Source: a virus. From it: a stretch of DNA of 64,000 bases. The notes below the pieces were generated by a model, which saw nothing but the letters and a program-made list of their open reading frames with translations, did no database searches and was not told where the DNA came from. The translations under genes and the position numbers were made by a program. Shown piece after piece: positions 1 through 64,000 of the stretch (position 1 is its first letter; every line of letters begins with the position of its first letter). The DNA is taken from IMG/VR virus record IMGVR_UViG_3300042485_000398, positions 1 through 64,000 of that record. The stretch is one strand, 5' to 3'.

Positions 1-1237
1 TCAGAGTAAATCCAGTTACGGATGGCGATGTACCTGTAACAGCAGAAACAGTATAGATGCTGCCCGTCGCATATCCAGAAATAGTACCAGTTCCACCTAG
101 TGTACCAGTAATACGAATACGATCACCAGCTGCTAGAGTAGTTGCGGTGCAAGTAAACTGACCGCCAGTTCCAGAGATAGCAACACCAGCAAGTGCGGTA
201 CGACCAGCAGCAGCAGAGGCAGAAGCAGCCAAACGGAACAGACCAGTTGTAAACCCTAGAGCAGAAACAAAGTATGAAGTTCCGTTTACTAAACCAGTAA
301 CAGCAGTACCACCATTATGATAATACTTAATTTCTTCACCAGAAACTAAACCGTGAGTAGCATAAGTAAACTTCTCTTCAGCAATAGTAACAGCAGATGT
401 AGGCACAGTTCTGCGTGGAACTGAAAGATTTACAGTAGGAGCAGTTTCATATGAAGAACCATTGTCTGTTACAGTGATTGCAGTAACTACGCCACCAGAG
501 ATGGTCGCTGTTGCCTCAGCATCAGCACCACCACCACCTGAGAAACCAACAGCAGGGGTTTCAAGGTAACGTGTACCACCTTGGATTAGAGCAACCGCTG
601 AAATGTAACCACCCGATTGGTCGCCATGAATTTCGCTGCTTCTTACACCAAAAACTTGTGTCGATTCAAAGTCAGTTGATCCAACAGAGGCAACGAAAGT
701 TGGTTTTTCGTGGGCTCTATATGTTTGACCAGAGAATGTAGTCAGAGTTGTTCCTGGATTTGCATTGATAACAGTCGCCACTGTTTCACTAGCAACGGCG
801 ATTACAATCATTTCCTGAGTACCAACACGAACGATATCATTAACAAGAAGAAGATCCGTCACGAACAAGGTGTCTGTACCTGTTAGAGTTCCGCGACCGT
901 AATCTAGACTTAGTGTGAAAGTGTGTGAAGCACCTGAACCATCTGTCGAGGCGATTACTGTTGGATTATTATGTAGTGCCTGTGCTTCAGTAGCAGCAAC
1001 CATGAAAGTATCTGTAGTAACATTAGTTACGTAGTATGTGCTGCCAGATGTCAGACCTACAACAGAAGTTCCTCCACCGTTTGCATATGCAACAGGATCG
1101 CCTAGTTGAAATGGATGGCCTGACGAATTATAAACGCCGGCAGCATGACCTGTGGCGCCATTGAATGTGATAGCAGGTGCAGTAAGAGTTACTGTACCCG
1201 ACACTGATTTACTATCTGCTTTACCCCATGCGGACAT
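1..1237 (-). CDS. Virion structural (fibre/head-associated) protein, 3' end beyond window
   Basis: Open minus-strand frame from ATG at 1237 running off the left edge, at least 412 residues. The start overlaps the upstream stop (TAATG), suggesting translational coupling. The N-terminus begins MSAWGKADSKSVSG, a start typical of T4-like cyanophage and marine phage structural proteins, followed by beta-rich Gly/Thr/Ser segments. A later segment reads GGVVTAITVTDNGSSY, a repeat common in phage fibres. The last visible part (about residues 350-412) closely matches a segment of the large protein at 60093-64000. No catalytic motif is seen. Virion location is inferred from composition and relatives; the exact role is unknown. 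Confidence 0.7.
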   Translation of the reverse strand, partial: MSAWGKADSKSVSGTVTLTAPAITFNGATGHAAGVYNSSGHPFQLGDPVAYANGGGTSVVGLTSGSTYYVTNVTTDTFMVAATEAQALHNNPTVIASTDGSGASHTFTLSLDYGRGTLTGTDTLFVTDLLLVNDIVRVGTQEMIVIAVASETVATVINANPGTTLTTFSGQTYRAHEKPTFVASVGSTDFESTQVFGVRSSEIHGDQSGGYISAVALIQGGTRYLETPAVGFSGGGGADAEATATISGGVVTAITVTDNGSSYETAPTVNLSVPRRTVPTSAVTIAEEKFTYATHGLVSGEEIKYYHNGGTAVTGLVNGTSYFVSALGFTTGLFRLAASASAAAGRTALAGVAISGTGGQFTCTATTLAAGDRIRITGTLGGTGTISGYATGSIYTVSAVTGTSPSVTGFTL

Positions 1238-2565
1238 TAGTTGTCTCCCTTTTTATATTCTTGATCTACAAAGTTAAAAAATTGTTTGCGTTTTTCTTCA
1301 TCAAGTTCCGAGGGAGACTTGATACCATACTGTGTAAGTGCTGCGTCAAATGTGGTCTTATAAGATTCATTCATCTGTGTGAAGGCAGCGATATCAGCCA
1401 GTGCTTCGCCGCGGCGAGATTCCTTTGCAAGAATTTTACGGCCAGCACGGATACGACTATTTAAACGGTTTCCATACTTTCTCATACTATCCAGGTCATT
1501 AACATTTGCAACGACTTCACCCGGTTTAGTCTTTGCCTTATCCATATAAGATTGAAGTTTACCCTTTGAAAGTTCATCGATTGTTTCGACTTCTTCTTTC
1601 ACACCAGCATTCATTTTTTTAGCATGAGCATGTGCAGCCTTGTGCTGGTCAGGAGATGTTTGCTTTGATTGGGTGTCTCCATAAGGAAACGACTTGACCA
1701 CCTTTGATGTCATCAATGCCTGACCCATCGCATCTTTTTTCCCAGTAGGAATTTTTTTGTTCACATGATGTGCGTTATTGGCTGTGTGAACGAAATATGT
1801 TGCTTCTTCCAGATCGACTTCCTCAGTGCGAGAGTTTTTCAAATCGGCGGCGCTAGGTGCACCTTCTGAACCAGGCTTGCGCATACGTTCACCAGATCCT
1901 GATTTAATGCGCTTACGCTTTGCATGAATGTTATCCCAGAGGCCGCGCTTCTCTTCGACTGGCTCGGCTTCTTCATTCTTCTGGGTATTCATTGCCTTCT
2001 TAGCAAGATGTTTGGCAACGTTCTTTACCTTATTGCCGTATTCGTCTTTGCGCTCTCCGGCTTTTTTATATGGACCTTCAAACGGCATTTTTTCTTCATT
2101 CATTTCGCTTTGGAGATAGTTCGCTGCGGTTGAGATATAGTCTTCTGCTAGGGTAATCTTTGATTGAACCCACTCAGGAAGATTTGTATCTTCGCTCATC
2201 GAATCATGCATACGTTGCGAGTTAGCAATGATTGACTTTAGTTGGGACATAGCCATGTCACCTTCATAGTCATACTCTTGCTTCTCTTTAGCTTCGGTTG
2301 CATACGATTTAGCACCAACTCTGGCCTTATTAAAGATAGAATCATCACCCAGAACGATGAACATCATGGAATTTAAGAAGTTTGCCATGATGTCGCGCTC
2401 GGCGCCTTGAAGTGGATAACCACCTTGTATCTTAGTAATAGCTTTGCGCAATAGAGGAATAGTATTCGATGGCATTAGTCCAGCACGGACTAGTTGCTGC
2501 AAACGCATATCCAAATCTACTGACTCTGCCATTACAGTGTCTTTAATTGTTTGTTCGAGTGACAT
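1237..2565 (-). CDS. Head/scaffold-associated protein with DELSK motif, function unknown
   Basis: 442 residues from ATG 2565, chosen because AAGGAGA lies just upstream; an in-frame extension to 2595 lacks such a site. The N-terminal 110 residues look helical and globular; the middle (about 150-260) is Lys/Glu-rich and probably disordered. Near residue 330 is EEVETIDELSKGKLQSYMDK, the acidic ETIDELSK motif found in several phage head-associated proteins, including two others in this window (3031-5289 and 36497-36970). I infer a scaffold or internal head role. No enzyme motif is seen. Confidence 0.55.
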   Translation of the reverse strand: MSLEQTIKDTVMAESVDLDMRLQQLVRAGLMPSNTIPLLRKAITKIQGGYPLQGAERDIMANFLNSMMFIVLGDDSIFNKARVGAKSYATEAKEKQEYDYEGDMAMSQLKSIIANSQRMHDSMSEDTNLPEWVQSKITLAEDYISTAANYLQSEMNEEKMPFEGPYKKAGERKDEYGNKVKNVAKHLAKKAMNTQKNEEAEPVEEKRGLWDNIHAKRKRIKSGSGERMRKPGSEGAPSAADLKNSRTEEVDLEEATYFVHTANNAHHVNKKIPTGKKDAMGQALMTSKVVKSFPYGDTQSKQTSPDQHKAAHAHAKKMNAGVKEEVETIDELSKGKLQSYMDKAKTKPGEVVANVNDLDSMRKYGNRLNSRIRAGRKILAKESRRGEALADIAAFTQMNESYKTTFDAALTQYGIKSPSELDEEKRKQFFNFVDQEYKKGDN

Positions 2566-2585
2566 TAGTATCTCCTTATCCTCTA

Positions 2586-2593
2586 TATTTATC
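2586..2593 (-). promoter_or_regulatory. T4-type late promoter box, one mismatch
   Basis: The minus strand reads GATAAATA, one mismatch from TATAAATA, 21 bases before the start codon at 2565. Spacing fits the other late boxes in this window. Confidence 0.4.
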
Positions 2594-3029
2594 ACTTAGA
2601 GGATGCACGGATCATCCAACCGTGTTTTGCATGAACATCTAATCTCTCTTCGAGTAAGTTCAATAAGCCTCTATTATTTTCCGCGTCTGCCAATTTATGA
2701 GCCGAATTAAGTGCTTCAATCACAGAGGCATTTGCGTCATTAAGGTCAGATAACATACCAGATACATCTACACCATAGATATTAGATTCTTTGATAGTAG
2801 TAATAGAAGCAAGTTCTGTCATATTATATGGCGCATATTCATCCAAAGCTCTAATTTGTTCCGCCACGGTGTCTATAGCCGCAAACAGTTCTTCGTAGAT
2901 GTCAGAAAAGAAATCGTGCAGCTGGGAGAAGTCTTTACCTTCTACATTCCAGTGAAAGCCATGCGCCTTAAAATACATTGCATATGTATTTGCCAGAACA
3001 ATTTTAAGGGAAGTATTCAACTCATCCAT
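2592..3029 (-). CDS. dps: Dps-like ferritin-family protein
   Basis: 145 residues, MDELNTS start. Matches the Dps/miniferritin family, whose dodecamers oxidise and store iron and protect DNA. Ferroxidase-type residues are visible with Dps spacing: H26 in FHWN, H38, D53 and E57 in IDTVAEQ. The acidic residue normally four after the second His is Ser42, with Asp43 beside it. Length is slightly below bacterial Dps (about 167) and there is no long Lys-rich DNA-binding tail. It lies one base after the downstream gene and overlaps 1237-2565's upstream region by a few bases. Its role may be protection of phage DNA or iron buffering (inference). Confidence 0.8.
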   Translation of the reverse strand: MDELNTSLKIVLANTYAMYFKAHGFHWNVEGKDFSQLHDFFSDIYEELFAAIDTVAEQIRALDEYAPYNMTELASITTIKESNIYGVDVSGMLSDLNDANASVIEALNSAHKLADAENNRGLLNLLEERLDVHAKHGWMIRASSK

Positions 3030-3030
3030 A

Positions 3031-5289
3031 TTATTTCTTCTTCGTTCTTGCGTTGGTCACGCGGCTCTGGTCACGCTTTCTTTCGCTTTGTTGTAGGCGG
3101 ATTGAAAGTCTTGATACCATTGGTGCCATGCGCTTTACTTGTGCTTCGATACGTGCCTTTTCAGAGGCTGATACAGAAGATGGGTCGCGGTTACGAAGAA
3201 TGCGCTTGTAAACCATTCTACGAGCGGCGCGAATTGAACGAGATTTAATTCTATCAGGTGTAGCAATACGCTTTAGCGCCATATTCTTTGCAAGATTGCG
3301 GCGAGTCTTGTTGCGCATTGCAGCAAATCTTTTCTTTAGACGACCCTGAGGAGTGATGGCTTCATCTAGTTCGCCTTCATTCTCATCTTCGTCTTCTACA
3401 TCTTCGGCATCATAGTATTTACTTAGGTCTTGCCATGAAGAAGATTCAATTTCATTAGTGACATCAGCCTCAATTGCAGCCAAGTCACCCTCGGTCCATT
3501 GATTTACCGTATCGTCGGCGCTCATATCATCTAAACCAGGTAGAGGTGATAGTTGATACGGCGAAGGATAATTTGCAGGTGAGATATTGTCAGTGCAAGG
3601 TCCCATTGTCTGACCCATGGTCTCTTCTGAGATTGCTCTCATAAAATCAGCATGTGATTTGTGGGCGCGCTTGACTAGACTTTCTTTTTCGATTGAAGAC
3701 TTCAACGAGTGATAGCGGTCATTGAACTTCTCTACATGGTTAGGAGCTACGTGGTGTTCTGCACCATCATAGAACTTAACCTTGGAACCAATAGAAGTGG
3801 CTTTACGAAGTTGCATAACAAGATGCTTAGGTTCTTCTGCTCTCTGGACTGCCTTTTTCTTTGCAATATCTTTCTTAGCCTTTGCGATTTTTTTCGGATC
3901 GGCAAGTGTCTTTCGTAGTTTGGCAGCAAATTCAGAACGCTTCTTGGCACCTAGGGCCGAGATTTCGTCGAGTTGTTGTTCTTGGATAGCATCACCAGAA
4001 AATGGATTCATTGCTGGAATCTTATCAGCCGCTAGACCTTCTTGTCCTGGTGTCATAGCTGCCCACTTCTTGCGAAGTTCTGGGCTACCCCATTCGTCTT
4101 CTTTACCTAGTTCTTCTTTGACAGTGCTGTTGTTTAGACGTTTTGCCATAGCACCACGAATTCGCGAGAGAGACCCGACACTGCTCTGTGGTGTTCTTGG
4201 TTTTTCAGCAGCAGGATGCATCGTAGGTTTAGCAATCGGCGGACGTTTTGGTGGCGTTTTCGGCGTATAACCATTACTAACGCTGTGTGCATTTTGGTCA
4301 ATACCATACTCGTTTATCTGCTCGATTTCTTCGTTACAATTCCAGCGGCGTAGTGACATAGCCTTACGGGTTGGACGACCCTTCTCATCCTTCATAGGAC
4401 CTTTCATGCCACCCATGCGGGCGCAGAATGACTTGCGACGACCAGCAGCTTCACCTTTTGGATCCAGCTTACTAGGAGGTGTAGTAACAGCCGTCTTGAT
4501 ACCCATGGCCTTGGCACCCTTACGAGTTAGACCAGCGCCATCTTCTGTGGCACGGTAGTGACCCTTAGAGTCTTCGCCGCGCTCTTCTGGAAGAATTGAA
4601 GACTTAGTTACCTTTGATTTGAATACAGTGTGGTCAACACCGACTCTCTTTGCTGCAACCTTATGTGCATGAGCGGTGTTCTGAGCCTTAACATGGACCG
4701 AACCAGCAGCAACAGCTTTACCAGCATGTTGTTTAGGAAAGTCTACCTTCCACATGCCATATGCTTCTTCGACTTTGTTTGAGACTTCGATGGTCTGTGC
4801 ATTCAATGGCTTCTTGGCTTCATCGCCGTTTGCCGCCTTGTATGCTTTGTCCATATCTTCGTCGCTATCACTTTCTTGTGGCTTTAGACCAGCATTTGAA
4901 TGGTAGCCATACTCACCTTCTTTAGGAAAGCCTTCTCTTGGATAATTATCAGCGGCTTCTTTGACATGACGACCCATGCCACTGGAATAGGTATTGAGTT
5001 CGTATGGGTGTGTGCCGCCCTTGTTGAATACTTGAACATGTACCATGTGCTTCTTGCCACTAGTATGAGTGGCTGGCATACTTACAGAGGTGGTATTACC
5101 TTCGCTTGGCTTCTTTGAGCCAACACCAACGTGCTGGAATCTATCATCGTCACTTACACTAAGACCAGCCTTTTGGTGGTGTGATAGTGCGTGATTGATT
5201 GCATCGGTATATGATTTGTGATACAGTGTGTAATCAGAACCACGAGCCTCTTTCAGTCGCGCCTTTGCTTTCTCAATAATATTAGCCAT
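3031..5289 (-). CDS. Large basic head-associated protein with DUF6321-type domain
   Basis: 752 residues from ATG 5289, preceded by GGAGATACTTTTA. About residues 250-317 hold a segment with RRKSFCARMGGMKGPMKDEK and a terminal LRRWNC, the hallmark of the phage family DUF6321 (recognised from memory, function unknown). Acidic ELDEIS/EEIEQINE motifs resemble those of other head-linked proteins here. The C-terminal 110 residues are very Arg/Lys-rich, consistent with nucleic-acid contact. No catalytic motif is seen. An internal head or DNA-packing role is inferred. It is driven by a perfect late box at 5322-5329, which supports a virion or late function. Confidence 0.6.
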   Translation of the reverse strand: MANIIEKAKARLKEARGSDYTLYHKSYTDAINHALSHHQKAGLSVSDDDRFQHVGVGSKKPSEGNTTSVSMPATHTSGKKHMVHVQVFNKGGTHPYELNTYSSGMGRHVKEAADNYPREGFPKEGEYGYHSNAGLKPQESDSDEDMDKAYKAANGDEAKKPLNAQTIEVSNKVEEAYGMWKVDFPKQHAGKAVAAGSVHVKAQNTAHAHKVAAKRVGVDHTVFKSKVTKSSILPEERGEDSKGHYRATEDGAGLTRKGAKAMGIKTAVTTPPSKLDPKGEAAGRRKSFCARMGGMKGPMKDEKGRPTRKAMSLRRWNCNEEIEQINEYGIDQNAHSVSNGYTPKTPPKRPPIAKPTMHPAAEKPRTPQSSVGSLSRIRGAMAKRLNNSTVKEELGKEDEWGSPELRKKWAAMTPGQEGLAADKIPAMNPFSGDAIQEQQLDEISALGAKKRSEFAAKLRKTLADPKKIAKAKKDIAKKKAVQRAEEPKHLVMQLRKATSIGSKVKFYDGAEHHVAPNHVEKFNDRYHSLKSSIEKESLVKRAHKSHADFMRAISEETMGQTMGPCTDNISPANYPSPYQLSPLPGLDDMSADDTVNQWTEGDLAAIEADVTNEIESSSWQDLSKYYDAEDVEDEDENEGELDEAITPQGRLKKRFAAMRNKTRRNLAKNMALKRIATPDRIKSRSIRAARRMVYKRILRNRDPSSVSASEKARIEAQVKRMAPMVSRLSIRLQQSERKRDQSRVTNARTKKK

Positions 5290-5321
5290 TAAAAGTATCT
5301 CCAGAAGCTAAACGTTTGCTA

Positions 5322-5329
5322 TATTTATA
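5322..5329 (-). promoter_or_regulatory. T4-type late promoter
   Basis: Perfect TATAAATA on the minus strand 33 bases before the start at 5289. Confidence 0.7.
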
Positions 5330-5333
5330 ACAA

Positions 5334-5849
5334 TTACTTCTTCGATTTCTCGGAGTTGATACGGTCAACCTCAGTTTTGTTATCTGCAATCCACTTCTGT
5401 AGAGCAATCAATTGCTGGGCGTTTTGCTGGCATCTGGAGTAGTTTGTGATGATTCCGACGAGGGCCGTAGTGTCTGTAATTCCTGAGGAGGACGCATCAG
5501 AAGCTCGGGTGGGGTCGGCATCACTGGCAGTGGCACTAGAGTCGTGCGTGAACACCCAGCCGTTAGACATAACAGACTGGCTAGGAACAATGTTTTTGGC
5601 GGTATCAATGTAAACATATTCTTTCTCTCTAATTGTGTTTGTTCTATCAACATATTCAGTAACTACATTATTACTTATTTCAGCATTCTTTTTCTCAAGT
5701 TCGGCAACTTGTGTGCTTGCCTTAGCAGCAAATCTTTGTAGTTCTGCTTCGGCGTAGGCAGAGCCCTTCATATATCCATATAGGAATACACCAAGTATTA
5801 AAGCAGCGCCTGCTAGTAACTTATATGGGAGAGGGATCATACCAAACAT
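5334..5849 (-). CDS. Inner-membrane spanin (Rz-like)
   Basis: 171 residues from ATG 5849, preceded by AAGGAATTAAAT; longer in-frame starts would intrude on the upstream gene. A single N-terminal membrane segment (about residues 8-25) is followed by a helical, charged periplasmic stretch, the i-spanin layout. A second gene, 5408-5617, with a lipobox lies wholly inside it in another frame, the classic embedded Rz/Rz1 architecture. Spanins join inner and outer membranes to disrupt the outer membrane at lysis. It follows a two-TM holin-like gene. Identification rests on architecture rather than sequence similarity. Confidence 0.8.
   Translation of the reverse strand: MFGMIPLPYKLLAGAALILGVFLYGYMKGSAYAEAELQRFAAKASTQVAELEKKNAEISNNVVTEYVDRTNTIREKEYVYIDTAKNIVPSQSVMSNGWVFTHDSSATASDADPTRASDASSSGITDTTALVGIITNYSRCQQNAQQLIALQKWIADNKTEVDRINSEKSKK
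5408..5617 (-). CDS. Outer-membrane spanin lipoprotein (Rz1-like), embedded
   Basis: 69 residues from ATG 5617 (GAGAGAAAGA upstream); an in-frame ATG at 5653 gives 81. The N-terminus is MFTLIPPKTLFLASLLCLTAGC, a lipoprotein signal ending in lipobox LTAGC with the Cys at residue 22. The mature part is Pro/Ser/Thr-rich, as in Rz1 proteins. It is entirely nested in the i-spanin gene in a different frame. Together they should form the periplasm-spanning complex of a Gram-negative phage. Confidence 0.85.
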   Translation of the reverse strand: MFTLIPPKTLFLASLLCLTAGCSRTTLVPLPVMPTPPELLMRPPQELQTLRPSSESSQTTPDASKTPSN

Positions 5850-5859
5850 ATTTAATTCC

Positions 5860-6108
5860 TTATTCTTCTTCTGACTTCTTTGTTGGTTTCTTAGGCGCAA
5901 ACTTTTCTACACCAGTAATACCAAGAGTGCCGATAACAATATACATTACACCGTTGAAGATAAACTCTTCAATGGTGAAGTCCCAGAATAGATTAGCAAT
6001 GTAGCCAATGGCAATAAGTAGTGTAGCAACAACTGCTACCATACGTTTAGAAGATGGATTACCATTTTCTGACATCATATCTTTGATATATGTTAGAAAT
6101 TTGCCCAT
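5860..6108 (-). CDS. Holin-like two-TM membrane protein
   Basis: 82 residues with two hydrophobic segments, about residues 23-43 (MVAVVATLLIAIGYIANLFW) and 50-70, and a Lys/Glu-rich C-terminal tail. Size, topology and position directly upstream of the spanin pair fit a class II holin that permeabilises the inner membrane. No endolysin is recognisable nearby, so it may be encoded elsewhere. Another small membrane protein role is possible. Confidence 0.6.
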   Translation of the reverse strand: MGKFLTYIKDMMSENGNPSSKRMVAVVATLLIAIGYIANLFWDFTIEEFIFNGVMYIVIGTLGITGVEKFAPKKPTKKSEEE

Positions 6109-6109
6109 G

Positions 6110-6718
6110 TTAGAGTCCTAGAAACGTTTTGAAGGACAAGGCTTCATGGAGGCCCATGCCACGGCGAACATCTTTATAGAGTTCGCTCTTATGCTTTGTG
6201 GACATTGCACTAGGTGCCATCTTATGAAATTCTTTTTCGTTACCAGCGGCTGCATGTTGGCGCATCTTGGTACCAGAAGCGCCTGCTACACCTGTGTCAG
6301 CATCCGAACGTTCTTTACCAACGGTATGAATGGTAATCTTCTTAAAGTTGTAGTGGCCGTGACGACCTTCTTTGCCATTATACTTATGCGCGAGAGCATG
6401 GAATTCATGTGCGCGGTCTGAACCAACGTGTAAGTGTAAGTGTGTAACACCTTCACTATGAAGTCTTGACATTTGGTGTAGGAGAGTGGGATGTTCTTTA
6501 TCTAGAAGACGAACATTGGCACCTGGAAATGCTCTCTTAGCATGTTTCAACTTCTGTTCAGGCGTCAAAGGATTCTTTTTAGAATCGTGTGTGCCAGTAA
6601 GAACGATGGTATGTCCGTGGGTACCAGCCGTGTTACGAACTTGGTTTACAACAGCTTCATGACCCACGGTGATTGGGTTCATTCTACCTTGTGTGATATG
6701 ATGATGAACGTCAGCCAT
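6110..6718 (-). CDS. Nucleotidyltransferase-like protein (cytidylyl/adenylyltransferase fold)
   Basis: 202 residues. GRMNPITVGH at residues 11-20 is the (H/T)xGH nucleotide-binding signature of the nicotinamide-nucleotide/pantetheine adenylyltransferase superfamily, and SGTKMR near residue 150 matches its second motif (SGTxxR). The protein is His-rich. Such genes are common in T4-like phages and some feed NAD synthesis, but the substrate cannot be told here. It starts where the upstream gene ends (TAATG-type overlap). Confidence 0.7.
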   Translation of the reverse strand: MADVHHHITQGRMNPITVGHEAVVNQVRNTAGTHGHTIVLTGTHDSKKNPLTPEQKLKHAKRAFPGANVRLLDKEHPTLLHQMSRLHSEGVTHLHLHVGSDRAHEFHALAHKYNGKEGRHGHYNFKKITIHTVGKERSDADTGVAGASGTKMRQHAAAGNEKEFHKMAPSAMSTKHKSELYKDVRRGMGLHEALSFKTFLGL

Positions 6719-7851
6719 TATTTGCCCTTGCTTGCTCTTAGAATTGCACTGCGCTCTCGGTTAGCTTTCGAGAAGCCTTCGCGGTCAACAACCTTCAGAC
6801 CATGGGCGACATAACCTTCGCCGCCAGCGGCTGCACCATTAATATGCGTCGAGAACCCACCACCGGCGGCACGATCTAATCCTCTAGCAAGATGATTGGT
6901 CGCTTGTTGTAAATGGTGGTGAATTTGAAACGATCTTTGAAAGTGCTTTTTGCTGGCATCTACCTGCGATAGATGAGTATTCATAGTGGCAGTCTTGCGC
7001 TCTTTAGCAGCCGGAGTCTTGACGGCATCTATCAGTTTCTGGTGCGAAGTTTCTAAATGCTTCCTGTATCCTTCGACTGAAGGTTTTTCACCGCTTGTAA
7101 CAGTTCTATTGATATAAGTTCTTAGATGTATTTCATGACCAGGCAGATGCTGATACGAGTGACTTTTCATCAACTTTTCTGCCGCACTCAGATGCTCTTC
7201 TGCTTGGGACTTAACTGTAGAATGAAGTTTGCGCTCTTTGTCTGATACAAGATGTTGTACCATGTGAACATCAGGATGTGATTGAAAGTGCGACATGTCC
7301 GTGATAGGATGTGCGGTTCTTTCTGGACCCTTTAGCTCCGTATGTATAGTAACACTAACCTTGGATTTCTTTAGCTTCTTCGCTTCTTCGCTACCAGCAT
7401 CCGCACGATATTCAATCGTATTTGGAGTATGCGAGATGTGTGAGGTGTATTCTGATCTTCCAGAAGGTTCGCTCATATATCCGCCCTGGTATTCACCGGG
7501 CTTTTTTGGAATTACTTTACCCAGGTGGGCATGAAGTGCTTTCAGAGGACCAACAAGATATGGTTTATGGCCATGTTGCTTTTCAATATCTGCGGCAGAA
7601 TAGTTGTAGTGAGAACCAGCACCCTTATACTTGACACCAATCTTACCATCAGGTGTTCGAATTACATGGAAAGACATTCTATCATCTATCTTACGAGTAG
7701 ATGGTGTTTTCCCACGTGCAACACCACGCAAAGTTTCCAATGCGTGGTGTGCAGCGTCTTGACTATCAAATGATCTATCAGAGGGATGCTCTATATGAGC
7801 AATACCACCAGTGTGGGTCGCCTCAGTGATAAATTGTGTAAAGGATAACAT
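6718..7851 (-). CDS. DUF6267-like phage protein, possible degenerate nucleotidyltransferase/ligase fold
   Basis: 377 residues from ATG 7851 (MLSFTQFITEATHTGGIAH). A longer frame exists to 7956, but a perfect late box at 7880-7887 lies between, so the shorter start is preferred. The pattern of His/Glu near residue 20, then KPYLVGPLKALHAHL and GEYQGGYM, resembles the phage family DUF6267, where a KxDG-like lysine motif occurs; here that site reads KIDD. Family assignment is from memory and uncertain. Function unknown. Confidence 0.5.
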   Translation of the reverse strand: MLSFTQFITEATHTGGIAHIEHPSDRSFDSQDAAHHALETLRGVARGKTPSTRKIDDRMSFHVIRTPDGKIGVKYKGAGSHYNYSAADIEKQHGHKPYLVGPLKALHAHLGKVIPKKPGEYQGGYMSEPSGRSEYTSHISHTPNTIEYRADAGSEEAKKLKKSKVSVTIHTELKGPERTAHPITDMSHFQSHPDVHMVQHLVSDKERKLHSTVKSQAEEHLSAAEKLMKSHSYQHLPGHEIHLRTYINRTVTSGEKPSVEGYRKHLETSHQKLIDAVKTPAAKERKTATMNTHLSQVDASKKHFQRSFQIHHHLQQATNHLARGLDRAAGGGFSTHINGAAAGGEGYVAHGLKVVDREGFSKANRERSAILRASKGK

Positions 7852-7879
7852 AAGGGTCTCATCTCTATTGATTACCCTA

Positions 7880-7887
7880 TATTTATA
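7880..7887 (-). promoter_or_regulatory. T4-type late promoter
   Basis: Perfect TATAAATA on the minus strand 29 bases before the start at 7851. The same gene also has an early-type promoter at 7929-7956. Confidence 0.7.
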
Positions 7888-7928
7888 ATACTTTCGAATC
7901 ACACTCTCTCTTTTCCATCTACTATTAT

Positions 7929-7956
7929 ATAGTAGCAGATTCTGAGGAAATGTCAA
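7929..7956 (-). promoter_or_regulatory. Early sigma-70-like promoter with palindromic -10 region
   Basis: Minus strand TTGACA (7951-7956), 16-bp spacer, TACTAT (7929-7934); a 17-bp spacing to ACTATA is also possible. The -10 lies in a perfect inverted repeat at 7919-7935 (CTACTAT-TAT-ATAGTAG). It points to the DUF6267-like gene. Confidence 0.6.
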
Positions 7957-7965
7957 GCGGTATTT

Positions 7966-8316
7966 TTATGCCAGTATAGCACTCAATTCTTCGGTAACAT
8001 CCACTGCGGTAAGATCGATAGGAGGAAAATCGATTGCACCATTTAGATTGGCTTGGAATGTTTCAGAATTTGTAGGGGCTTCTGCAAAATAAATTTCAAA
8101 TCCAGCTACAGTTTCACGAACAAATGAATCGCCACCTTCAAACATGTGGGAAACTTTATCAAGTTCTTCATTAATCATTTCAAAGGTGGGTTCACCAGTA
8201 AAATACTTGACGATATATTCTTTTGCACCAACTGTCTTCCATAATGGAAGGTCAGCACTACCAACATTTGTCCATACAAATGAGGATACTACAAGTTTAA
8301 GATTCAATTCGTCCAT
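7966..8316 (-). CDS. Hypothetical protein
   Basis: 116 residues starting MDELNLKLVVSSFVW, with AGGAAATAAT before the ATG. Acidic, no membrane segment and no recognised motif. It lies between an early promoter and tRNA-Arg, and may be co-transcribed from the promoter at 8418-8446. Function not recognised. Confidence 0.6.
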   Translation of the reverse strand: MDELNLKLVVSSFVWTNVGSADLPLWKTVGAKEYIVKYFTGEPTFEMINEELDKVSHMFEGGDSFVRETVAGFEIYFAEAPTNSETFQANLNGAIDFPPIDLTAVDVTEELSAILA

Positions 8317-8332
8317 ATTATTTCCTAAAAAC

Positions 8333-8409
8333 TGGTGCGCCGTGCAGGACTCGAACCTGCTGCCTCAAGATTAGAAGTCTCGCGCTCTATCCAGATGAGC
8401 TAACGGCGC
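8333..8409 (-). tRNA. tRNA-Arg (anticodon UCU)
   Basis: 77 bases. Acceptor GCGCCGT pairs with ACGGCGC, D stem GCTC/GAGC, anticodon stem CGAGA/TCTTG with loop CTTCTAA giving anticodon TCT (reads AGA), T stem GCAGG/CCTGC with loop TTCGAGT. CCA is encoded at the 3' end. A consensus promoter ends about 9 bases before the 5' end. A phage copy may support AGA codons that are rare in the host (inference). Confidence 0.95.
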
Positions 8410-8417
8410 ATAACTAT

Positions 8418-8446
8418 TGTATACTACATTTATAACAGTTTGTCAA
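8418..8446 (-). promoter_or_regulatory. Early sigma-70-like promoter before tRNA-Arg
   Basis: Minus strand TTGACA (8441-8446), exact 17-bp spacer, TATACA (8418-8423). The predicted start is within a few bases of the tRNA 5' end. Confidence 0.7.
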
Positions 8447-8447
8447 G

Positions 8448-9839
8448 TTAAAACTCAAACTTTGAAAAATCTCTTCGCTTACCAATGGTAGTATTTTCAA
8501 ACACTGGAACATCGTCTTGCCCAGAGTCCATAATACCAGCCTGAGCATCATCTTCCAAGTCATACAGTTTCATCTTACCACGGTCGATACCAATCATGAA
8601 GCGTTTGTTCATACCTGGGTCGTTGTAACGATTCTTCAACTGCTTTATCATCAACTGGCCCATCTTGTCAAGTTCTTCTGTTGCGATAAGGGCAAACATC
8701 AAGTCAGCCGTAGCTGGTAGACCAAATGATTCTGAAGTATCTGTCAGTTCGACATCTGAATTGGCATAACCACTGCGGGTTGTCTGTGTAGCAGAAACGA
8801 TTGGCAAATCAAACTCTACTGCCAGACCACGAAGTTCTTCTGCGATACCCTTAATGACTGTGTAAGAATTGGCACCAGACGATGCTTTGTAGCGACTAGA
8901 TGCACAAATATTCAGATAGTCAATGAAGATAACATCTGGCTTGAAGTTCCGCTTCAACTGGAGTTCGTTCAACAGAGCCTTGAAATGGCCTACATGGGCG
9001 CTGGCGGTTGGATATTCTTTGACAATCAAACGACCTTCTGTCTTCGAACGAATCTTTGCAATGCGCTGGTCAAACATAGACTTAGATAGGTCTTTGAGTT
9101 CTTGAATGTTAACGTTCATCAAGTTGGCGTCAATACGTTCTGCGATACGTTCTTCTGCCATTTCAAGGGTGATATACAAAACGTTCTTGTTCTGACCCAA
9201 TGCACCAGCAGCCATGTGGCACATGAACAGAGACTTACCAACACCAGTACCAGCAAGAGCAATGTTCAATGTCTTATTTGGTAGACCACCATTGGTAATC
9301 TTGTTGAACATCTCGAGGTCAAACGGCAACTTAGTTTCTGCCCGGTGATAGAAATCAAAACGGTCTTCGGCGTTATCAATGTAGTCATGTCCTACGTTGT
9401 TATCAAACCCAACTGCCAATGCATCTTGGAGAATGGAAGGAATACCATCTTGCGAATGTACCTTGTCTTCGCCATCAATGATTTGAATCGATTGCATAAT
9501 GGCATTATACACCGCTCGGTCTTTGCAGAACTTTTCGGTCTGGTCTAGAAGCCACTTCTCATTGGCATCCACATCATCATCAAGTGCGGTTAGAGTTTCT
9601 GTAACGTGCTGATACTCTTTTTCATTTACCTTGCGGTCATTTTGTAGAGCAATGTTTATGGCATCGATGGTAGGAAGAGAATTATATTTGGTAACAAATT
9701 CGTTGATGTAACGATAGATTAACTTCTCGGCGTTGTCTGTAAAATATTCATCTTTAATGAATGGGATTACCTTACGCAGGTAATCCTCATCCGAAATCAA
9801 CTTACTTAGGATAATAGTTTCAATTTTCTTCTGCAACAT
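8448..9839 (-). CDS. 41: Replicative DNA helicase gp41 (DnaB family)
   Basis: 463 residues, close to T4 gp41 (475). The N-terminal domain (to about 150) is followed by a RecA-like ATPase core with Walker A GTGVGKS at 197-203 and Walker B PDVIFIDYLN near 305. It forms the hexameric 5'-3' replicative helicase of the T4-type primosome. Its start overlaps the zinc-binding ORF upstream, and it closes the 43-uvsX-41 run conserved in T4-like phages. Confidence 0.93.
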   Translation of the reverse strand: MLQKKIETIILSKLISDEDYLRKVIPFIKDEYFTDNAEKLIYRYINEFVTKYNSLPTIDAINIALQNDRKVNEKEYQHVTETLTALDDDVDANEKWLLDQTEKFCKDRAVYNAIMQSIQIIDGEDKVHSQDGIPSILQDALAVGFDNNVGHDYIDNAEDRFDFYHRAETKLPFDLEMFNKITNGGLPNKTLNIALAGTGVGKSLFMCHMAAGALGQNKNVLYITLEMAEERIAERIDANLMNVNIQELKDLSKSMFDQRIAKIRSKTEGRLIVKEYPTASAHVGHFKALLNELQLKRNFKPDVIFIDYLNICASSRYKASSGANSYTVIKGIAEELRGLAVEFDLPIVSATQTTRSGYANSDVELTDTSESFGLPATADLMFALIATEELDKMGQLMIKQLKNRYNDPGMNKRFMIGIDRGKMKLYDLEDDAQAGIMDSGQDDVPVFENTTIGKRRDFSKFEF

Positions 9840-10041
9840 TCACATCCTCTAGTTCAAAATATTCTTCATAATCATTAGCAATCTTCATACAACAATCTTC
9901 ACATACCCACTTCTCAAAAGTTAGGCCATGTTCTGAACCATGAAGACAGATTGCAGCATCTTTCTTAGGATTGATGCCGCAACCACATTCGTCACAGATT
10001 TTCGTATTCTTCTGAAACATCTTCGTCAAGAATTTCCACAT
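9820..10041 (-). CDS. Small zinc-ribbon-like protein
   Basis: 73 residues from ATG 10041 (GGAGGGTGAAA upstream); an in-frame GTG at 10047 also exists. CDECGCG near residue 16 and CEDCC near 47, with another Cys and several His between, form a likely four-Cys zinc site. It overlaps the end of uvsX by 50 bases and the start of gene 41 by 20, so it bridges both genes. Role unknown; nucleic-acid or protein binding is plausible. Confidence 0.7.
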   Translation of the reverse strand: MWKFLTKMFQKNTKICDECGCGINPKKDAAICLHGSEHGLTFEKWVCEDCCMKIANDYEEYFELEDVNVAEEN

Positions 10042-11056
10042 TTTCACCCTCCATCATTTGTCCGCCTGCCATGCGGTATCGCTTTTCAATCCAATCACTG
10101 AATGTTGGGTCGGTCAGAACTGGCATCCAGAATTCTTTGTTGTATGTATCATTCAGGCGATGCTTCTTTTCTTCTGTTGCCAACTGGTACCAACCATTCG
10201 ATGGCTTGATAACGTGGCCGCTTTCTAGTGCCATATCAAGTAGACCAGACCACTTACTGATACCACCTTGAAAGGTTACTTCGATTGGAATCTTTGACTT
10301 CTCACGAACATAACGAGACTTCTCGACGTTAATGATAAAGTTGTAACCAACTACTTCGGTGCCTTGCTTCTCTTGCTGGCGACCAATGATAAAGATATTA
10401 TCGGCTGAGTAGTAGATGCCCGTACCACCAGAGACGATTGCCTTGGGGAACATACCAATTTCCATATAAGTGTGATTGACCACGACCATAGGAATGTCTT
10501 TAATGGTAAGATGTGGTGTAATCATACGGAACAAGGACTTCATCTGCTTGGCGCGGGTCATATCTGCAACCGACTTACCATCTAGGGCATCATCAACTTC
10601 TTTCTTAGAAGCAAGGTTACCCACAGAGTCAACTACAATCATGACACGGTCCTTACGTTCAAGTTCATTAACTTGCTTCATAATATCATGTTTCAATTGT
10701 TCAATGTCAGTGATGGGAGTATGAACAACCTTACCTGTATCAATGCCAAAGTTCTCAAAGTATGACTGAGGAGCACCAAACTCGGAGTCGTAAAACAAAA
10801 CAATACCATCATCATACTTGTCCAAGAAACTCTTAACCAACATCATGGCGAATGCAGTCTTAAAGTGTTTAGATGGGCCAGCAAAGATGGTTAGCCCTGG
10901 TGTCAGACCACCATCTAGTTTACCAGAGAGAGCCACATTTAGTGCAGGAACAGAAGTCTGAATTAAATCTTTGGTACTAAAGAGTTTACTTTCTGATAAT
11001 ACATTCGTTTCTTTGATAGTAGTATTCTTTTTCAGTTTGTCAAGTAGTGCGTTCAT
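9992..11056 (-). CDS. uvsX: UvsX recombinase (RecA family)
   Basis: 354 residues. The phage-type Walker A GPSKHFKT is at 60-67 and Walker B MIVVDSVGNL near 140. It promotes strand exchange in T4-type recombination-dependent replication; its partners UvsY and UvsW are encoded at 31819-32259 and 30341-31822. It overlaps gene 43 by 4 bases (ATGA), as expected of coupled translation. Confidence 0.95.
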   Translation of the reverse strand: MNALLDKLKKNTTIKETNVLSESKLFSTKDLIQTSVPALNVALSGKLDGGLTPGLTIFAGPSKHFKTAFAMMLVKSFLDKYDDGIVLFYDSEFGAPQSYFENFGIDTGKVVHTPITDIEQLKHDIMKQVNELERKDRVMIVVDSVGNLASKKEVDDALDGKSVADMTRAKQMKSLFRMITPHLTIKDIPMVVVNHTYMEIGMFPKAIVSGGTGIYYSADNIFIIGRQQEKQGTEVVGYNFIINVEKSRYVREKSKIPIEVTFQGGISKWSGLLDMALESGHVIKPSNGWYQLATEEKKHRLNDTYNKEFWMPVLTDPTFSDWIEKRYRMAGGQMMEGENVEILDEDVSEEYENL

Positions 11057-13578
11057 GCGAATAGGTCCTCCAATGTTGCTTTAGGTTCAGTAGACCAGCC
11101 TAGACCGTCTACAATCATGTTAAGTGGGTCAAGAAATGCTTTCTGGAACATCATCTTATAATCTATATATCGGTGAATGTCAAGTTCTTTTGGCATTATT
11201 CCGAGAAAAGCAATACAATTTTCATGCATTGTATTAGGCTCTTTGAGATAAAGGAACTTAATCTTTTCACCCTCTTGTATTAATTCATACTTCTTGTCAA
11301 GGTTGGCTTTCTTGATCATATGGTTATACATCAGGGCACCGCGAACATGCATCGGTGTTCCCTTGCCATAAATATCAGCCGTAGATGTATACTTAGACAA
11401 CCCATTTACACCTCGTGGGAATGCAATCTCTTCAGGTGTCATCTTGTAGAAGGCTTCGCGGGTTTCTTCAATGAACTTCTGTAGAGTTGCTTCGTCGGAG
11501 GTCAGGCAGAGTCTGACGGCTTCTTTGAGGCTCTTGCGGACGGGCGCAGGCGTAGACGAGCGGACGATTTCGAGACCCATGACTTTGAGTTTTGGCTCAT
11601 CGTAACGGACGCCTTCGTTGTCATAGACATTAAGTGCGTACCTCTTTTTTGCAACCCAGATGCCACGTTCCGCGATTGCCTCGCGTTTGAATATAATTTT
11701 CTTCTGAAATGCATTCGTGTAGTCCGCAAGTCCATCGCAACTCTTGTTGATCGCCTCTGTGATTTTCTCTTCGCAGATTTTATCGAGAACGCCAATGAGT
11801 TTGTCGCGGTCCATATCAGGATAAAACTTACTAACAAGAGGCTCCAGGGAAATATAACAAGAATCAGTATCACTGTAGAAAGAGTAGTTGTGTCCATTTG
11901 TTCCTACGACCTTGTTGAGATATGCGTCAAGTGCCTTACCTACTTCCTGAATAATATACTGACCAGTCATAGTGATGCCTTCAGCCACTCGGGCATCATA
12001 ATAACGGAAGTATTCATTACCCATGGCACCGAAGAGAGAGTTCAACTGAATCTTTCTTGCCATTTGAAAGTTGTTATACTTCGAAATGTTGTTCTTTAGT
12101 TTTTCGTCTTTAGTAAGTTCATATTCTTTCTGCGCGGCAATCATTAACTTCTTGTAGCGTTGACGGTCATCAAAGAACTTCTCTACGATTTCTGGAAACA
12201 GACCTTGCTTAGTGCGATTATAGCAATACCCATTTGAAGTCATGCAATAATCATTGTCTTTTAGGTCATCAAGGTCAAAGGTCTTATCAAGAAGGCCGCG
12301 CACGGTGGTGTCTTTGACATAACCATTTACCATGGTCTCAGGCGACATGTTATACTGCATAATGATTGACGGATACAGAGAGGTAGCATCGAAAGAAACT
12401 ACCCAGTCATACTTACCGGGCTTAGGTTCTTGAACATACGCACCTTCAATGCCGCGGCCCTGTTGGTCTCTCTTCTGAGGAATGTGAATGTTCTTATCAT
12501 ACAGGTGATTATAGAGAAGGCAATCCCAGGTGCGAACCTGTGAGAAAACGTCATTGTAATTACACTTGGCGTCATAGGCCATCGTGAGGATAAGTTCAAT
12601 CAACTTCAACTTACGTTCAAGTTCGTCCACAATTTCAACGTCTCGAACGTTGTATTCAACAAACTTCTGCCAGTCTTTAGTGTAAAACTCACGGAAACTT
12701 TCATAGGGATTTTCCAGCTTGTTCTTACCAAGTTCTACAGAAGCAATATGGTCTAGCTTGTAGGACTCTTGGTTAGAATACGTGAACTTCTTAAAGAGGT
12801 CCAGATAATCTAGAACGGCAATACCCTTCATTTCATAGGTAAACATTTCGCGACCCATGACGTTCATGTTCTTGCGCTGCACTAGACCCCAAGGAGAAAA
12901 CTTCTTCTTAGTGGCATTTTCATCATTGAACAGCCGCTCTACACGGGCAATCAAGTATGCAATATCGAAAAGTTCAACGTTCCAACCAGTGATGATATCT
13001 GGATGATTATCAGAATGAAAACGGACATAAGTTTCTAGCAGGTCACGTTCATTATCACACTTGACATACAGAAACTTGTTGCCAGTGGCACGAAGGGCTG
13101 CAATTTCTTCTGAGTTTACATCATCAAATTCACCGCAACCAAAGGTAATAATCTGGCGAGAGACTAGGTCCTTGACAGTGATGAGAAGTATCTCTTCAAT
13201 CGGATTATTGATATCTGGAAAGCCAAACTCGGCTCTCGTTTCGATATCGATTGTCTGAATCTTTAGAGCATTCATATCCCATTGAATTTCACCAGGAAAC
13301 TTATGCGTGATATACTGGTAGCCAAAGTTTGTCTGACCATAGATAGGAAAGTTATCTACTTCACCATAGGTTTGAATAAACTCTTTGGCGTCATTATTAC
13401 TTTGAAACTCAACTGGCTGAAGATTGTCGCCATACAGAGACTTATGGACACCTTCTTCTTTGCTCTTCACATAGAGAACAGGAGAGAAGTCTTCCCTACG
13501 ATTGAAGCGCACACCATTATGAACACCTCGAACGAGAATCTTGGAGCCATATTGGTGTGCGCTGGTATAAAACTTCAT
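11053..13578 (-). CDS. 43: DNA polymerase gp43 (family B)
   Basis: 841 residues, a single intact family B polymerase. The 3'-5' exonuclease Exo I motif is D111-I-E113; Exo III is YNVRDVEIVD. Polymerase motif A is DATSLYPSII near 395, motif B KIQLNSLFGAMGN, and motif C YSDTDS near 567. It works with clamp gp45 and loader gp44/62, all encoded just upstream. It lacks inteins or splits. A weak-35 early promoter sits at 13605-13633. Confidence 0.96.
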   Translation of the reverse strand: MKFYTSAHQYGSKILVRGVHNGVRFNRREDFSPVLYVKSKEEGVHKSLYGDNLQPVEFQSNNDAKEFIQTYGEVDNFPIYGQTNFGYQYITHKFPGEIQWDMNALKIQTIDIETRAEFGFPDINNPIEEILLITVKDLVSRQIITFGCGEFDDVNSEEIAALRATGNKFLYVKCDNERDLLETYVRFHSDNHPDIITGWNVELFDIAYLIARVERLFNDENATKKKFSPWGLVQRKNMNVMGREMFTYEMKGIAVLDYLDLFKKFTYSNQESYKLDHIASVELGKNKLENPYESFREFYTKDWQKFVEYNVRDVEIVDELERKLKLIELILTMAYDAKCNYNDVFSQVRTWDCLLYNHLYDKNIHIPQKRDQQGRGIEGAYVQEPKPGKYDWVVSFDATSLYPSIIMQYNMSPETMVNGYVKDTTVRGLLDKTFDLDDLKDNDYCMTSNGYCYNRTKQGLFPEIVEKFFDDRQRYKKLMIAAQKEYELTKDEKLKNNISKYNNFQMARKIQLNSLFGAMGNEYFRYYDARVAEGITMTGQYIIQEVGKALDAYLNKVVGTNGHNYSFYSDTDSCYISLEPLVSKFYPDMDRDKLIGVLDKICEEKITEAINKSCDGLADYTNAFQKKIIFKREAIAERGIWVAKKRYALNVYDNEGVRYDEPKLKVMGLEIVRSSTPAPVRKSLKEAVRLCLTSDEATLQKFIEETREAFYKMTPEEIAFPRGVNGLSKYTSTADIYGKGTPMHVRGALMYNHMIKKANLDKKYELIQEGEKIKFLYLKEPNTMHENCIAFLGIMPKELDIHRYIDYKMMFQKAFLDPLNMIVDGLGWSTEPKATLEDLFA

Positions 13579-13604
13579 GTAACCCTCTTTTCAATTCAAA
13601 TACT

Positions 13605-13633
13605 ACTATACTATAAAACATAACAAAAGTAAA
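13605..13633 (-). promoter_or_regulatory. Early promoter upstream of gene 43
   Basis: Minus strand TTTACT (13628-13633), 17-bp spacer, TATAGT (13605-13610). The -10 is strong and the -35 weaker than elsewhere. Confidence 0.5.
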
Positions 13634-13639
13634 GAGGTT

Positions 13640-14062
13640 TTAGTTACACCATGATGCTTTCTTTTCGCCCATATAGGCGCGGGCAAGACCAGCCTTGATT
13701 AGTTCTGTTGATAGGTCCTTGCCATTATACTTGACATAACCAAGAACACGGCCGCCAAACTTGTCCCATTCTTTTAGATCAACCTGAATAATCTGACCAG
13801 GTTTAATCACAGACTTAGTAAAGTTTGTTGCTGCTTCTCCACCAGCAGCTTCCTTAGGACACTGGGCACGTCCACCCTTTTCAGGTGTATCAACACCCAA
13901 TACTCGGATTTTAATTACGGGTGGAATTGGAGCTGGCACCCATGGTGCTTCGACTTCGATTGTGTCGCCGTCCATAACTCTTGTTACCTTCCATGAATGC
14001 TCTACTGCCAGAGCTGGAGTGGCAATCAGGGCTGCGGCTAGAAATGCGGTAAATAATTTCAT
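13640..14062 (-). CDS. Exported thermonuclease-like (SNase) protein
   Basis: 140 residues. Residues 1-19 form a clean signal peptide ending ALA. The SNase (TNase) fold motifs follow: DGDT at 31-34, R53 with VDTPE at 57-61, and a later Arg in FGGRVLGYV near 107, matching the catalytic Asp/Arg/Glu/Arg set of micrococcal nuclease. It should act in the periplasm or outside the cell, which is odd for a gene between 43 and hsp20. Degrading extracellular DNA or DNA of competing phages is a guess. Confidence 0.85.
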   Translation of the reverse strand: MKLFTAFLAAALIATPALAVEHSWKVTRVMDGDTIEVEAPWVPAPIPPVIKIRVLGVDTPEKGGRAQCPKEAAGGEAATNFTKSVIKPGQIIQVDLKEWDKFGGRVLGYVKYNGKDLSTELIKAGLARAYMGEKKASWCN

Positions 14063-14358
14063 ATGATAATCTTACTTTCTGGAATAACGATACCACTACC
14101 GAAACGAGTATTATATTCGTTCTTCATTCCAGTATCTGGTTCGAAAATAGAAACAACTGCACCAGCACGAATAGGAATATCTCCGGTCTGGGCATACGGG
14201 CAGAAGGGTGCTAGTCCAATACCAAACTGATTGTTCTGGTTAGGTACCATCATAATCAACAGAGGCTTTTGTAGGATTACAAGACCCTCAGCACTTTCAT
14301 CAATGTCAGCAATGATTTCCTCACCGCTGATTAGCTTTATACATTTAATATTGGACAT
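14059..14358 (-). CDS. Sm-like small beta protein (paralogue A)
   Basis: 99 residues from ATG 14358 (AAGGTGAATGCT upstream); a GTG at 14367 is also in frame. The pattern KLISGEEIIADI, a conserved Pro near 33, and a C-terminal beta-rich part resemble small Sm-like proteins common in T4-like marine phages. A related protein is at 29982-30344. Overlaps the SNase start by 4 bases (ATGA). Function unknown; RNA binding is possible but unproven. Confidence 0.6.
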   Translation of the reverse strand: MSNIKCIKLISGEEIIADIDESAEGLVILQKPLLIMMVPNQNNQFGIGLAPFCPYAQTGDIPIRAGAVVSIFEPDTGMKNEYNTRFGSGIVIPESKIII

Positions 14359-14379
14359 AGCATTCACCTTCTTAAATTA

Positions 14380-14868
14380 TTACTTAGTTTTACCTTCTGC
14401 CAAGAATTCGGCAGCTTGTGATGGATATTCATTATCCTCATCGGTAATGTCGATCTTCTTGGCTTTCTTTTCTTCTGGAATAAATGCTTCAAGCCAAATC
14501 TTTAGCATACCATTTACCAGAGTAGAACTTTTTACTTCAACATTGTCGGCAAGAGTGAATTCACGTTTAAATCCTCGCTCGGCAATACCTTTGTAAAGGT
14601 ATTCAGTATTGTCAGTGGCATCGATTTTACCACGAATACTCAACAGACCTTCTTGCAATTCAATATCAATCTCGGACTTACCGAAACCAGCAACGGCTAG
14701 TTCAATAACGTAGCGGTCTTCATCGACCTTCTTGATATTGTATGGGGGATATTTAATTGGCATCATCTGGGATGATTGGTCGGCAATATCTGCCAGCCTC
14801 TTCATAACACGGTCTGCGCCAACGAAATAACGATCCATCTGTGGGATCATTGTTGTATCAAATTTCAT
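14380..14868 (-). CDS. hsp20: Small heat-shock protein (Hsp20/alpha-crystallin)
   Basis: 162 residues from ATG 14868, preceded by AGGAGCAAAAAT. The alpha-crystallin domain spans about 35-135, with PPYNIKK, VIELAVAGFGKSEIDIEL and the closing GMLKIWLE strand. It resembles IbpA-type chaperones that hold unfolded proteins; such genes are frequent in T4-like cyanophages. It is separated from regA by a terminator and has its own promoter (14927-14957), so it starts a new unit. Confidence 0.92.
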   Translation of the reverse strand: MKFDTTMIPQMDRYFVGADRVMKRLADIADQSSQMMPIKYPPYNIKKVDEDRYVIELAVAGFGKSEIDIELQEGLLSIRGKIDATDNTEYLYKGIAERGFKREFTLADNVEVKSSTLVNGMLKIWLEAFIPEEKKAKKIDITDEDNEYPSQAAEFLAEGKTK

Positions 14869-14893
14869 ATTTTTGCTCCTATTAAGCGAGTTT

Positions 14894-14927
14894 AAAAAAG
14901 TGTGCCATCCGAAGCATGACACACTTT
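14894..14927 (-). terminator. Rho-independent terminator after regA
   Basis: On the minus strand AAAGTGTGTCAT, a short loop containing C(TTCG)G, then ATGGCACACTTT and a run of six Ts. It is a strong intrinsic terminator for transcription coming through regA. The promoter at 14927-14957 would start inside its 5' arm. Confidence 0.85.
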
Positions 14928-14957
14928 ATTTATACTATACTTTTAGAAGAAAGTCAA
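14927..14957 (-). promoter_or_regulatory. Composite early/late promoter for hsp20
   Basis: Minus strand TTGACT (14952-14957), 17-bp spacer, TATAAA (14929-14934), and the same -10 reads as a perfect late box TATAAATA (14927-14934). Host sigma-70 and phage gp55 could both use it. Confidence 0.6.
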
Positions 14958-15374
14958 CTACTTTTTGCGACCGATGTTATACTTTTGAATAAGTTCCCAC
15001 TCGTTCTTTTCTTTGTAAGCAATTACTTTGATTTGATTTAGAGGTGCCTTGTCCTCATGAATTTCTGGATTGAGAATGGTAATCAAACCCCAGTCCGAAA
15101 GTAAATGCGCAACAGTATTTCTACGTTGCAAGTCATTATCGCTAAAGTCCGCATCTTTACCATCTAAGGCAAAGAGTTCCTTAAAGTGGACAATGAAATA
15201 CCTACCCTGCTTATGAAGGATATGGCATGACTGATAAAGAATCTTATCCTTACGAGACGCTACCCCAATACGTGAAAGAGTTTCACGAACCTTTAGAAAG
15301 TCGTCTGGATTCTCCAACTTAACTTCCAAGGGAGCATACCCAGGATAGTTAATATCAAAAAAATCTTCGCTCAT
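14958..15374 (-). CDS. regA: RegA translational repressor
   Basis: 138 residues, near T4 RegA (122). Conserved blocks are ENPDDFLKVRETLSRIG, KDKILYQSCHILHKQGRYFIVHFKE and LLSDWGLI. RegA binds start regions of early mRNAs and blocks translation, including its own and clamp-loader messages. Position between 62 and the hsp20/43 block is as in T4, and it overlaps gene 62 by 4 bases. Confidence 0.95.
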   Translation of the reverse strand: MSEDFFDINYPGYAPLEVKLENPDDFLKVRETLSRIGVASRKDKILYQSCHILHKQGRYFIVHFKELFALDGKDADFSDNDLQRRNTVAHLLSDWGLITILNPEIHEDKAPLNQIKVIAYKEKNEWELIQKYNIGRKK

Positions 15375-15826
15375 TTTCTACCACCTTTATACAATTTCTC
15401 TTTTATTGTTTTCTTTTGTTCTTCGGAGAGAATTGTAAGAGCTTGACTAGCTTTTTCATTACTATAGCCATAATACTCCTTGATCATCTCAACTTCGGCA
15501 TCGTCTTCAATTTTGATCCATTTATCAAAACGCTTTCTAGACCTAATTGTATTTATAAGAAAAGTATTTTGCAGAGCTTTATCAAGGTGTGGGCGGCAGT
15601 TCATCTCGTTGGCTGGAATGACAGTATCAGCACTGAAACTCAGTCCACGATTGATGATCCAAGGGTTGTATTGCTTCTCTGACCACTCATCTACTATGAG
15701 ATTAGTCTTCTTGTGGTTAATATCGTTGATGAAATCAAAGGGAGAAATCTTGGCTTTTTTCTCCACATAATCTTCTGGCTTGTATTCTACCTTTGGATCA
15801 CCAAGGCCCTCTAGAATACCGTCCAT
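15371..15826 (-). CDS. 62: Clamp-loader small subunit gp62
   Basis: 151 residues from ATG 15826, overlapping the gene 44 stop (TAATG) with GGAG 8 bases upstream; an in-frame GTG lies at 15835. Matches T4 gp62 in length class and position. It has SPFDFINDINHKKTNL and a C-terminal helical region. With four gp44 subunits it loads the gp45 clamp. A late-like box inside it (about 15546) is judged chance. Confidence 0.9.
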   Translation of the reverse strand: MDGILEGLGDPKVEYKPEDYVEKKAKISPFDFINDINHKKTNLIVDEWSEKQYNPWIINRGLSFSADTVIPANEMNCRPHLDKALQNTFLINTIRSRKRFDKWIKIEDDAEVEMIKEYYGYSNEKASQALTILSEEQKKTIKEKLYKGGRK

Positions 15827-16758
15827 TACTTCCACTCCACTCCAGCCATAATCTCAACCAGACAGGCTACGAGATTGATTTCTTGGTTGGTGGCGAAAGC
15901 AGACTTGTATTGATAGTCGGCCAGCAGAACGATAAGAGCCGCAGGATACTTAACATCATCAAGAAGGGTATCATAAATCTTACGGAAAATGATGCCAGCA
16001 TCGTTGTCGATATTATCTACAACCCACTGACGGACTTTCTTGAAGTCCTTACCACGAAGGGCATCAACCAGTTCTTTCATATTGATTTCTTGGACATTGG
16101 CCAAGATACCAGCATCGATAGTACCACTTACACTGTAACGCTGTAGTTCATTAAGAACACGGCGATAATCAGGGAAGTGCTTCTTGAGGACTTCGGCAAC
16201 AACCTTGTCATCATACTGCACACTCTCGGCTTCAAGAATATCACCAAGACGTTTCATAAAACGTCCAGCCATCTTTGGTCTATCGGCCTTAGTCAGCTTG
16301 AATTCAATCACCGCAGTTCGACTATGCAGAGGTGCAATGATACGGTTCTTGAAGTTACAGGTAAAGATGAAGCGGCAGTTGTTGGCAAACTCTTCAATGA
16401 AGGCACGAAGGGCTGGCTGAGTGGAATTTGGATTCAGGTAATCGGCTTCGTCTAGAATAACAACCTTAGTCTTGCCGCTAAACGAGACAGAGGATGCAAA
16501 CTCACGAATCTTGGTACGGAGAACATCAATACCAGATTCTTCTGAACCGTTAATAACGATATAATCACAACCCAATTCTTCACAAATGGCTCGGGCGATA
16601 GTAGTCTTACCTACACCAGCCGAGCCACACAGGAGCATATTGGGAATCTCACCAGTTGCCACAAACTGGCGAAAGGTATTCAGTTGTTCATCGGGAAGGA
16701 TACAATCGTCCAGCTTACGAGGACGATACTTCTCAACCCAGAGGAAGTCTTCACGCAT
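15826..16758 (-). CDS. 44: Clamp-loader large subunit gp44 (AAA+)
   Basis: 310 residues from ATG 16758 (GGAGAATCATT upstream), T4 gp44 is 319. Walker A GSAGVGKT at 45-52, Walker B VVILDEADYL near 105, and an Arg-finger SRTAVIEF typical of sliding-clamp loaders. It supplies the ATPase that opens clamp gp45. A promoter ends 80 bases upstream and its leader RNA is structured (16785-16816). Confidence 0.95.
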   Translation of the reverse strand: MREDFLWVEKYRPRKLDDCILPDEQLNTFRQFVATGEIPNMLLCGSAGVGKTTIARAICEELGCDYIVINGSEESGIDVLRTKIREFASSVSFSGKTKVVILDEADYLNPNSTQPALRAFIEEFANNCRFIFTCNFKNRIIAPLHSRTAVIEFKLTKADRPKMAGRFMKRLGDILEAESVQYDDKVVAEVLKKHFPDYRRVLNELQRYSVSGTIDAGILANVQEINMKELVDALRGKDFKKVRQWVVDNIDNDAGIIFRKIYDTLLDDVKYPAALIVLLADYQYKSAFATNQEINLVACLVEIMAGVEWK

Positions 16759-16784
16759 AATGATTCTCCATAATAAAATAAAAT

Positions 16785-16816
16785 GTCCGTCGCGATGTGT
16801 AAGGGCATCCACGGAC
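16785..16816 (-). promoter_or_regulatory. Structured leader/possible attenuator before gene 44
   Basis: Minus strand GTCCGT pairs with ACGGAC, and inside these GATG pairs with CATC. A T-rich tract (ATTTTATTTTATT) follows, then the gene 44 ribosome site. It could be a leaky terminator, an attenuator or a translation control element; the sequence does not decide. Confidence 0.4.
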
Positions 16817-16838
16817 TCTGGCTTAGTGACCAGTATTC

Positions 16839-16867
16839 ACTATATCAGTTGTTGCGCAACCAGTCAA
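16839..16867 (-). promoter_or_regulatory. Early sigma-70-like promoter for 44-62-regA
   Basis: Minus strand TTGACT (16862-16867), exact 17-bp spacer, TATAGT (16839-16844). It lies in the last codons of the peroxiredoxin gene and faces gene 44. Confidence 0.7.
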
Positions 16868-17429
16868 GAATATTTTCGGGTGAAGTTACACCATAAGGAT
16901 CATCCGCGCAGTTGTCCTCAACTACATCACCTTCAATGAACCACTTCTCAATCTGACCGTTATTCACCACAACAGCATATCGCCATGAACGTTCACCAAA
17001 GCCAAGATTGTCCTTCTGGACATTCATTCTCATCTTACGAGTGAACTTACCAGAACCATCAGGAATCATCTTAACCTTCTTGATCTTCTGATCTTTCGCC
17101 CAGCAATTCATGACAAAGGAATCATTGACAGATACACAGTAGATGTCCTTGATACCAAGTGCCTTAAACTCAGCAAAGTTCTTTTCGAAACCAGGTAACT
17201 GGTAGGTCGAACATGTTGGAGTAAAGGCACCAGGAAGAGAGAACAGAACTACACGTTTACCAGCGAAGTAATCATAGGTTGTCTTATCTTCCCAACGGAA
17301 TGGGTTAGGACCTTCAATCGAGTCATCGCGGACACGGGTCTTGAAGACTACTGCAGGAACAATCTCAGGTAGTTCCTGATCGCTGGCTTCATCGTCCCAC
17401 TCCCGCTTAAATTTAAACTTCTCTGCCAT
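16845..17429 (-). CDS. Peroxiredoxin (Prx5-like)
   Basis: 194 residues. The active-site block SLPGAFTPTCS puts the peroxidatic Cys at 73, with the TPTC pattern of the Prx5/AhpC-TSA family; Cys near 97 and 109 may assist resolution. It reduces peroxides using thiols. It begins at the stop of a 55-residue ORF (TAATG) and sits between clamp gp45 and loader gp44. Phage peroxiredoxins are known in T4-like marine phages; protection against oxidative stress during infection is the inferred role. Confidence 0.92.
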   Translation of the reverse strand: MAEKFKFKREWDDEASDQELPEIVPAVVFKTRVRDDSIEGPNPFRWEDKTTYDYFAGKRVVLFSLPGAFTPTCSTYQLPGFEKNFAEFKALGIKDIYCVSVNDSFVMNCWAKDQKIKKVKMIPDGSGKFTRKMRMNVQKDNLGFGERSWRYAVVVNNGQIEKWFIEGDVVEDNCADDPYGVTSPENILDWLRNN

Positions 17430-17596
17430 TATACCACAGCTACCTGCGCATCAAAGTCATTAAGAATGAGGAGCTTGTTAAACTGGCGAACAACTTCATC
17501 AAGGTCACTGGTGGTAAACGCAATGGTTACATCACGAGGGTCTTCTTCTGCATCATAAGGAATGCGGGCATTAAATGTGAATTCAAACTTAGTCAT
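17429..17596 (-). CDS. Small hypothetical protein between gene 45 and peroxiredoxin
   Basis: 55 residues beginning MTKFEFTFNARIPYDAEE, with strong AAGGAGAAATAAT before the ATG. Acidic, no membrane segment or Cys motif. One-base overlap with the peroxiredoxin start suggests a real, coupled gene. Function not recognised. Confidence 0.7.
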   Translation of the reverse strand: MTKFEFTFNARIPYDAEEDPRDVTIAFTTSDLDEVVRQFNKLLILNDFDAQVAVV

Positions 17597-17607
17597 ATTA
17601 TTTCTCC

Positions 17608-18267
17608 TTAAATAGAGGACGCAGGGTCCATTGCAATGTAATAAACGAGTTCGCGACCCTTGCTCTTAAACTCCATGGCGCGCTTCTTACCAAGCGTGAC
17701 AGTGTAGTTATCAGAGAGGACTTTGAGGTTCTCGGTCTTCACTCGGCAATCAAACACAGGAGCGGGGTCGGTGCTGATAGTCTTAGTGTAGGAGTTTGCC
17801 GATGAATTAGTGGGGTCGCCAACCTTGAGTTGAACCTGGGCGCCATCCGATACAATGCTGATGATTGGTGCCGAGGTGATTGATGCGGCGCGGAGAATCA
17901 TGCTGATTGCATCCGCAGAAAGATCGAACGACCACACAGGTTCAATCTCAAGGTTTTTGTCGGGAGCAGCGGTCACGGTGCCAGGATCGGAATAGAAGTA
18001 TTCAAACTTCGAGCCGTCCTTACTAACCTTGATGCTAGTCTCGCCAAAATCTACGTCCTGATCTTCCATAAGGGTCAGAAGTGCCAGAAGGCTGTTCAGA
18101 TCATAGACGGCAATTTCACGCGGAAAGGTTTCAGTAACCGTGGCACGTGAAAAGATGTTCTTCCCAGGACTTACGGTACCAATCACATTACCCTGCCGAA
18201 ACAGAATATTGGTATTGATACCAGCGTAGTTCTTTAGAAGTGAAAGTGTTTCATTAGAAATTTTCAT
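17608..18267 (-). CDS. 45: Sliding clamp gp45
   Basis: 219 residues (T4: 228). The two-domain clamp pattern is visible: N-terminal KISNETLSLLKNYAGINTN, FRQGNVIGTVSP, and C-terminal LKVLSDNYTVTLGKKRAMEF. It trimerises on DNA to tether polymerase gp43. In T4-type phages it also links to gp55/gp33 as a mobile enhancer of late transcription; gp55 is encoded at 29269-29853. Has its own promoter at 18311-18339. Confidence 0.95.
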   Translation of the reverse strand: MKISNETLSLLKNYAGINTNILFRQGNVIGTVSPGKNIFSRATVTETFPREIAVYDLNSLLALLTLMEDQDVDFGETSIKVSKDGSKFEYFYSDPGTVTAAPDKNLEIEPVWSFDLSADAISMILRAASITSAPIISIVSDGAQVQLKVGDPTNSSANSYTKTISTDPAPVFDCRVKTENLKVLSDNYTVTLGKKRAMEFKSKGRELVYYIAMDPASSI

Positions 18268-18273
18268 AATATA

Positions 18274-18786
18274 TTAACCTTTTTTCTTGTTGGTCTTATT
18301 ACCAGTATTTGTTATAACAGAAATTGTGTCGTTTGTCAAGAGAGAACTGGTGCCCATGTTGTAATTATTCCAGTCTGGAACAATAGTATCGTTAAGGTTT
18401 AGCGTAATAGTATCATAACCATTTGGATGAGCAGACAAAGTTGTAGTAGACAAGGCTGTAGCAAGAGCAGGTTTTAGGTTGACATCCTCGTAAAGTCCTG
18501 CTAGACTAGGCTGTTGTGCCTTATCATGAACATGCAATGCAATGATGGCATAGTGAATGACCTTCATGAGGTCCTTGCGCCAGTCTTCGGGAGTTCCCTT
18601 ATGACCGTATCGCTGGGCATACTTCATGATGTTTCCAACCGTGAAGCCTACACCATGTCCACCATCAATGATAAACTCGGTAGCTTGGTACTTGTTCTGC
18701 GAATAGTGCTGCCCATAAGTGGCATTCACATACTCGGTAACCTGCCGAAGCAGGTCACCTTCGTTATACTTATATTTAATTGTCAT
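18274..18786 (-). CDS. DUF3310 family protein
   Basis: 170 residues. About residues 20-85 match the DUF3310 pattern: GNIMKYAQRYGHKGTPEDWRKDLMKVIHYA, whose function is unknown; it has been suggested to be linked with nucleotide metabolism. The C-terminal half is Thr/Asn-rich and less conserved. Its end contains the gene 45 promoter. Confidence 0.75.
   Translation of the reverse strand: MTIKYKYNEGDLLRQVTEYVNATYGQHYSQNKYQATEFIIDGGHGVGFTVGNIMKYAQRYGHKGTPEDWRKDLMKVIHYAIIALHVHDKAQQPSLAGLYEDVNLKPALATALSTTTLSAHPNGYDTITLNLNDTIVPDWNNYNMGTSSLLTNDTISVITNTGNKTNKKKG
18311..18339 (-). promoter_or_regulatory. Early sigma-70-like promoter for gene 45
   Basis: Minus strand TTGACA (18334-18339), exact 17-bp spacer, TATAAC (18311-18316), inside the end of the DUF3310 gene and 44 bases before gene 45. 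Confidence 0.65.
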
Positions 18787-18795
18787 ACTATCTCC

Positions 18796-19965
18796 TTAGA
18801 AAGGTGTTTCTTCAAAAAATGCGTCTTCATTGACGTTATCGGTAGGGCCAGTATCAATCTTGGCATCAACCTTGGTGTAGAGGTCGAGGAATGCTGACTT
18901 GGTATCAGCATCAAAGCGGTTAACGCAGAGTTCGACTGCCTTCTGGCGAGACTTGAACATGGCGAAGGCATTGACAATGTGTTCCAGACGGCGAGTCGAA
19001 ATCAGGTCGTCAATGCCACCATCGTAAAAAGTCTTACGGATGATTTCAGCCCAAGTAACAAGGTTGTCGGCGAATTCTTCATCAATCGCGCCAGCCTTTT
19101 CCATCTTGTTCATGACAATCTTCTTTTCGACCTTAGCCGATGGGTATTCTTGTTCGACTGTGATGGCGAAACGCTCAAGGAAGGCATCATCAAGAATCTG
19201 AGCCGAGATGAACTTGCCGTCATCGGAACCACGACCCTTGGTGTTAGCAGTTGCAACCACGTTGAAGCCCTTGGCGGGGAAGACAGTCTCGCCAGTCTTC
19301 TTATTGAAGTATGGCTTGCCTTCAAGAATGGCCTGGATGCACATCAACTTGTTCGAACCGCGGTCGATTTCATCAAGAATAAGAATTGCCCCACGCTTCA
19401 TGGCAGTCAGAACAGGACCTTCGCGGTACACTACGTTACCATCGACAAGGGTGTTGCCACCAATCAGGTCGTCTTCATCGGTTTCTACCGAGATGTTGAC
19501 GCGGAGACATTCGCGCTTCAACTTGGCGCAAGCCTGTTCAATCATTGTGGTCTTACCGTTACCAGACAGGCCAGAGATGAACGTGGGATAGAAGGCTTCT
19601 GCCTTGAGAACCTTAATCAGGTCGGTGTAAAAGCCAAACGGAACGTAGGTCGCATCAAGACGGGGAACCAGATTGTCAATGATTACCTCTAGCTTAGGCT
19701 GCATCACCGTCTTAGCAACGGGCTTCGAGATAATCTCAGCAACTGGCTGAGGCATCACGGGTGCAGGCTTGGCAGTCACGCCAACCATTGCAGCAGACAA
19801 ATCGTAAACGCCACGAGAAACCACATTGTCCTTTGACAGGAGCCAGTTCAACTTCTCAATACCCATGGGGTGGGCGACGGCAAAAACATCTTTCTTGCGG
19901 AAAATACCACCATTCGTATCAGCGGCACGAAGGGCGGCAAGCAGGTCTTCACGGGTACTAATCAT
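18796..19965 (-). CDS. CobS-like AAA+ ATPase (MoxR/CobS type)
   Basis: 389 residues. Walker A GLSGNGKTT at 132-140, Walker B ILILDEIDRG near 197-205, and a sensor region NVVATANTKG. It belongs to the MoxR/CobS AAA+ group, often misnamed as cobalamin synthesis CobS in cyanophages. Next to it is a VWA/metallopeptidase partner (20048-22276), and the pair shares an identical promoter. It may act as a chaperone-like ATPase on the partner. True cobaltochelatase activity is unlikely without CobN. Confidence 0.85.
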   Translation of the reverse strand: MISTREDLLAALRAADTNGGIFRKKDVFAVAHPMGIEKLNWLLSKDNVVSRGVYDLSAAMVGVTAKPAPVMPQPVAEIISKPVAKTVMQPKLEVIIDNLVPRLDATYVPFGFYTDLIKVLKAEAFYPTFISGLSGNGKTTMIEQACAKLKRECLRVNISVETDEDDLIGGNTLVDGNVVYREGPVLTAMKRGAILILDEIDRGSNKLMCIQAILEGKPYFNKKTGETVFPAKGFNVVATANTKGRGSDDGKFISAQILDDAFLERFAITVEQEYPSAKVEKKIVMNKMEKAGAIDEEFADNLVTWAEIIRKTFYDGGIDDLISTRRLEHIVNAFAMFKSRQKAVELCVNRFDADTKSAFLDLYTKVDAKIDTGPTDNVNEDAFFEETPF

Positions 19966-20007
19966 AATAAAATCACCTTTTCACAAACAAACATCATCAA
20001 TCACATT

Positions 20008-20041
20008 ATTTACTATAGTCGATTCGCGACCAAATGTCAAG
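20008..20041 (-). promoter_or_regulatory. Early promoter, copy 1 of an identical 34-bp pair
   Basis: Minus strand TTGACA (20035-20040), 17-bp spacer with GCGAATCGA, TATAGT (20012-20017). The 34-bp block is identical at 22304-22337. It drives the CobS-like gene. Confidence 0.8.
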
Positions 20042-20047
20042 TGTTTT

Positions 20048-22276
20048 TTACGCCACAGCCTCAACCATTTTTGTAAGAATTACACGACCAATAGATTTCT
20101 TATCCTGAAACGCCTTGAACGCCTTGGTCAGTTCTTTCTTATCGTTGGAGTCCACAGTCAGAGTGTCTTCTGAAATTTGCAGACTACTGCCAGCTTTAAT
20201 CAGAAACTGGTCATCAAAGCCGTTGCTGTCCTTGAGAAGTGCCGCACCTTCCTTCTTGAAAGCCTTGCGGGTCGCATCACTGACTGTGCCAGGGACGAGC
20301 GAACGAGCCAAGAAATACTTGAGGTCATAAGAACCCATCAGGTAAAAGTTAATCATCCGCGAACCAGTGGTTTCACGATACAGTTCAAGAAGAGCCTTAC
20401 AGTAAGACCGGCTGCGGTAGCTAACACCGTCATATTGCTGCGAAAAGGTGCGACGAGTCTTAGAGTCAACAATAGCTAGGTTCTTACGGTGATAATCATT
20501 ATGATTATGACCAACAGTTTCGAAGTTGCAATCACCTTCACCATCGGTCAAGAATACCGACGAAAGAACTTCAACGCGATTGCGGTTCTTGAAATCTTCG
20601 GCGATGTAACGGCCAAGCAGAATGGCTTCTTCTAGCGGAGTGCTGCCAAGACCAAAAGAATTGGCAGCGGTACCGTCTAGATAAAGGTCATGATAGCTAC
20701 GATTATAAGACTGGCCAAGAGCAAGAATATTTGCCATCTGGGTCTTGAACTTACCACCAGAAACGCCGGTAGCCACCAACTGGAGCATACGGAAACTGGG
20801 GTCAGAAATCATCAGGTTGTTAGGGTCAGACAAGTTATTACGGCTGCGCACTGTATCGAAATACGTTTGTGGTGCGCTAGAGTTCGTAATGAAACCGTAA
20901 ACTTCAAACGGAATGCGAACTTTCTGGCAGAACGAAGCCAGTAGAACCAGCTGCTCCATGGTACCAGACATGTTGGAAGACATGCTGCCCGACATATCAA
21001 GGTACAGAAGCATGCCGTGGTTCTGACCGTTAGGAACAACCGTGTTCTGTAAGAACAGGTCTTCTGTAATCTTGTAAGCCCACACTTTGTCCATGTTGAT
21101 GCGGCCAGTCTTGGAAGTCTGGGCGCGCATAAGCGACTTGGCTTTTTTCTTACGTTCAAAGTCCTGTGCCATTGAACTAAGGTACTTGCTGTTCTTGGCA
21201 AGAAACTCCTTGTAGAGTTCCATCTTGACTTGTTCGGCAGTCTTGCCTGCTCGGTATGCGGCGCCACCAACAGAGAACTTCAACATCTTTTCGACGGTGT
21301 TAATACCGACAATAAAATCAGCCGGGTTCAGAATAGGGAGCTTGGCATAAAACGTCTCACGGGCGTTTGCATCAAGCAGGCTGTCTTCATTCCGACGAAA
21401 GTTCTCATCGGTGAACGAAGTCGGCTCAGGGCTTTCTTCTGTATCATCGGACTCACTGTCACCAGACGAACCGTCTTCTTTCTCTTCTGACTTTTCTTCT
21501 GACTTTTCTTCGGTATCATCGGACGATGAAGACTTAGGTTCTTCTGTTTCGTCTTCTGATTTCTGACCCGTAGAGGAAGGCGTCTGTGGCTTTTCCTTGT
21601 CATCTGAGTTGTCCGAATTAGGAACTTCAACGTAGTCTGCACTCGGATCGAATTCACCGTCACCATCTTCCATGATATCACCAAGGGCGTTCATGAATTG
21701 TTCGAAGTCAAGTTCCTCGGTTGAATTTTCGGCACGTTCATAGAGTTCGCTAGCCAGCGCTACCACATCTTCCCAGGTGTCGAGGCTGTCAAGACGATTG
21801 ACAATCGCTTGTTCTTCGTCCGAGAACTTGACGTTCAAAAACGAACCGACCTTGGCGTGAAGGTTGATGCGGTCAATGAACTTTAGCTTATTGACATCCA
21901 TACCTTCGACACCGAAGAAATTCTTTTCGAAGAGTTCTTGGTAACCATTGTAGAACGACCGACGAAGACCGGGGTAACGGTTCTTCATCTTGCGTTCGAT
22001 ACGAGCATCTTCAATGATGTTGAGGAAAGACTTGAAGCCCACACCCTTCTCAGAGATGCTGGAGTGCCAGCCGTCAGCAGGCGTTTCAAGAGCGTGACCG
22101 ACTTCATGGCCGATTAGCAGGTCATAAAGGTCAGCCGAAGTCTCTTTGAAGATCGGCAGCACGACCGTGCGGGTCTCCAGATTGAAGTAAGCGGTACTTG
22201 TCTTCTGGTGTTCTACATGGATATTTTCTGTCGCCAACAACTTGGCGAGAATCGACTTTTCAGCAAACTGGGACAT
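20048..22276 (-). CDS. CobT-like VWA protein with HExxH metallopeptidase motif
   Basis: 742 residues from ATG 22276 (GAGG 8 bases upstream; GTG at 22279 also in frame). N-terminal HEVGH at 57-61 with an ED/E near 96 is a zincin metallopeptidase site. About 200-290 is a very acidic Ser/Glu/Asp-rich linker, as in CobT. Near 423 LDMSGSMSS is the MIDAS (DxSxS) of a VWA domain. It pairs with the CobS-like ATPase, a MoxR-VWA arrangement known to remodel protein complexes. Its target in infection is unknown. Confidence 0.85.
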   Translation of the reverse strand: MSQFAEKSILAKLLATENIHVEHQKTSTAYFNLETRTVVLPIFKETSADLYDLLIGHEVGHALETPADGWHSSISEKGVGFKSFLNIIEDARIERKMKNRYPGLRRSFYNGYQELFEKNFFGVEGMDVNKLKFIDRINLHAKVGSFLNVKFSDEEQAIVNRLDSLDTWEDVVALASELYERAENSTEELDFEQFMNALGDIMEDGDGEFDPSADYVEVPNSDNSDDKEKPQTPSSTGQKSEDETEEPKSSSSDDTEEKSEEKSEEKEDGSSGDSESDDTEESPEPTSFTDENFRRNEDSLLDANARETFYAKLPILNPADFIVGINTVEKMLKFSVGGAAYRAGKTAEQVKMELYKEFLAKNSKYLSSMAQDFERKKKAKSLMRAQTSKTGRINMDKVWAYKITEDLFLQNTVVPNGQNHGMLLYLDMSGSMSSNMSGTMEQLVLLASFCQKVRIPFEVYGFITNSSAPQTYFDTVRSRNNLSDPNNLMISDPSFRMLQLVATGVSGGKFKTQMANILALGQSYNRSYHDLYLDGTAANSFGLGSTPLEEAILLGRYIAEDFKNRNRVEVLSSVFLTDGEGDCNFETVGHNHNDYHRKNLAIVDSKTRRTFSQQYDGVSYRSRSYCKALLELYRETTGSRMINFYLMGSYDLKYFLARSLVPGTVSDATRKAFKKEGAALLKDSNGFDDQFLIKAGSSLQISEDTLTVDSNDKKELTKAFKAFQDKKSIGRVILTKMVEAVA

Positions 22277-22303
22277 CACAAAACCTCATCAATCAATCAT
22301 ATA

Positions 22304-22337
22304 ATTTACTATAGTCGATTCGCGACCAAATGTCAAG
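22304..22337 (-). promoter_or_regulatory. Early promoter, copy 2 of an identical 34-bp pair
   Basis: TTGACA (22331-22336), 17-bp spacer with GCGAATCGA, TATAGT (22308-22313), identical to 20008-20041. The following leaders also share TGATTGATGA. It drives the CobT-like gene. Confidence 0.8.
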
Positions 22338-22345
22338 CGATTCTT

Positions 22346-22708
22346 TTAGAAACAACGGCGCTCACGGCGAATATATCGATTGCCGTAGTAGTCATATTCA
22401 GTAACTTCTGTGGTACGGCAGTTACGGTCGCGGCGATAATATGCATCACGGTTGCGATAGTGATATTCATACTCGCGGTCATAAACTTCGCGCTCAACTT
22501 CCTCGTCGCGGCTATTGTTGTTTTTAATAGCAGCACCAAGAATAAATGCGCCTAGACCGATAGCAATAGCTTCGCCGGTATTAATATGATTGCCGCGCTT
22601 GCGCTCGTGGCGTTCAGTGCGGTGTTCACCACGACCCTTGGCTTCTGCTACCACAGGAGTAGCAAGAACACTGACCGCAATAATACTAGAAATAACAGAC
22701 TTAAACAT
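22346..22708 (-). CDS. Exported Arg/Tyr-rich small protein
   Basis: 120 residues from ATG 22708 (AAGGAGAATGATT upstream). A signal peptide of about 23 residues ending VAEA is followed by a basic His/Arg/Glu segment, a hydrophobic Gly-rich helix (about 45-62, AIAIGLGAFILGAAI) and an Arg/Tyr-rich C-terminus with two Cys near the end. Resembles small cell-envelope proteins, but no family is certain. It would be placed in the periplasm or envelope during early infection. Confidence 0.7.
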   Translation of the reverse strand: MFKSVISSIIAVSVLATPVVAEAKGRGEHRTERHERKRGNHINTGEAIAIGLGAFILGAAIKNNNSRDEEVEREVYDREYEYHYRNRDAYYRRDRNCRTTEVTEYDYYGNRYIRRERRCF

Positions 22709-22729
22709 AATCATTCTCCTTATATTATT

Positions 22730-22757
22730 AGTATACACGAATCGATGGTAATGTCAA
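22730..22757 (-). promoter_or_regulatory. Early sigma-70-like promoter with TCGATTCG spacer
   Basis: Minus strand TTGACA (22752-22757), 16-bp spacer containing ATCGATTCGTG, TATACT (22730-22735). It drives the exported protein at 22346-22708. Confidence 0.65.
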
Positions 22758-22758
22758 G

Positions 22759-23364
22759 TTAAAAACGTGTCATTGACCCATCGGCATGAGCCAAAAATGG
22801 CTCAAACTTAATGTTGGGATATTCATCTGCCAAATCTTTGAACATCTGGAGATTGGAAACAGCATCATCAAAGAGACGAGCGCGAGTAAATTTACCAGTA
22901 TCAAGGTATTGTTTAATAAAGATTTTCTTGGCTGGAGCAGACGGCATAGCGCCTAGATTGCCAGCACGGTGAACATGTATATCATCAATATCGATACCTT
23001 GTTGACGAAAGGTATCTAGAAAAATATCACGGTCATCAAAATCTGACCGAGCGGTAATGACAATCATCTTACTGCCACGGGCCTTAATATTTTTATGCAT
23101 TGCAATCAATTTGCGAATCGCTTTAGCGATAGGTTCGCTGGTGTCACGAAAATGCCGGGCGTCCCTAAACTCGCTAAAGTCAAAGGATTCACCCGGCTGT
23201 AAATTATATGTATTGTATTGCTTGTTACCCAGTGTCTTGATTATCTTACCGCCTTTGACGATATGGACACGGGCTTTGGTACGGAACAATGTCTCGTCAA
23301 TATCCCAGATAGTTAATCCGGCACTGTCTTGCGACTCACTTATAAACTCTTTAAAACCAATCAT
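22759..23364 (-). CDS. HAD-family phosphatase-like protein
   Basis: 201 residues. DIDET at 21-25 is HAD motif I (DxDxT), VITARSD near 102 is motif II, and LFDDAVSN near 165 carries motif IV acidic residues. It is similar in type to the phosphatase half of T4 PseT (polynucleotide 3'-phosphatase), but lacks the kinase half. Substrate unknown. The start ATG is only about 10 bases from the predicted transcription start, so a leaderless-like message is possible. Confidence 0.8.
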   Translation of the reverse strand: MIGFKEFISESQDSAGLTIWDIDETLFRTKARVHIVKGGKIIKTLGNKQYNTYNLQPGESFDFSEFRDARHFRDTSEPIAKAIRKLIAMHKNIKARGSKMIVITARSDFDDRDIFLDTFRQQGIDIDDIHVHRAGNLGAMPSAPAKKIFIKQYLDTGKFTRARLFDDAVSNLQMFKDLADEYPNIKFEPFLAHADGSMTRF

Positions 23365-23370
23365 ATTTAT

Positions 23371-23399
23371 ATACTACTCGATTCGTGAGTGAATGTCAA
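23371..23399 (-). promoter_or_regulatory. Early promoter for HAD gene
   Basis: TTGACA (23394-23399), 17-bp spacer with ACGAATCGA, TAGTAT (23371-23376). Two late-like TATAAATA strings flank it (23365-23372 and 23404-23411); the first overlaps the start codon and is unlikely to act for this gene. Confidence 0.6.
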
Positions 23400-23406
23400 G
23401 TAGTAT

Positions 23407-24003
23407 TTATACAGGCGGGGCTTTCTTTCGAGTTTTCTTGGGCTTTGGAGCCTCTTCTTCCGCGTCTGCTTCGATACGGTTCTTCAAACGCTTGGCAACT
23501 TCTTCCGCATCAAGCCAGATGTCCTTGTTATCAAGCATAGACTTAATTTCTTCTGGCGTCAGGAAGTCTTTATAGAAAGAAGCAAACAACTTCTCAGACC
23601 ATGCACGGAAGTGTGTGATTTGGTCATACATTTCGCCGCCCTTACCAATGGTGCCACTTGAATAGTTGTGGAACATGAACATGGTATGGTCAGATAGTTC
23701 AAAGCGATCCGCACTAAGGAAGATAAGAGTTGCAGCCGACATACAGATGCCTTCTACCGAACAAACGATAGTAGCATTTGATTCTTGAATTGCTCTTACT
23801 ATCTGGAGAGCGGCAAACAGGTCGCCACCTTCACTGTTGATACGAATGTAGATAGTATCTGTCTCGCCAGCCGCTCGAAATAACTGGAACCATTCTACAT
23901 ATTCTTCGGCGGCTTTAATTTCGCCGCACAGATATAGATTTACGACAGTAGCTACAGGTTGCGCAAAGTATCTAGCCTTAGAAGGACCATCAAACTCGTT
24001 CAT
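23407..24003 (-). CDS. ClpP-like serine protease
   Basis: 198 residues from ATG 24003; an upstream TTG at 24045 is less likely. ClpP fold landmarks: INSEGG at 55-60 (oxyanion region), catalytic Ser89 in GICMSAAT, His112 in MFHNYSSG, and Asp in DIWLDAEE near 165. The C-terminus is a Lys/Pro-rich tail. It overlaps the upstream gene by 14 bases. Proteolysis of host or virion proteins (for example prohead processing) is possible, but the prohead protease is gp21 here. Confidence 0.85.
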   Translation of the reverse strand: MNEFDGPSKARYFAQPVATVVNLYLCGEIKAAEEYVEWFQLFRAAGETDTIYIRINSEGGDLFAALQIVRAIQESNATIVCSVEGICMSAATLIFLSADRFELSDHTMFMFHNYSSGTIGKGGEMYDQITHFRAWSEKLFASFYKDFLTPEEIKSMLDNKDIWLDAEEVAKRLKNRIEADAEEEAPKPKKTRKKAPPV

Positions 24004-24367
24004 AGAATCTTGTGATTGCGGTGATCTTTTCAATTTGGTTATCAATTATGGGTGTCCTATTCGGCCAGTGGATGTATTCCTTTTCAGGATTTTTCATCAG
24101 GTTATACATTAAAGGTAAAATTAAGTCTTCTACCTGCTTCAACTTTTCAGAAACTTCCATTTCGACCAGTCGCTTATGTTCTGAGATAAGTGTTGACTGG
24201 TCTACATTAAGAAGTCTAGCTTCTAGGTCATATAGTTTGGCCATAATCTCATCTTTAAGATCGCTGGCACCTATATCGTCGTTAGGATTATATGGTTCTC
24301 GAACGTGAACCACAGTTTCGGTTGGGTCTTCGAATGTAAATCCGAAATCATAGGTTGTGTTGGACAT
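23990..24367 (-). CDS. Hypothetical T4-like phage protein
   Basis: 125 residues beginning MSNTTYDFGF. A helical middle and a C-terminus reading LILPLMYNLMKNPEKEYIHW recall a conserved but unassigned protein of T4-like cyanophages. Its first codons are duplicated at the end of the peptide deformylase gene (24906-24939). Function unknown. Confidence 0.7.
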   Translation of the reverse strand: MSNTTYDFGFTFEDPTETVVHVREPYNPNDDIGASDLKDEIMAKLYDLEARLLNVDQSTLISEHKRLVEMEVSEKLKQVEDLILPLMYNLMKNPEKEYIHWPNRTPIIDNQIEKITAITRFYERV

Positions 24368-24385
24368 ATTTTCTAGTATACCTTT
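24352..24385. repeat. 34-bp direct repeat, copy B (start of hypothetical gene)
   Basis: 32 of 34 bases match 24906-24939 by my comparison. Here it holds the start codon and leader of the gene at 23990-24367. In the deformylase frame it would still read RYTRKYVQHNL then a stop. Confidence 0.8.
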
Positions 24386-24403
24386 CGTGGGGATAAAATA
24401 TAT

Positions 24404-24877
24404 TCATTTCAACATTTTCCAAAAATTAAAAGCCATGGAGACTCTTTCGCCATCACCTTCGTTCGGTAAAACCCGATGCATCAAATCATCAGGAAATAAT
24501 AATAACAACCCAGCATATGGTTTAATCTGAAAGATTTCTTTTTTAATCTCATACTCAAAATGACCAGCATTTTCTGGAACTTGGAGATAAAGAACTCCAC
24601 ACATCTCATCTGTGGCACCCCTATCGTGATGGTGCCACTCATTATAATCGCTACCAGTATTGATATTATACCAGCAAGTTATATCTCCAGTAACACCCGC
24701 TACAGCTTGAACATTATCTATAACTGATTCTGCCCAGGAATAAGTTTTTCTATTACAACGTTCACTGTGCCATCCACCTTTATTACTTCGTTTAACAGAC
24801 TTGGTTATGCCACGCAATGCTAAAACATTATCGGTGAAATTTTCTGGTAAAGTAAGTTGAACCAATCGCATAGTCAT
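24404..24877 (-). CDS. 2OG-Fe(II) oxygenase, Tpa/2OG-FeII_Oxy_5 type
   Basis: 157 residues from ATG 24877 (a second ATG at 24871). Iron ligands fit HxD at H83-D85 in WHHHDRG and distal H134 in LMHRVLP, with Arg near 145 for 2-oxoglutarate. Short single-domain form. It is bracketed by a duplicated 34-bp junction, which suggests it was inserted between deformylase and the next gene. Substrate unknown. Confidence 0.8.
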   Translation of the reverse strand: MTMRLVQLTLPENFTDNVLALRGITKSVKRSNKGGWHSERCNRKTYSWAESVIDNVQAVAGVTGDITCWYNINTGSDYNEWHHHDRGATDEMCGVLYLQVPENAGHFEYEIKKEIFQIKPYAGLLLLFPDDLMHRVLPNEGDGERVSMAFNFWKMLK

Positions 24878-24885
24878 AAAAATAA

Positions 24886-24921
24886 TTAGTCAACTGTAAA
24901 TTCAAAGGTTGTTTTGGACAT
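24886..24921 (-). pseudogene. Vestigial start of the downstream hypothetical gene
   Basis: ATG at 24921 opens MSKTTFEFTVD and then stops, matching the first residues MSNTTYDFGFTF of the gene at 24367. It lies over the end of the deformylase gene and looks like a relic of the original junction. Confidence 0.6.
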
Positions 24922-25417
24922 ATTTTCTAATATACCTTTTTGCTCGTTTTTCTAGTGACTTCATAGCCATCTTCATTTTCATTTCAGAAGCATGGTCAGA
25001 GAAATTCAACCCAAGCATATGATCATATTCATGCTGAAAAATTCTGGCGGGTAATCCCGTGAACTCTTCTACTATATATTCACCTTCTACGTTCTGATAT
25101 GAGGCAGTGATTGCGGCTGGGCGTTTGATAGAAAGCCATAGACCTGGATAACTTAGACAGCCTTCTTTAGCAAGATTAGTTTCGGGTGACCATGAAACAA
25201 TCTTGGGGTTAAAAATATTCTTGCGATTATCATCATCTGAACCCATTACAAAAACTTTAGCATCGATTCCCACCTGATTTGCAGACAGTCCTAGACCTCG
25301 AAGGTCACGAGATTTTGTCCATAGCTTATCAACCAGATCGTTTGCGTCACCAGCATCAAAGTCAAATGCAGACGGCTCTTTGCGAAGCTGCGGATCAGTA
25401 AACTTAATTAATTCCAT
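24902..25417 (-). CDS. def: Peptide deformylase
   Basis: 171 residues, a normal deformylase length. Three diagnostic motifs: GLSANQ at 43-48, EGCLS at 85-89 (metal-ligand Cys87), and HEYDH at 129-133. It removes formyl groups from new proteins. Deformylases occur in T4-like cyanophages. It starts at the stop of gene 46. Confidence 0.95.
   Translation of the reverse strand: MELIKFTDPQLRKEPSAFDFDAGDANDLVDKLWTKSRDLRGLGLSANQVGIDAKVFVMGSDDDNRKNIFNPKIVSWSPETNLAKEGCLSYPGLWLSIKRPAAITASYQNVEGEYIVEEFTGLPARIFQHEYDHMLGLNFSDHASEMKMKMAMKSLEKRAKRYIRKYVQNNL
24906..24939. repeat. 34-bp direct repeat, copy A (end of deformylase gene)
   Basis: Pairs with 24352-24385. Here it encodes the last codons RYIRKYVQNNL of deformylase. 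The two copies flank the 2OG oxygenase gene. Confidence 0.8.
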
Positions 25418-27132
25418 TATACCACCATTTCACTATAGTTATTTTTCTTTTCAAACTTAATTAGACTGCGGAACTTATCAAACAGTTGGTCGCCCTTATG
25501 ACTGATAACAAATACATTAGTATCTTCACCCAATGTATCAAGTAGAGACATAATATAATCTGTCCCATTGTTGTCTAGTGAACTATCAAATACTTCGTCC
25601 AGGATTAGAAGATTGGTAGCTACACTGTTCTTCATCTTAGCGATTGTTCGCCACGTAAAGAGAAGAGCCAGGTCGATGCGTTGCTTTTCGCCTTCAGAGA
25701 AGGATGCGTAACTGAAATCGTCACGATGGCGAGACTTAATCGTTTCATCAAACTTCTCATCAAGATTAAACTGCACAAAGAAGTCCATTGCTTGTAGATA
25801 TTTATTCACCAACTTATTGATAACTGGAAGATACTGCCGAATAATCTTAGTCTTAATACCAGTGTCCTTGAGGAGAGTGGAGACAGCATCCATGTAATGC
25901 TTTTCTTCATTCAACTTGGCCTTTTCTTCGTTCTGAACCAGAACTTCTTTAGCATAAGTCTTTAGCTTATTCTTTTCAGTATCTATATCACCAGTTTTAG
26001 ATGAAATATCATTCAGTTCCAGATTGAGTGCTTGGATTAATCTCTGTTGAACAATCATTTCATTATGATGAGTTATAATCGAAGCATTCAGCCCAGAAAT
26101 TTGTTCGGAAAGAACCGCATTTTCCGCGATAAGTTCTTCAAGTTTTGTAAATTCTTCCTGGAGTTTCTCCATTCCCGAAGATAGTTCTTGCATTTTCTCT
26201 TGTCTGGATGATACGATGGTTTCTTTATGATCGTGAGCAATGCCTTGCCGACATGTCGGACACTCATCTGTTTCCTCGTAGAATGCCACCTCCTTTTGGA
26301 GATCGCGGAGTTGGGTGGAAAATTTGGTTTTAAAGGAGTCGAGTTTCTTTTGCTTGTCTGCAAGGTCTCCGAGACTTTGTTGGGTTTCTTCAACAGAAAG
26401 TTTTTGCCCTTCCAAATCGTTAGCGAGGCTTGTAAGACTTGATATCTTTTCTTCGCCGGTCTGAATACGCTCCAATATTTCATCGACTCTCTTCTCTCGG
26501 TTCGCTTCTAGGGTGTCAACATATTCTTTCTGTATCGAAGCCTTTTGTTTCAAGACTTCCAGCTTACCGTCGGCATCCTGTAATTGATCTTTAAGAGCAT
26601 TCATCTTGTCACGCAACACCACATTCATTGTGGTAAAAATTTGAATGTCCAGCAGGTCTTCGATGATTTCTCTACGGGTTCCAGAGGGCAACTGCATGAA
26701 CGGGGTGAATGACGCCGAACCTAGAATGACAATCTGGGTAAAAGACTTGTAGTTCAACTTGAGAATGGATTCCTCAAGATACTTTTGATAATCTCTAGCG
26801 GCCGCATCTTGATTCAACAGTTCGCCATCAACATAGATTTCAAAAAGACCGGGCTTGATACCACGAACAATCTTATACAATTTACTACCACTGTGGAATT
26901 CTACCTCAACCAGAAGTTGCTTCTTGTTAATGGAGTTTACCAACTGCGGCTTGTTGATGTTGCGAAACGGCTTACCGAAAAGAGAGAAGCACAATGCATC
27001 AAGCATCGTGGACTTGCCGCCGCCATTCTCACCGACTATGAGGGTACTGGGTGAACGGTCTAGTTTAATTTCAGTAAACTGATTGCCAGTAGAAAGAAAG
27101 TTCTTCCAACGAATAGTGTTAAAAATAATCAT
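25417..27132 (-). CDS. 46: Recombination endonuclease subunit gp46 (SbcC/Rad50-like)
   Basis: 571 residues (T4: 560). Walker A GENGGGKST at 34-42, a long coiled-coil with zinc-hook CPTC near 292, then an ABC signature FSEGEKQRID and Walker B LLILDEVFDSS. With gp47 it resects DNA ends for recombination-dependent replication. Overlaps gene 47 by 4 bases. Confidence 0.95.
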   Translation of the reverse strand: MIIFNTIRWKNFLSTGNQFTEIKLDRSPSTLIVGENGGGKSTMLDALCFSLFGKPFRNINKPQLVNSINKKQLLVEVEFHSGSKLYKIVRGIKPGLFEIYVDGELLNQDAAARDYQKYLEESILKLNYKSFTQIVILGSASFTPFMQLPSGTRREIIEDLLDIQIFTTMNVVLRDKMNALKDQLQDADGKLEVLKQKASIQKEYVDTLEANREKRVDEILERIQTGEEKISSLTSLANDLEGQKLSVEETQQSLGDLADKQKKLDSFKTKFSTQLRDLQKEVAFYEETDECPTCRQGIAHDHKETIVSSRQEKMQELSSGMEKLQEEFTKLEELIAENAVLSEQISGLNASIITHHNEMIVQQRLIQALNLELNDISSKTGDIDTEKNKLKTYAKEVLVQNEEKAKLNEEKHYMDAVSTLLKDTGIKTKIIRQYLPVINKLVNKYLQAMDFFVQFNLDEKFDETIKSRHRDDFSYASFSEGEKQRIDLALLFTWRTIAKMKNSVATNLLILDEVFDSSLDNNGTDYIMSLLDTLGEDTNVFVISHKGDQLFDKFRSLIKFEKKNNYSEMVV

Positions 27133-28184
27133 ACGGTAACGTTCTGTGCCTCAACATAGAGTGTCTGTAGAATAGACTTAATACGGTTCTTTTCCAAATC
27201 GGTTTGAATGGTGTCAACAAAATCTGAGAGAACCGACATAGTATCTTCTACATTTAACTCTTCATCATCCGTCGCTTCTGTTTCAAATTCAGAAAAGTCT
27301 TCGATGATTTTAAGTTCGATTAGATTTAAATCATATAGCTTATCAACGAAGCGGTCAAACTTATAGAAGTCAGTTTTCTTCACAACTACCAAACGAACAC
27401 AAGATCCGACCATAGGTAGAAGGTCGATAGCAGAGGGGTCACCATTAGTATCGTCATAATAGATTTTATGGAAGATTTGAAATGGGTTCTCAAAGAATTC
27501 TACCTCATTTGTTTCCGTATCATATAAGTGATACCCTCTCTTATCATTATAATCAGACCAAGTAAACTCATAGGTATTACCAAGATAAAGAATATTACCA
27601 GTGCGACTACGATGGTGGAAATGACCACTACAAACGAGAGGAAATCTATCAAAGTCCACAGTATCCATTCCGTGATCATTTTTATGCCCACGGTACATTT
27701 CAAAACCTGAAAATTCAAAGTGTCCAAATACTGCTTGTGCATTACTTTTCTTTACTACCTCCATAGTTTCTGAATAATTACCAGAACAAATCCATGGAAC
27801 AAGTAGTAGATTTTTTCCGTCTAATCTAATTTCTTCTGCTTCCGAATATGTAATAATGTTTTCATACTCACGGAGCAGAAGGTCCAGTGAGTTTACATCG
27901 TTAGTATTCTTGAAGAAAGTATCGTGGTTTCCAGCAATCATATGAACATCGATGCCCAAATCACTGGTCTTGTCAAAGAAATACTCACGGCACTTCTTCA
28001 ACGTATTATAATTTATAAACTTGCGCCGATCAAAGACATCACCCAAGTGAATGATAGTCTTGATACCTTCTCGTTCCATATGAGGAAAGAATGTTTCCGT
28101 GTAGAACTTCGCAAAGAAGTTATCGAAGGGAATAGAATCCGACCTAGCACCAAAGTGAGTGTCAGTAATTAGCGCAATCTTCAT
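27129..28184 (-). CDS. 47: Recombination endonuclease subunit gp47 (SbcD/Mre11-like)
   Basis: 351 residues (T4: 339). Calcineurin-like phosphoesterase motifs: DTHFG at 7-11, GDVFDRR near 49, GNHDTF near 86, and GHFHHRS near 186. Two metal nuclease partner of gp46. Overlaps the next gene by 4 bases. Confidence 0.95.
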   Translation of the reverse strand: MKIALITDTHFGARSDSIPFDNFFAKFYTETFFPHMEREGIKTIIHLGDVFDRRKFINYNTLKKCREYFFDKTSDLGIDVHMIAGNHDTFFKNTNDVNSLDLLLREYENIITYSEAEEIRLDGKNLLLVPWICSGNYSETMEVVKKSNAQAVFGHFEFSGFEMYRGHKNDHGMDTVDFDRFPLVCSGHFHHRSRTGNILYLGNTYEFTWSDYNDKRGYHLYDTETNEVEFFENPFQIFHKIYYDDTNGDPSAIDLLPMVGSCVRLVVVKKTDFYKFDRFVDKLYDLNLIELKIIEDFSEFETEATDDEELNVEDTMSVLSDFVDTIQTDLEKNRIKSILQTLYVEAQNVTV

Positions 28185-28720
28185 GACTTTAGAATTCCAA
28201 GTAGAGTATTGGTCTGGCTGATAGCATCATCAAGTGCATGGTGATGCGTATCATTTTCAGCGGCACGAATCTTAGCATTGCTAAGCCCCATAAGGTTCAT
28301 CACAGTGCGATAACACATGATGTTACTAAAGCGCCAAGGGTATGGCATACCGACCGCTGCATATCCAGACTCCAGAATAGAGATGTCAAACGATGCACCA
28401 TTACCCCACGGCATTACCTTGTCTCTACCAATCCAGTCAGTGAAATTTTGTAGTGCGTCCACGAGTTGCAGTTGGTCGACCAGAAGAGCATCTCTAGCCG
28501 CCGCACTTTGCTGCATCCACCAATCAATAGTAGACTTGTCAACGTGAAGACCCGCGGCCTTACAAGATTTGGCATCGATGTTACAGTAGAACTTATCGAT
28601 AATGCCTTCACCGATAGTGAACTTGGTAGCACCAATAGAAAGAATGGTCGCGTTGGCTCTTGTCGAAAGAGTTTCCAAGTCAATCATCACATGAACGGTA
28701 GTAGGATCAGTTACTTTCAT
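28181..28720 (-). CDS. DEDDh 3'-5' exonuclease (DexA/RecE-type)
   Basis: 179 residues. Exo I D14-L-E16 in VMIDLETLST, Exo II NGASFDISIL, and Exo III HHHALDDA near 157-163. Similar in type to T4 exonuclease DexA, slightly shorter (T4: 227). Likely nucleic-acid 3'-5' exonuclease next to the 46/47 nuclease complex. Confidence 0.8.
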   Translation of the reverse strand: MKVTDPTTVHVMIDLETLSTRANATILSIGATKFTIGEGIIDKFYCNIDAKSCKAAGLHVDKSTIDWWMQQSAAARDALLVDQLQLVDALQNFTDWIGRDKVMPWGNGASFDISILESGYAAVGMPYPWRFSNIMCYRTVMNLMGLSNAKIRAAENDTHHHALDDAISQTNTLLGILKS

Positions 28721-28884
28721 TTACGCTTCTCTTTTGCATATTGTGATAATGCCTTATCGCAGTAGTCACGAATATTTTCTACCGTCACCATATAGTTATG
28801 TCTGATATTAGACGGCGTTGCCTTGTCCTGCATAGTATCGACCATCTGCTGGACGATTGCAGGAACAATTAGTTCCTTAGTCAT
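28717..28884 (-). CDS. Small hypothetical protein upstream of DexA-like gene
   Basis: 55 residues (MTKELIVPAIVQQMVDTM), predicted helical. Its stop overlaps the exonuclease start (ATGA), which supports a real coupled gene. Function not recognised. Confidence 0.65.
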   Translation of the reverse strand: MTKELIVPAIVQQMVDTMQDKATPSNIRHNYMVTVENIRDYCDKALSQYAKEKRK

Positions 28885-28892
28885 ATTACACC

Positions 28893-29234
28893 TTATTTTT
28901 TATCTGCCCCCGACGTGGGAGTTGCAGCATTTGCGACATCAGGAATAGCTTTCTCTAGCGCCTGTTCCGCATCAAGCTCTTCACCTTCTTGAAGGCGCTT
29001 CAATGCAATTTGACCGTTACAAATCATGTAGTGCTGACCTTCACCGAGTTTAGAAGATTCGAGGTAGATGCACCCGGCATTCTGAACCGAAATAGTCTGC
29101 ACTTCTTCGCGATGACCTGCAATGCTATTGCCAACAGAAATCAAAGCAGTAGAAACAACGCCCAGAATCAACAGGGAGAACCAGTTATCAGAAACAAACT
29201 TGACAGCATTATTAGTTTTTGGAGAATCAATCAT
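28893..29234 (-). CDS. Single-TM membrane protein
   Basis: 113 residues from ATG 29234 (AAAGGTACATTT upstream); a TTG at 29249 is less likely. One membrane segment, about residues 18-38 (WFSLLILGVVSTALISVG), then a Cys-containing domain with GCIYLESS and a Gly/Ala/Pro C-terminus. Possibly an inner-membrane protein with a periplasmic domain. Role unknown. Confidence 0.65.
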   Translation of the reverse strand: MIDSPKTNNAVKFVSDNWFSLLILGVVSTALISVGNSIAGHREEVQTISVQNAGCIYLESSKLGEGQHYMICNGQIALKRLQEGEELDAEQALEKAIPDVANAATPTSGADKK

Positions 29235-29268
29235 AAATGTACCTTTCAATTAGAGTGATGTTCTCATC

Positions 29269-29853
29269 TTACTCTAAATCTAGTCCAGAGTCAATAGTTT
29301 TTTGTTTATCCAGATATTTTGGTCGGCGCTTAGGAATATTACTGACCTCCGCTGGCTTATCAAAGTCTTCTACCAGGTCAATCGTCTTTTTAAGATAGTC
29401 AATGAACTCGTTGCCATAATCACCACCGTCATGGTCTTGGGTAATCAAATCATGAACATCTAGATTGCGGATGTATCGGTACTTTGCAGCCTGTTGCTTC
29501 TTCTCTTTCGCAATACGGCGTAAGAAGGCATAATACGTAATCTGTGTGAAGTATGCAAAGGGGTTCTTAGACTTAGCAGGATCGAAGTTATCGATGTAAG
29601 TAATACAGTTTTCAATTCCATCAAGGATCATTTCCTCACGATAGGTATAATTGATGAAGTTAGATTTATATGCCAAGTGATTAGCAATCTTGAGGAAGCA
29701 TTCGCCTAGATAATTGGGCACACGAGGCTTCTTACTACGATCATAGTCCGGTTCAGCTTTAGCAGCCAAAACCTTTTCTCTATACTCTGTAATCTTTTCT
29801 AGAAACAAAGCATTGTCTACATAGTGAACATTATTTTTTCTATTCTTGACCAT
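29269..29853 (-). CDS. 55: Late-transcription sigma factor gp55
   Basis: 194 residues (T4: 185). Contains the sigma-like region FDPAKSKNPFAYFTQITYYAF with flanking basic helices typical of T4 gp55. It directs host RNA polymerase to TATAAATA late promoters, which are seen throughout the structural region here. It has an early-type promoter at 29878-29906, as expected for a regulator needed before late transcription. Confidence 0.95.
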   Translation of the reverse strand: MVKNRKNNVHYVDNALFLEKITEYREKVLAAKAEPDYDRSKKPRVPNYLGECFLKIANHLAYKSNFINYTYREEMILDGIENCITYIDNFDPAKSKNPFAYFTQITYYAFLRRIAKEKKQQAAKYRYIRNLDVHDLITQDHDGGDYGNEFIDYLKKTIDLVEDFDKPAEVSNIPKRRPKYLDKQKTIDSGLDLE

Positions 29854-29877
29854 AGGGCCTCCATCATGATATAATCT

Positions 29878-29906
29878 GTTATACTACATTTTTTTGCATA
29901 TGGCAA
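29878..29906 (-). promoter_or_regulatory. Early promoter for gene 55
   Basis: Minus strand TTGCCA (29901-29906), 17-bp spacer, TATAAC (29878-29883), 25 bases before the gene 55 start. Confidence 0.6.
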
Positions 29907-29940
29907 CATTTTTATTGAAAAAAGTATTTACAACTAGTGA

Positions 29941-29976
29941 TTCTTGGTGTATAAGAAGAGTGTAGCTCTTCAAGAA
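29941..29976 (-). other. Stem-loop between the Sm-like gene and gene 55
   Basis: GAAGAG (29955-29960) pairs with CTCTTC (29966-29971) around a 5-base loop, with outer TTCTT/AAGAA pairing. A short T-rich run follows on the minus strand, so it may be a weak terminator. Confidence 0.45.
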
Positions 29977-29981
29977 TAACT

Positions 29982-30344
29982 TCAATTAAGTAATCCTTTG
30001 CTTCTTAGTATTCTTGCTTGAAGCATTTCCATCTCATCAAAGTCTTCAATGTCTTCTACCGGTTCGGGGTAATTCCCCGTGTAGGAGAGATACTGTTGTA
30101 GCAGATTTTCTTTTAAAGAGCAAGAGGTAAGTATCTCTTTGGCACTTAAAAGAAAACTTTTATCTGGTGAAATTCCAATCCATGGCTTCAAGAGAAAAGT
30201 TTCTCCGTTTATTCCGTCATGGTTGACTTGAACCGCAATGACGGCAATAGGATCGTCTAACCAATAATTATTAGGGTCTGCTAGGCGAACACTTGCTATT
30301 AGTGTTTCGCCATTTTTTAATCTTAGGACGGTCACTTCACTCAT
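29982..30344 (-). CDS. Sm-like small beta protein (paralogue B)
   Basis: 120 residues. VLRLKNGETLIASV and DDPI, then a LKPWI strand, match the layout of the protein at 14059-14358 (KLISGEEIIADI..KPLL). The C-terminal 40 residues are acidic and helical. It overlaps the uvsW stop by 4 bases. Function unknown. Confidence 0.6.
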   Translation of the reverse strand: MSEVTVLRLKNGETLIASVRLADPNNYWLDDPIAVIAVQVNHDGINGETFLLKPWIGISPDKSFLLSAKEILTSCSLKENLLQQYLSYTGNYPEPVEDIEDFDEMEMLQARILRSKGLLN

Positions 30345-31822
30345 AGCTTTATTCTCACTAATTTGTAGTTGAAACCTTCTTCATTATATATCTTAATTCT
30401 TTCCACCATATGGGAAAGGGTATAGTTCTTTCGGCTCTTCCATGTTAGGTCATCACCGATATCAAATAGTCTGCACATTGTCTTGTCGGTACCCTTTCGT
30501 AGTCCTCTACCAATCGATTGTAAATTTCGGATACGCGATTTGGAAGGTGATGCAAAGATGACGTTGTGTAGATTTCTTATATTTATACCCGTTGAAAACG
30601 TGCCATAGGACGCTATGATAATGGCATCTTTTTCTTTTTCTGTGATATCTCTAATGGCTTCTCGCTGTTGCGTATCCGTTCCACCATGGACAAAGAAAAC
30701 TTGGCGAGTATCTCCAACCTTATTGTTGATTAGGTCATACAAAACTTGGCCATGCTTTTCAACAAACTGAAATAGAACAAGTGTATTACCCTTTTGAGTG
30801 GTAGCAAGGTTTTTAATCACGTTGTTGCGCTTGGGGTGTGTAACCAGCCAGTCCATTTCTTCTTGATATGTGTAGGTCTTTAGAGCCTTCTTTTCCTCGT
30901 CTGTGTAGTCCAGAAGAATACAGTGAATGTCAAGATCGGCTACTGAGCCTTGGTCCATCAGTTCCTTAGTAGAGATGACTTTCTTTACCTTACCGAACAG
31001 ACCCTCAAGAATAAGTTTATGAGTCTTCATTCCATCTAATGTGCCGGTGGTACCGATACGATACTTTGTGTTGACGCACTTATCAAAGATTGATGTCAAT
31101 GACTTTGCTTTAAACAAGTGGGCTTCATCGCCATAGATTACATCAAATTCATCAAAGAATTTTTTAGGTAACTTGTAGATAGACTGCCAAGTGGAGATAA
31201 CAATAGAGGCTTCGTTTGACTTTTCATGGCCAGCGTAAATCTTGGCGCAGTTCTGAGATACGTACCACTCGGTGTGTGATGCATAGTCTTGAAAGTCTTT
31301 ATACATTTGTTCTACCAGTGAAGTGGTGGGAACAATGATAAGTTGTTTGCGACCGAACTGTTGATGGTATCTCATTAGTAGATAGATGATTAGAGACTTA
31401 CCAGATGCGGTAGGCGATAGTAGCAATGTGCGACCGATACGTATAGCGTATTTAACGGCTTCTAACTGGTAGTCTCTTGTCTCAATTGGCTTATCTTGGC
31501 TATGTAAGTTCAAAGATTCCGCGAACTTCTGCACATCCTCCATAGTAACTGGATCACCGATACGCTCCATGTCAACGTCTACGCTGTAGTCTAGACGCTC
31601 GGCAAACTCTCTGAGGTATGGCAGAAGGCCAACATAAAGTTCTTTTGTCCAGATATTAAACAGTCTGGCTTTACCGTCCCATAGTTTGGCGCGATACGTT
31701 GGCATGAAACGTGCGCCCGGGACTTCAAAAGTGAAGTAATCATTTATTTCTTGTGCAATACCTGGGTCACAATCGACCTTTAGGTGCACCTCATTTTTCT
31801 TGGAAACTTTTAGATCACTCAC
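30341..31822 (-). CDS. uvsW: UvsW helicase
   Basis: 493 residues (T4: 503), GTG start in a GTGA overlap with the uvsY stop. N-terminal substrate-recognition domain, then SF2 motor: Walker A SPTASGKS at 136-143, DEAH near 231-234, TGT at motif III, and IGRGLRKG motif VI. Unwinds and anneals recombination and R-loop structures and helps switch from origin to recombination-driven replication. Confidence 0.95.
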   Translation of the reverse strand: MSDLKVSKKNEVHLKVDCDPGIAQEINDYFTFEVPGARFMPTYRAKLWDGKARLFNIWTKELYVGLLPYLREFAERLDYSVDVDMERIGDPVTMEDVQKFAESLNLHSQDKPIETRDYQLEAVKYAIRIGRTLLLSPTASGKSLIIYLLMRYHQQFGRKQLIIVPTTSLVEQMYKDFQDYASHTEWYVSQNCAKIYAGHEKSNEASIVISTWQSIYKLPKKFFDEFDVIYGDEAHLFKAKSLTSIFDKCVNTKYRIGTTGTLDGMKTHKLILEGLFGKVKKVISTKELMDQGSVADLDIHCILLDYTDEEKKALKTYTYQEEMDWLVTHPKRNNVIKNLATTQKGNTLVLFQFVEKHGQVLYDLINNKVGDTRQVFFVHGGTDTQQREAIRDITEKEKDAIIIASYGTFSTGINIRNLHNVIFASPSKSRIRNLQSIGRGLRKGTDKTMCRLFDIGDDLTWKSRKNYTLSHMVERIKIYNEEGFNYKLVRIKL

Positions 31823-32259
31823 ATCAATCCGTTTGTAAATTTAGTCCACTCAATGGCATTCTTAATGTCCCATGTTCTACTATTTAGTGAGCGTATAATT
31901 TGCTCCAACTGATAGAGCAGGGCTTTAACATATTCTACTTTATCCATAGCACGAATGATATCCTCATCGCAATTGATACGATCTTCCATATCATGCTTCA
32001 ATGGCTTTAGGCCTTGATACTGGTTCCAACCCTTATCTTGTAGTTCATCTAGGGTCATTTCACCGCGAAAGTATTTACCTTTATCGCGCCGTAGACGATA
32101 GTAATCTGCTTCTGCTTTTCGCAGTTGCAGTTTAGTATTTGAAAGAATATTCAAATACTTTGCATGTAATTCTGGCGTTTTAGTGGATTCTCTACCTAGA
32201 TTTAGCTCATCTATTTTAGAATCGCCTGTCCACATTTCTTGGACTTCTGATAATTTCAT
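31819..32259 (-). CDS. uvsY: UvsY recombination mediator
   Basis: 146 residues (T4: 137). All-helical, basic in part, beside uvsW as in T4. UvsY loads UvsX onto gp32-coated single-stranded DNA. The assignment rests on length, composition, helical pattern (for example LNILSNTKLQLRKAEADYYR) and neighbours. Confidence 0.85.
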   Translation of the reverse strand: MKLSEVQEMWTGDSKIDELNLGRESTKTPELHAKYLNILSNTKLQLRKAEADYYRLRRDKGKYFRGEMTLDELQDKGWNQYQGLKPLKHDMEDRINCDEDIIRAMDKVEYVKALLYQLEQIIRSLNSRTWDIKNAIEWTKFTNGLM

Positions 32260-32275
32260 AATATAACCTCAATAG

Positions 32276-32812
32276 TTATTGAATAAACTTATACATCGTA
32301 TATTTAAAAGTGACCTGTGCTGTTAGATACTGGACATTACCATCACTGATATCAAATTCCAGTCCCTGTAAACTTGTTGGATAACAATCAATGAATTTAA
32401 TTTCCATGGCTTTATTTAGATCGGAATCTAGAACGATTAATGTACCATCAGAATAATCACCAGAGCTACTAAATCCTTTTTCAGTTCCGCCCCTGGCTTG
32501 TTTGAATTCTTTATACTGGTTACGCTCTTCTGGAAAGCCTAGACCAATTAGCCAATCGTGTAACTCAATATAGTTTTGGAAGTTTTCTTGAACGATAAAC
32601 TTTATGGTCAATTCATCATACGTAAGATTGGTACCAGGAACAGTGAAGTCTACCAATGGATTGGCAACATATGCATTACCGATTGATAATGCAGGAATCA
32701 TAGCAGACTGACAAAAGAAAGATACATTAGGAAGCGTGTCAATATTAAACTGAAAACCATTTGGCCTCAGATAATTTAAAGTATCCGGTGTATCTAAAAT
32801 TCGTCTTGACAT
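32276..32812 (-). CDS. Tail tube-like/baseplate or tail-completion protein
   Basis: 178 residues. LTYDELTIKFIVQENFQNYI and an N-terminal SFFCQSAMIPALSIGN recall T4-like tube-fold proteins. T4-like phages often carry a tail protein next to uvsY after gene 23; gp3 or gp54-type are candidates. It has its own late box and lies after the gene 23 terminator. Confidence 0.55.
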   Translation of the reverse strand: MSRRILDTPDTLNYLRPNGFQFNIDTLPNVSFFCQSAMIPALSIGNAYVANPLVDFTVPGTNLTYDELTIKFIVQENFQNYIELHDWLIGLGFPEERNQYKEFKQARGGTEKGFSSSGDYSDGTLIVLDSDLNKAMEIKFIDCYPTSLQGLEFDISDGNVQYLTAQVTFKYTMYKFIQ

Positions 32813-32828
32813 ATCTTTCTCCGTCTAT

Positions 32829-32836
32829 TATTTATA
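32829..32836 (-). promoter_or_regulatory. T4-type late promoter
   Basis: Perfect TATAAATA on the minus strand 17 bases before the start at 32812 and just after the gene 23 terminator. Confidence 0.65.
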
Positions 32837-32839
32837 ACG

Positions 32840-32868
32840 AAAAAGGGGAGAGCATTTCTGCTCCCCCC
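32840..32868 (-). terminator. Strong intrinsic terminator after gene 23
   Basis: Minus strand GGGGGGAGC, loop AGAAAT, GCTCTCCCC then TTTTT. A second, shorter hairpin (CCTTCC/GGAAGG) lies upstream near 32881-32899. T4 also has a terminator after gene 23. Confidence 0.85.
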
Positions 32869-32906
32869 AGTTTTTTGCAACCCTTCCTCTAATGGGAAGG
32901 TATCGA

Positions 32907-34199
32907 TTACATAAGGTTAGTAACCTTAACGCGACGATAGTATTGGTTACGGTTGGCAGTGAATGTATCACCGTCAGTTGTGCCGTTCGACTGTGTTACG
33001 TATGGGTTAGCAATCATGCCGTAACGTGTCTTGAAGCCAATCTTTGGCTGGAAGCTGTTAGGGTCGATAGCACGAACCATTTGTAGTGGAACGTATGGGC
33101 AATAGAAGAGACCAGCATCATATGCTGTAGCGCCCTTATAACCAACAACGTAGAACTGGCTAGCAGCGCCTGTGTTAGCTGAGTAAGGGTCGATGTAAAC
33201 CTTCTTACCACCGATTGTACCAACAAAGGTGTTACCTGTGTCGTCCGACTCAAGAGTTGGCGAACCTTGTAGGGCGCGACCAGTGTCAAGAACACCAGCC
33301 ATAGCTAGAGCAGCCGCAACATCTGACGAACAGATGATGAAGTTACCCTTACCACGACGGGTATCTTGTGCGATTACGTTAGCGTCACGTTCGATGTTGA
33401 ACAGAAGACCCTTGAAACGCTCAACGCTCCAACGACCGTTCGAGTCAACGTCAAGGTCGAAAGTACCAGCTGTTGCTGTTGAAGCAGCACCGGTCTTAGC
33501 AACCTTGTAGATTGTGCGAACAACTTCACGGTTGATTTCGTTCAGAATTTCTTGCGAAAGAATGTTCGAAAGTTCTGATTCAGCATCAAGACCGTGAATA
33601 GCCTTAAGATCCTGTGCCAGTTCAACTGTGTATTCTGCCTTTAGAGCGCGTGTCTTAGCAGTAACAGTTGTCTTTTCGATGCTGAATGCCATTTCGCCGA
33701 AATCGCCGTCACCTTCGCCGCCAGCGCCTAGACGTTCTGCCGCAGAAGTAGCCAAGCCAGTACCTGTGGTGTAGCTACCGTCAACTGGGTTCGAACCAGC
33801 GTGAGTACCAGTACCAGAGAAGTCTGTATCGGCTTCGTTGAAGAGAGCTTCTGTGCCGTCTTGTGTGCTGTAGTTTGACTTCATAGCGAAGATCAAGCCA
33901 GTTGGGCCAGTCATCGGCTGAACGCCAGCTACGTCATAAGCCATTAGGTTAGGAAGAGCGCGACGAACGAGCGAGATGAGAATTGGGTCATAACGGTCGA
34001 TGTTTGCTGCACCCGAACCAGCAATGTTATTTGCTGGAGCGTCTTCGAAAAGTGCAGACTTTTCTTCGCGTAGGGCCTTTTCTTGGTTTTCAAGAACGAC
34101 GGCTGTAACTGCGCGACGGTAGTTGTCCTTAATCTCGCCGAGACCGCCGTGATTTAGAACAGGTTCCCACTTCTTCTGTAGTTGTTCTGAAAGAAACAT
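32907..34199 (-). CDS. 23: Major capsid protein gp23
   Basis: 430 residues, HK97-fold T4 capsid type. N-terminal delta/scaffold-binding region MFLSEQLQKKWEPVLNH; a likely gp21 cleavage lies near residues 50-57 (LFEDAPAN). Conserved TGLIFAMKSNY, and a C-terminal FKTRYGMIANPY. Late box at 34230-34237 and a downstream terminator fit very high expression. No separate gene 24 vertex protein is seen in this window. Confidence 0.97.
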   Translation of the reverse strand: MFLSEQLQKKWEPVLNHGGLGEIKDNYRRAVTAVVLENQEKALREEKSALFEDAPANNIAGSGAANIDRYDPILISLVRRALPNLMAYDVAGVQPMTGPTGLIFAMKSNYSTQDGTEALFNEADTDFSGTGTHAGSNPVDGSYTTGTGLATSAAERLGAGGEGDGDFGEMAFSIEKTTVTAKTRALKAEYTVELAQDLKAIHGLDAESELSNILSQEILNEINREVVRTIYKVAKTGAASTATAGTFDLDVDSNGRWSVERFKGLLFNIERDANVIAQDTRRGKGNFIICSSDVAAALAMAGVLDTGRALQGSPTLESDDTGNTFVGTIGGKKVYIDPYSANTGAASQFYVVGYKGATAYDAGLFYCPYVPLQMVRAIDPNSFQPKIGFKTRYGMIANPYVTQSNGTTDGDTFTANRNQYYRRVKVTNLM

Positions 34200-34229
34200 T
34201 TAGTTTTCTCCTTGTGTGTCAATATCTTT

Positions 34230-34237
34230 TATTTATA
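34230..34237 (-). promoter_or_regulatory. T4-type late promoter for gene 23
   Basis: Perfect TATAAATA on the minus strand 31 bases before the gene 23 start. Confidence 0.8.
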
Positions 34238-34242
34238 AAAAA

Positions 34243-35403
34243 TTACTTTTGAGCAGCAATCTTATCCAGTGCTTGGACATACTTACTGACTGTCGATTCG
34301 TCTAAGACTTCCACGCCTTCATCTTCTAGTTTGTCTTCCACGATAGTAGTTGACTTAGAAGCAGGGAAATAATTTTCCTTGATGACGTTTAGCTTTTCTT
34401 CAAAGATGTCTGCGTTCTCGAATTCTACATCAGCTACCAACGACTTAAACTTTTCAGCATCGGTCTTTGCAAGGTCCTCAGAAACAACGGCGAAAACGCC
34501 TTGCTTCAAAAGAGCTACATTGTTATTGTGCAGTTCTACATTTGCAGAAATTTGTTCGTCCAACTTAGCAGATACTTCTTCTAGTTGGGCTTGCATTTCA
34601 CCAAGCACATCATATTTCTCTTCGGGAACATCAATGTAATGTTCTGCGAACAGGTTCTTCATGCTGTTGATGAATGATTCCGCGATGTCGGTGCGAAGAC
34701 CATTTTCAACAGCAAGTGCGTTGTCTTCAACCCACTTTTCAATTACATAACCAAGATAAGAATCGACCTTCTCGGTCAAGTCGGCCTTGAACTCTTCCAT
34801 CAATTCAGCCGCTTCAGAGATTAGACTTTCTTCGATTTGCTGAACTTGATTGGATACACGGGCAGTTACCATTGCTTCAAAGAGCGACGATGCTTTGCCA
34901 CGGAATTCTTCTGATAGGTCTTCGTTACCATCAAAGAGAGTAGCGAGATCAGTAGTGAAATCTTCTTCGATCATTTCGCCATCTTCCTCTGTTTCTTCTT
35001 GATGAACATTACCTCTTGACGATGCCATGTTTACAACCGAAGTTGGGTCACTATGGGTCGTGAAGTTAGGTGCTGCACCGGCGCCGCCCTGAGAAAGTGT
35101 AGCCTGATTGCTGGAAACTGGAGCAGCTTCCTTAGCACCTGGATTATCAGTTTCTTCATCACGCTCACTGGAAATAGTAGCATCTTGTGAATCGCCTTGG
35201 CGAGGTTGAGTTTGATCGCCTGCAACCTTAGCTGGGATGGATGTATCCTTACCACCGGCAGCGCCTAGTTTGCCAGCAGCAGGTGCGTCTTCGGAAGAAC
35301 CCTGTTTAGGGTTAGTTGCATCACCTGCAACCTTCTCATCTAGAACTTCCTCGGATAGTTGCTTCTTAGTTAGCAACTCTCTGATTTTGTTTTCTACACT
35401 CAT
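34243..35403 (-). CDS. 22: Prohead core scaffold gp22
   Basis: 386 residues, longer than T4 gp22 (269). The N-terminal half has Gly/Asp/Pro-rich repeats (KVAGDATNPKQGSSED, KVAGDQTQPRQGDSQD), then a long coiled-coil region, as expected for a core protein cleaved by gp21. Extra N-terminal repeats are a difference from T4. Confidence 0.85.
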   Translation of the reverse strand: MSVENKIRELLTKKQLSEEVLDEKVAGDATNPKQGSSEDAPAAGKLGAAGGKDTSIPAKVAGDQTQPRQGDSQDATISSERDEETDNPGAKEAAPVSSNQATLSQGGAGAAPNFTTHSDPTSVVNMASSRGNVHQEETEEDGEMIEEDFTTDLATLFDGNEDLSEEFRGKASSLFEAMVTARVSNQVQQIEESLISEAAELMEEFKADLTEKVDSYLGYVIEKWVEDNALAVENGLRTDIAESFINSMKNLFAEHYIDVPEEKYDVLGEMQAQLEEVSAKLDEQISANVELHNNNVALLKQGVFAVVSEDLAKTDAEKFKSLVADVEFENADIFEEKLNVIKENYFPASKSTTIVEDKLEDEGVEVLDESTVSKYVQALDKIAAQK

Positions 35404-35432
35404 TTGCGTCTCCTAAATGGATTTTTATATTC

Positions 35433-35440
35433 TATTTATA
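35433..35440 (-). promoter_or_regulatory. T4-type late promoter for gene 22
   Basis: Perfect TATAAATA on the minus strand 30 bases before the gene 22 start. Confidence 0.75.
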
Positions 35441-35446
35441 AAAATA

Positions 35447-36103
35447 TTACTTTGAAGAAAGATGACGCAAGAAACGTTCAAAGATTTGGATCTTTGCTTC
35501 TTCAAGTTGTTTCTTACTTGCTTTCTTAATATACTTCTTAGACATATCGCAATGCTGTTCGGTCCAAACACCATTCACAACTAGCCATTCTTTATTTTCC
35601 ATGATACCACGAACAAAGGCATCTGGTGCTGAAGGGTCAGCTACGATATCAGCCGCTGTTGCTAGATGAAAATCATCTTGCACAACTTGAACGCCGTCTC
35701 TGTTTTCCTTCAAAGTACCGAGGCCTCTTGACGAAACGCCAAGTTGACCGCCAGACTCAATTAGACCACGAGCGATATTGCCCATTGGTGTTTCTGTTAG
35801 TTTCGCTTTACCAATCCAGTTATCACCATCTTGGCGAAGTTCTGTAATGATATGCGATACTCTATCTAGATTGATTGATGGACCATCTGGATGTCCCAAT
35901 TCACCAAAGGCTCTATTGTTCTCAACTGCTTCCTTCATGTAACGATTGATTTCTTTACCCATGATGTCTCCTGGGTACATACGGCCGTTACGATTTTTAA
36001 TGTTGGACTGCAGGAAAACACCCTCGATATAGAGAGTCTTTTTACCTTCTTTTTCTTCTGTGATATAACGAACTTGTTCGTTGACTTCGGTAATAAGTTT
36101 CAT
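35447..36103 (-). CDS. 21: Prohead protease gp21
   Basis: 218 residues (T4: 212). Herpesvirus-assemblin-type serine protease: catalytic His71 in GELGHPDGP and Ser near 123-124 in GVSSRG. It cleaves scaffold and capsid during head maturation. Begins at the stop of the next gene. Confidence 0.95.
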   Translation of the reverse strand: MKLITEVNEQVRYITEEKEGKKTLYIEGVFLQSNIKNRNGRMYPGDIMGKEINRYMKEAVENNRAFGELGHPDGPSINLDRVSHIITELRQDGDNWIGKAKLTETPMGNIARGLIESGGQLGVSSRGLGTLKENRDGVQVVQDDFHLATAADIVADPSAPDAFVRGIMENKEWLVVNGVWTEQHCDMSKKYIKKASKKQLEEAKIQIFERFLRHLSSK

Positions 36104-36480
36104 TAGCCTAGGTCTCCTTGATCTTGATGTTGTTGTGGACCATAACCGGAAACCTTAGCAAGTTCTAGGACTACTGCACCTGAGCCAGAAGAAAAGTCAA
36201 CTACAATATCTGAGCCATTTTCTTCGTTGTCTGACCAGCCCAAGAATTCCATCTTGCCTGTACCAGAAAGATAATATAGAACTTCACTGTCTCTAGTAAC
36301 CGTAGCGGTATCTCCATCTGACATTCCCCAATGAATGGTACGAATGTTTACTTTAGGTGAAGACTGTGTTTCAGATGTCTTCTTTAGGTCGGTAGCAAGG
36401 GCAATAGTGGCAGACCCAGTCCCGCGCACTTTCACCACGCCATGAACTTGTGTTAGTTTTAGAATTGCTTTAGTCGCCAT
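36103..36480 (-). CDS. Beta-rich virion protein, function unknown
   Basis: 125 residues beginning MATKAILKLTQVHGVVKVRG, with IALATDL and IRTIHWG. Similar short proteins lie among head genes of T4-like marine phages. Between gene 21 and the gp67-type genes. A decoration or minor head role is inferred. Confidence 0.6.
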   Translation of the reverse strand: MATKAILKLTQVHGVVKVRGTGSATIALATDLKKTSETQSSPKVNIRTIHWGMSDGDTATVTRDSEVLYYLSGTGKMEFLGWSDNEENGSDIVVDFSSGSGAVVLELAKVSGYGPQQHQDQGDLG

Positions 36481-36496
36481 TTACTATTCCCTTTAA

Positions 36497-36970
36497 TTAT
36501 TTCTTCTTACCGCGAAGAAGTTTAAAATCGTGTCCGTCAACTTTACCATTCTTATTGGCGTCAATCTTATGCTGATCGCCCTTTAGTTCTTCGTCAGTCT
36601 GTTCTACTTCTTCGTTGGCTTTCTTAGCCCTCTCAATTGTTTTGAGCGCACGCATAGAACCCATCATGTCTTTGTTCATCTTGGCAAAAGACTGTGGTTT
36701 CTTTAACGAGCTGGATTTACCATCTGCACTAGTATTATAATCTCTTTCGTGCTTTCCTTTTAGGTAACGATTCGCCATATCGGAAGAGATTTCATCGATT
36801 GTTTCGACTTCTTCGTTCGACAACTTGGCAGCAATAGCCATCTGACGGCGCTTCTCGTCGCTCTTACCCTTGAATTGAGGAGCATCGGAGTCCTTGAAGT
36901 CTTTGATAACATCACCCATCTTGGCTTTCGCCATGTTGATGCGCTCTTGAAGTTGTTTATAGGTCTTCAT
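36497..36970 (-). CDS. Prohead core-type protein with EF-hand-like loop (gp68 position)
   Basis: 157 residues, Lys/Glu-rich. Two acidic motifs, EEVETIDEIS near 54-63 and EEVEQTDEEL, match those of other head proteins here. The C-terminus has DANKNGKVDGHDF, a calcium-loop-like (EF-hand/dockerin type) sequence. Position between the 67-like gene and gene 21 is that of T4 gene 68. Scaffold role inferred. Confidence 0.55.
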   Translation of the reverse strand: MKTYKQLQERINMAKAKMGDVIKDFKDSDAPQFKGKSDEKRRQMAIAAKLSNEEVETIDEISSDMANRYLKGKHERDYNTSADGKSSSLKKPQSFAKMNKDMMGSMRALKTIERAKKANEEVEQTDEELKGDQHKIDANKNGKVDGHDFKLLRGKKK

Positions 36971-37214
36971 CGGTGTCCTCTATTTCTTCTAAATCGCCAT
37001 GGTCATTTTCGTCGGTTACTTCGTAGTGATCGAAATCTTCGACATCATTATCTTCTGGCGTATCGTTATAAATTCCAGCTGCCATATCTTGTCGCATTTG
37101 ATCTAATTGTTCGCCTGCTTTAAGGTCCATAATATCATTAAAAACTTGTTCGGCATCTGCAAAGGTGCCGCTTTCAATGTTATTTATTAAGTCACTAATG
37201 TTACTGTTGTCCAT
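36957..37214 (-). CDS. 67: Prohead core protein gp67-like
   Basis: 85 residues from ATG 37214 (AAGGACAAG upstream); an ATG at 37217 and an upstream in-frame extension also exist. A short helical N-terminus (ISDLINNIESGTFADAE) is followed by a very acidic tail, exactly the style of T4 gp67. It follows gene 20, as in T4, and overlaps both neighbours. Confidence 0.7.
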   Translation of the reverse strand: MDNSNISDLINNIESGTFADAEQVFNDIMDLKAGEQLDQMRQDMAAGIYNDTPEDNDVEDFDHYEVTDENDHGDLEEIEDTDEDL

Positions 37215-38775
37215 CATCTTGTCCTTGGTTTTGCTGTTGATCCGCTGCTGGCGGTTCACCCTCTAGTGAAGAAAAATCGGGCGGCGAAACTTCAGGAGGA
37301 CTTGCATCATTTTGCTTCTTAATCTCACCAATTTCGTCGTCCGACAATTTAAGAATTTTATCTTGAACATACTCTCTACTATACATTGTGCCGATAAACG
37401 GTGCAACACCTTGAAGAATTTCAACTCTAGACTGTAGAATTTGTTGTTCTTTGGATTCTGTATAGAAAGCATCGGTTGCAAAAACATACTTGATATCATA
37501 TCTCATCTTTTCCCAATCGGCTTCGGTAATGATACCTTTGAGAATAAGTTGGGTCTTTAGTAGATCATCAAATAGAAGTGTGAAACGACGGCGCAGTTTA
37601 GAAATAAACTTTGTAAACTTCCATTCGTCTCTATTGATTTCAGCAGCACGACCAAAGTTAAGGCCAGTTTGCTGTTCAAGTCTTGACATCGGAACGTTCA
37701 ACGCTTGATATAGTTTGCGCTGAAAGTATTCGATGTCTCCCATTTCGCCTAAACCCTGACCACCTGGTAGAGTTTCAATCTGTGTTCCTCTGCCACCTTC
37801 GCGGCGAGGCAACCAGAAATCTTCAAGCATTGACATAAACTTTTTATCATCACGGATTTCGCCAGTCTGAGAATCGTAAACAACCTTGTTACGATACTGG
37901 TTCATGATACCCTTGAGATACTGTTCGGCTTTAATCTTTGGAAGATTGCCAACATCAACGTAGAATACACGGCGCTCTGGCGCTCTCGTGATACGATAGA
38001 TGACTGCGGCATTTTCCATCATACGCAACTGATTTGCTGGGCGAATAGCCTTATGCAAATAAGAAAGCGGCATATTTCTGTCCATGTCCTTCAAGCCAGA
38101 AGGAACAAAGCAGATAGAATCTTTTTCGATGCGCATGGTGGCACCGGCGGTAGCAGAGATTGAGGCAGCTGGCGTAAAAGTTTTGTTTGGAACTAGGCCG
38201 CGTTCATTGTATATAAAATATTCTTTAATCTCTTTAATGAACTCTACGCCTGTTTTTGTATCCTTTTCTTTTAGGATCTCTCTCATCTTCTTAATTTTTC
38301 TTGGGTCAATATAGCGAATGTCTGCTAGACCCTTCTTTAGATTTGCAGTATCAACAACTTTATGGAAGAACAATCTTCCGTCAATGTACCAATGTCTAAA
38401 GTAATCTTGCGCTCTTAGATTGAAGTCCAACATGTTAAGTAGCAGTTGAAATTCATCTTGCACCATTTTTTTAATATTCTTTGACAATTCTACTTCGTCA
38501 AGATCAATTTTTACTGGAACTTCATCGTCAAGATTTGCAATTGAATCGTTTACGATATCATCAATAGCAGTATCGATATCTGCCATCATAGAAATTTCAC
38601 GATACTTACGAATTAATTCTATTTCATTATTTGCGGTGCCATCGATATCGATGTATGTGCCATAGTAGCCACCGGCTCTGATAGTTTCTACACCACCATC
38701 GTCCGTTGGCGCCACAAACGATTTCTCAGTTTGTGACGCCGTAGACTTTTCAATTTTATAACCAAATATCTGCAT
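37201..38775 (-). CDS. 20: Portal protein gp20
   Basis: 524 residues, T4 type portal. Conserved stretches are VVYDSQTGEIRDDKKFMSMLEDFWLP and PMSRLEQQTGLNFGRAAEI, with a crown-like C-terminal Gln/Pro-rich tail. It forms the dodecameric head-tail vertex and packaging channel. Upstream of gp67/68/21/22/23 as in T4. No late box was found directly before it. Confidence 0.96.
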   Translation of the reverse strand: MQIFGYKIEKSTASQTEKSFVAPTDDGGVETIRAGGYYGTYIDIDGTANNEIELIRKYREISMMADIDTAIDDIVNDSIANLDDEVPVKIDLDEVELSKNIKKMVQDEFQLLLNMLDFNLRAQDYFRHWYIDGRLFFHKVVDTANLKKGLADIRYIDPRKIKKMREILKEKDTKTGVEFIKEIKEYFIYNERGLVPNKTFTPAASISATAGATMRIEKDSICFVPSGLKDMDRNMPLSYLHKAIRPANQLRMMENAAVIYRITRAPERRVFYVDVGNLPKIKAEQYLKGIMNQYRNKVVYDSQTGEIRDDKKFMSMLEDFWLPRREGGRGTQIETLPGGQGLGEMGDIEYFQRKLYQALNVPMSRLEQQTGLNFGRAAEINRDEWKFTKFISKLRRRFTLLFDDLLKTQLILKGIITEADWEKMRYDIKYVFATDAFYTESKEQQILQSRVEILQGVAPFIGTMYSREYVQDKILKLSDDEIGEIKKQNDASPPEVSPPDFSSLEGEPPAADQQQNQGQDDGQQ

Positions 38776-38798
38776 TAAATTATCCTAGTTGGATGGAA

Positions 38799-39311
38799 TT
38801 ATGCAGTCAGATAATGTGAGTAGTTAAAGGTTACGGTGAACTCTTCAATTACGTCATTCTGACCATACTGTAAACCAATTTCCGACATGTTAATCGGGAA
38901 AGCATTATAAAGAACATACGTCATAAGTGGATCGTCATTACGATCTAGATGTTCTACTGACATATCAACTTGATAGTCAATTGGATTTAGAATACCAGTG
39001 TTGGCTTCTAGATCATTCATACCATTCATCCACTCTTCGAATGGGCGACGAAGCGACATAGCAGTGTCGTTGACAACTGTGATTGTGAACGGATCAAAGA
39101 TACGCTCACCTGCCAACTTAACTTCGCGGCCGCGGTATTGAATGATTGTTGGGTTTACTGTTGACGCAGGAAGTGCTGCACCAGTAACTAGTAACGAGTA
39201 TTCTGTATCCGGTACCGAAGAAACGTAGCCTGGGAATGTTAGAATAACACGGAACTGGTTTGGTCTAGCACCGCCAGCCCCTAGTAACCCTTTAAATTTT
39301 GAAATATCCAT
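38799..39311 (-). CDS. 19: Tail tube protein gp19
   Basis: 170 residues (T4: 163). Pattern NQFRVILTFPGYV, VTGAALPAS and the closing FTVTFNYSHY are T4 tube features. Forms the inner tube of the contractile tail. Between gene 18 and gene 20, as in T4. Confidence 0.93.
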   Translation of the reverse strand: MDISKFKGLLGAGGARPNQFRVILTFPGYVSSVPDTEYSLLVTGAALPASTVNPTIIQYRGREVKLAGERIFDPFTITVVNDTAMSLRRPFEEWMNGMNDLEANTGILNPIDYQVDMSVEHLDRNDDPLMTYVLYNAFPINMSEIGLQYGQNDVIEEFTVTFNYSHYLTA

Positions 39312-39344
39312 TTATAAATCTCCTATTTCTATTTAGTCGGGTTA

Positions 39345-41027
39345 TTAGGCGCCAACTTCTGTGAACGATACTGAGGTACGAACCGCAACAAAGTTCAGAT
39401 AGATGAAGTTAATCGAACGTGCTGGCTTGATGTAGATATCAGCAACAAATTCATTGCGGTCGATAACTTCGCCAGTGTTGTTTGTTTCATCGCAAACAAC
39501 GCGGAAGTCAAAGATACCACGACGGCCGCGAACGTCACGTAGGAATGGTTCAACCATCGAACGAAACTGTGCGCGACTAAAGACATCGTTGAACTCAAAG
39601 AGTTGATACTTGGCCGCAGTTGCGATAGCCTTTTCAAGAACAATGAATAGACGGCGAACATTGATACGGTCGAATGCGCTTGGCTTAGCAAGAAGAGTCT
39701 TATCACCGTAAAGTAGAGTGCCTTCACCTGGGAAGGTAGCTACTGGGTTAACACCATTCTTGTAAAGTGTGTCGCGTTCTGTTTGATTTGGTGACCAAAC
39801 TAACTTAACAATATTCTTGAGTTGACCGCGATTGAAGCCAGCAGGTGACCACCAGGCATCGTTTGTCTGATCTGTGCGGGCGCATAGACCAGCAGTATCA
39901 GCATTCAGAGGAACATTGATGTATTCATCATTATAGCGGTCATACTGGCGCTTCCAGCCAGAATCCATGACGGCGTATGAAGTATTACGGTTAATATCAT
40001 CTTGACGATATTCAACTACATCCGCAGCTTCACTGCCAGCGTTGTTGTATACAGCGGCAAGGGGTGGTGATAGGAATACAACGCAATCTAAACGAGCTAA
40101 CGCTACGTTATCGATAACGTGAGTTACTACTGCGGCTGCGTGACCACCGGTTAGGACAAGTGAAATATCAACAATTTCTTTGTTTGCAAACAGGCTGTAA
40201 GCGTCTTGCAGATCACCAGTTGAGGGCGTAGCAACATTACCACCACGTAAGTCCAAAACTAGCGCGTCTTGGCCAGCGGTTTGACCGTCTTGTTCTGTAC
40301 CATCAAATGCGGTTGCAGAAGTAGCACCCCAGTTTCTACCCGATGGGTGATTCATCCACCAGATATATTGTGATTGTTGGTTAAGAACTTCCTTGTAGTA
40401 GTTGTTTGTACCGTCAGCCAGTTTGTTACCAACCTGCTTAGAAGCAAATGCAAATCTTTCAACTACTGTATTGGTTGCGCCAGAAAAACGACCAAGTGTA
40501 TCGACAACTACAATGTGTAGTTCGTCATTCGAACAGCCAACCGCAGCGGCCTGGGCACTTGTGCCAGGGGCACCATCAAAGAATGAAGCATATTCCCAGC
40601 CAGTGAATGAAGTGGCGTCCGCATATTGAACTTCAAGGCTATTGCCATAAAGACCAGGGTATTTAGCAGCTACATCACCATTCGGGGTGCCACCGTTTGC
40701 ATAAACGGCTTCATAAACGTCTTGATTGGGAATGAAAACGCCGCTGCCTTCAGAGGTAGCATTCTCTGCGGCTGTGCCCACAGCACGAACAAGCTGCAGG
40801 TTGTTGCCATATGCCAAGAAGTTGGCAGCAGTGAACCAGTCGGTAGGGTCTAGTGGTAGACCAAAATACTTGCGAAGTTCATTTTCTGAACCCACGGTAA
40901 AAATTTCTCCTACAGGACCCCAGTTGAAGTAACCAGCAAACGCGCCTGCCGAAGTCGATACGGCTGGAATAACGTTTGTTAGATCCTTTTCTGCTACTAG
41001 GACACCTGGCGATAATTGAAAAGCCAT
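39345..41027 (-). CDS. 18: Tail sheath protein gp18
   Basis: 560 residues (T4: 659, so a shorter insertion domain). LSPGVLVAEKDLTNVIPAV at the N-terminus and GIFDFRVVCDETNNT near the C-terminus are contractile-sheath signatures. Its late box is 60 bases upstream. Confidence 0.96.
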   Translation of the reverse strand: MAFQLSPGVLVAEKDLTNVIPAVSTSAGAFAGYFNWGPVGEIFTVGSENELRKYFGLPLDPTDWFTAANFLAYGNNLQLVRAVGTAAENATSEGSGVFIPNQDVYEAVYANGGTPNGDVAAKYPGLYGNSLEVQYADATSFTGWEYASFFDGAPGTSAQAAAVGCSNDELHIVVVDTLGRFSGATNTVVERFAFASKQVGNKLADGTNNYYKEVLNQQSQYIWWMNHPSGRNWGATSATAFDGTEQDGQTAGQDALVLDLRGGNVATPSTGDLQDAYSLFANKEIVDISLVLTGGHAAAVVTHVIDNVALARLDCVVFLSPPLAAVYNNAGSEAADVVEYRQDDINRNTSYAVMDSGWKRQYDRYNDEYINVPLNADTAGLCARTDQTNDAWWSPAGFNRGQLKNIVKLVWSPNQTERDTLYKNGVNPVATFPGEGTLLYGDKTLLAKPSAFDRINVRRLFIVLEKAIATAAKYQLFEFNDVFSRAQFRSMVEPFLRDVRGRRGIFDFRVVCDETNNTGEVIDRNEFVADIYIKPARSINFIYLNFVAVRTSVSFTEVGA

Positions 41028-41086
41028 ATTCTTCTCCTCGTTGTAAACTTGACAATATTAACTTGTCGTTTTATGTTTTATGTTTT

Positions 41087-41094
41087 TATTTATA
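41087..41094 (-). promoter_or_regulatory. T4-type late promoter for gene 18
   Basis: Perfect TATAAATA on the minus strand 60 bases before the gene 18 start. The leader carries an imperfect palindrome GACAAGTTAATATTGTC (about 41049-41066). Confidence 0.65.
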
Positions 41095-41106
41095 AAAATG
41101 TAAAAG

Positions 41107-42747
41107 TTACAGTAGCCAACCTTCGCGCCGAGGTTCTTCGTCCTCGGATACTTTCCAAAGATCACCATTTGATACGAAATAGTCTTCTTGAAATCCATTA
41201 TTTATTGCTCCAAACGGGGTCATGTCCTCTTCAATTTGATCCATCTGGTCCTTATACATTCTTTCTCTGATATCAACATTTGTCATGTCTTTGAAGTATG
41301 GATTACTTGTCATCCAAGCTAATAGAACCAGACTCATTACAAGATCATCAAAGTAACCTTCATCTGCCATCCAACTTCCCTGCTTTTCGATGAAAGTAGA
41401 GAACTCAGAAATGGTTTCAGCATCAAATACTAATAATTTTTGTTCTTCAAGTAGAGATTTTAGAGCAAAACAACCCTGTCTCTTTACTTGTTTGGTCATT
41501 CTAACACCGCGCTGAGTCTTTGTACCAAAACCAGGTGATAGATATTGTTTCAAAGCAGTCTTTACAGTAGTCAGAATATTATCATACTCTAACTCCATAT
41601 GTAGAATATCGGCCACTTGCTGGCCGATATCATTAATTTCAACAAGAATATATGCCTTGTTGTAGTCGGTACCTACTTTAGCTACGATGTTAGGAAACAA
41701 CATCGGTGCAATTTTATTATCACGATACTTAGCCACCAATTTGTATGGTGCTTCTGTAACATCCAAAACTGTGAAAGCAGAATAGTCTCCGCCTACACCT
41801 CGCGCCGTATCTACACCCATTGCGTAGATATGGCCGTCGATAGGTTCTTCAAAAATATCCAGTCCATCTTTTGCGTGAATAGGATCAATCGAACTCATTG
41901 CACCCAAAGTCTTGGCTGAAACGAGAGTGTTACTCGAACCAAGAAACTCGCAAAGAACTTCTTGGTTAAACTTTAGTTCTCCAAGCAAGCGTAGTTGCTC
42001 TTCTGCCCAGGCTTCATCTCTACCAGGAATTCTGTGGTAAGGAATAAACATAGGCACAAAGCCGTTGTTTCCTTTTTCAGCCTCGTTCCAGAATTTCCAG
42101 AAGTGATTGTAACCGAGGGGAGTAGAAGTCAGAAGAATCTTAGTTGTCTGACCAGCAGAAATCGTAGGATAAACAGAAGCAAAGAATTGTTCTGCGACGG
42201 TGTTTGGAATGATGGCGGCCTCATCGATGTATAGCCAGTTAACAGACTTACCACGAATACCAGATGCCGTTGTAGCAGCGGTGAAAATCTTAGAGCCGTT
42301 TTCTAGCTCTACGTCACCCTTGTTCCATGTCTTGACGCCCTGTTGCATCCATAGAGGCAAGTGTTCATACATACCCTGATAACGAGCCATAACTTCACGA
42401 GCAGCGGCCGTCTTATTGGCCATGATAGCCACGGTCTTGCTGTCTTGAAAGAGAGTATACCAAAGAATACATGCCGCAGAAGTGATAGTCTTACCCTGCT
42501 GGCGACCTTCCATGAGAATCGCTTTACGATTATCTAGAATATGTTTTACTTTTTCTTTCTGGCAATCATACAACTTAAATAACTGAAGACCATAATCCAG
42601 TGTGACAATCATACAATAATTTTCAATAAAGTAAATAGGATCTTCCTGGCACTTTTCAATTTCTGCCAGCTGTTCGAATGTAAAGTTATGCTTATGACCA
42701 ATCGGCTTTAAGTTAATATTACCGTGATACGAGGATTCCTCACTCAT
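41107..42747 (-). CDS. 17: Terminase large subunit gp17
   Basis: 546 residues (T4: 610). Packaging ATPase Walker A GRQQGKT at 81-87 and Walker B NWLYIDEAAII near 170; nuclease domain with GVDTARGVGGDYSAFT near 312. Pumps DNA into proheads. Overlaps gene 16 by 8 bases. Confidence 0.96.
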   Translation of the reverse strand: MSEESSYHGNINLKPIGHKHNFTFEQLAEIEKCQEDPIYFIENYCMIVTLDYGLQLFKLYDCQKEKVKHILDNRKAILMEGRQQGKTITSAACILWYTLFQDSKTVAIMANKTAAAREVMARYQGMYEHLPLWMQQGVKTWNKGDVELENGSKIFTAATTASGIRGKSVNWLYIDEAAIIPNTVAEQFFASVYPTISAGQTTKILLTSTPLGYNHFWKFWNEAEKGNNGFVPMFIPYHRIPGRDEAWAEEQLRLLGELKFNQEVLCEFLGSSNTLVSAKTLGAMSSIDPIHAKDGLDIFEEPIDGHIYAMGVDTARGVGGDYSAFTVLDVTEAPYKLVAKYRDNKIAPMLFPNIVAKVGTDYNKAYILVEINDIGQQVADILHMELEYDNILTTVKTALKQYLSPGFGTKTQRGVRMTKQVKRQGCFALKSLLEEQKLLVFDAETISEFSTFIEKQGSWMADEGYFDDLVMSLVLLAWMTSNPYFKDMTNVDIRERMYKDQMDQIEEDMTPFGAINNGFQEDYFVSNGDLWKVSEDEEPRREGWLL

Positions 42748-43204
42748 GTTCTATCACTTTGGCTTTCTCGGCTTTCAATGCCTTAAGTAAATCAGATGTG
42801 GAACCAGAAAAGATGATATTGTTTTGTGTATCAATATTCTGTTTCTTTGGTTCTTCTTCTCGCAACTTCTTTTTCTTTGCTTGCAAATCAAGAAGGTCTT
42901 TGGCTGCATCACCTGTGGTCTTAATCAACTGACCTACTACTTCATATGCACGAGGACTATCACTAGCTAGAGCGACATTCAACATACCTTCGAGTGCCTG
43001 TTGACTGGTACCAATCAAATCGTTTAGTTTTTTTCTTGCGACTAGATAGTCATCTTCGATATCATCGCCAGTGGATATAATTTGAGGTACCAGAGGTTCT
43101 TCAACCACTACTGGTAGTTTTTCTTCTTTCGAACTCAGAACTTCATCCATATGTGTGCCAAAAATGGCATCTAATTTATCGTATTGATTATTCGTAGGCT
43201 TCAT
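42740..43204 (-). CDS. 16: Terminase small subunit gp16
   Basis: 154 residues from ATG 43204 (GTGGAG 7 bases upstream); an in-frame ATG at 43219 also exists. Helical protein with a middle domain DLIGTSQQALEGMLNVAL as in T4-like gp16. It recognises DNA and stimulates gp17. Between 15 and 17, the T4 order. Confidence 0.88.
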   Translation of the reverse strand: MKPTNNQYDKLDAIFGTHMDEVLSSKEEKLPVVVEEPLVPQIISTGDDIEDDYLVARKKLNDLIGTSQQALEGMLNVALASDSPRAYEVVGQLIKTTGDAAKDLLDLQAKKKKLREEEPKKQNIDTQNNIIFSGSTSDLLKALKAEKAKVIEHE

Positions 43205-43964
43205 CAAATTGCTCCACATAATTCCAATCGTCTAGATAGGATGCATCATTAGGCGTATAGGTTACTTGATACTTAATTTTTTCCAACGTATCCACACTCG
43301 GATTAATGGCCGCATACGTATTAGCAATCGCAGTTTTAATATAACCTTGCATATCAACTGGACCGTAGAAGTTTATACCAAGATTAAAGGTTAGATTCCA
43401 CACAATAGATTGTCTTTGTGTAAACTCACCTTCGTAATTGTCTTCGTATGAGACATTCTCTAGTATAATTTGTAAATCTCTTTTGATTCCCATTTCTGGA
43501 ATATCAGTTATGGACACACAAAAATCTGGATTGAAGAACGGTAAAATCTGTTCGATGATTTGAAGACCATCATCTTGATTTTTTGTCACAATAAAAAGAG
43601 ATATCGATAAAGTATATGGTGTGCTAGTATACTGCACTCTTACTTTATCTGCATCGTCGCCCACACCCACTGCTATATTCTTGGTAAGAATATTCAATTT
43701 CTGTTGTGGATTATATTGAAGGCCTGTAATCTCGAACCCAATTCTAGGCAATGTGATTGCAACCGACGCCGGATCGTTTCCAGGTACCGCAGCAACTCTT
43801 GCCAGAAACTTATCTTTAGGTCCGTATGCAAGGGGAACGCGAATAGACTGAGCTATTTCACCCGCAGAGTTTTTACGCTCTACGGTTAGTTGATTGAATA
43901 TCGTTCCAAAAGCAATGATAGCTTTACGAATATGTTGATGATAAAAATGCTGCTTCAAAAACAT
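43188..43964 (-). CDS. 15: Tail sheath terminator gp15
   Basis: 258 residues (T4: 272). IIAFGTIFNQLTVER, AVAVPGNDPASVA-type segments and YEDNYEGEFTQRQSIVWNL match T4-like gp15. It caps the tail at the neck. One-base overlap with the gene 14 stop. Confidence 0.93.
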   Translation of the reverse strand: MFLKQHFYHQHIRKAIIAFGTIFNQLTVERKNSAGEIAQSIRVPLAYGPKDKFLARVAAVPGNDPASVAITLPRIGFEITGLQYNPQQKLNILTKNIAVGVGDDADKVRVQYTSTPYTLSISLFIVTKNQDDGLQIIEQILPFFNPDFCVSITDIPEMGIKRDLQIILENVSYEDNYEGEFTQRQSIVWNLTFNLGINFYGPVDMQGYIKTAIANTYAAINPSVDTLEKIKYQVTYTPNDASYLDDWNYVEQFDEAYE

Positions 43965-44719
43965 TATGCCGCTGTCCTTACTTGAACTTCGCCGAATGGG
44001 TTGAAGGCGGTAAAGTCTACAAAGCCGGCTGCTTGTGCTTCAAATTCGTTTGTCTGGTCTAGAGGGTCAACGTTTGCTGTGCCGCTCTCTTGTAAGATAA
44101 TCGAGTCTCCGGTATTTGATAGAACATAATCACCGGACTCCATGATAAGTTGCCACCCAAGATTGTCTTGTGTTTTACCATCGGTAATACTATCAATTTC
44201 TTCGATCCCAGTATCAATGGTCTCGGAGCTAAATTCGAATACCTGGCATGACATTCTGTAAGTGTAAATCTTTCCTAACTGGTAGAAAGGATTTAGAAAA
44301 TCTACGTAGTTGATTTGAAAGAACGTCTTTGTCTTGGGAAAGAACAGTAAATCACCTTCCGCTGGACGCTCTGGCAACTGCAAATTTTCTGCATTTCTAC
44401 CCACAGATTCTTCCCAGCGGCGTCTAGCAACAACAAACGTTGCGGTAGACCTGAACTCGAAGCCAAACTTTGTTAGTAGCTCACCTTCTCCCTCAAAACC
44501 TTCTGTATTTTCAAGATACATTTCCAATGGGTATGCTTGGGTAAAATATGATAGGGCATCTTCATATAGAATTTCGTCTTTGTTACCTATAGTTCTAGGA
44601 AGATAGTAAACATCATGTCCATAAATCTTCATGCTTTCGATAACCAGGTCCTCCAACAAACGCTGTTCGTTTGTGGTTCCCGACGTATTTCCTGATTGAA
44701 AGTAGAAGTTGGTAGGCAC
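43964..44719 (-). CDS. 14: Neck protein gp14
   Basis: 251 residues (T4: 256), GTG start (no upstream ATG in frame and no clear ribosome site). MPTNFYFQSG and LVIESMKIYGHDVYYLPR are conserved gp14 features. With gp13 it seals the head-tail connector. Confidence 0.92.
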   Translation of the reverse strand: MPTNFYFQSGNTSGTTNEQRLLEDLVIESMKIYGHDVYYLPRTIGNKDEILYEDALSYFTQAYPLEMYLENTEGFEGEGELLTKFGFEFRSTATFVVARRRWEESVGRNAENLQLPERPAEGDLLFFPKTKTFFQINYVDFLNPFYQLGKIYTYRMSCQVFEFSSETIDTGIEEIDSITDGKTQDNLGWQLIMESGDYVLSNTGDSIILQESGTANVDPLDQTNEFEAQAAGFVDFTAFNPFGEVQVRTAA

Positions 44720-44725
44720 GATAAA

Positions 44726-45376
44726 TTATACCGATGTTATCGTAAAGACTGCACTTGCAACTGCAGGTCTCACATAAGGTGTAGTTTGTGCGGCGGTGTA
44801 TTCGAGACTAATTCTTTCATGATCGCTTAGAGCAAAGCGCAATTCAATATAATCGTCGGCCTCAATATCGTCAATAATCCATTGTTTAGCAAGTAGTTGA
44901 TATACTGGGTTTACCAACCCACCACCTCTGATTTGAATCTTAACGGCAGTTTCAGCAATGTCATCGCCATTCTTTGCTAACCAAAGAAAAACATCACGCT
45001 CGGCATTACCAGTGCTTTTTACTTGCATTTCTAAAAATACTTTATAAGTACCATCGTTGGAAAGCACAACTCTAGATGGTTGGGCAGATGTGACAGTTAC
45101 ATCATCAGTTAAATGTGCAGTAGTATCTGTATACCAGTCAAATGCATACACAGTATTAGAAGCATTGGCTGTTATGTTTGCTTTCTTGTGAAAACATCCT
45201 TGAGAGCGATCGGTATTGGATGGAGTTAAAATTGAAATGCCGCCTGGAGATACACCATCTGATCTGCGAAGTTCCCCTGTAGTATCATCATAAAATATCT
45301 CTCCCCTGCGACCAATATAATTGGTGGCAACAGTACCACCCATGTTTGCCGTGAAAATTTTTCTAGTTGTTGCCAT
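44726..45376 (-). CDS. Neck-region structural protein with fibre-type N-terminus
   Basis: 216 residues. Begins with GRRGEIFYDDTTGELRRSDG, a motif common at the N-termini of phage fibre or receptor-linked proteins, followed by a beta-rich C-terminal domain. It sits between gene 13 and gene 14, where T4 has none. Role unknown; it could be a neck or fibre appendage. Confidence 0.65.
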   Translation of the reverse strand: MATTRKIFTANMGGTVATNYIGRRGEIFYDDTTGELRRSDGVSPGGISILTPSNTDRSQGCFHKKANITANASNTVYAFDWYTDTTAHLTDDVTVTSAQPSRVVLSNDGTYKVFLEMQVKSTGNAERDVFLWLAKNGDDIAETAVKIQIRGGGLVNPVYQLLAKQWIIDDIEADDYIELRFALSDHERISLEYTAAQTTPYVRPAVASAVFTITSV

Positions 45377-45379
45377 TTT

Positions 45380-46348
45380 TTATCCTACCATAAAATCGAC
45401 GGGAAGTTCCGAACTTAGCTGCATGTCTTGTTGTATCATCCGAAGTTCTTCAACTGCTTCATCATAGACTTGCTGACCGTTCATGACGATGCCACCTGGT
45501 AATTGCATACCACCAAATTTTTTCATATTGATTCCCCACTGCTTTTTAATTAAAGCGGTAGCATATTCTTTCAGGAATCTATCATCATACACCTGAGTGT
45601 ATGTATTTGGATCGACAATGCGGTAGCATTCAACAATAATGAAATCGCCTGGTTGGAATACATCTCTCCAATTACAATGAATTTCTAGCTTATCTGTCTT
45701 ACGATTATATGCAAATGATCTATCACCAACTAGTAGCATATCAAGCATTGACAAATATTGTTGCATTTGGGTGTAGTAAATCATGTCTGCCGACAGAAGA
45801 TTATACATGTCATTCATGCGGAATTGATACATAACATCAAACATATTGTTTGCGTTATTCATACCAGAGCTTGGACCGTTTACTGGCAATACTCTGATAA
45901 CGCCAATAACGGCATCAGGAATAGATACATATCCATTCTCAATATCACCAGGAGTATAAAAAGTTGTGGAAGCTAGTGTTCTACTAAAGCCAGAGGTTTC
46001 GCCCGTGACTGTTTCACTTGCAACAAATGTGCCCGATACATCACTAACAGTTAAAGTTGTGCCGTTGATAGAAACAACGTTGCAGCTTGCGCCAGATGTT
46101 GCGCCGACCAACAACTCACCGACTGTGAATGATGGGGCCGACAGTCCAGTAAATTTAAGTGTTGCACCCGTAACCTGGTGTTGAAGATAAACTCTCTCAA
46201 CGCCATCAAAATGAAACTCTTGGAAATACTGCAATGCGTCATCGATACGATCTTCTATTTGATCGTCATCGACGTTAATTTCGATCACCGGAAAACCGAG
46301 TCTACGGAGACAGTAATCTATTAACCCTTGTCTTGATGAAATTGCCAT
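45380..46348 (-). CDS. 13: Neck protein gp13 with extra domain
   Basis: 322 residues (T4: 309). Conserved N-terminus LIDYCLRRLGFPVIEINVDDDQ and NGYVSIPDAVIGVIRVLP. About residues 62-132 form an inserted Gly/Thr-rich beta domain with repeated FTVGELLVGATSG-type sequence that is not typical of gp13. A late box is 20 bases upstream. Confidence 0.92.
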   Translation of the reverse strand: MAISSRQGLIDYCLRRLGFPVIEINVDDDQIEDRIDDALQYFQEFHFDGVERVYLQHQVTGATLKFTGLSAPSFTVGELLVGATSGASCNVVSINGTTLTVSDVSGTFVASETVTGETSGFSRTLASTTFYTPGDIENGYVSIPDAVIGVIRVLPVNGPSSGMNNANNMFDVMYQFRMNDMYNLLSADMIYYTQMQQYLSMLDMLLVGDRSFAYNRKTDKLEIHCNWRDVFQPGDFIIVECYRIVDPNTYTQVYDDRFLKEYATALIKKQWGINMKKFGGMQLPGGIVMNGQQVYDEAVEELRMIQQDMQLSSELPVDFMVG

Positions 46349-46367
46349 ACGGTGTCCTCTTTAGGAC

Positions 46368-46375
46368 TATTTATA
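46368..46375 (-). promoter_or_regulatory. T4-type late promoter for gene 13
   Basis: Perfect TATAAATA on the minus strand 20 bases before the gene 13 start, overlapping the end of the preceding small fibre gene. Confidence 0.65.
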
Positions 46376-46613
46376 ATGAACCCATATCGTAAACTGGAGG
46401 ACTTGTGCCAGTAATATCCCCCAGATCGATGGTTTCTGGAATAGTGAAAAAGTCCGGATTATACCCACCAACTTCGATAATACTACCGTCCGTCTTCTTT
46501 GAATACAATACGCCATCGGCTAAATTTACAGCAAGTTCACCGACTGAAATATCATTAGCACCTGGTATGGCGCCAGTGGTTTCACTTCTTTTAAGTTGGA
46601 CAACGGTCGACAT
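46371..46613 (-). CDS. Small fibre-module protein, type II
   Basis: 80 residues beginning [17 protein letters not shown], then ISVGELAVNLADGVLYSKKTDG. This is an N-terminal fibre module alone; the protein ends PPVYDMGSL. Closely related to the protein at 48825-49175. Start overlaps the upstream stop (TAATG). Likely a virion fibre component. Confidence 0.7.
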   Translation of the reverse strand: MSTVVQLKRSETTGAIPGANDISVGELAVNLADGVLYSKKTDGSIIEVGGYNPDFFTIPETIDLGDITGTSPPVYDMGSL

Positions 46614-48595
46614 TAGTTTAATAGTGTCCCTGCGGCGTCATAGATATTGATACGGAAATATGCGCTTGAGTTTCCATCAAGAAGATCAGCATCAAGTCCT
46701 GAACCTGCACCATCTACTGTTTTAATTGCATCAAGCATATTCGTTGCGGTGAATGAACCACCTAGAGCTACAGATGTGCCCGCAAGAGTGATTGCACTAT
46801 TAGTCAGCGATGAGTTAGCAATATTTGAAAGAGTATTTGATGCGCCACTGATTGTTTTATTTGTTAAGGTATTGGTAGAAGATATAGTTGGAACAACCAC
46901 ACCCTCAACAGCAAGAACACCCGCAGATGAACGTGTTAAAGTAGTATCAGTAGCGTGTCCTAATTCAATACTACCAACACCTAATGCAGTGGAAGTGGAA
47001 GCAGTAATACCGCTAACTGGTAGACCAGTAGCATTTGTTAATGTACCAGAAGATGGAGTGCCAAGCGCACCACCCGAATAGAGAACTGTACCACCAGCAC
47101 CGAAAGCAACTGATGAAGAATCCGTACCAGTAAATGTTAACGTGTTTGACGCTGTTAATGTTTTACCATCAGCGATTGTTAACGTGGAACTAGTTGCTGG
47201 TGCAGTAATCGCAACCTTGTTGACAGATGTAGCAGTCGCCACGCCAAGAGTCGGTGTAACAAGTGTTGGACTTGTGGCAAAAACAGCAGCACCACTACCC
47301 GTTTCATCAGTTAAGGCTGCTAGTAGTTGAGCAGAAGTGAATGATCCTAGTACCGCTGCGTTGCCTACCGATGTGATATGCCCCGTTAAGTTTGCGTTAG
47401 TTGTTACATTACCCGCAGTTAATCCAGATGCTGTGCCCGTTACATTGGTCATTACACCAGAAGCAGGAGTGCCTAATGCTGGTGTCGTTAGTGTTGGACT
47501 TGTTAGAGTCTTGTTAGTTAGAGTCTGGGTTGATGTGGTACCAACAACTGGAATGTAGTTAGTTCCGTCTACTGTAAATTCCCAAACATCGGAAGTTTCA
47601 TTCCATTGAAGAGCAACGTTAGTGGAAGTACCACGTTCGACTTCAATACCAGCATTTTGTGATGGAGTTCCCGCTTCATTACTATTTAAAGTAATGATGT
47701 TATCAGCAAGATTGATTGTTTCGGTGTTTACTGTGGTCGTAGTTCCGGAAACAGTTAGATTACCACTAACAGTTAAATCATTGAATGTAACGTTAGATCC
47801 AGTTCCAACTGCCTGGCCAATAGCAACTGCACCGTCAGTGATAGTAACACCAGTTCCAGCGCTGAAGTGAGCGCGAACATCTGACGCACTTGGACCAGTA
47901 TATGTGATCACACCAGTTGTGCTGTTATATGCTAGTGATCCATCACCACCACTATCTGTTACAGATACAGCACCACGCGCAAGAGCATCTGTATACTGTG
48001 TGATTGTTGTTGCGATAGCACCATCAGTGATAGTAACACCGGTTCCGGCGCTAAAGTGGGCGCGAACATCGGTAGCAGATGGCCCCGTATAAGTTATTAC
48101 ACCCGTAGTGGAATTGTATGCTAATGAACCATCACCACCACTATCTGTTACCGATACAGAACCTCTTGCAAGAGTATCGGTGTATTGTGTGATTGTGCTT
48201 GAAATTGCACCCGAGGTAATAGAAATACCAGTGCTTGCACTAAAGTGGGCGCGAACATCTGTTGCGCTTGGACCAGTGTAAGTAATTGCACCCGTTGTGC
48301 TATTATATGCAAGTGAACCATCACCACCGGAATCTGTTACCGATACTGCCGCTCTTGCTCTAGTATCAGTGAAATACAGATTTGTAGCACCTTCTGTAAT
48401 CTCGTCGCTGTTATCTTTAGTCTGAATTGCTGAAGTAACAAATGCTTCTGTTGCCAGAGGTTTACCACCTGCGGTAGTACCATCATGAACAACTACTGTA
48501 TCTTTTGTTGTGTCGACCGTGACTTCACCAACAGCACCTGTGAAGGTATTATGCTGGGTAGTAGTCCCTCTTCTAAGTTGTAAAATCGTTGCCAT
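46613..48595 (-). CDS. Long tail-fibre-type protein with triplicated repeat
   Basis: 660 residues. N-terminal [18 protein letters not shown] module, then three near-identical 63-residue repeats (residues 76-258), then [13 protein letters not shown] and repeated [22 protein letters not shown] style fibre shaft segments. The C-terminus ends [10 protein letters not shown]. Likely trimeric fibre shaft; receptor tip not obvious. Confidence 0.75.
47822..48370 (-). repeat. Three tandem 189-bp coding repeats
   Basis: Units start at codons 76, 139 and 202 of the fibre; each carries [19 protein letters not shown] and ends near ITQYTD, the third unit being incomplete. Confidence 0.85.
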
Positions 48596-48618
48596 TTGTA
48601 TCTCCTAGTCCACCCTTT

Positions 48619-48825
48619 TTAGGTAGTATATGTTCCACCATCAAGAATGGCACCGTCTTTTATGTTTGCTAGAGTAGTTTTTAACAACTCATGTCCACCA
48701 GCAGTTGATCCGTCATGCACTCTTATAGAATTGTTTGTAGTGTCTACGGTGATTTCTGCTTCTGCACCAGTAAAGGTATTGTGTTGAGTTGAAGTACCTC
48801 TTCTCAGTTTAACTCGTGCAGCCAT
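48619..48825 (-). CDS. Small fibre-module protein, type I
   Basis: 68 residues. Its first 45 ([29 protein letters not shown]) match the N-terminus of the long fibre at 46613-48595, and it ends AILDGGTYTT. It looks like a stand-alone anchoring module. One-base overlap with the upstream gene. Confidence 0.7.
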   Translation of the reverse strand: MAARVKLRRGTSTQHNTFTGAEAEITVDTTNNSIRVHDGSTAGGHELLKTTLANIKDGAILDGGTYTT

Positions 48826-49175
48826 CAGATACTCCCGTAATCAATTGAGTTATACGCAAAAACATTATCGGTAATTAACCCGTAATCTAAATCTGCGTTT
48901 TGATTTAGGCGAACGACCGCGACACCTGGAGTGGTTGTGGTATCAACAGCGAAATCGCCGAAAACGGTGTCCGCGAATGAAATTGTTGCCACTCCCGTGT
49001 TCGCTCCACCATCATTAACTTCAACTCCACCGAGAGTAACAACAGTACCATCAGTTTTTTTCGAGAAAATTTTCTTGTCTGTTAAATTTACCGCAAGTTC
49101 GCCTATTGCCAGATCGGCACCAGTTGGGGCCGCGCCCCCGGTTTCATTTCTTTTGATTTGAACTACTGTTGCCAT
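48825..49175 (-). CDS. Small fibre-module protein, type II
   Basis: 116 residues. VVQIKRNETGGAAP and IGELAVNLTDKKIFSKKTDG match the gene at 46371-46613. A beta-rich extension ends NSIDYGSI. Likely virion fibre or adapter component. Confidence 0.7.
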   Translation of the reverse strand: MATVVQIKRNETGGAAPTGADLAIGELAVNLTDKKIFSKKTDGTVVTLGGVEVNDGGANTGVATISFADTVFGDFAVDTTTTPGVAVVRLNQNADLDYGLITDNVFAYNSIDYGSI

Positions 49176-49184
49176 TCATCAATC

Positions 49185-49421
49185 CTATCCGTCTTTTGTA
49201 AAGTTCGATTCTTCCCAGTCGGACTTAGCGGCTTTCTTTACAGGTGTAGCAGTTGCAAGATTTAATGCCTCTTCTAATTCCTGTACCTTGGCTGTCAATT
49301 CAGCCATCGTCTCGTTTGCTAAATTTAACTGGGTCTTTACCATGATATTATCAAGAGTAATTGTTTTAAGTTGTTCGGCCAGATTATTAATATACGAATT
49401 GATAAACTTAGTTTGATCCAT
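49185..49421 (-). CDS. Coiled-coil small structural protein
   Basis: 78 residues from ATG 49421 (GGAGATACATA upstream); longer in-frame start at 49469 crosses the hairpin and is unlikely. Middle heptads (LANETMAELTAKVQELEEAL) form a coiled coil. Possible fibre assembly or trimerisation helper. No catalytic motif. Confidence 0.6.
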   Translation of the reverse strand: MDQTKFINSYINNLAEQLKTITLDNIMVKTQLNLANETMAELTAKVQELEEALNLATATPVKKAAKSDWEESNFTKDG

Positions 49422-49439
49422 TATGTATCTCCACAGAGT

Positions 49440-49462
49440 TGGGGTGGGACAATCCCACCCCA
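49440..49462 (-). other. 10-bp perfect hairpin in leader of 49185 gene
   Basis: TGGGGTGGGA pairs exactly with TCCCACCCCA around a 3-base loop. There is no T-run after it, so it is not a standard intrinsic terminator. It may stabilise or process mRNA. Confidence 0.6.
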
Positions 49463-49476
49463 TTCTCATCTATTTA

Positions 49477-51168
49477 TTAGTATGTTCCACCGTCGATATT
49501 ACCGAACGAAGGAGCAGCACCTGAACCACCGGATAGAAGAACTTGGCCTGCAGTTCCAGCAGCCGTAACACCGAGTGCAGAAGTGCCGTTACCGAACATA
49601 ACGCCGTTAGCAGTAAACGTTGCCGCACCAGTACCACCGTTTGGAACAGTGATTGCCGAAGCAAGCGAAGCAATAGTTCCGCCTTCGAGGTTAGCAACAA
49701 GAGTAGCAATGGTATAACCAGTTGCCGCTGTGTTAACAGTTGTTGTTGGAGCAGCTTGTGAGTCCTTGAAGAGTCTCCACTTACCGTCTGAAGCATCACG
49801 GAAGATACCTGAGTAAAGGTCTAGCGAACCGCTGGTATCATACATACCGAACAGACCGATGTCAACTGCGTCGGTTGCATTGTTGTCGTTACCAACGAAT
49901 ACGAGAGGATCGGTAACAGTTAGAGTTGTCGAGTTAACAGTAGTTGTTGTTCCCGAAACTGTTAGGTTTCCTGCAACAGTAACGTTAGCACCCGAAAGTG
50001 TAAGAGCAGTAGTTCCGTCAGATGCCTTAATGTCATTTCCGCCGATCTTAAGATCGCCAGCAACAGTAACGTCAGCGCCGTCAAGTGTCAGAGCAGTAGC
50101 AGTAGATGACTTAATGTCATTACCAGTTACAGTAAGATCGCCAGCAATAGCAACGTTTGCAGCATCAAGCGTAATAGCAGTAGCAGAAGATGACTTAATG
50201 TCATTTCCAGTAACTGTCAGGTCGCCAGCAACGGCAACATCTGCACCCGAAAGAGTGATAGAAGTTGTTCCGCCAGATGCCTTGATGTCGTTACCACCAA
50301 CTGTTAGGTCACCAACAAGAACAACGTTGTCTGTAAGAGCAACAGTTACGCCAGCATCTTCAGAACCTGAACCTGTGATAGCAACTTGGTTTGCAGTTCC
50401 AGAAACAGTAGCAACATAGTTACCAGTTGTGTCAGTTCCAAGAGCAACCGAGTTAGCAGCAATCGAGGCAACACCGGATTCACTGATTGTAATATCGCCA
50501 GAAACGGCAGCATAGATGTAATCGCCAATATCTTCAGCAGTAATCTTCTTGTTTGCAGTTGCCGAAGCATCATAAACAAGGAACTCGTCCGCATCAGCAA
50601 GTGATGTCAGAGCAGTAGCACCAGTAATATCAGCAACGATACCAACTGTATTGTCTGTAATGGTTGTCTTGATACCAGCAGTACCAGCAAAAGTCAGCGT
50701 TCCGCCTGTCGCGAACGAATCAGTATTAGGAACTCCTTGGTTGTCGCTGATTGTGAATGATGACGAAGCAGGAGAAGCGAATGCGAGTTGACCTGAACCG
50801 TTTGTGGTAAGGATCTGACCATCTGTACCGTCTGCGGTTGGAAGGATCAGAGTAAGGTCAGCGGCAAGTGTATCAGCCGCCTTCAGAGTTACTTTGTTGG
50901 AACCATTATTTGTTCCTTCAGCAAAGGTTGCTTTGCCACCAACTGTTGCAGTTGCATCCACAAGACGGGCATCAACCTTGTCTGTGAAATACTTACCACC
51001 AACAGCATGAATTGCGGCAGTTCCGCCTTGCACTGACTCGATGTATAGTTTCGCACCTACGCCGCTATTGCTGGCGTCCTGTGCATAGGCCATTTCGCCT
51101 TCTAGGAGATCAGTGGTTGCAGGAGCAGTTACGCCTGAACTTCTTTTAATTTGAATAATTGTTGACAT
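49477..51168 (-). CDS. Tail-fibre-type protein ending in DGGTY
   Basis: 563 residues. N-terminal IIQIKRSSGVTAPATTDLLEGEMAYA module, then four roughly 30-residue repeats (GDLTVTGNDIKSS type) and [13 protein letters not shown]. The end is AAGTAGQVLLSGGSG..NIDGGTY. Probably a virion fibre. A late-like AATAAATA lies at its end for the next gene. Confidence 0.75.
   Translation of the reverse strand: MSTIIQIKRSSGVTAPATTDLLEGEMAYAQDASNSGVGAKLYIESVQGGTAAIHAVGGKYFTDKVDARLVDATATVGGKATFAEGTNNGSNKVTLKAADTLAADLTLILPTADGTDGQILTTNGSGQLAFASPASSSFTISDNQGVPNTDSFATGGTLTFAGTAGIKTTITDNTVGIVADITGATALTSLADADEFLVYDASATANKKITAEDIGDYIYAAVSGDITISESGVASIAANSVALGTDTTGNYVATVSGTANQVAITGSGSEDAGVTVALTDNVVLVGDLTVGGNDIKASGGTTSITLSGADVAVAGDLTVTGNDIKSSSATAITLDAANVAIAGDLTVTGNDIKSSTATALTLDGADVTVAGDLKIGGNDIKASDGTTALTLSGANVTVAGNLTVSGTTTTVNSTTLTVTDPLVFVGNDNNATDAVDIGLFGMYDTSGSLDLYSGIFRDASDGKWRLFKDSQAAPTTTVNTAATGYTIATLVANLEGGTIASLASAITVPNGGTGAATFTANGVMFGNGTSALGVTAAGTAGQVLLSGGSGAAPSFGNIDGGTY
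49965..50310 (-). repeat. Tandem fibre repeats (GDLTVTGNDIK)
   Basis: About four coding repeats of roughly 78-90 bases within the fibre gene, each encoding a GDL..GNDIK..S..A/TLxGA unit. Confidence 0.75.
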
Positions 51169-51203
51169 TTTAGACTATTCCTTTTTGGTTATTGTCTTTA
51201 TTA

Positions 51204-51419
51204 TTAATACGTTCCGCCATCAATTGACGAAGGTGCAACGGTGGTGGAAGGATCTACTGCTTCCCATTTTAGTGTCTCTGAGTTATAAATCAATGTATAT
51301 CCATCCTGTAATCCTGCTGCGTCAACATTCGCCAAAGTCTCCACCTTTTGTGAACCGCGGCCGCTAACTATACTCGTATTTATAGTTTTAGAATTTGGAA
51401 CGGTTACTTTTATAGCCAT
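51204..51419 (-). CDS. Small structural protein ending in DGGTY
   Basis: 71 residues; ends SSIDGGTY. Middle reads DGYTLIYNSETLKWEAV, a fibre-linker pattern. Start overlaps the upstream stop (TAATG). Likely a short virion adapter. Confidence 0.6.
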   Translation of the reverse strand: MAIKVTVPNSKTINTSIVSGRGSQKVETLANVDAAGLQDGYTLIYNSETLKWEAVDPSTTVAPSSIDGGTY

Positions 51420-51748
51420 TATTTTGTTACCTCTGGATTAACTACTACAATTCCTTCGAGAACTCTGATAGTTTCTTCATCACTCACCACTTCAATATCG
51501 TAAACATATCTTCCTGCTTTAATTTCGGAAGTTTCTTCTGCCGTCAAAGATATAGTTACTTCTCCATCTAAGGGAGAAGTAATAGCGGCGGTAAAATCTA
51601 TTGCGGTGTTTGTATAAAAAGACTTGCGCATCTGAGATGCGGCAGTATAATCAGAGAGATCCTTCGCATCTCCGTATTGATCACTGACTTCTATAGCAAA
51701 ACTAAAGGTCGTTCCTTGATCAATATAAATATTTTGAACCTGCGCCAT
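51419..51748 (-). CDS. Beta-sandwich-like virion protein
   Basis: 109 residues beginning MAQVQNIYIDQGTTFSFAIE with repeated beta-strand pattern (GEVTISLTAEETSEIKAGRYVYDIEV), similar in style to small BppU/Ig-like baseplate or fibre adapters. Its late box (51776-51783) faces a plus-strand late box. Confidence 0.6.
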   Translation of the reverse strand: MAQVQNIYIDQGTTFSFAIEVSDQYGDAKDLSDYTAASQMRKSFYTNTAIDFTAAITSPLDGEVTISLTAEETSEIKAGRYVYDIEVVSDEETIRVLEGIVVVNPEVTK

Positions 51749-51757
51749 AAGAACCCT

Positions 51758-51765
51758 TATAAATG
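51758..51765 (+). promoter_or_regulatory. Plus-strand late-like box for glycosyltransferase island
   Basis: TATAAATG (one mismatch) 33 bases before the ATG at 51798, with AGGTGA just ahead of the start. Confidence 0.5.
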
Positions 51766-51775
51766 TATTTGAACT

Positions 51776-51783
51776 TATTTATA
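51776..51783 (-). promoter_or_regulatory. Minus-strand late box for 51419 gene
   Basis: Perfect TATAAATA on the minus strand 28 bases before the start at 51748, face to face with the plus-strand box 10 bases away. Confidence 0.65.
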
Positions 51784-51797
51784 ATTTTAGGTGAACT

Positions 51798-52475
51798 ATG
51801 AAAACGATATTGATGCTAAAATATGGCACAAAATATTCCAAAGAAGATGTAGATCGTATCATCGAAGCCACTGGTGGCAAGTATAATTACGCCTGTATAA
51901 CCGACGATACTACCCTCGATCCCAGAGTTAAAATAATTCCATTACCAGAAGATGTTGACGGGACTTTCATTAAAATATGGATGTATGGTCTTGAAGACTT
52001 GGGTGATGTTCTTTACTTCGACCTTGATATTAGAATACAAAAAGATGTCGATAATTTATGGAATTATCTTGACGAACGCCCAACTATATGCTATACTTAT
52101 TGGAAGGATATAAGTTGGGTAGATAAAAAAGCGAGTTCTTACAGCGAACAATACTTGAGTAATTATAATTCTAGTGCTGTCCTATGGCGCTCTGGTAGTT
52201 CAAAAGCCAAAGAGATTTGGGAACATTTTGAAAAGGACATGGACTATTATATGATTAAGTATTGGGGCGACGATAGATTTTTATGGCATGAGAAGTTTGA
52301 TTTTAAGTGGTTTCCAAAAGGCGAGTTTTATTCTTTTCTCTATGGTGCAGACTACTACGACCCAGAGAAGAGAATTGTAGACAGATACCGACCAGAGTAT
52401 ACAGTATGTTTACTCAATGGTTTAGATTATTTTCCAGGATATGATAAAAAATATGATGAACTTTCTAACAATTAA
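51798..52475 (+). CDS. Glycosyltransferase-like protein (GT-A fold), paralogue 1
   Basis: 225 residues. N-terminal KYGTKYS, a putative nucleotide-sugar metal site FDLDIRI near 80-86 (DxD), later NSSAVLWRSGSS and FKWFPKGEFYS. Four consecutive genes share this layout. Substrate and acceptor unknown. First gene of the plus-strand block; overlaps the next start. Confidence 0.7.
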   Translation: MKTILMLKYGTKYSKEDVDRIIEATGGKYNYACITDDTTLDPRVKIIPLPEDVDGTFIKIWMYGLEDLGDVLYFDLDIRIQKDVDNLWNYLDERPTICYTYWKDISWVDKKASSYSEQYLSNYNSSAVLWRSGSSKAKEIWEHFEKDMDYYMIKYWGDDRFLWHEKFDFKWFPKGEFYSFLYGADYYDPEKRIVDRYRPEYTVCLLNGLDYFPGYDKKYDELSNN

Positions 52476-53223
52476 ATGGGGTGACAAATATTCTGAAAAG
52501 TATGTGAACAATCTTTACAAAATGGTAAAGAAGCACTACACTAAAGATTTCAGATTTATTTGTTATACCGATGATGTAAAAAAGATTAATAAGAATATTG
52601 AAGTCGTTCCTATTCCAGATGACGATCTCCTGCATCCTAAATATTATTACGGTAAAGAAGAATACTGTTTCGATAGGGCAAAATTTCTAGTCTTCAATTC
52701 AGAAGAATGGATAGACTGTGAATATGAAGATCGATTCTGTTACTTAGATTTGGATGTGGTAATTCAAAATAACATTGATGAAATAGATGATCTGGCCAAG
52801 AAGCCTAGAATTGCACATAGTTTATGGCAACCAGATGGTCAACTGGACGAAAGATTCTTCATTGAAACTCGGGGCACATACTACAATTCCAGTATGATGT
52901 TGTGGTCATACGGCCAGTGCCAGCATATATATTATGACGTTTGGGAAGAAAGCGAAATCATTTTCAAAACTTTCTTTAAGGGAACAGACAACTACCATTT
53001 CTGGAGACAAAGAGACTTCTGGAAAAACATTCCAGATCATTGGTTATATTCTTGGAATAGAGGAAGATATCATCCCGGCGACACAGATCGTTTCAAGTTT
53101 AGGGATGATGCTAAAATCTGCCTGTTCAATACAGATAACGTACCTCATCCCTCTACGAAAGATCACGTAGAATTGGCAGAGTGTAAGGATAAAAATATTA
53201 TTAGATTGTGGAACGCAAAATGA
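52453..53223 (+). CDS. Glycosyltransferase-like protein (GT-A fold), paralogue 2
   Basis: 256 residues from ATG 52453 (MMNFLTIKWGDKYS); ATG 52441 gives four more. WGDKYS at the start aligns with its paralogues, with LDLDVVIQ as DxD site, YYNSSMMLWS, and WLYSWNRGRYHPGD and CLFNTDNVP near the end. Stop overlaps the next start (ATGA). Confidence 0.7.
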   Translation: MMNFLTIKWGDKYSEKYVNNLYKMVKKHYTKDFRFICYTDDVKKINKNIEVVPIPDDDLLHPKYYYGKEEYCFDRAKFLVFNSEEWIDCEYEDRFCYLDLDVVIQNNIDEIDDLAKKPRIAHSLWQPDGQLDERFFIETRGTYYNSSMMLWSYGQCQHIYYDVWEESEIIFKTFFKGTDNYHFWRQRDFWKNIPDHWLYSWNRGRYHPGDTDRFKFRDDAKICLFNTDNVPHPSTKDHVELAECKDKNIIRLWNAK

Positions 53224-54044
53224 AAATACGAGTAAATTACGTTTGTTGTAAATGGGGCACCAAATACGATGCTGAGTTTGTCAATCGTCTTTATAGGATG
53301 GCAAAGAAGCATACTCCAGATAATTTTGAGTTCCATTTCTATTGCTATACCGATAATAGCGAAGGATTTGACGAAGAGATTAAAGTCATCGACTTTCCAG
53401 ACATTCCCGACATTCATCCCAAATACTGGTTCGGTTCAGAGGATTTCAAATACGGTATGGCACGTTGTTGGGACAGGCCAAAGACGTTCATCTTCAATAC
53501 ACACAACTTCGCAGACGATAAACCCACTGGAAGATTTGTCTTTTTCGACCTTGATGTTATCATACAAAATGATTTGTCGCCAATCATCACTTATGACCTA
53601 GAGAATCCCACCAAGTTGCGTTCATGGTGGCAAGACCCTCGCCCCATGAAGTCTCGTAACTTTAAGTTGTCACATGGTGCATATACTAATGGTAGTTGCA
53701 TGGTGTGGTCAGATGATCAGACCGAATGTATTTGGCAGGATGTCCTAGAACATCAAGAGCGTATTTGGTTTACCTTTACAGACGGCACAGATAATTATCA
53801 CAGTTGGCGATGGGGCGACTTTAGTAATACTCCTCTATGGAAACATTTTCCTAATACCTTTGCATACTCATACAATAGAGGTCGAGACTGGCAAGAAGGT
53901 GATTTAGAAGTCGCTAAATATAGAAAAGACTGCATTCTTTGTGTATTCAACGTGGACTTATTGCCGTTTCAAGACAATCACAGAGGTAAAGTAAAACAAG
54001 AAACGCTCGTTGATCCAGACTTATTAGAACATTGGAATATTTAA
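53220..54044 (+). CDS. Glycosyltransferase-like protein (GT-A fold), paralogue 3
   Basis: 274 residues from ATG 53220, chosen for the ATGA overlap; an upstream in-frame ATG at 53208 adds four residues. CKWGTKYDAEF, FYCYTD, FFDLDVIIQ (DxD), TNGSCMVWS, YSYNRGRDW and CVFNVDLLP are the family landmarks. Best-preserved member of the four. Confidence 0.72.
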   Translation: MKIRVNYVCCKWGTKYDAEFVNRLYRMAKKHTPDNFEFHFYCYTDNSEGFDEEIKVIDFPDIPDIHPKYWFGSEDFKYGMARCWDRPKTFIFNTHNFADDKPTGRFVFFDLDVIIQNDLSPIITYDLENPTKLRSWWQDPRPMKSRNFKLSHGAYTNGSCMVWSDDQTECIWQDVLEHQERIWFTFTDGTDNYHSWRWGDFSNTPLWKHFPNTFAYSYNRGRDWQEGDLEVAKYRKDCILCVFNVDLLPFQDNHRGKVKQETLVDPDLLEHWNI

Positions 54045-54727
54045 TGATTGATATCTACACAGTGAAATGGGGATACAAATATGGTCCTGAGTATGTCAAT
54101 AAATTGTTCGAGCAGTGTAAGGAGCATATTACGGGTGAGTTTGAATTTCACTGCATAACGGAACATGAAGTGGGATTGAACCCAGAAATAATCATTGTTC
54201 CTTTGCCTACAGACAACTATTATGAGAAGTGGTGGAACAAGTTATATTTGTTTGATCGACATTTTATTCGTAAACAGGGTGAGAAATTATTCTTTGATTT
54301 GGATATTGACATTCAACAAAACATCGATTGTATCGTTGAACATGATCCAGAAGATAAACTTACTTTCATTCGAACTCATTGGCACAACCTAAACAAAATG
54401 AAAATCGATACTAAAGATATTCCTCATAAGTATACAGACTTGAATTCAAGTGTGTTAAGATGGAATGACAAATTAGATGTTGATAAAATCACCAAGTTCG
54501 TTAGAGATTACCCTGACCAGATGTTTTATTATTATCGGGGTCTCGATAACATGTTCGGTCATCAAAGAGAACGTCTTTTAAAAATAGACTATTTTCCAGA
54601 CGGCTGGGTATACAGTTATAATTATGGGTATATGTGGCCTGCCGATACTAGAGAACAAGTTCTCAGAGAACAGCCACTAATTTGTTTGTATGATTCAATG
54701 GAAAGACCACAAGATGCTAAACTATAA
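54044..54727 (+). CDS. Glycosyltransferase-like protein (GT-A fold), paralogue 4
   Basis: 227 residues from ATG 54044 (TAATG overlap). VKWGYKYGPEYVN, FFDLDIDIQ (DxD), LNSSVLRWND, WVYSYNYGYMW. Slightly shorter than paralogue 3. The last 14 bases overlap the methyltransferase-like start. Confidence 0.7.
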   Translation: MIDIYTVKWGYKYGPEYVNKLFEQCKEHITGEFEFHCITEHEVGLNPEIIIVPLPTDNYYEKWWNKLYLFDRHFIRKQGEKLFFDLDIDIQQNIDCIVEHDPEDKLTFIRTHWHNLNKMKIDTKDIPHKYTDLNSSVLRWNDKLDVDKITKFVRDYPDQMFYYYRGLDNMFGHQRERLLKIDYFPDGWVYSYNYGYMWPADTREQVLREQPLICLYDSMERPQDAKL

Positions 54728-55370
54728 TTTTTTGAATAATTACCGTAATTGGGGTGAAGGTCTAGAAAAGATCAGCCATGAAATGCCATGGAAGCATGAA
54801 GATTTTCGTAAGTCTTTAAATCCTAATACGATGGATGCCGCCATTTGGTTAGTTGAAGAACTGAAAAAACATGTTGACTTTACCAAAAAACTTGATATAA
54901 CAATTCTAAACTCTTGGCTAGGATTTCCTCTTGTTCCACTGCTATGCGAAAATCTAAGTGTAAAGAAGTTGAACCTAATTGATATTGATAAAGATGCCTT
55001 AGAACTATCTAAGGTTTTCAATAAGTATTATACAGAAAAAGATATCGAACTCAGCCACCTTAATTGGGATGTACCCTTTGCATACCACGATATCAATTCG
55101 CTAAACACAGATGTGGTAATTTCACTTGGTTGTGAAACCATGTACCCTTTGAAGAATATGACTACTGCAAATTCAGATTGTATTTTTGCGTGTCAATCAT
55201 CTAATGTGTTTCGCGAAATGTATGGCATCAATTGTGTTCCGACCCTTGAAGATCACATAGAAAATGTCGGGGTTAAAGACGTTCTGTATAGCGGAAACAT
55301 TAATCAGTTTTATTGGTCTTGGGATGGTAAAGTAGACTTTGATAGATTTATGGTCATAGGAAGGAAGTAA
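54714..55370 (+). CDS. Methyltransferase-like (SAM-fold) protein
   Basis: 218 residues from ATG 54714 (MLNYNFLNNYRNWG); ATG 54690 is longer but lies within the previous gene. The segment ITILNSWLGFPLVPLLCE..LNLIDIDKDALELSKV resembles the SAM-binding Rossmann region, with an acidic LIDID strand end. Target unknown; it may act on the same glycan as its neighbours (inference). Confidence 0.55.
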   Translation: MLNYNFLNNYRNWGEGLEKISHEMPWKHEDFRKSLNPNTMDAAIWLVEELKKHVDFTKKLDITILNSWLGFPLVPLLCENLSVKKLNLIDIDKDALELSKVFNKYYTEKDIELSHLNWDVPFAYHDINSLNTDVVISLGCETMYPLKNMTTANSDCIFACQSSNVFREMYGINCVPTLEDHIENVGVKDVLYSGNINQFYWSWDGKVDFDRFMVIGRK

Positions 55371-55371
55371 T

Positions 55372-56097
55372 ATGGGAAGAGCGAGAGTTGTTGCACCTCC
55401 ACCCGAGGATTATATACCAGAACCTTTAGTATCACTACCACCTCCTCCTGAAGAAATAGTTGTTGAAGAGTGGACCAATGGAAACTTCCAAGAAGAAATT
55501 ATTGAAGTTGAGATTGATGAACCTTCTCAAGAAGAACTTGATAGAGAAAAAATCGCTCAAGAAAAACATGAAGAATTACAGAGACAAAAACTTGCAGTAG
55601 AAGAAGAAACAAAAGTGGCAGCAGAAACAGTTGCTAAAGCAAAAGAGATTTTAGAAAACCCTCCTGTGAAAATTGAGACAGTAACAGAAACAGTTATAGA
55701 AACCGTTCATGTAACAGATCCAAAATTACTAGAAGAGTTGCAAGCAATTAAAGACGAAAATGAAAAACTTACCAGAGAAAAAGAAGTGGCAGAAAAGGCA
55801 AGGGAAGATCAGATTGTAAAAGCGCGACAACAGGCAACTGACAGACAAGTCACTCAGTTGAATATGGTTGAGGCAAGAAAACCTACTTTACTTAGTAAAG
55901 TAAAAGATTTCTTTCGACGCAGAAGAATCAAACTTGCTACCGTTTCTCAGGCGAACTACGAACAGGCAATTATCTACCAAGCATCGGTTGCCGTTCCAAA
56001 GATGCTAGACGAAATTGAAAAGATGCACGAAAGTTTGACTATTCTAGAAGAACTTCTAGCGAAAAACAAAGAACGTCAAAAGATTAAAGTTCGGTGA
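55372..56097 (+). CDS. Coiled-coil, Glu/Lys-rich protein
   Basis: 241 residues with AGGAAGGAAGTAAT upstream of the ATG. The N-terminus is Pro-rich, the middle (about 50-160) is a long charged coiled coil (EKHEELQRQKLAVEEETK), and there is an Arg-rich patch KDFFRRRRIKL. No catalytic motif. Converges with and overlaps the minus-strand gene by 14 bases. Possibly structural. Confidence 0.6.
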   Translation: MGRARVVAPPPEDYIPEPLVSLPPPPEEIVVEEWTNGNFQEEIIEVEIDEPSQEELDREKIAQEKHEELQRQKLAVEEETKVAAETVAKAKEILENPPVKIETVTETVIETVHVTDPKLLEELQAIKDENEKLTREKEVAEKAREDQIVKARQQATDRQVTQLNMVEARKPTLLSKVKDFFRRRRIKLATVSQANYEQAIIYQASVAVPKMLDEIEKMHESLTILEELLAKNKERQKIKVR

Positions 56098-56731
56098 AAT
56101 CTACACCCGTAATATCTTCAACCATTGATTTCCAGAGGTCCTCATGGGGAACGACATAACCGAGAGTGAGGCGCTTGCTTCGGCTCCCAGCACAGTGATA
56201 GAAGACCTTATCAGTCTCACTACGCCTACCGAAGTAACCGACCTTGACAGACCAACCCTTGGGGTCCCAAAGAGTGACCATTTCTTTTGTTATTGGATCT
56301 AGATACCTAAAGTAGCCGCCATTCTCTTCTGTATTATAAGAAAGAAGAATGTTGTAGCCGCTTGCATTCCAGTTTGTGTGCCAGCCCATAAATCCATTTT
56401 CTGGATAATAAACATGAACCGCATTGTTTTTGGCACCTAGAAACGAAATTAATTCACGATTGAGTTTCTGTTGCTTCTCGCGGTGAGTGGTCGGGACAGA
56501 ATCTACCATTCCGATATCACAACAGAAAGCGGTTTCTGGATACCCCTCATGTTCACCATCTTTACCGACTAACTCATTCATATACTTTTCAGAAGTGCCA
56601 GTGTCGATATCAAATCCTCGACGCCTATCTGGCTCTCTCAATTTGTCGTGGTCTGTTTGTGAGAAGAACCACTCCGCATAAGGAGTAAGAATTTCCAGAA
56701 GTTCTGGATTAATATTTTTAGAAACCTTCAT
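56084..56731 (-). CDS. 2OG-Fe(II) oxygenase-like protein with HxN
   Basis: 215 residues from ATG 56731, in a TAATG overlap with the upstream gene; an extension to 56827 is unlikely. GWHTNWNASGYNILLSY puts His118 and Asn120 where HxD is usual, with distal His179 and Arg187. Such HTN-type proteins occur in T4-like cyanophages. Activity and substrate uncertain. Confidence 0.65.
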   Translation of the reverse strand: MKVSKNINPELLEILTPYAEWFFSQTDHDKLREPDRRRGFDIDTGTSEKYMNELVGKDGEHEGYPETAFCCDIGMVDSVPTTHREKQQKLNRELISFLGAKNNAVHVYYPENGFMGWHTNWNASGYNILLSYNTEENGGYFRYLDPITKEMVTLWDPKGWSVKVGYFGRRSETDKVFYHCAGSRSKRLTLGYVVPHEDLWKSMVEDITGVDFTEL

Positions 56732-57429
56732 TATTTGTCCAATACGGATGACGGCAACGTGTAGTGATAGATGACAATCTCTTGTCCTTGCAATTCTTCT
56801 TGTTTGTACCCGATGACAAAATTCCACCTTGCATCTGGATCAGGAAATCTTCCTGTTTTTACACCCATATCCCCGTATGTCAATAAGCGCCACATTGTAA
56901 ATGTGTCCCACTGTAGTGCTTCTTTTGGATAGTGTTGTCTATCATAACTAGGTTCATTCTGCTTACAATATTCGCCCCACCAAGCGCCCATCAATTTCAG
57001 TGTTTGTGAATTATTGCGGTAGACGAATAGACCGCAATGCTCGGTCATTTCTTCTGTATCAGATAGCTTTGTTAGGGCTGCATTATATGGACGATTTGCT
57101 GTAAAAATCACATCTATATCATCTGGAATCTGATCAAAGATTTTTAGAATATCGTCGTGTTGAACTTCTGTATCACAGTCCATATAAACTGTCAAGTCAT
57201 ATGGAGTTTTATCTAGCGCCCAGAGTTTGGCTCTCTTGTGATATGGAACACCATCTGTAATAATGTTCTCGAAGATTTCTTCATCACCTGGTTCTATCCA
57301 TTCTGCATGAGTGAATAAAGTAATCTTTGCTTCTGGCCAATAGTCTAGAAGTGATAGTGCAGAGTTTTTCGCGGCTCTATAGTAACCTCTACGAAGCGAT
57401 GCTACATAAACGAATCCGTTATTCTGCAT
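56731..57429 (-). CDS. Glycosyltransferase-like protein (GT-A, DCDTE motif)
   Basis: 232 residues. Nucleotide-diphospho-sugar transferase pattern with DCDTEV near 84-89 and an N-terminal RRGYYRAAKNSALSLLDYWP. Unlike the plus-strand four, it lacks WGxKY, so it is a different subfamily. Overlaps 57419-57886 by 11 bases and the oxygenase start. Confidence 0.7.
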   Translation of the reverse strand: MQNNGFVYVASLRRGYYRAAKNSALSLLDYWPEAKITLFTHAEWIEPGDEEIFENIITDGVPYHKRAKLWALDKTPYDLTVYMDCDTEVQHDDILKIFDQIPDDIDVIFTANRPYNAALTKLSDTEEMTEHCGLFVYRNNSQTLKLMGAWWGEYCKQNEPSYDRQHYPKEALQWDTFTMWRLLTYGDMGVKTGRFPDPDARWNFVIGYKQEELQGQEIVIYHYTLPSSVLDK

Positions 57430-57886
57430 TCTTTTCTTCTTCCATGATCAGCATGGTAGCATATGCCATAACTTCAAGCGCAGACTTCGATCTACGTATC
57501 TTAGTTTTCATTACCTTGTTAGTTGAATTTTTGATGGTAAGAACTTCGAAGGCTTCTAACTTAGCTTCGAAAAGAGTCTCATCTTTACGGCGCTGTAGAT
57601 CGACCTTCGATCTTTCCATGCGCTGGCGAACTTCTTCGGTGCGGCGCTCTTCGCGAAGTCGAGTATTTTCATCAATATCTTCTTCAGTAAACTTTTCCAT
57701 AATAGCAATATAGTCTGGATTGCCACCTTCACCCGACACAGATGCTGGCAGTCTCTTACCATCTGGATAGATGATAATTACCATTACTTGCTGTAGTTCT
57801 TTATTTAGCCAAAAGGGTTCTTCGTAGTCTTTTGTTTCGGCAATGATGGCCGAATCCAATACGATGGCGTCTTCATTCACAATCAT
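57419..57886 (-). CDS. Hypothetical charged helical protein
   Basis: 155 residues. A globular N-terminus (IVLDSAIIAETKDYEEPFW) is followed by a charged helix (DENTRLREERRTEEVRQRME). Resembles an unassigned protein of T4-like marine phages. Possibly structural. No motif found. Confidence 0.55.
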   Translation of the reverse strand: MIVNEDAIVLDSAIIAETKDYEEPFWLNKELQQVMVIIIYPDGKRLPASVSGEGGNPDYIAIMEKFTEEDIDENTRLREERRTEEVRQRMERSKVDLQRRKDETLFEAKLEAFEVLTIKNSTNKVMKTKIRRSKSALEVMAYATMLIMEEEKNAE

Positions 57887-57930
57887 TCAACTCTCCATAA
57901 AAAGAAATAATATAAAGTATATAGTATAGT

Positions 57931-59361
57931 TTAAGCGGTACGAATCCAAAGAGATACTGTTGATACTGTATCTTTAGTTGCTTGAATTGTATCGCCCGCA
58001 TATGTACCAGAATATGTTCCAGAATAGGTTCTAGAGCCAGAATACCCACCCGAATATGTTCTTGAACCGGCAAATGAGTTTGCATATGTGCCAGAATAAG
58101 TTCTGGAGCCAGAATAACTGGCGGAGTAAGTTCTAGAACCAGCAAATGAACCGGCAAAATTTGTTGGTTCCGATACATATCCTGCATTCGAATATGTTCT
58201 GGTACCAGCAAATGTTCCGGTAAAATTGGTTGATGCTGATACATAGCTGGTTGAGTATGTGCGCGAACCAGCGAATGTACCACCAATAAAACCACCGTAA
58301 TATAGAATATAGCTGGCAGAATATGTTCTAGAACCTGCAAAGGGTCTAGTCCCCGCGAAGTTGGTTGCATAAGATCCAGAATATGTTCTAGAACCTGCAA
58401 ACGTTCTAGTACCAGAGAAGTTAGTCACATAAGATCCAGAAAATGCTCTAGACCCAGCATATGTTGTGCTGTAAGTTCTGCCTCCGGCAAAGGTATTTGT
58501 ATATCCCGCCGGGGTATATGTTCTAGTTCCAGCATATGCTGCATTAGAATATGTTCTGGTACCACTATAGGCGCCGGTATAGTTTTCAGACGCGACTTGT
58601 TCACGAGTATCAGAAGCTGAACCCATGCTAACCCAAGTACCAGGAGATGGCGATGATGCTTGGATCTTATATGTACCAATACTGGTGCTGATAATACGAT
58701 TTCTGAAATAAGGAATCATTTCCTGAATTTCAGTATCGGTCATTTGCTTTACGTTATTGCCACTATATGTTTTCAGTGGACGAAGATCGGCATTCGGTGA
58801 TGTTGTAGCCGCAGTCTTCTGCCAAATATAATAAGTTGTGTTACCACCATTTGCAACATCGGTGATGGTGTAACGTGAGGTCCATGTACCGCCACTTGGC
58901 GCCGAGCCAGCAAGACGATACTGTCCCGCAGTATACTCTGATTCAGTAACCATTGCTGTGACCGCTTGGTCAATAATATCATTGCGGATCTGAGCGTCTG
59001 TCATTTGCTGAATTGCAGTGTCATATTGCAAAGGACGGTTTGTGATTGTACCAGCATCCTCAGCAGTAATTTGCTTTGCATAATACGTTACGGTGGCTAT
59101 AGCACCAGTAGCTGGGTGAGTACCAGTCGCTTCTGTTCTATCCGTATCAGCAAAAGTGCCGATTGCGGTACCAGAAAGTGCGTTTGCTGTATCAATATTA
59201 AGGTCAGCCGTATTAGAACCATTGCTTGCCGCGCCAGCAAATCCTACTGTGATTTTATTTGCAATATAATTTTTGACTTCCGTATTTGACATGGTCTGCA
59301 AACCCTGAAAGTTTGCAGAAGTAATCGGTGTAGCAGATGCTTTGAGCTTTAACGGGTTCAT
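57931..59361 (-). CDS. Virion protein with Tyr/Gly/Arg repeats
   Basis: 476 residues. The first 260 hold three internal repeats (MSNTEVKNYI near 24, MTDAQIRNDI near 116, MTDTEIQEMI near 209). About residues 262-465 are a low-complexity tract of AGSRTYSGSY-type units; I count about 14 G[STG]R[TAP][YF] motifs. The last residues are SLWIRTA. A virion fibre or adhesin role is inferred; no family is certain. Confidence 0.65.
   Translation of the reverse strand: MNPLKLKASATPITSANFQGLQTMSNTEVKNYIANKITVGFAGAASNGSNTADLNIDTANALSGTAIGTFADTDRTEATGTHPATGAIATVTYYAKQITAEDAGTITNRPLQYDTAIQQMTDAQIRNDIIDQAVTAMVTESEYTAGQYRLAGSAPSGGTWTSRYTITDVANGGNTTYYIWQKTAATTSPNADLRPLKTYSGNNVKQMTDTEIQEMIPYFRNRIISTSIGTYKIQASSPSPGTWVSMGSASDTREQVASENYTGAYSGTRTYSNAAYAGTRTYTPAGYTNTFAGGRTYSTTYAGSRAFSGSYVTNFSGTRTFAGSRTYSGSYATNFAGTRPFAGSRTYSASYILYYGGFIGGTFAGSRTYSTSYVSASTNFTGTFAGTRTYSNAGYVSEPTNFAGSFAGSRTYSASYSGSRTYSGTYANSFAGSRTYSGGYSGSRTYSGTYSGTYAGDTIQATKDTVSTVSLWIRTA
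57970..58580 (-). repeat. AGSRTYSGSY-type tandem repeat tract
   Basis: About 610 bases encoding some 14 copies of a Gly-Ser/Thr-Arg-Thr/Ala-Tyr/Phe unit separated by Ser/Gly/Tyr/Phe linkers, in the gene at 57931-59361. Confidence 0.8.
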
Positions 59362-59372
59362 TTTTTATAGCC

Positions 59373-59855
59373 TTAATTTAGTCTAGTGCCGCTCGAATCA
59401 AATACCAACAGAGGTGTAAGTGAATACCAATCTGTAGCATCCTTAGCAACAAAAGTGGCAGATGATCCAGCAGCCACCGTTACAGCAACGTTAACCGTTC
59501 CGCCGTTAATCTTGTCTGATACGTTTGGATAAACTAGTAGATTTGTTGCAGTAGTATTAACAAGTGTATAGGTCAACGAGGCTTCGGCTGTTGGAAGTTT
59601 GACACCTGCTCCAGAACCCACTGTAGTGATAATATTATAAACATCCGAAAGTTCTGTTGCTCCAGACTGGTTTGTTCCTGCCGCAGAAACAGTAGCCGAG
59701 ATGGAAGGCTTTAGATCGCCCGTTAGAGTAAGATTACCAAACGTGGGATTAGACCCGGATTCATACTTGTCAGTATTCAGATTGTTGAAGTTATTATCAA
59801 CTTCGGTATTTGTAAGTGGCGACCCCTTTACGGATCTAAGTGTAATTGTGGCCAT
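59373..59855 (-). CDS. Small fibre-type structural protein
   Basis: 160 residues. N-terminal TLRSVKGSPLTNTEVDNNFNNLN is a phage fibre anchor motif, followed by a beta domain GNLTLTGDL and LPTAEASLTYTLVN; ends VFDSSGTRLN. Probably virion component. No enzyme motif. Confidence 0.7.
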   Translation of the reverse strand: MATITLRSVKGSPLTNTEVDNNFNNLNTDKYESGSNPTFGNLTLTGDLKPSISATVSAAGTNQSGATELSDVYNIITTVGSGAGVKLPTAEASLTYTLVNTTATNLLVYPNVSDKINGGTVNVAVTVAAGSSATFVAKDATDWYSLTPLLVFDSSGTRLN

Positions 59856-59857
59856 AT

Positions 59858-60091
59858 CTATCTACCTTGGTTCTGTAATATTTGCTGCAACAACAATTTG
59901 ATATCTAGCATCTCTTGTTTCACACTATTTATATCATTTTCAAATTGTCGAAGCTGATTTGTTTGTTCTCGAACTTTGTTTTTTCTAGCTTTGTATGCTG
60001 ATAATCCAGCAACATCGGTAGAAATAATGGCTTTTGAATGGCCATCTCTAACATATTTAGTTGTGTCGTCCAGATGATATCTTTGTCCCAT
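59858..60091 (-). CDS. Small coiled-coil hypothetical protein
   Basis: 77 residues with a basic N-terminus (YHLDDTTKYVRDGHSKAIIST) and a heptad helix (QLRQFENDINSVKQEMLDIK). Just downstream of the large structural gene. Function not recognised. Confidence 0.6.
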   Translation of the reverse strand: MGQRYHLDDTTKYVRDGHSKAIISTDVAGLSAYKARKNKVREQTNQLRQFENDINSVKQEMLDIKLLLQQILQNQGR

Positions 60092-60092
60092 G

Positions 60093-63000
60093 TTATACCT
60101 GTAGAGCTATTGCACGAAGTTCACGACATTTTGGAACAACACTGGTTTGATTTGAAAGAAGAACTACTTTAACTGCGAAAGTTTTGTAGCCCGTGTAAGT
60201 TACGCCGTCAGTGGTATATTCCAATACGCCATCACCATTCAATTCGGTCGATGGAATATCATATGTATACTCAATGAAACTGGATGAAGTAACAGTCGGC
60301 GGAGTAGTTGTTAATTCGATCCAATCTTTTTCTTCAAACGGTGCTGGATCACTTTGATGTAGGAATCTGCCATATACCTTTACATCTGTTCCATTTGGAA
60401 CATACTGACTTAGATATACTCTAAGGTCTTCTGCTTCCTGCCCGTCATCTAGAACAACTTGACGAGAAACATACTTAGACCTTGCTTCACCGATACCAAT
60501 ATCTTCGTCTGTTGCATCATTGTTAACATCATTTGCGATTGCAATCATAGAACATTTTCTAAGGTCGATAACAGGTGAAACCGTAGAAGTCTGTGATGAC
60601 ATGCCCAGTTGAATTTTAAACGACTTATCTCCGTCGAGATCGTTTTGCTCATTTGAATATGAACGAATAGCCGCATCGATAGTCAACTCTGTGGTTTTAT
60701 CTGGCACAAAATTCTCATACGATGTCGATGCTTCTGTTTCGGAACCAGTATTTGCCGTGGCAGAATACGAAAAAATAAGTTGACATGGAGTATGATCCAT
60801 ATATGCAAGATTTGCACCCAATGCATTCAACACTTTATCCTCAAGTTCTGCTATTAGAGCATGAGAAGTGCCGTTGCCTACTCGGTCATTGACAGTGAAG
60901 TTCCCGCTCTCAACATAAATCTTAGCAACGTTGTATAGAGTATCGTAAGTATGAGCAAAGCCGGAATTGAGAGTAACACCGATATTTACATTCGATCCAC
61001 CAGTCATAGTCAAAGTTGGATTGCTGGTATATCCAGCGCCGGGATTTGTCACTGCTACATTAGTCACTGCACCGCCGGTAACAGTAACTGCAACCGTAGC
61101 ATTGGTTGTTGCACCACCGCCCGAAAGTGTGCGGGCAACAACTGTTGTAACTGTGTATGTTAGACCGGTTAGCGTGCCAGCAGTAGTTACGATTGCGTCA
61201 CCAGATTGAGTTGTCAGCGTGAATCCAGTAACAGCACCAACCGAACCTGTAACAGCAGAAACCTTATAGACAGTTCCTGTCGCATAACCAGATATTGTAG
61301 CAGTACCACCCAGAGTACCAGTGATAGTTACAAGATCGCCAACAACAAGTTTTGAAGCACCGCAAGTAAACTGGCCTGCAGTTCCAGAAACAGCAACAGT
61401 TGCGACAAGGGCACTACCATAACCAGTGCCTGCGTTGATTATATTAAACGAGAATCCATGAATTTTATCACCCGGAGAAAATTGAGAACTTGAGAAGGAA
61501 TGAAATTTTGCGTAATCGATATCATGTGTATTCAGTGCGACCGTACCAGTTGTGCCGATTGCAAAGTTTGCTCTCTGTAAACTAAACTTAATATCTTCTG
61601 CCTGATATGCGGTCCAAGTTCTGTTGTTCGCGGATGTAAATAGAACACCGACATTAGGCTGCTCTGAAATACGAGTTGTTGTGTTAAGTTGGTTTTCACC
61701 CAATTCAGAAACCCAAATTTCATAGTTGGGATCATTACCCGCTGGCAGAAGAACAAAGCAATACTCGGTATTGTTTTGTAAGAATACGGGAGATGGGAAA
61801 GTAAACTTAGTTGACGTAGCACCATTTTCGGCATCGATGTTTACCTGACCAGGGGATAGTGTTACTTCACCGAAAGGAATTACTCTATCACCCGGATAAC
61901 CATTTACCACTTCTCGTAGTTGCAGGGTAATAGGATTTGTGGTAGATTTTTTCTTAAAGTAGGTATCTATTGAAGTCACATAACATCCAAACGGCACCTC
62001 AGAAACCATAAACGTCTGTGCGATTGGATCGGGAGCTCCGAACCTAAAATCAAACATTGATAAGTCGAAGTCAAACATTGGTAGATCTGGCACAACGGGT
62101 GGTTCAGGTTGAACAACTGGCGGTGCCGGCGGTAGCGGAGCAGGATCTGGAGCAGTTACAGTAACATTAGTTACCTCAGTGACGTTATTGGTAACGTTGG
62201 TCACAGATGTATTATTGATATTTTGTGTAACCTGAGTGACTTCGGTAACATTTGTGGTATTATTGATTGTAGTAAATGTATTATTTACCACTGTTGTTTG
62301 AACAACACCAACCGCTCTTTCACCTAGTCGATTTGTTGTCGTATTGCTATCGGAAACCGATCTACTATCCGACAGATTTGAGGTTGCCAGATTAGCAACT
62401 CTTGTAGAAATAACAGTATCTTGAACGCTTTGTGATAAACCATTCGCAGAGAATGTCATCGAGGCAGCGGTAGTAATAAACTTGGGTCTGTTTTTAGAAT
62501 CATCGGTAAGTCTGAATAGCTTTTCTCCGACGCGGAAAGTACCAGCAGGAATTCTGAATTGACCAAAGCATTCACCAGACGCATTTGTGATCAGTGGGTC
62601 GCCATAATCACCAGTTGCTAGTGATGTATTTTGAACAGAATTTGTTGCGCCGCTAACAACACCAGATAACGGACGACAATGAGCCTCAACAGTGGCACCG
62701 TCAAAGAATGGATATACACGAGTAAGCGGCTTCATTCTCGTTGCTTTAAACGTCACAATAATAGAACGCATAAACGGAATGATAGAAGTATTTGTTACTC
62801 TAGGACCAATTCGTTGAGTTTGTGTTTCCGGCGTTACAGTAAGTTGAACGCCCTGACGAGTTTGTCTTTGTTCTGTTGTCGTTGTTACGATAGCAATATC
62901 TTCTTGGAATAGAGTATCGCCTCGTATGGCAGTGTTACCCGCTGCCGTTTGTGTGTTTGTAGTAACTCTACCCGTTCCGGTATCTTGCCAATCTTCCCAC

Positions 63001-64000
63001 TGAGTGCCCCATGCATCAGCAAGAGTTTCCCAAGCATCATAGTTACCATCAAAATTAGCAGAAATATCAGGAAGAACAGAAGTGTCTGTCCAGTTATCAA
63101 CAGGAGGATCGAGGTCTATTTCACCGATATATGTGAACAGAAGTTCACCGGTGCAATTACGGAACTTAGATGCTTGTAACTGACTCATCATCGTAAATTC
63201 GGTATACGGTAGTGTCAGTAGATCGCCTGTTTTTGTAATATTAGACGAGTTTGCAGAATCATACTGTAGGTCCACATTTTCCATGAAGAAGAATGGACGC
63301 ATTTCTTTTGCGTTTGGATCGATAGCAATATGGTATTCATTACTTAGAACATTACCGACATTATGTCCGGTGAATGCATCTACAAGAATACCGTTCTTAA
63401 AGCGATCTAGGCCGTTGGTATCAGTAATACTCAAATCACTAGCAGATTTTTCTAGTAAATTTAGCGAAGTGTAGTATTCCAGTCGATTTAGTCGCTGTTC
63501 TAGCTGACCAATATCGCGCATTGTATAACGACGATTATCAATTGCCTTATACTTAATTCCATAATCCGGTCTACCCACAGATTTAGCAACGTTGGGTGCC
63601 AGAGAAGGATACGGAGGAATGTCTATAACCGCGATAGATAAAGAATTCTCCGGTTCTACTGGTTCAAGTGGACTTAAAGAAGATACACCATATACAGAGG
63701 AAAATACACCCTCGTCGTCCATAACAATTCTATCTTTACGTCCCAGATAATACTCAATGTCTGTAGTAAATTGTTCTGTCGGGAAAGGTGTTATAATAGC
63801 TGCGCCAGTAGGACCACTAGGTGAAGAACCTACTGCAGGATTAACTGTCGCTGAGCCAGGGCTTGTCGTGAATGTAATAGTATCATCCCAGCGAGGACGA
63901 AAATCTAGTGTGTCGCGAAGATCATATGTGACCCCGGAAGTTGTAGAGGTATAAATTGGAATTTGTTCTGTGCGAATTTTGCCCGCTGGTGTAGTTTCGT
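60093..64000 (-). CDS. Very large virion structural protein (DUF4815-type), 5' end beyond window
   Basis: At least 1302 residues; the frame stays open to the right edge. Near the right edge YDLRDTLDFRPRW and TDIEYYLGRKDRIV recall the DUF4815 region of T4-like phage structural proteins. Later FGAPDPIAQTFMVSEV and NTEYCFVLLPAGNDPNYEIWV are further family features. A disordered Asn/Thr/Val middle (NNTSVTNVTNNVTEVTN) and a Gly-rich segment matching the window-start protein follow. Likely a baseplate/fibre-linked virion protein. Confidence 0.75.
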   Translation of the reverse strand, partial: ETTPAGKIRTEQIPIYTSTTSGVTYDLRDTLDFRPRWDDTITFTTSPGSATVNPAVGSSPSGPTGAAIITPFPTEQFTTDIEYYLGRKDRIVMDDEGVFSSVYGVSSLSPLEPVEPENSLSIAVIDIPPYPSLAPNVAKSVGRPDYGIKYKAIDNRRYTMRDIGQLEQRLNRLEYYTSLNLLEKSASDLSITDTNGLDRFKNGILVDAFTGHNVGNVLSNEYHIAIDPNAKEMRPFFFMENVDLQYDSANSSNITKTGDLLTLPYTEFTMMSQLQASKFRNCTGELLFTYIGEIDLDPPVDNWTDTSVLPDISANFDGNYDAWETLADAWGTQWEDWQDTGTGRVTTNTQTAAGNTAIRGDTLFQEDIAIVTTTTEQRQTRQGVQLTVTPETQTQRIGPRVTNTSIIPFMRSIIVTFKATRMKPLTRVYPFFDGATVEAHCRPLSGVVSGATNSVQNTSLATGDYGDPLITNASGECFGQFRIPAGTFRVGEKLFRLTDDSKNRPKFITTAASMTFSANGLSQSVQDTVISTRVANLATSNLSDSRSVSDSNTTTNRLGERAVGVVQTTVVNNTFTTINNTTNVTEVTQVTQNINNTSVTNVTNNVTEVTNVTVTAPDPAPLPPAPPVVQPEPPVVPDLPMFDFDLSMFDFRFGAPDPIAQTFMVSEVPFGCYVTSIDTYFKKKSTTNPITLQLREVVNGYPGDRVIPFGEVTLSPGQVNIDAENGATSTKFTFPSPVFLQNNTEYCFVLLPAGNDPNYEIWVSELGENQLNTTTRISEQPNVGVLFTSANNRTWTAYQAEDIKFSLQRANFAIGTTGTVALNTHDIDYAKFHSFSSSQFSPGDKIHGFSFNIINAGTGYGSALVATVAVSGTAGQFTCGASKLVVGDLVTITGTLGGTATISGYATGTVYKVSAVTGSVGAVTGFTLTTQSGDAIVTTAGTLTGLTYTVTTVVARTLSGGGATTNATVAVTVTGGAVTNVAVTNPGAGYTSNPTLTMTGGSNVNIGVTLNSGFAHTYDTLYNVAKIYVESGNFTVNDRVGNGTSHALIAELEDKVLNALGANLAYMDHTPCQLIFSYSATANTGSETEASTSYENFVPDKTTELTIDAAIRSYSNEQNDLDGDKSFKIQLGMSSQTSTVSPVIDLRKCSMIAIANDVNNDATDEDIGIGEARSKYVSRQVVLDDGQEAEDLRVYLSQYVPNGTDVKVYGRFLHQSDPAPFEEKDWIELTTTPPTVTSSSFIEYTYDIPSTELNGDGVLEYTTDGVTYTGYKTFAVKVVLLSNQTSVVPKCRELRAIALQV
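61190..61400 (-). repeat. Structural-protein module shared with window start (1-190)
   Basis: Encodes GQFTCGASKLVVGD..ISGYATGTVYKVSAVTG, very like GQFTCTATTLAAGD..ISGYATGSIYTVSAVTG encoded at 1-190. DNA similarity is also visible over long runs. Confidence 0.75.

Follow-up and report, generated by a model that had tools for sequence, protein, structure and literature searches.

Gene content and layout of the block

What would a virus decorate with four adjacent glycosyltransferase (GT) genes and a methyltransferase gene? The question is raised by positions 51798-55370 of the window, by which we mean the whole 64,000-nucleotide stretch analyzed here, itself taken from a virus record of 117,295 bases: four tandem paralogous GT genes and a methyltransferase-like gene lie there, all on the plus strand. 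T4-like genes for DNA polymerase, portal, scaffold, tail sheath, terminase and neck proteins are found in the window, and the remainder of the record carries CsgG, carbamoyltransferase and radical SAM genes together with a permuted tmRNA. Myophages of SAR11 and OM43 are reported to carry curli pore genes, radical SAM genes or a tmRNA of this kind (PMC7029224 among the sources), and the block belongs to a lineage of aquatic T4-like viruses that infect bacteria.

Running from their likely start sites, the genes cover 51798-52475 (GT1, P0001), 52456-53223 (GT2, P0002), 53220-54044 (GT3, P0003), 54044-54727 (GT4, P0004) and 54714-55370 (the methyltransferase-like P0005); the longest open reading frames of GT2, GT3 and GT4 begin slightly upstream, at 52441, at a GTG at 53208 and at a TTG at 54032. 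The four adjacent GT-like frames described in an earlier note on this DNA were all found in place, as were the overlaps it reported, an ATGA joining GT2 to GT3 (53220) and a TAATG joining GT3 to GT4 (54042). Their paralogy, also proposed there, is far beyond chance, with BLASTP E-values ranging from 1.6e-54 (GT2/GT3, 38% identity) through 2.7e-19 (GT4/GT2) to 7.5e-10 (GT1/GT2). The block had further been called the sole one on the plus strand; it is the only convincing plus-strand run of the window, where base skew reverses at the block, but the record holds another such run at about 84-89 kb. Most of the block has a G+C content of 35-40%, versus 42%.

Several other features of the record were seen in passing. 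The permuted tmRNA (L172:10558-11003, minus strand) encodes the tag ANDNVAFAGYALAA; a permuted tmRNA is reported for methylophage Melnitz too. Several radical SAM-like genes stand in a row beside the carbamoyltransferase gene (L172:16676-17806 and L173:761-9773, minus strand), three of them confirmed by a Pfam match, two of these just below the cut-off. Near CsgG, a protein with CHASE2 and adenylate/guanylate cyclase domains (L173:10545-12602, minus strand; about 110.5-112.6 kb of the record) could be the product of a real phage gene or of a joined host stretch.

Family and fold of the glycosyltransferases

Across 56 family members, the K-(W/Y)-G-x-K-Y, DLDxxIQ, N(S/G)S..W and YS motifs are near-invariant, in agreement with those first noticed in the four proteins, with the exception of YS(W/Y)N(R/Y)G, which fails in GT1 (YSFLYG); the other GT1 segments read LYFDLDIRIQ, NSS, GDDRF and LLNG. 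The PHROG family phrog_1962 (glycosyltransferase) was matched by 31 of the 56 members (GT1 at 1.1e-10 and GT2 at 1.4e-5), and PF01501, the Pfam family for GT8, by 10 of the 56 (best 2.4e-4) and by none of the four window proteins alone, so that by these sequence matches GT1-GT4 resemble glycosyltransferase family 8. Searching the sequences of solved structures returned chance matches only for all four families, and a DNA-level search against phages gave no match to the block. An EhRGS-RhoGEF_PH-like Pfam match on GT3, spanning 25 residues and below the cut-off, was dismissed as chance.

For GT3, the most conserved copy, an AlphaFold2 model (pLDDT 80.9, pTM 0.86) had 207 Foldseek matches in the PDB at E<=0.001, the best being GT6, GT8 and UGGT enzymes of GT-A fold (GT6 1g8o, 1.7e-8; LgtC of GT8, 1ss9, 5.6e-8; probability 1.00). 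The TM-scores of these matches are moderate (about 0.5) and the identity is about 13%, and they therefore support a fold class and not a specific activity. The DxD site lies at residues 110-112 of the model, directly after a strand at 105-109, and the nearest viral structure model is a glycosyltransferase of an uncultured phage. The GT-A fold suggested from the letters alone is thus supported for GT3, and GT1, GT2 and GT4 are predicted to share it by homology.

Conservation and origin of the array

The order GT1-GT4 was identical in all 130 fetched loci showing both ends of the block (GT1 and the methyltransferase gene), and GT2-GT4 were missing from none; these loci are redundant, many overlapping or sharing one contig, and came from searches with GT or methyltransferase queries, so phages that lost the whole block are invisible in the count. 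The four GT genes are followed by the methyltransferase gene and usually by a coiled-coil gene, with an oxygenase-like gene and a fifth GT gene on the opposite strand, and each of six long records has exactly four members of the GT family. In a tree, which calls for caution because long branches separate the copies, every copy formed one clade (100/100 for GT1, weaker at 85/93 for GT2), indicating that the duplications predate the divergence of the lineage, within which GT1 copies fall to about 43% identity. Tandem duplication at this position, ahead of the diversification of the lineage, is the probable source of the array. Four old paralogues held invariant in an otherwise variable region imply four non-redundant jobs under selection, and hence a specific glycan to look for on virions or host.

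Relatives of the block are found in single copy. Phage C48C1 (OQ984149, Kyanoviridae) shares, in the same order, the fiber gene, the 57419-type gene, the fifth GT gene, the oxygenase-like gene and the fiber assembly gene; the plus-strand block is absent at that site, and a single GT relative lies elsewhere in its genome. L181, a phage-like contig placed in the bin of a Muricauda MAG, carries a lone array-like GT gene, which lies on the opposite strand next to the oxygenase-like gene and shares the array's derived IQ and FNG motifs. Single relatives of GT4/GT2 (GT4 relative, tblastn 8e-12) and of the methyltransferase gene occur in Pelagibacter phage Mosig EXVC030M (MT647606), where the methyltransferase relative lies upstream of VrlC at a distance of two genes from a GT. 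Mosig differs in having no tandem array, and its GT relatives, ending in FHG or otherwise, each stand apart. The existence of relatives holding zero, one or four copies at the site hints at how tandem duplication may build such a set. Tandem growth at the site is the simplest account of the array's origin, and the lower G+C of the block would also fit import of the founder gene.

Two of the loci carry probably misleading titles: a 'Flavobacteriales' MAG (L180) was taken as a misbinned phage contig and not as a sign of the host, and a 'Bifidobacterium breve' MAG (L179, CALPIE020000128.1), which holds the same phage block, is most likely misbinned as well. In L180, where GT1, GT2 and GT3 are present, a 496-residue frame lies between GT2 and GT3 (4302-5792, plus strand); its DxD is not kept, and its cysteine-containing C-terminal part may be SPASM-like.

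Accessory genes and the tail-fiber neighborhood

The claim of a methyltransferase-like gene at 54714-55370 gained support from a structure model of P0005 (pLDDT 86.0, pTM 0.86), which had 866 Foldseek PDB matches at E<=0.001 (best 4.9e-8), those listed being almost all methyltransferases or spermine/spermidine synthases, as expected of a class I SAM methyltransferase fold. Motif I is unusual, reading LNSWLGFP at the GxGxG position, and the acidic LIDxDxDA is kept; a relative, Mosig_00090, is annotated as 'putative methyltransferase'. The charged coiled-coil-like protein P0006 (55372-56097, plus strand), with no family match in Pfam or PHROG, had been counted in the set. Its gene is indeed present, but 20 loci holding all the other genes have no recognizable copy, which rules it out as a core part and marks it as accessory.

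On the minus strand, the reported oxygenase-like (P0007, 56084-56731; longest frame extending to 56827) and fifth GT-like (P0008, 56731-57429) genes are real and conserved. P0007 resembles 2-oxoglutarate oxygenases and has no Pfam match; its HxN...H...R pattern holds without exception in the 19 aligned homologues, as it does in C48C1 and L181. Since HxN replaces the HxD of the usual HxD...H iron-binding triad, its chemistry may be unusual. P0008, with a conserved DCD/DAD and a C48C1 homologue (5e-25), matched Pfam Glycos_transf_2 at E 0.05, below the cut-off. It belongs to a family distinct from GT1-GT4 and is not supported as a further array copy, its profile similarity to A3 being weak and confined to the surroundings of the DxD. 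In L181, two small genes (7364-8184, minus strand), by eye perhaps DoxX-like and cupredoxin-like, separate the oxygenase-like gene from the fifth GT gene.

The block sits among tail-fiber genes, bracketed by a neck-like gene (43964-44719) and a VrlC-like gene (60093-63722; match to Mosig VrlC, 2e-23), and its fiber neighbors are conserved. Immediately to the left is a gene for a tail-fiber assembly-like protein (51419-51748, minus strand; phrog_3304, L-shaped tail fiber protein assembly, 1.3e-23), whose homologue in C48C1 is contiguous with that of P0007; P0007 itself belongs to an older fiber locus flanking the block. To the right is a repeat-rich fiber-like protein (57931-59361, minus strand) with similarity to a 10-kb C48C1 protein (1.4e-13), in which 56% of residues 191-476 are Ser, Thr, Tyr or Gly; it carries many short repeats of the FAGSRTYSGSY type, rich in these four amino acids. 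One locus (L098) has lost the fiber genes matching 46613-51204 and keeps the block together with a 57931-type fiber, which would make the latter the better candidate acceptor.

Late-promoter-like motifs

A TATAAAT lies 40 bases upstream of GT1 (51758-51764, plus strand), and a divergent TATAAATA precedes the fiber-assembly gene (51776-51783, minus strand). Among 42 distinct upstream sequences, TATAAAT is kept 25-60 bases upstream of GT1 in 35, three of them perhaps only by way of the neighboring gene's start region, and is absent in 7, while TATAAATA is present in all 42; because the sequences are related to one another, the counts do not represent independent events. The window's capsid, scaffold and sheath genes are also preceded by the motif, which stands before 8 of 36 right-half frames versus 2 of 37 left-half frames. 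By these matches to the T4 and cyanophage late-promoter consensus (PMC2984593), we infer that the block is expressed late with the virion genes.

Function of the gene set

The reading that we favor, and hold tentatively, is that a late-expressed set of four GT-A glycosyltransferases and a methyltransferase builds a glycan on the phage's own tail fiber. The four enzymes, probably of retaining type, would be made late along with the methyltransferase and the virion genes and would add successive or different sugars, giving a short defined glycan that the methyltransferase may cap. The phage's own fiber would be the most likely acceptor because the genes lie between the fiber assembly gene and the repeat-rich fiber gene, beside oxygenase-like and fifth GT genes that are part of the fiber locus even in the relative without the array. 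In a complete fiber-glycosylation pathway, unlikely as a whole, a fiber residue would be hydroxylated by the oxygenase-like protein and primed by the fifth GT; GT1-GT4 would then extend it by one sugar apiece in a set sequence before the methyltransferase capped the product, and the resulting defined glycan would serve adsorption or shielding. Against a glycan on the fiber count the moderate structural matches, the 7 of 42 upstream sequences that lack the promoter-like motif, the replacement of a GT8-type His in all four copies, and the published view that such phage GTs change the host O-chain. A search for sugar-nucleotide pathway genes also speaks against it, having found no more than one epimerase-family gene in five of six records and none in the window's own record.

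Several other readings have to be weighed against a glycan on the fiber. The four copies might be degenerate or non-catalytic and kept for binding or structural roles, given that the GT8-type C-terminal His (of the HxxGxxKPW-type metal-binding motif) is replaced by Asn or Asp in all four, at the FHG position where the single-copy relatives in C48C1, Mosig, S20 and Neorhizobium keep it. We consider this very unlikely: D-L-D is invariant across the 56 members, which also keep the other family motifs, and GT6 enzymes, structurally the nearest matches, are not known to need that His. Least probable of all is that the enzymes glucosylate modified bases of the phage DNA in the manner of T4. The phage is T4-like and phage GTs are known to act on modified DNA bases, but the T4 DNA glucosyltransferases have a GT-B fold as opposed to the GT-A fold modeled here. 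PF00303, the thymidylate synthase/dCMP-hydroxymethylase family, is absent from six records, one of 171.6 kb, in searches whose positive controls worked (ThyX was found in three of the six), and the T4 beta-glucosyltransferase family was not found in a search run without a positive control. Nor is there any sign of glycosylated DNA in cyanomyoviruses (PMC2984593). Of the three targets named in the earlier note (virion fibers, host surface glycans or DNA), DNA glucosylated as in T4 is thus disfavored, both by the missing thymidylate synthase/dCMP-hydroxymethylase-family gene and by the difference in fold.

Fibers and host glycans are inseparable by sequence, and a quite possible if more doubtful alternative to the fiber is that the enzymes act during infection on a polysaccharide of the host surface (LPS O-chain or similar), so that progeny cannot re-adsorb or other phages cannot superinfect. 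Such a change of the host surface is the published view for GT8-rich pelagimyophage clusters (host O-chain; PMC7029224) and for the LPS genes of cyanophage P-SSM2. The Mosig relatives sit among genes annotated as sulfotransferase, epimerase and carbamoyltransferase, and LgtC, a close structural match to the GT3 model, is a GT8 LPS galactosyltransferase. Serotype-conversion systems are membrane-bound, however, and none of the eight proteins has a likely membrane segment (highest 19-residue hydropathy 1.49); a single defined four-enzyme set is also less expected for a variable target. The late-promoter-like motif and the fixed place among fiber genes lean instead toward the virion.

Comparison with known phage systems

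The earlier note knew of no described phage system with this arrangement, which holds for the exact array, found in none of the annotated phage records searched, but not in general: GT8-rich clusters between gp14 and VrlC were published for pelagimyophages in 2020 (PMC7029224), and our locus is in the corresponding position, between a neck gene and VrlC with fibers and GTs. Mycobacteriophage GTs have been proposed to decorate capsid proteins (PMC11256854), a likeness in that phage-coded GTs would act on virion proteins, although those phages are unrelated to the block's lineage. The GTs of marine T4-like phages are usually credited, without test, with changing the host surface. Like the present locus, the pelagimyophage host recognition cluster belongs to T4-like phages and combines tail fibers with GT8-type transferases in the neck-to-VrlC region, but its published description is of a hypervariable region that lacks synteny and has its GTs scattered (PMC7029224), whereas here a fixed array and a methyltransferase gene keep one order throughout the lineage. 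GT8 genes in such a cluster having already been reported, what looks new is the fixed four-copy array.
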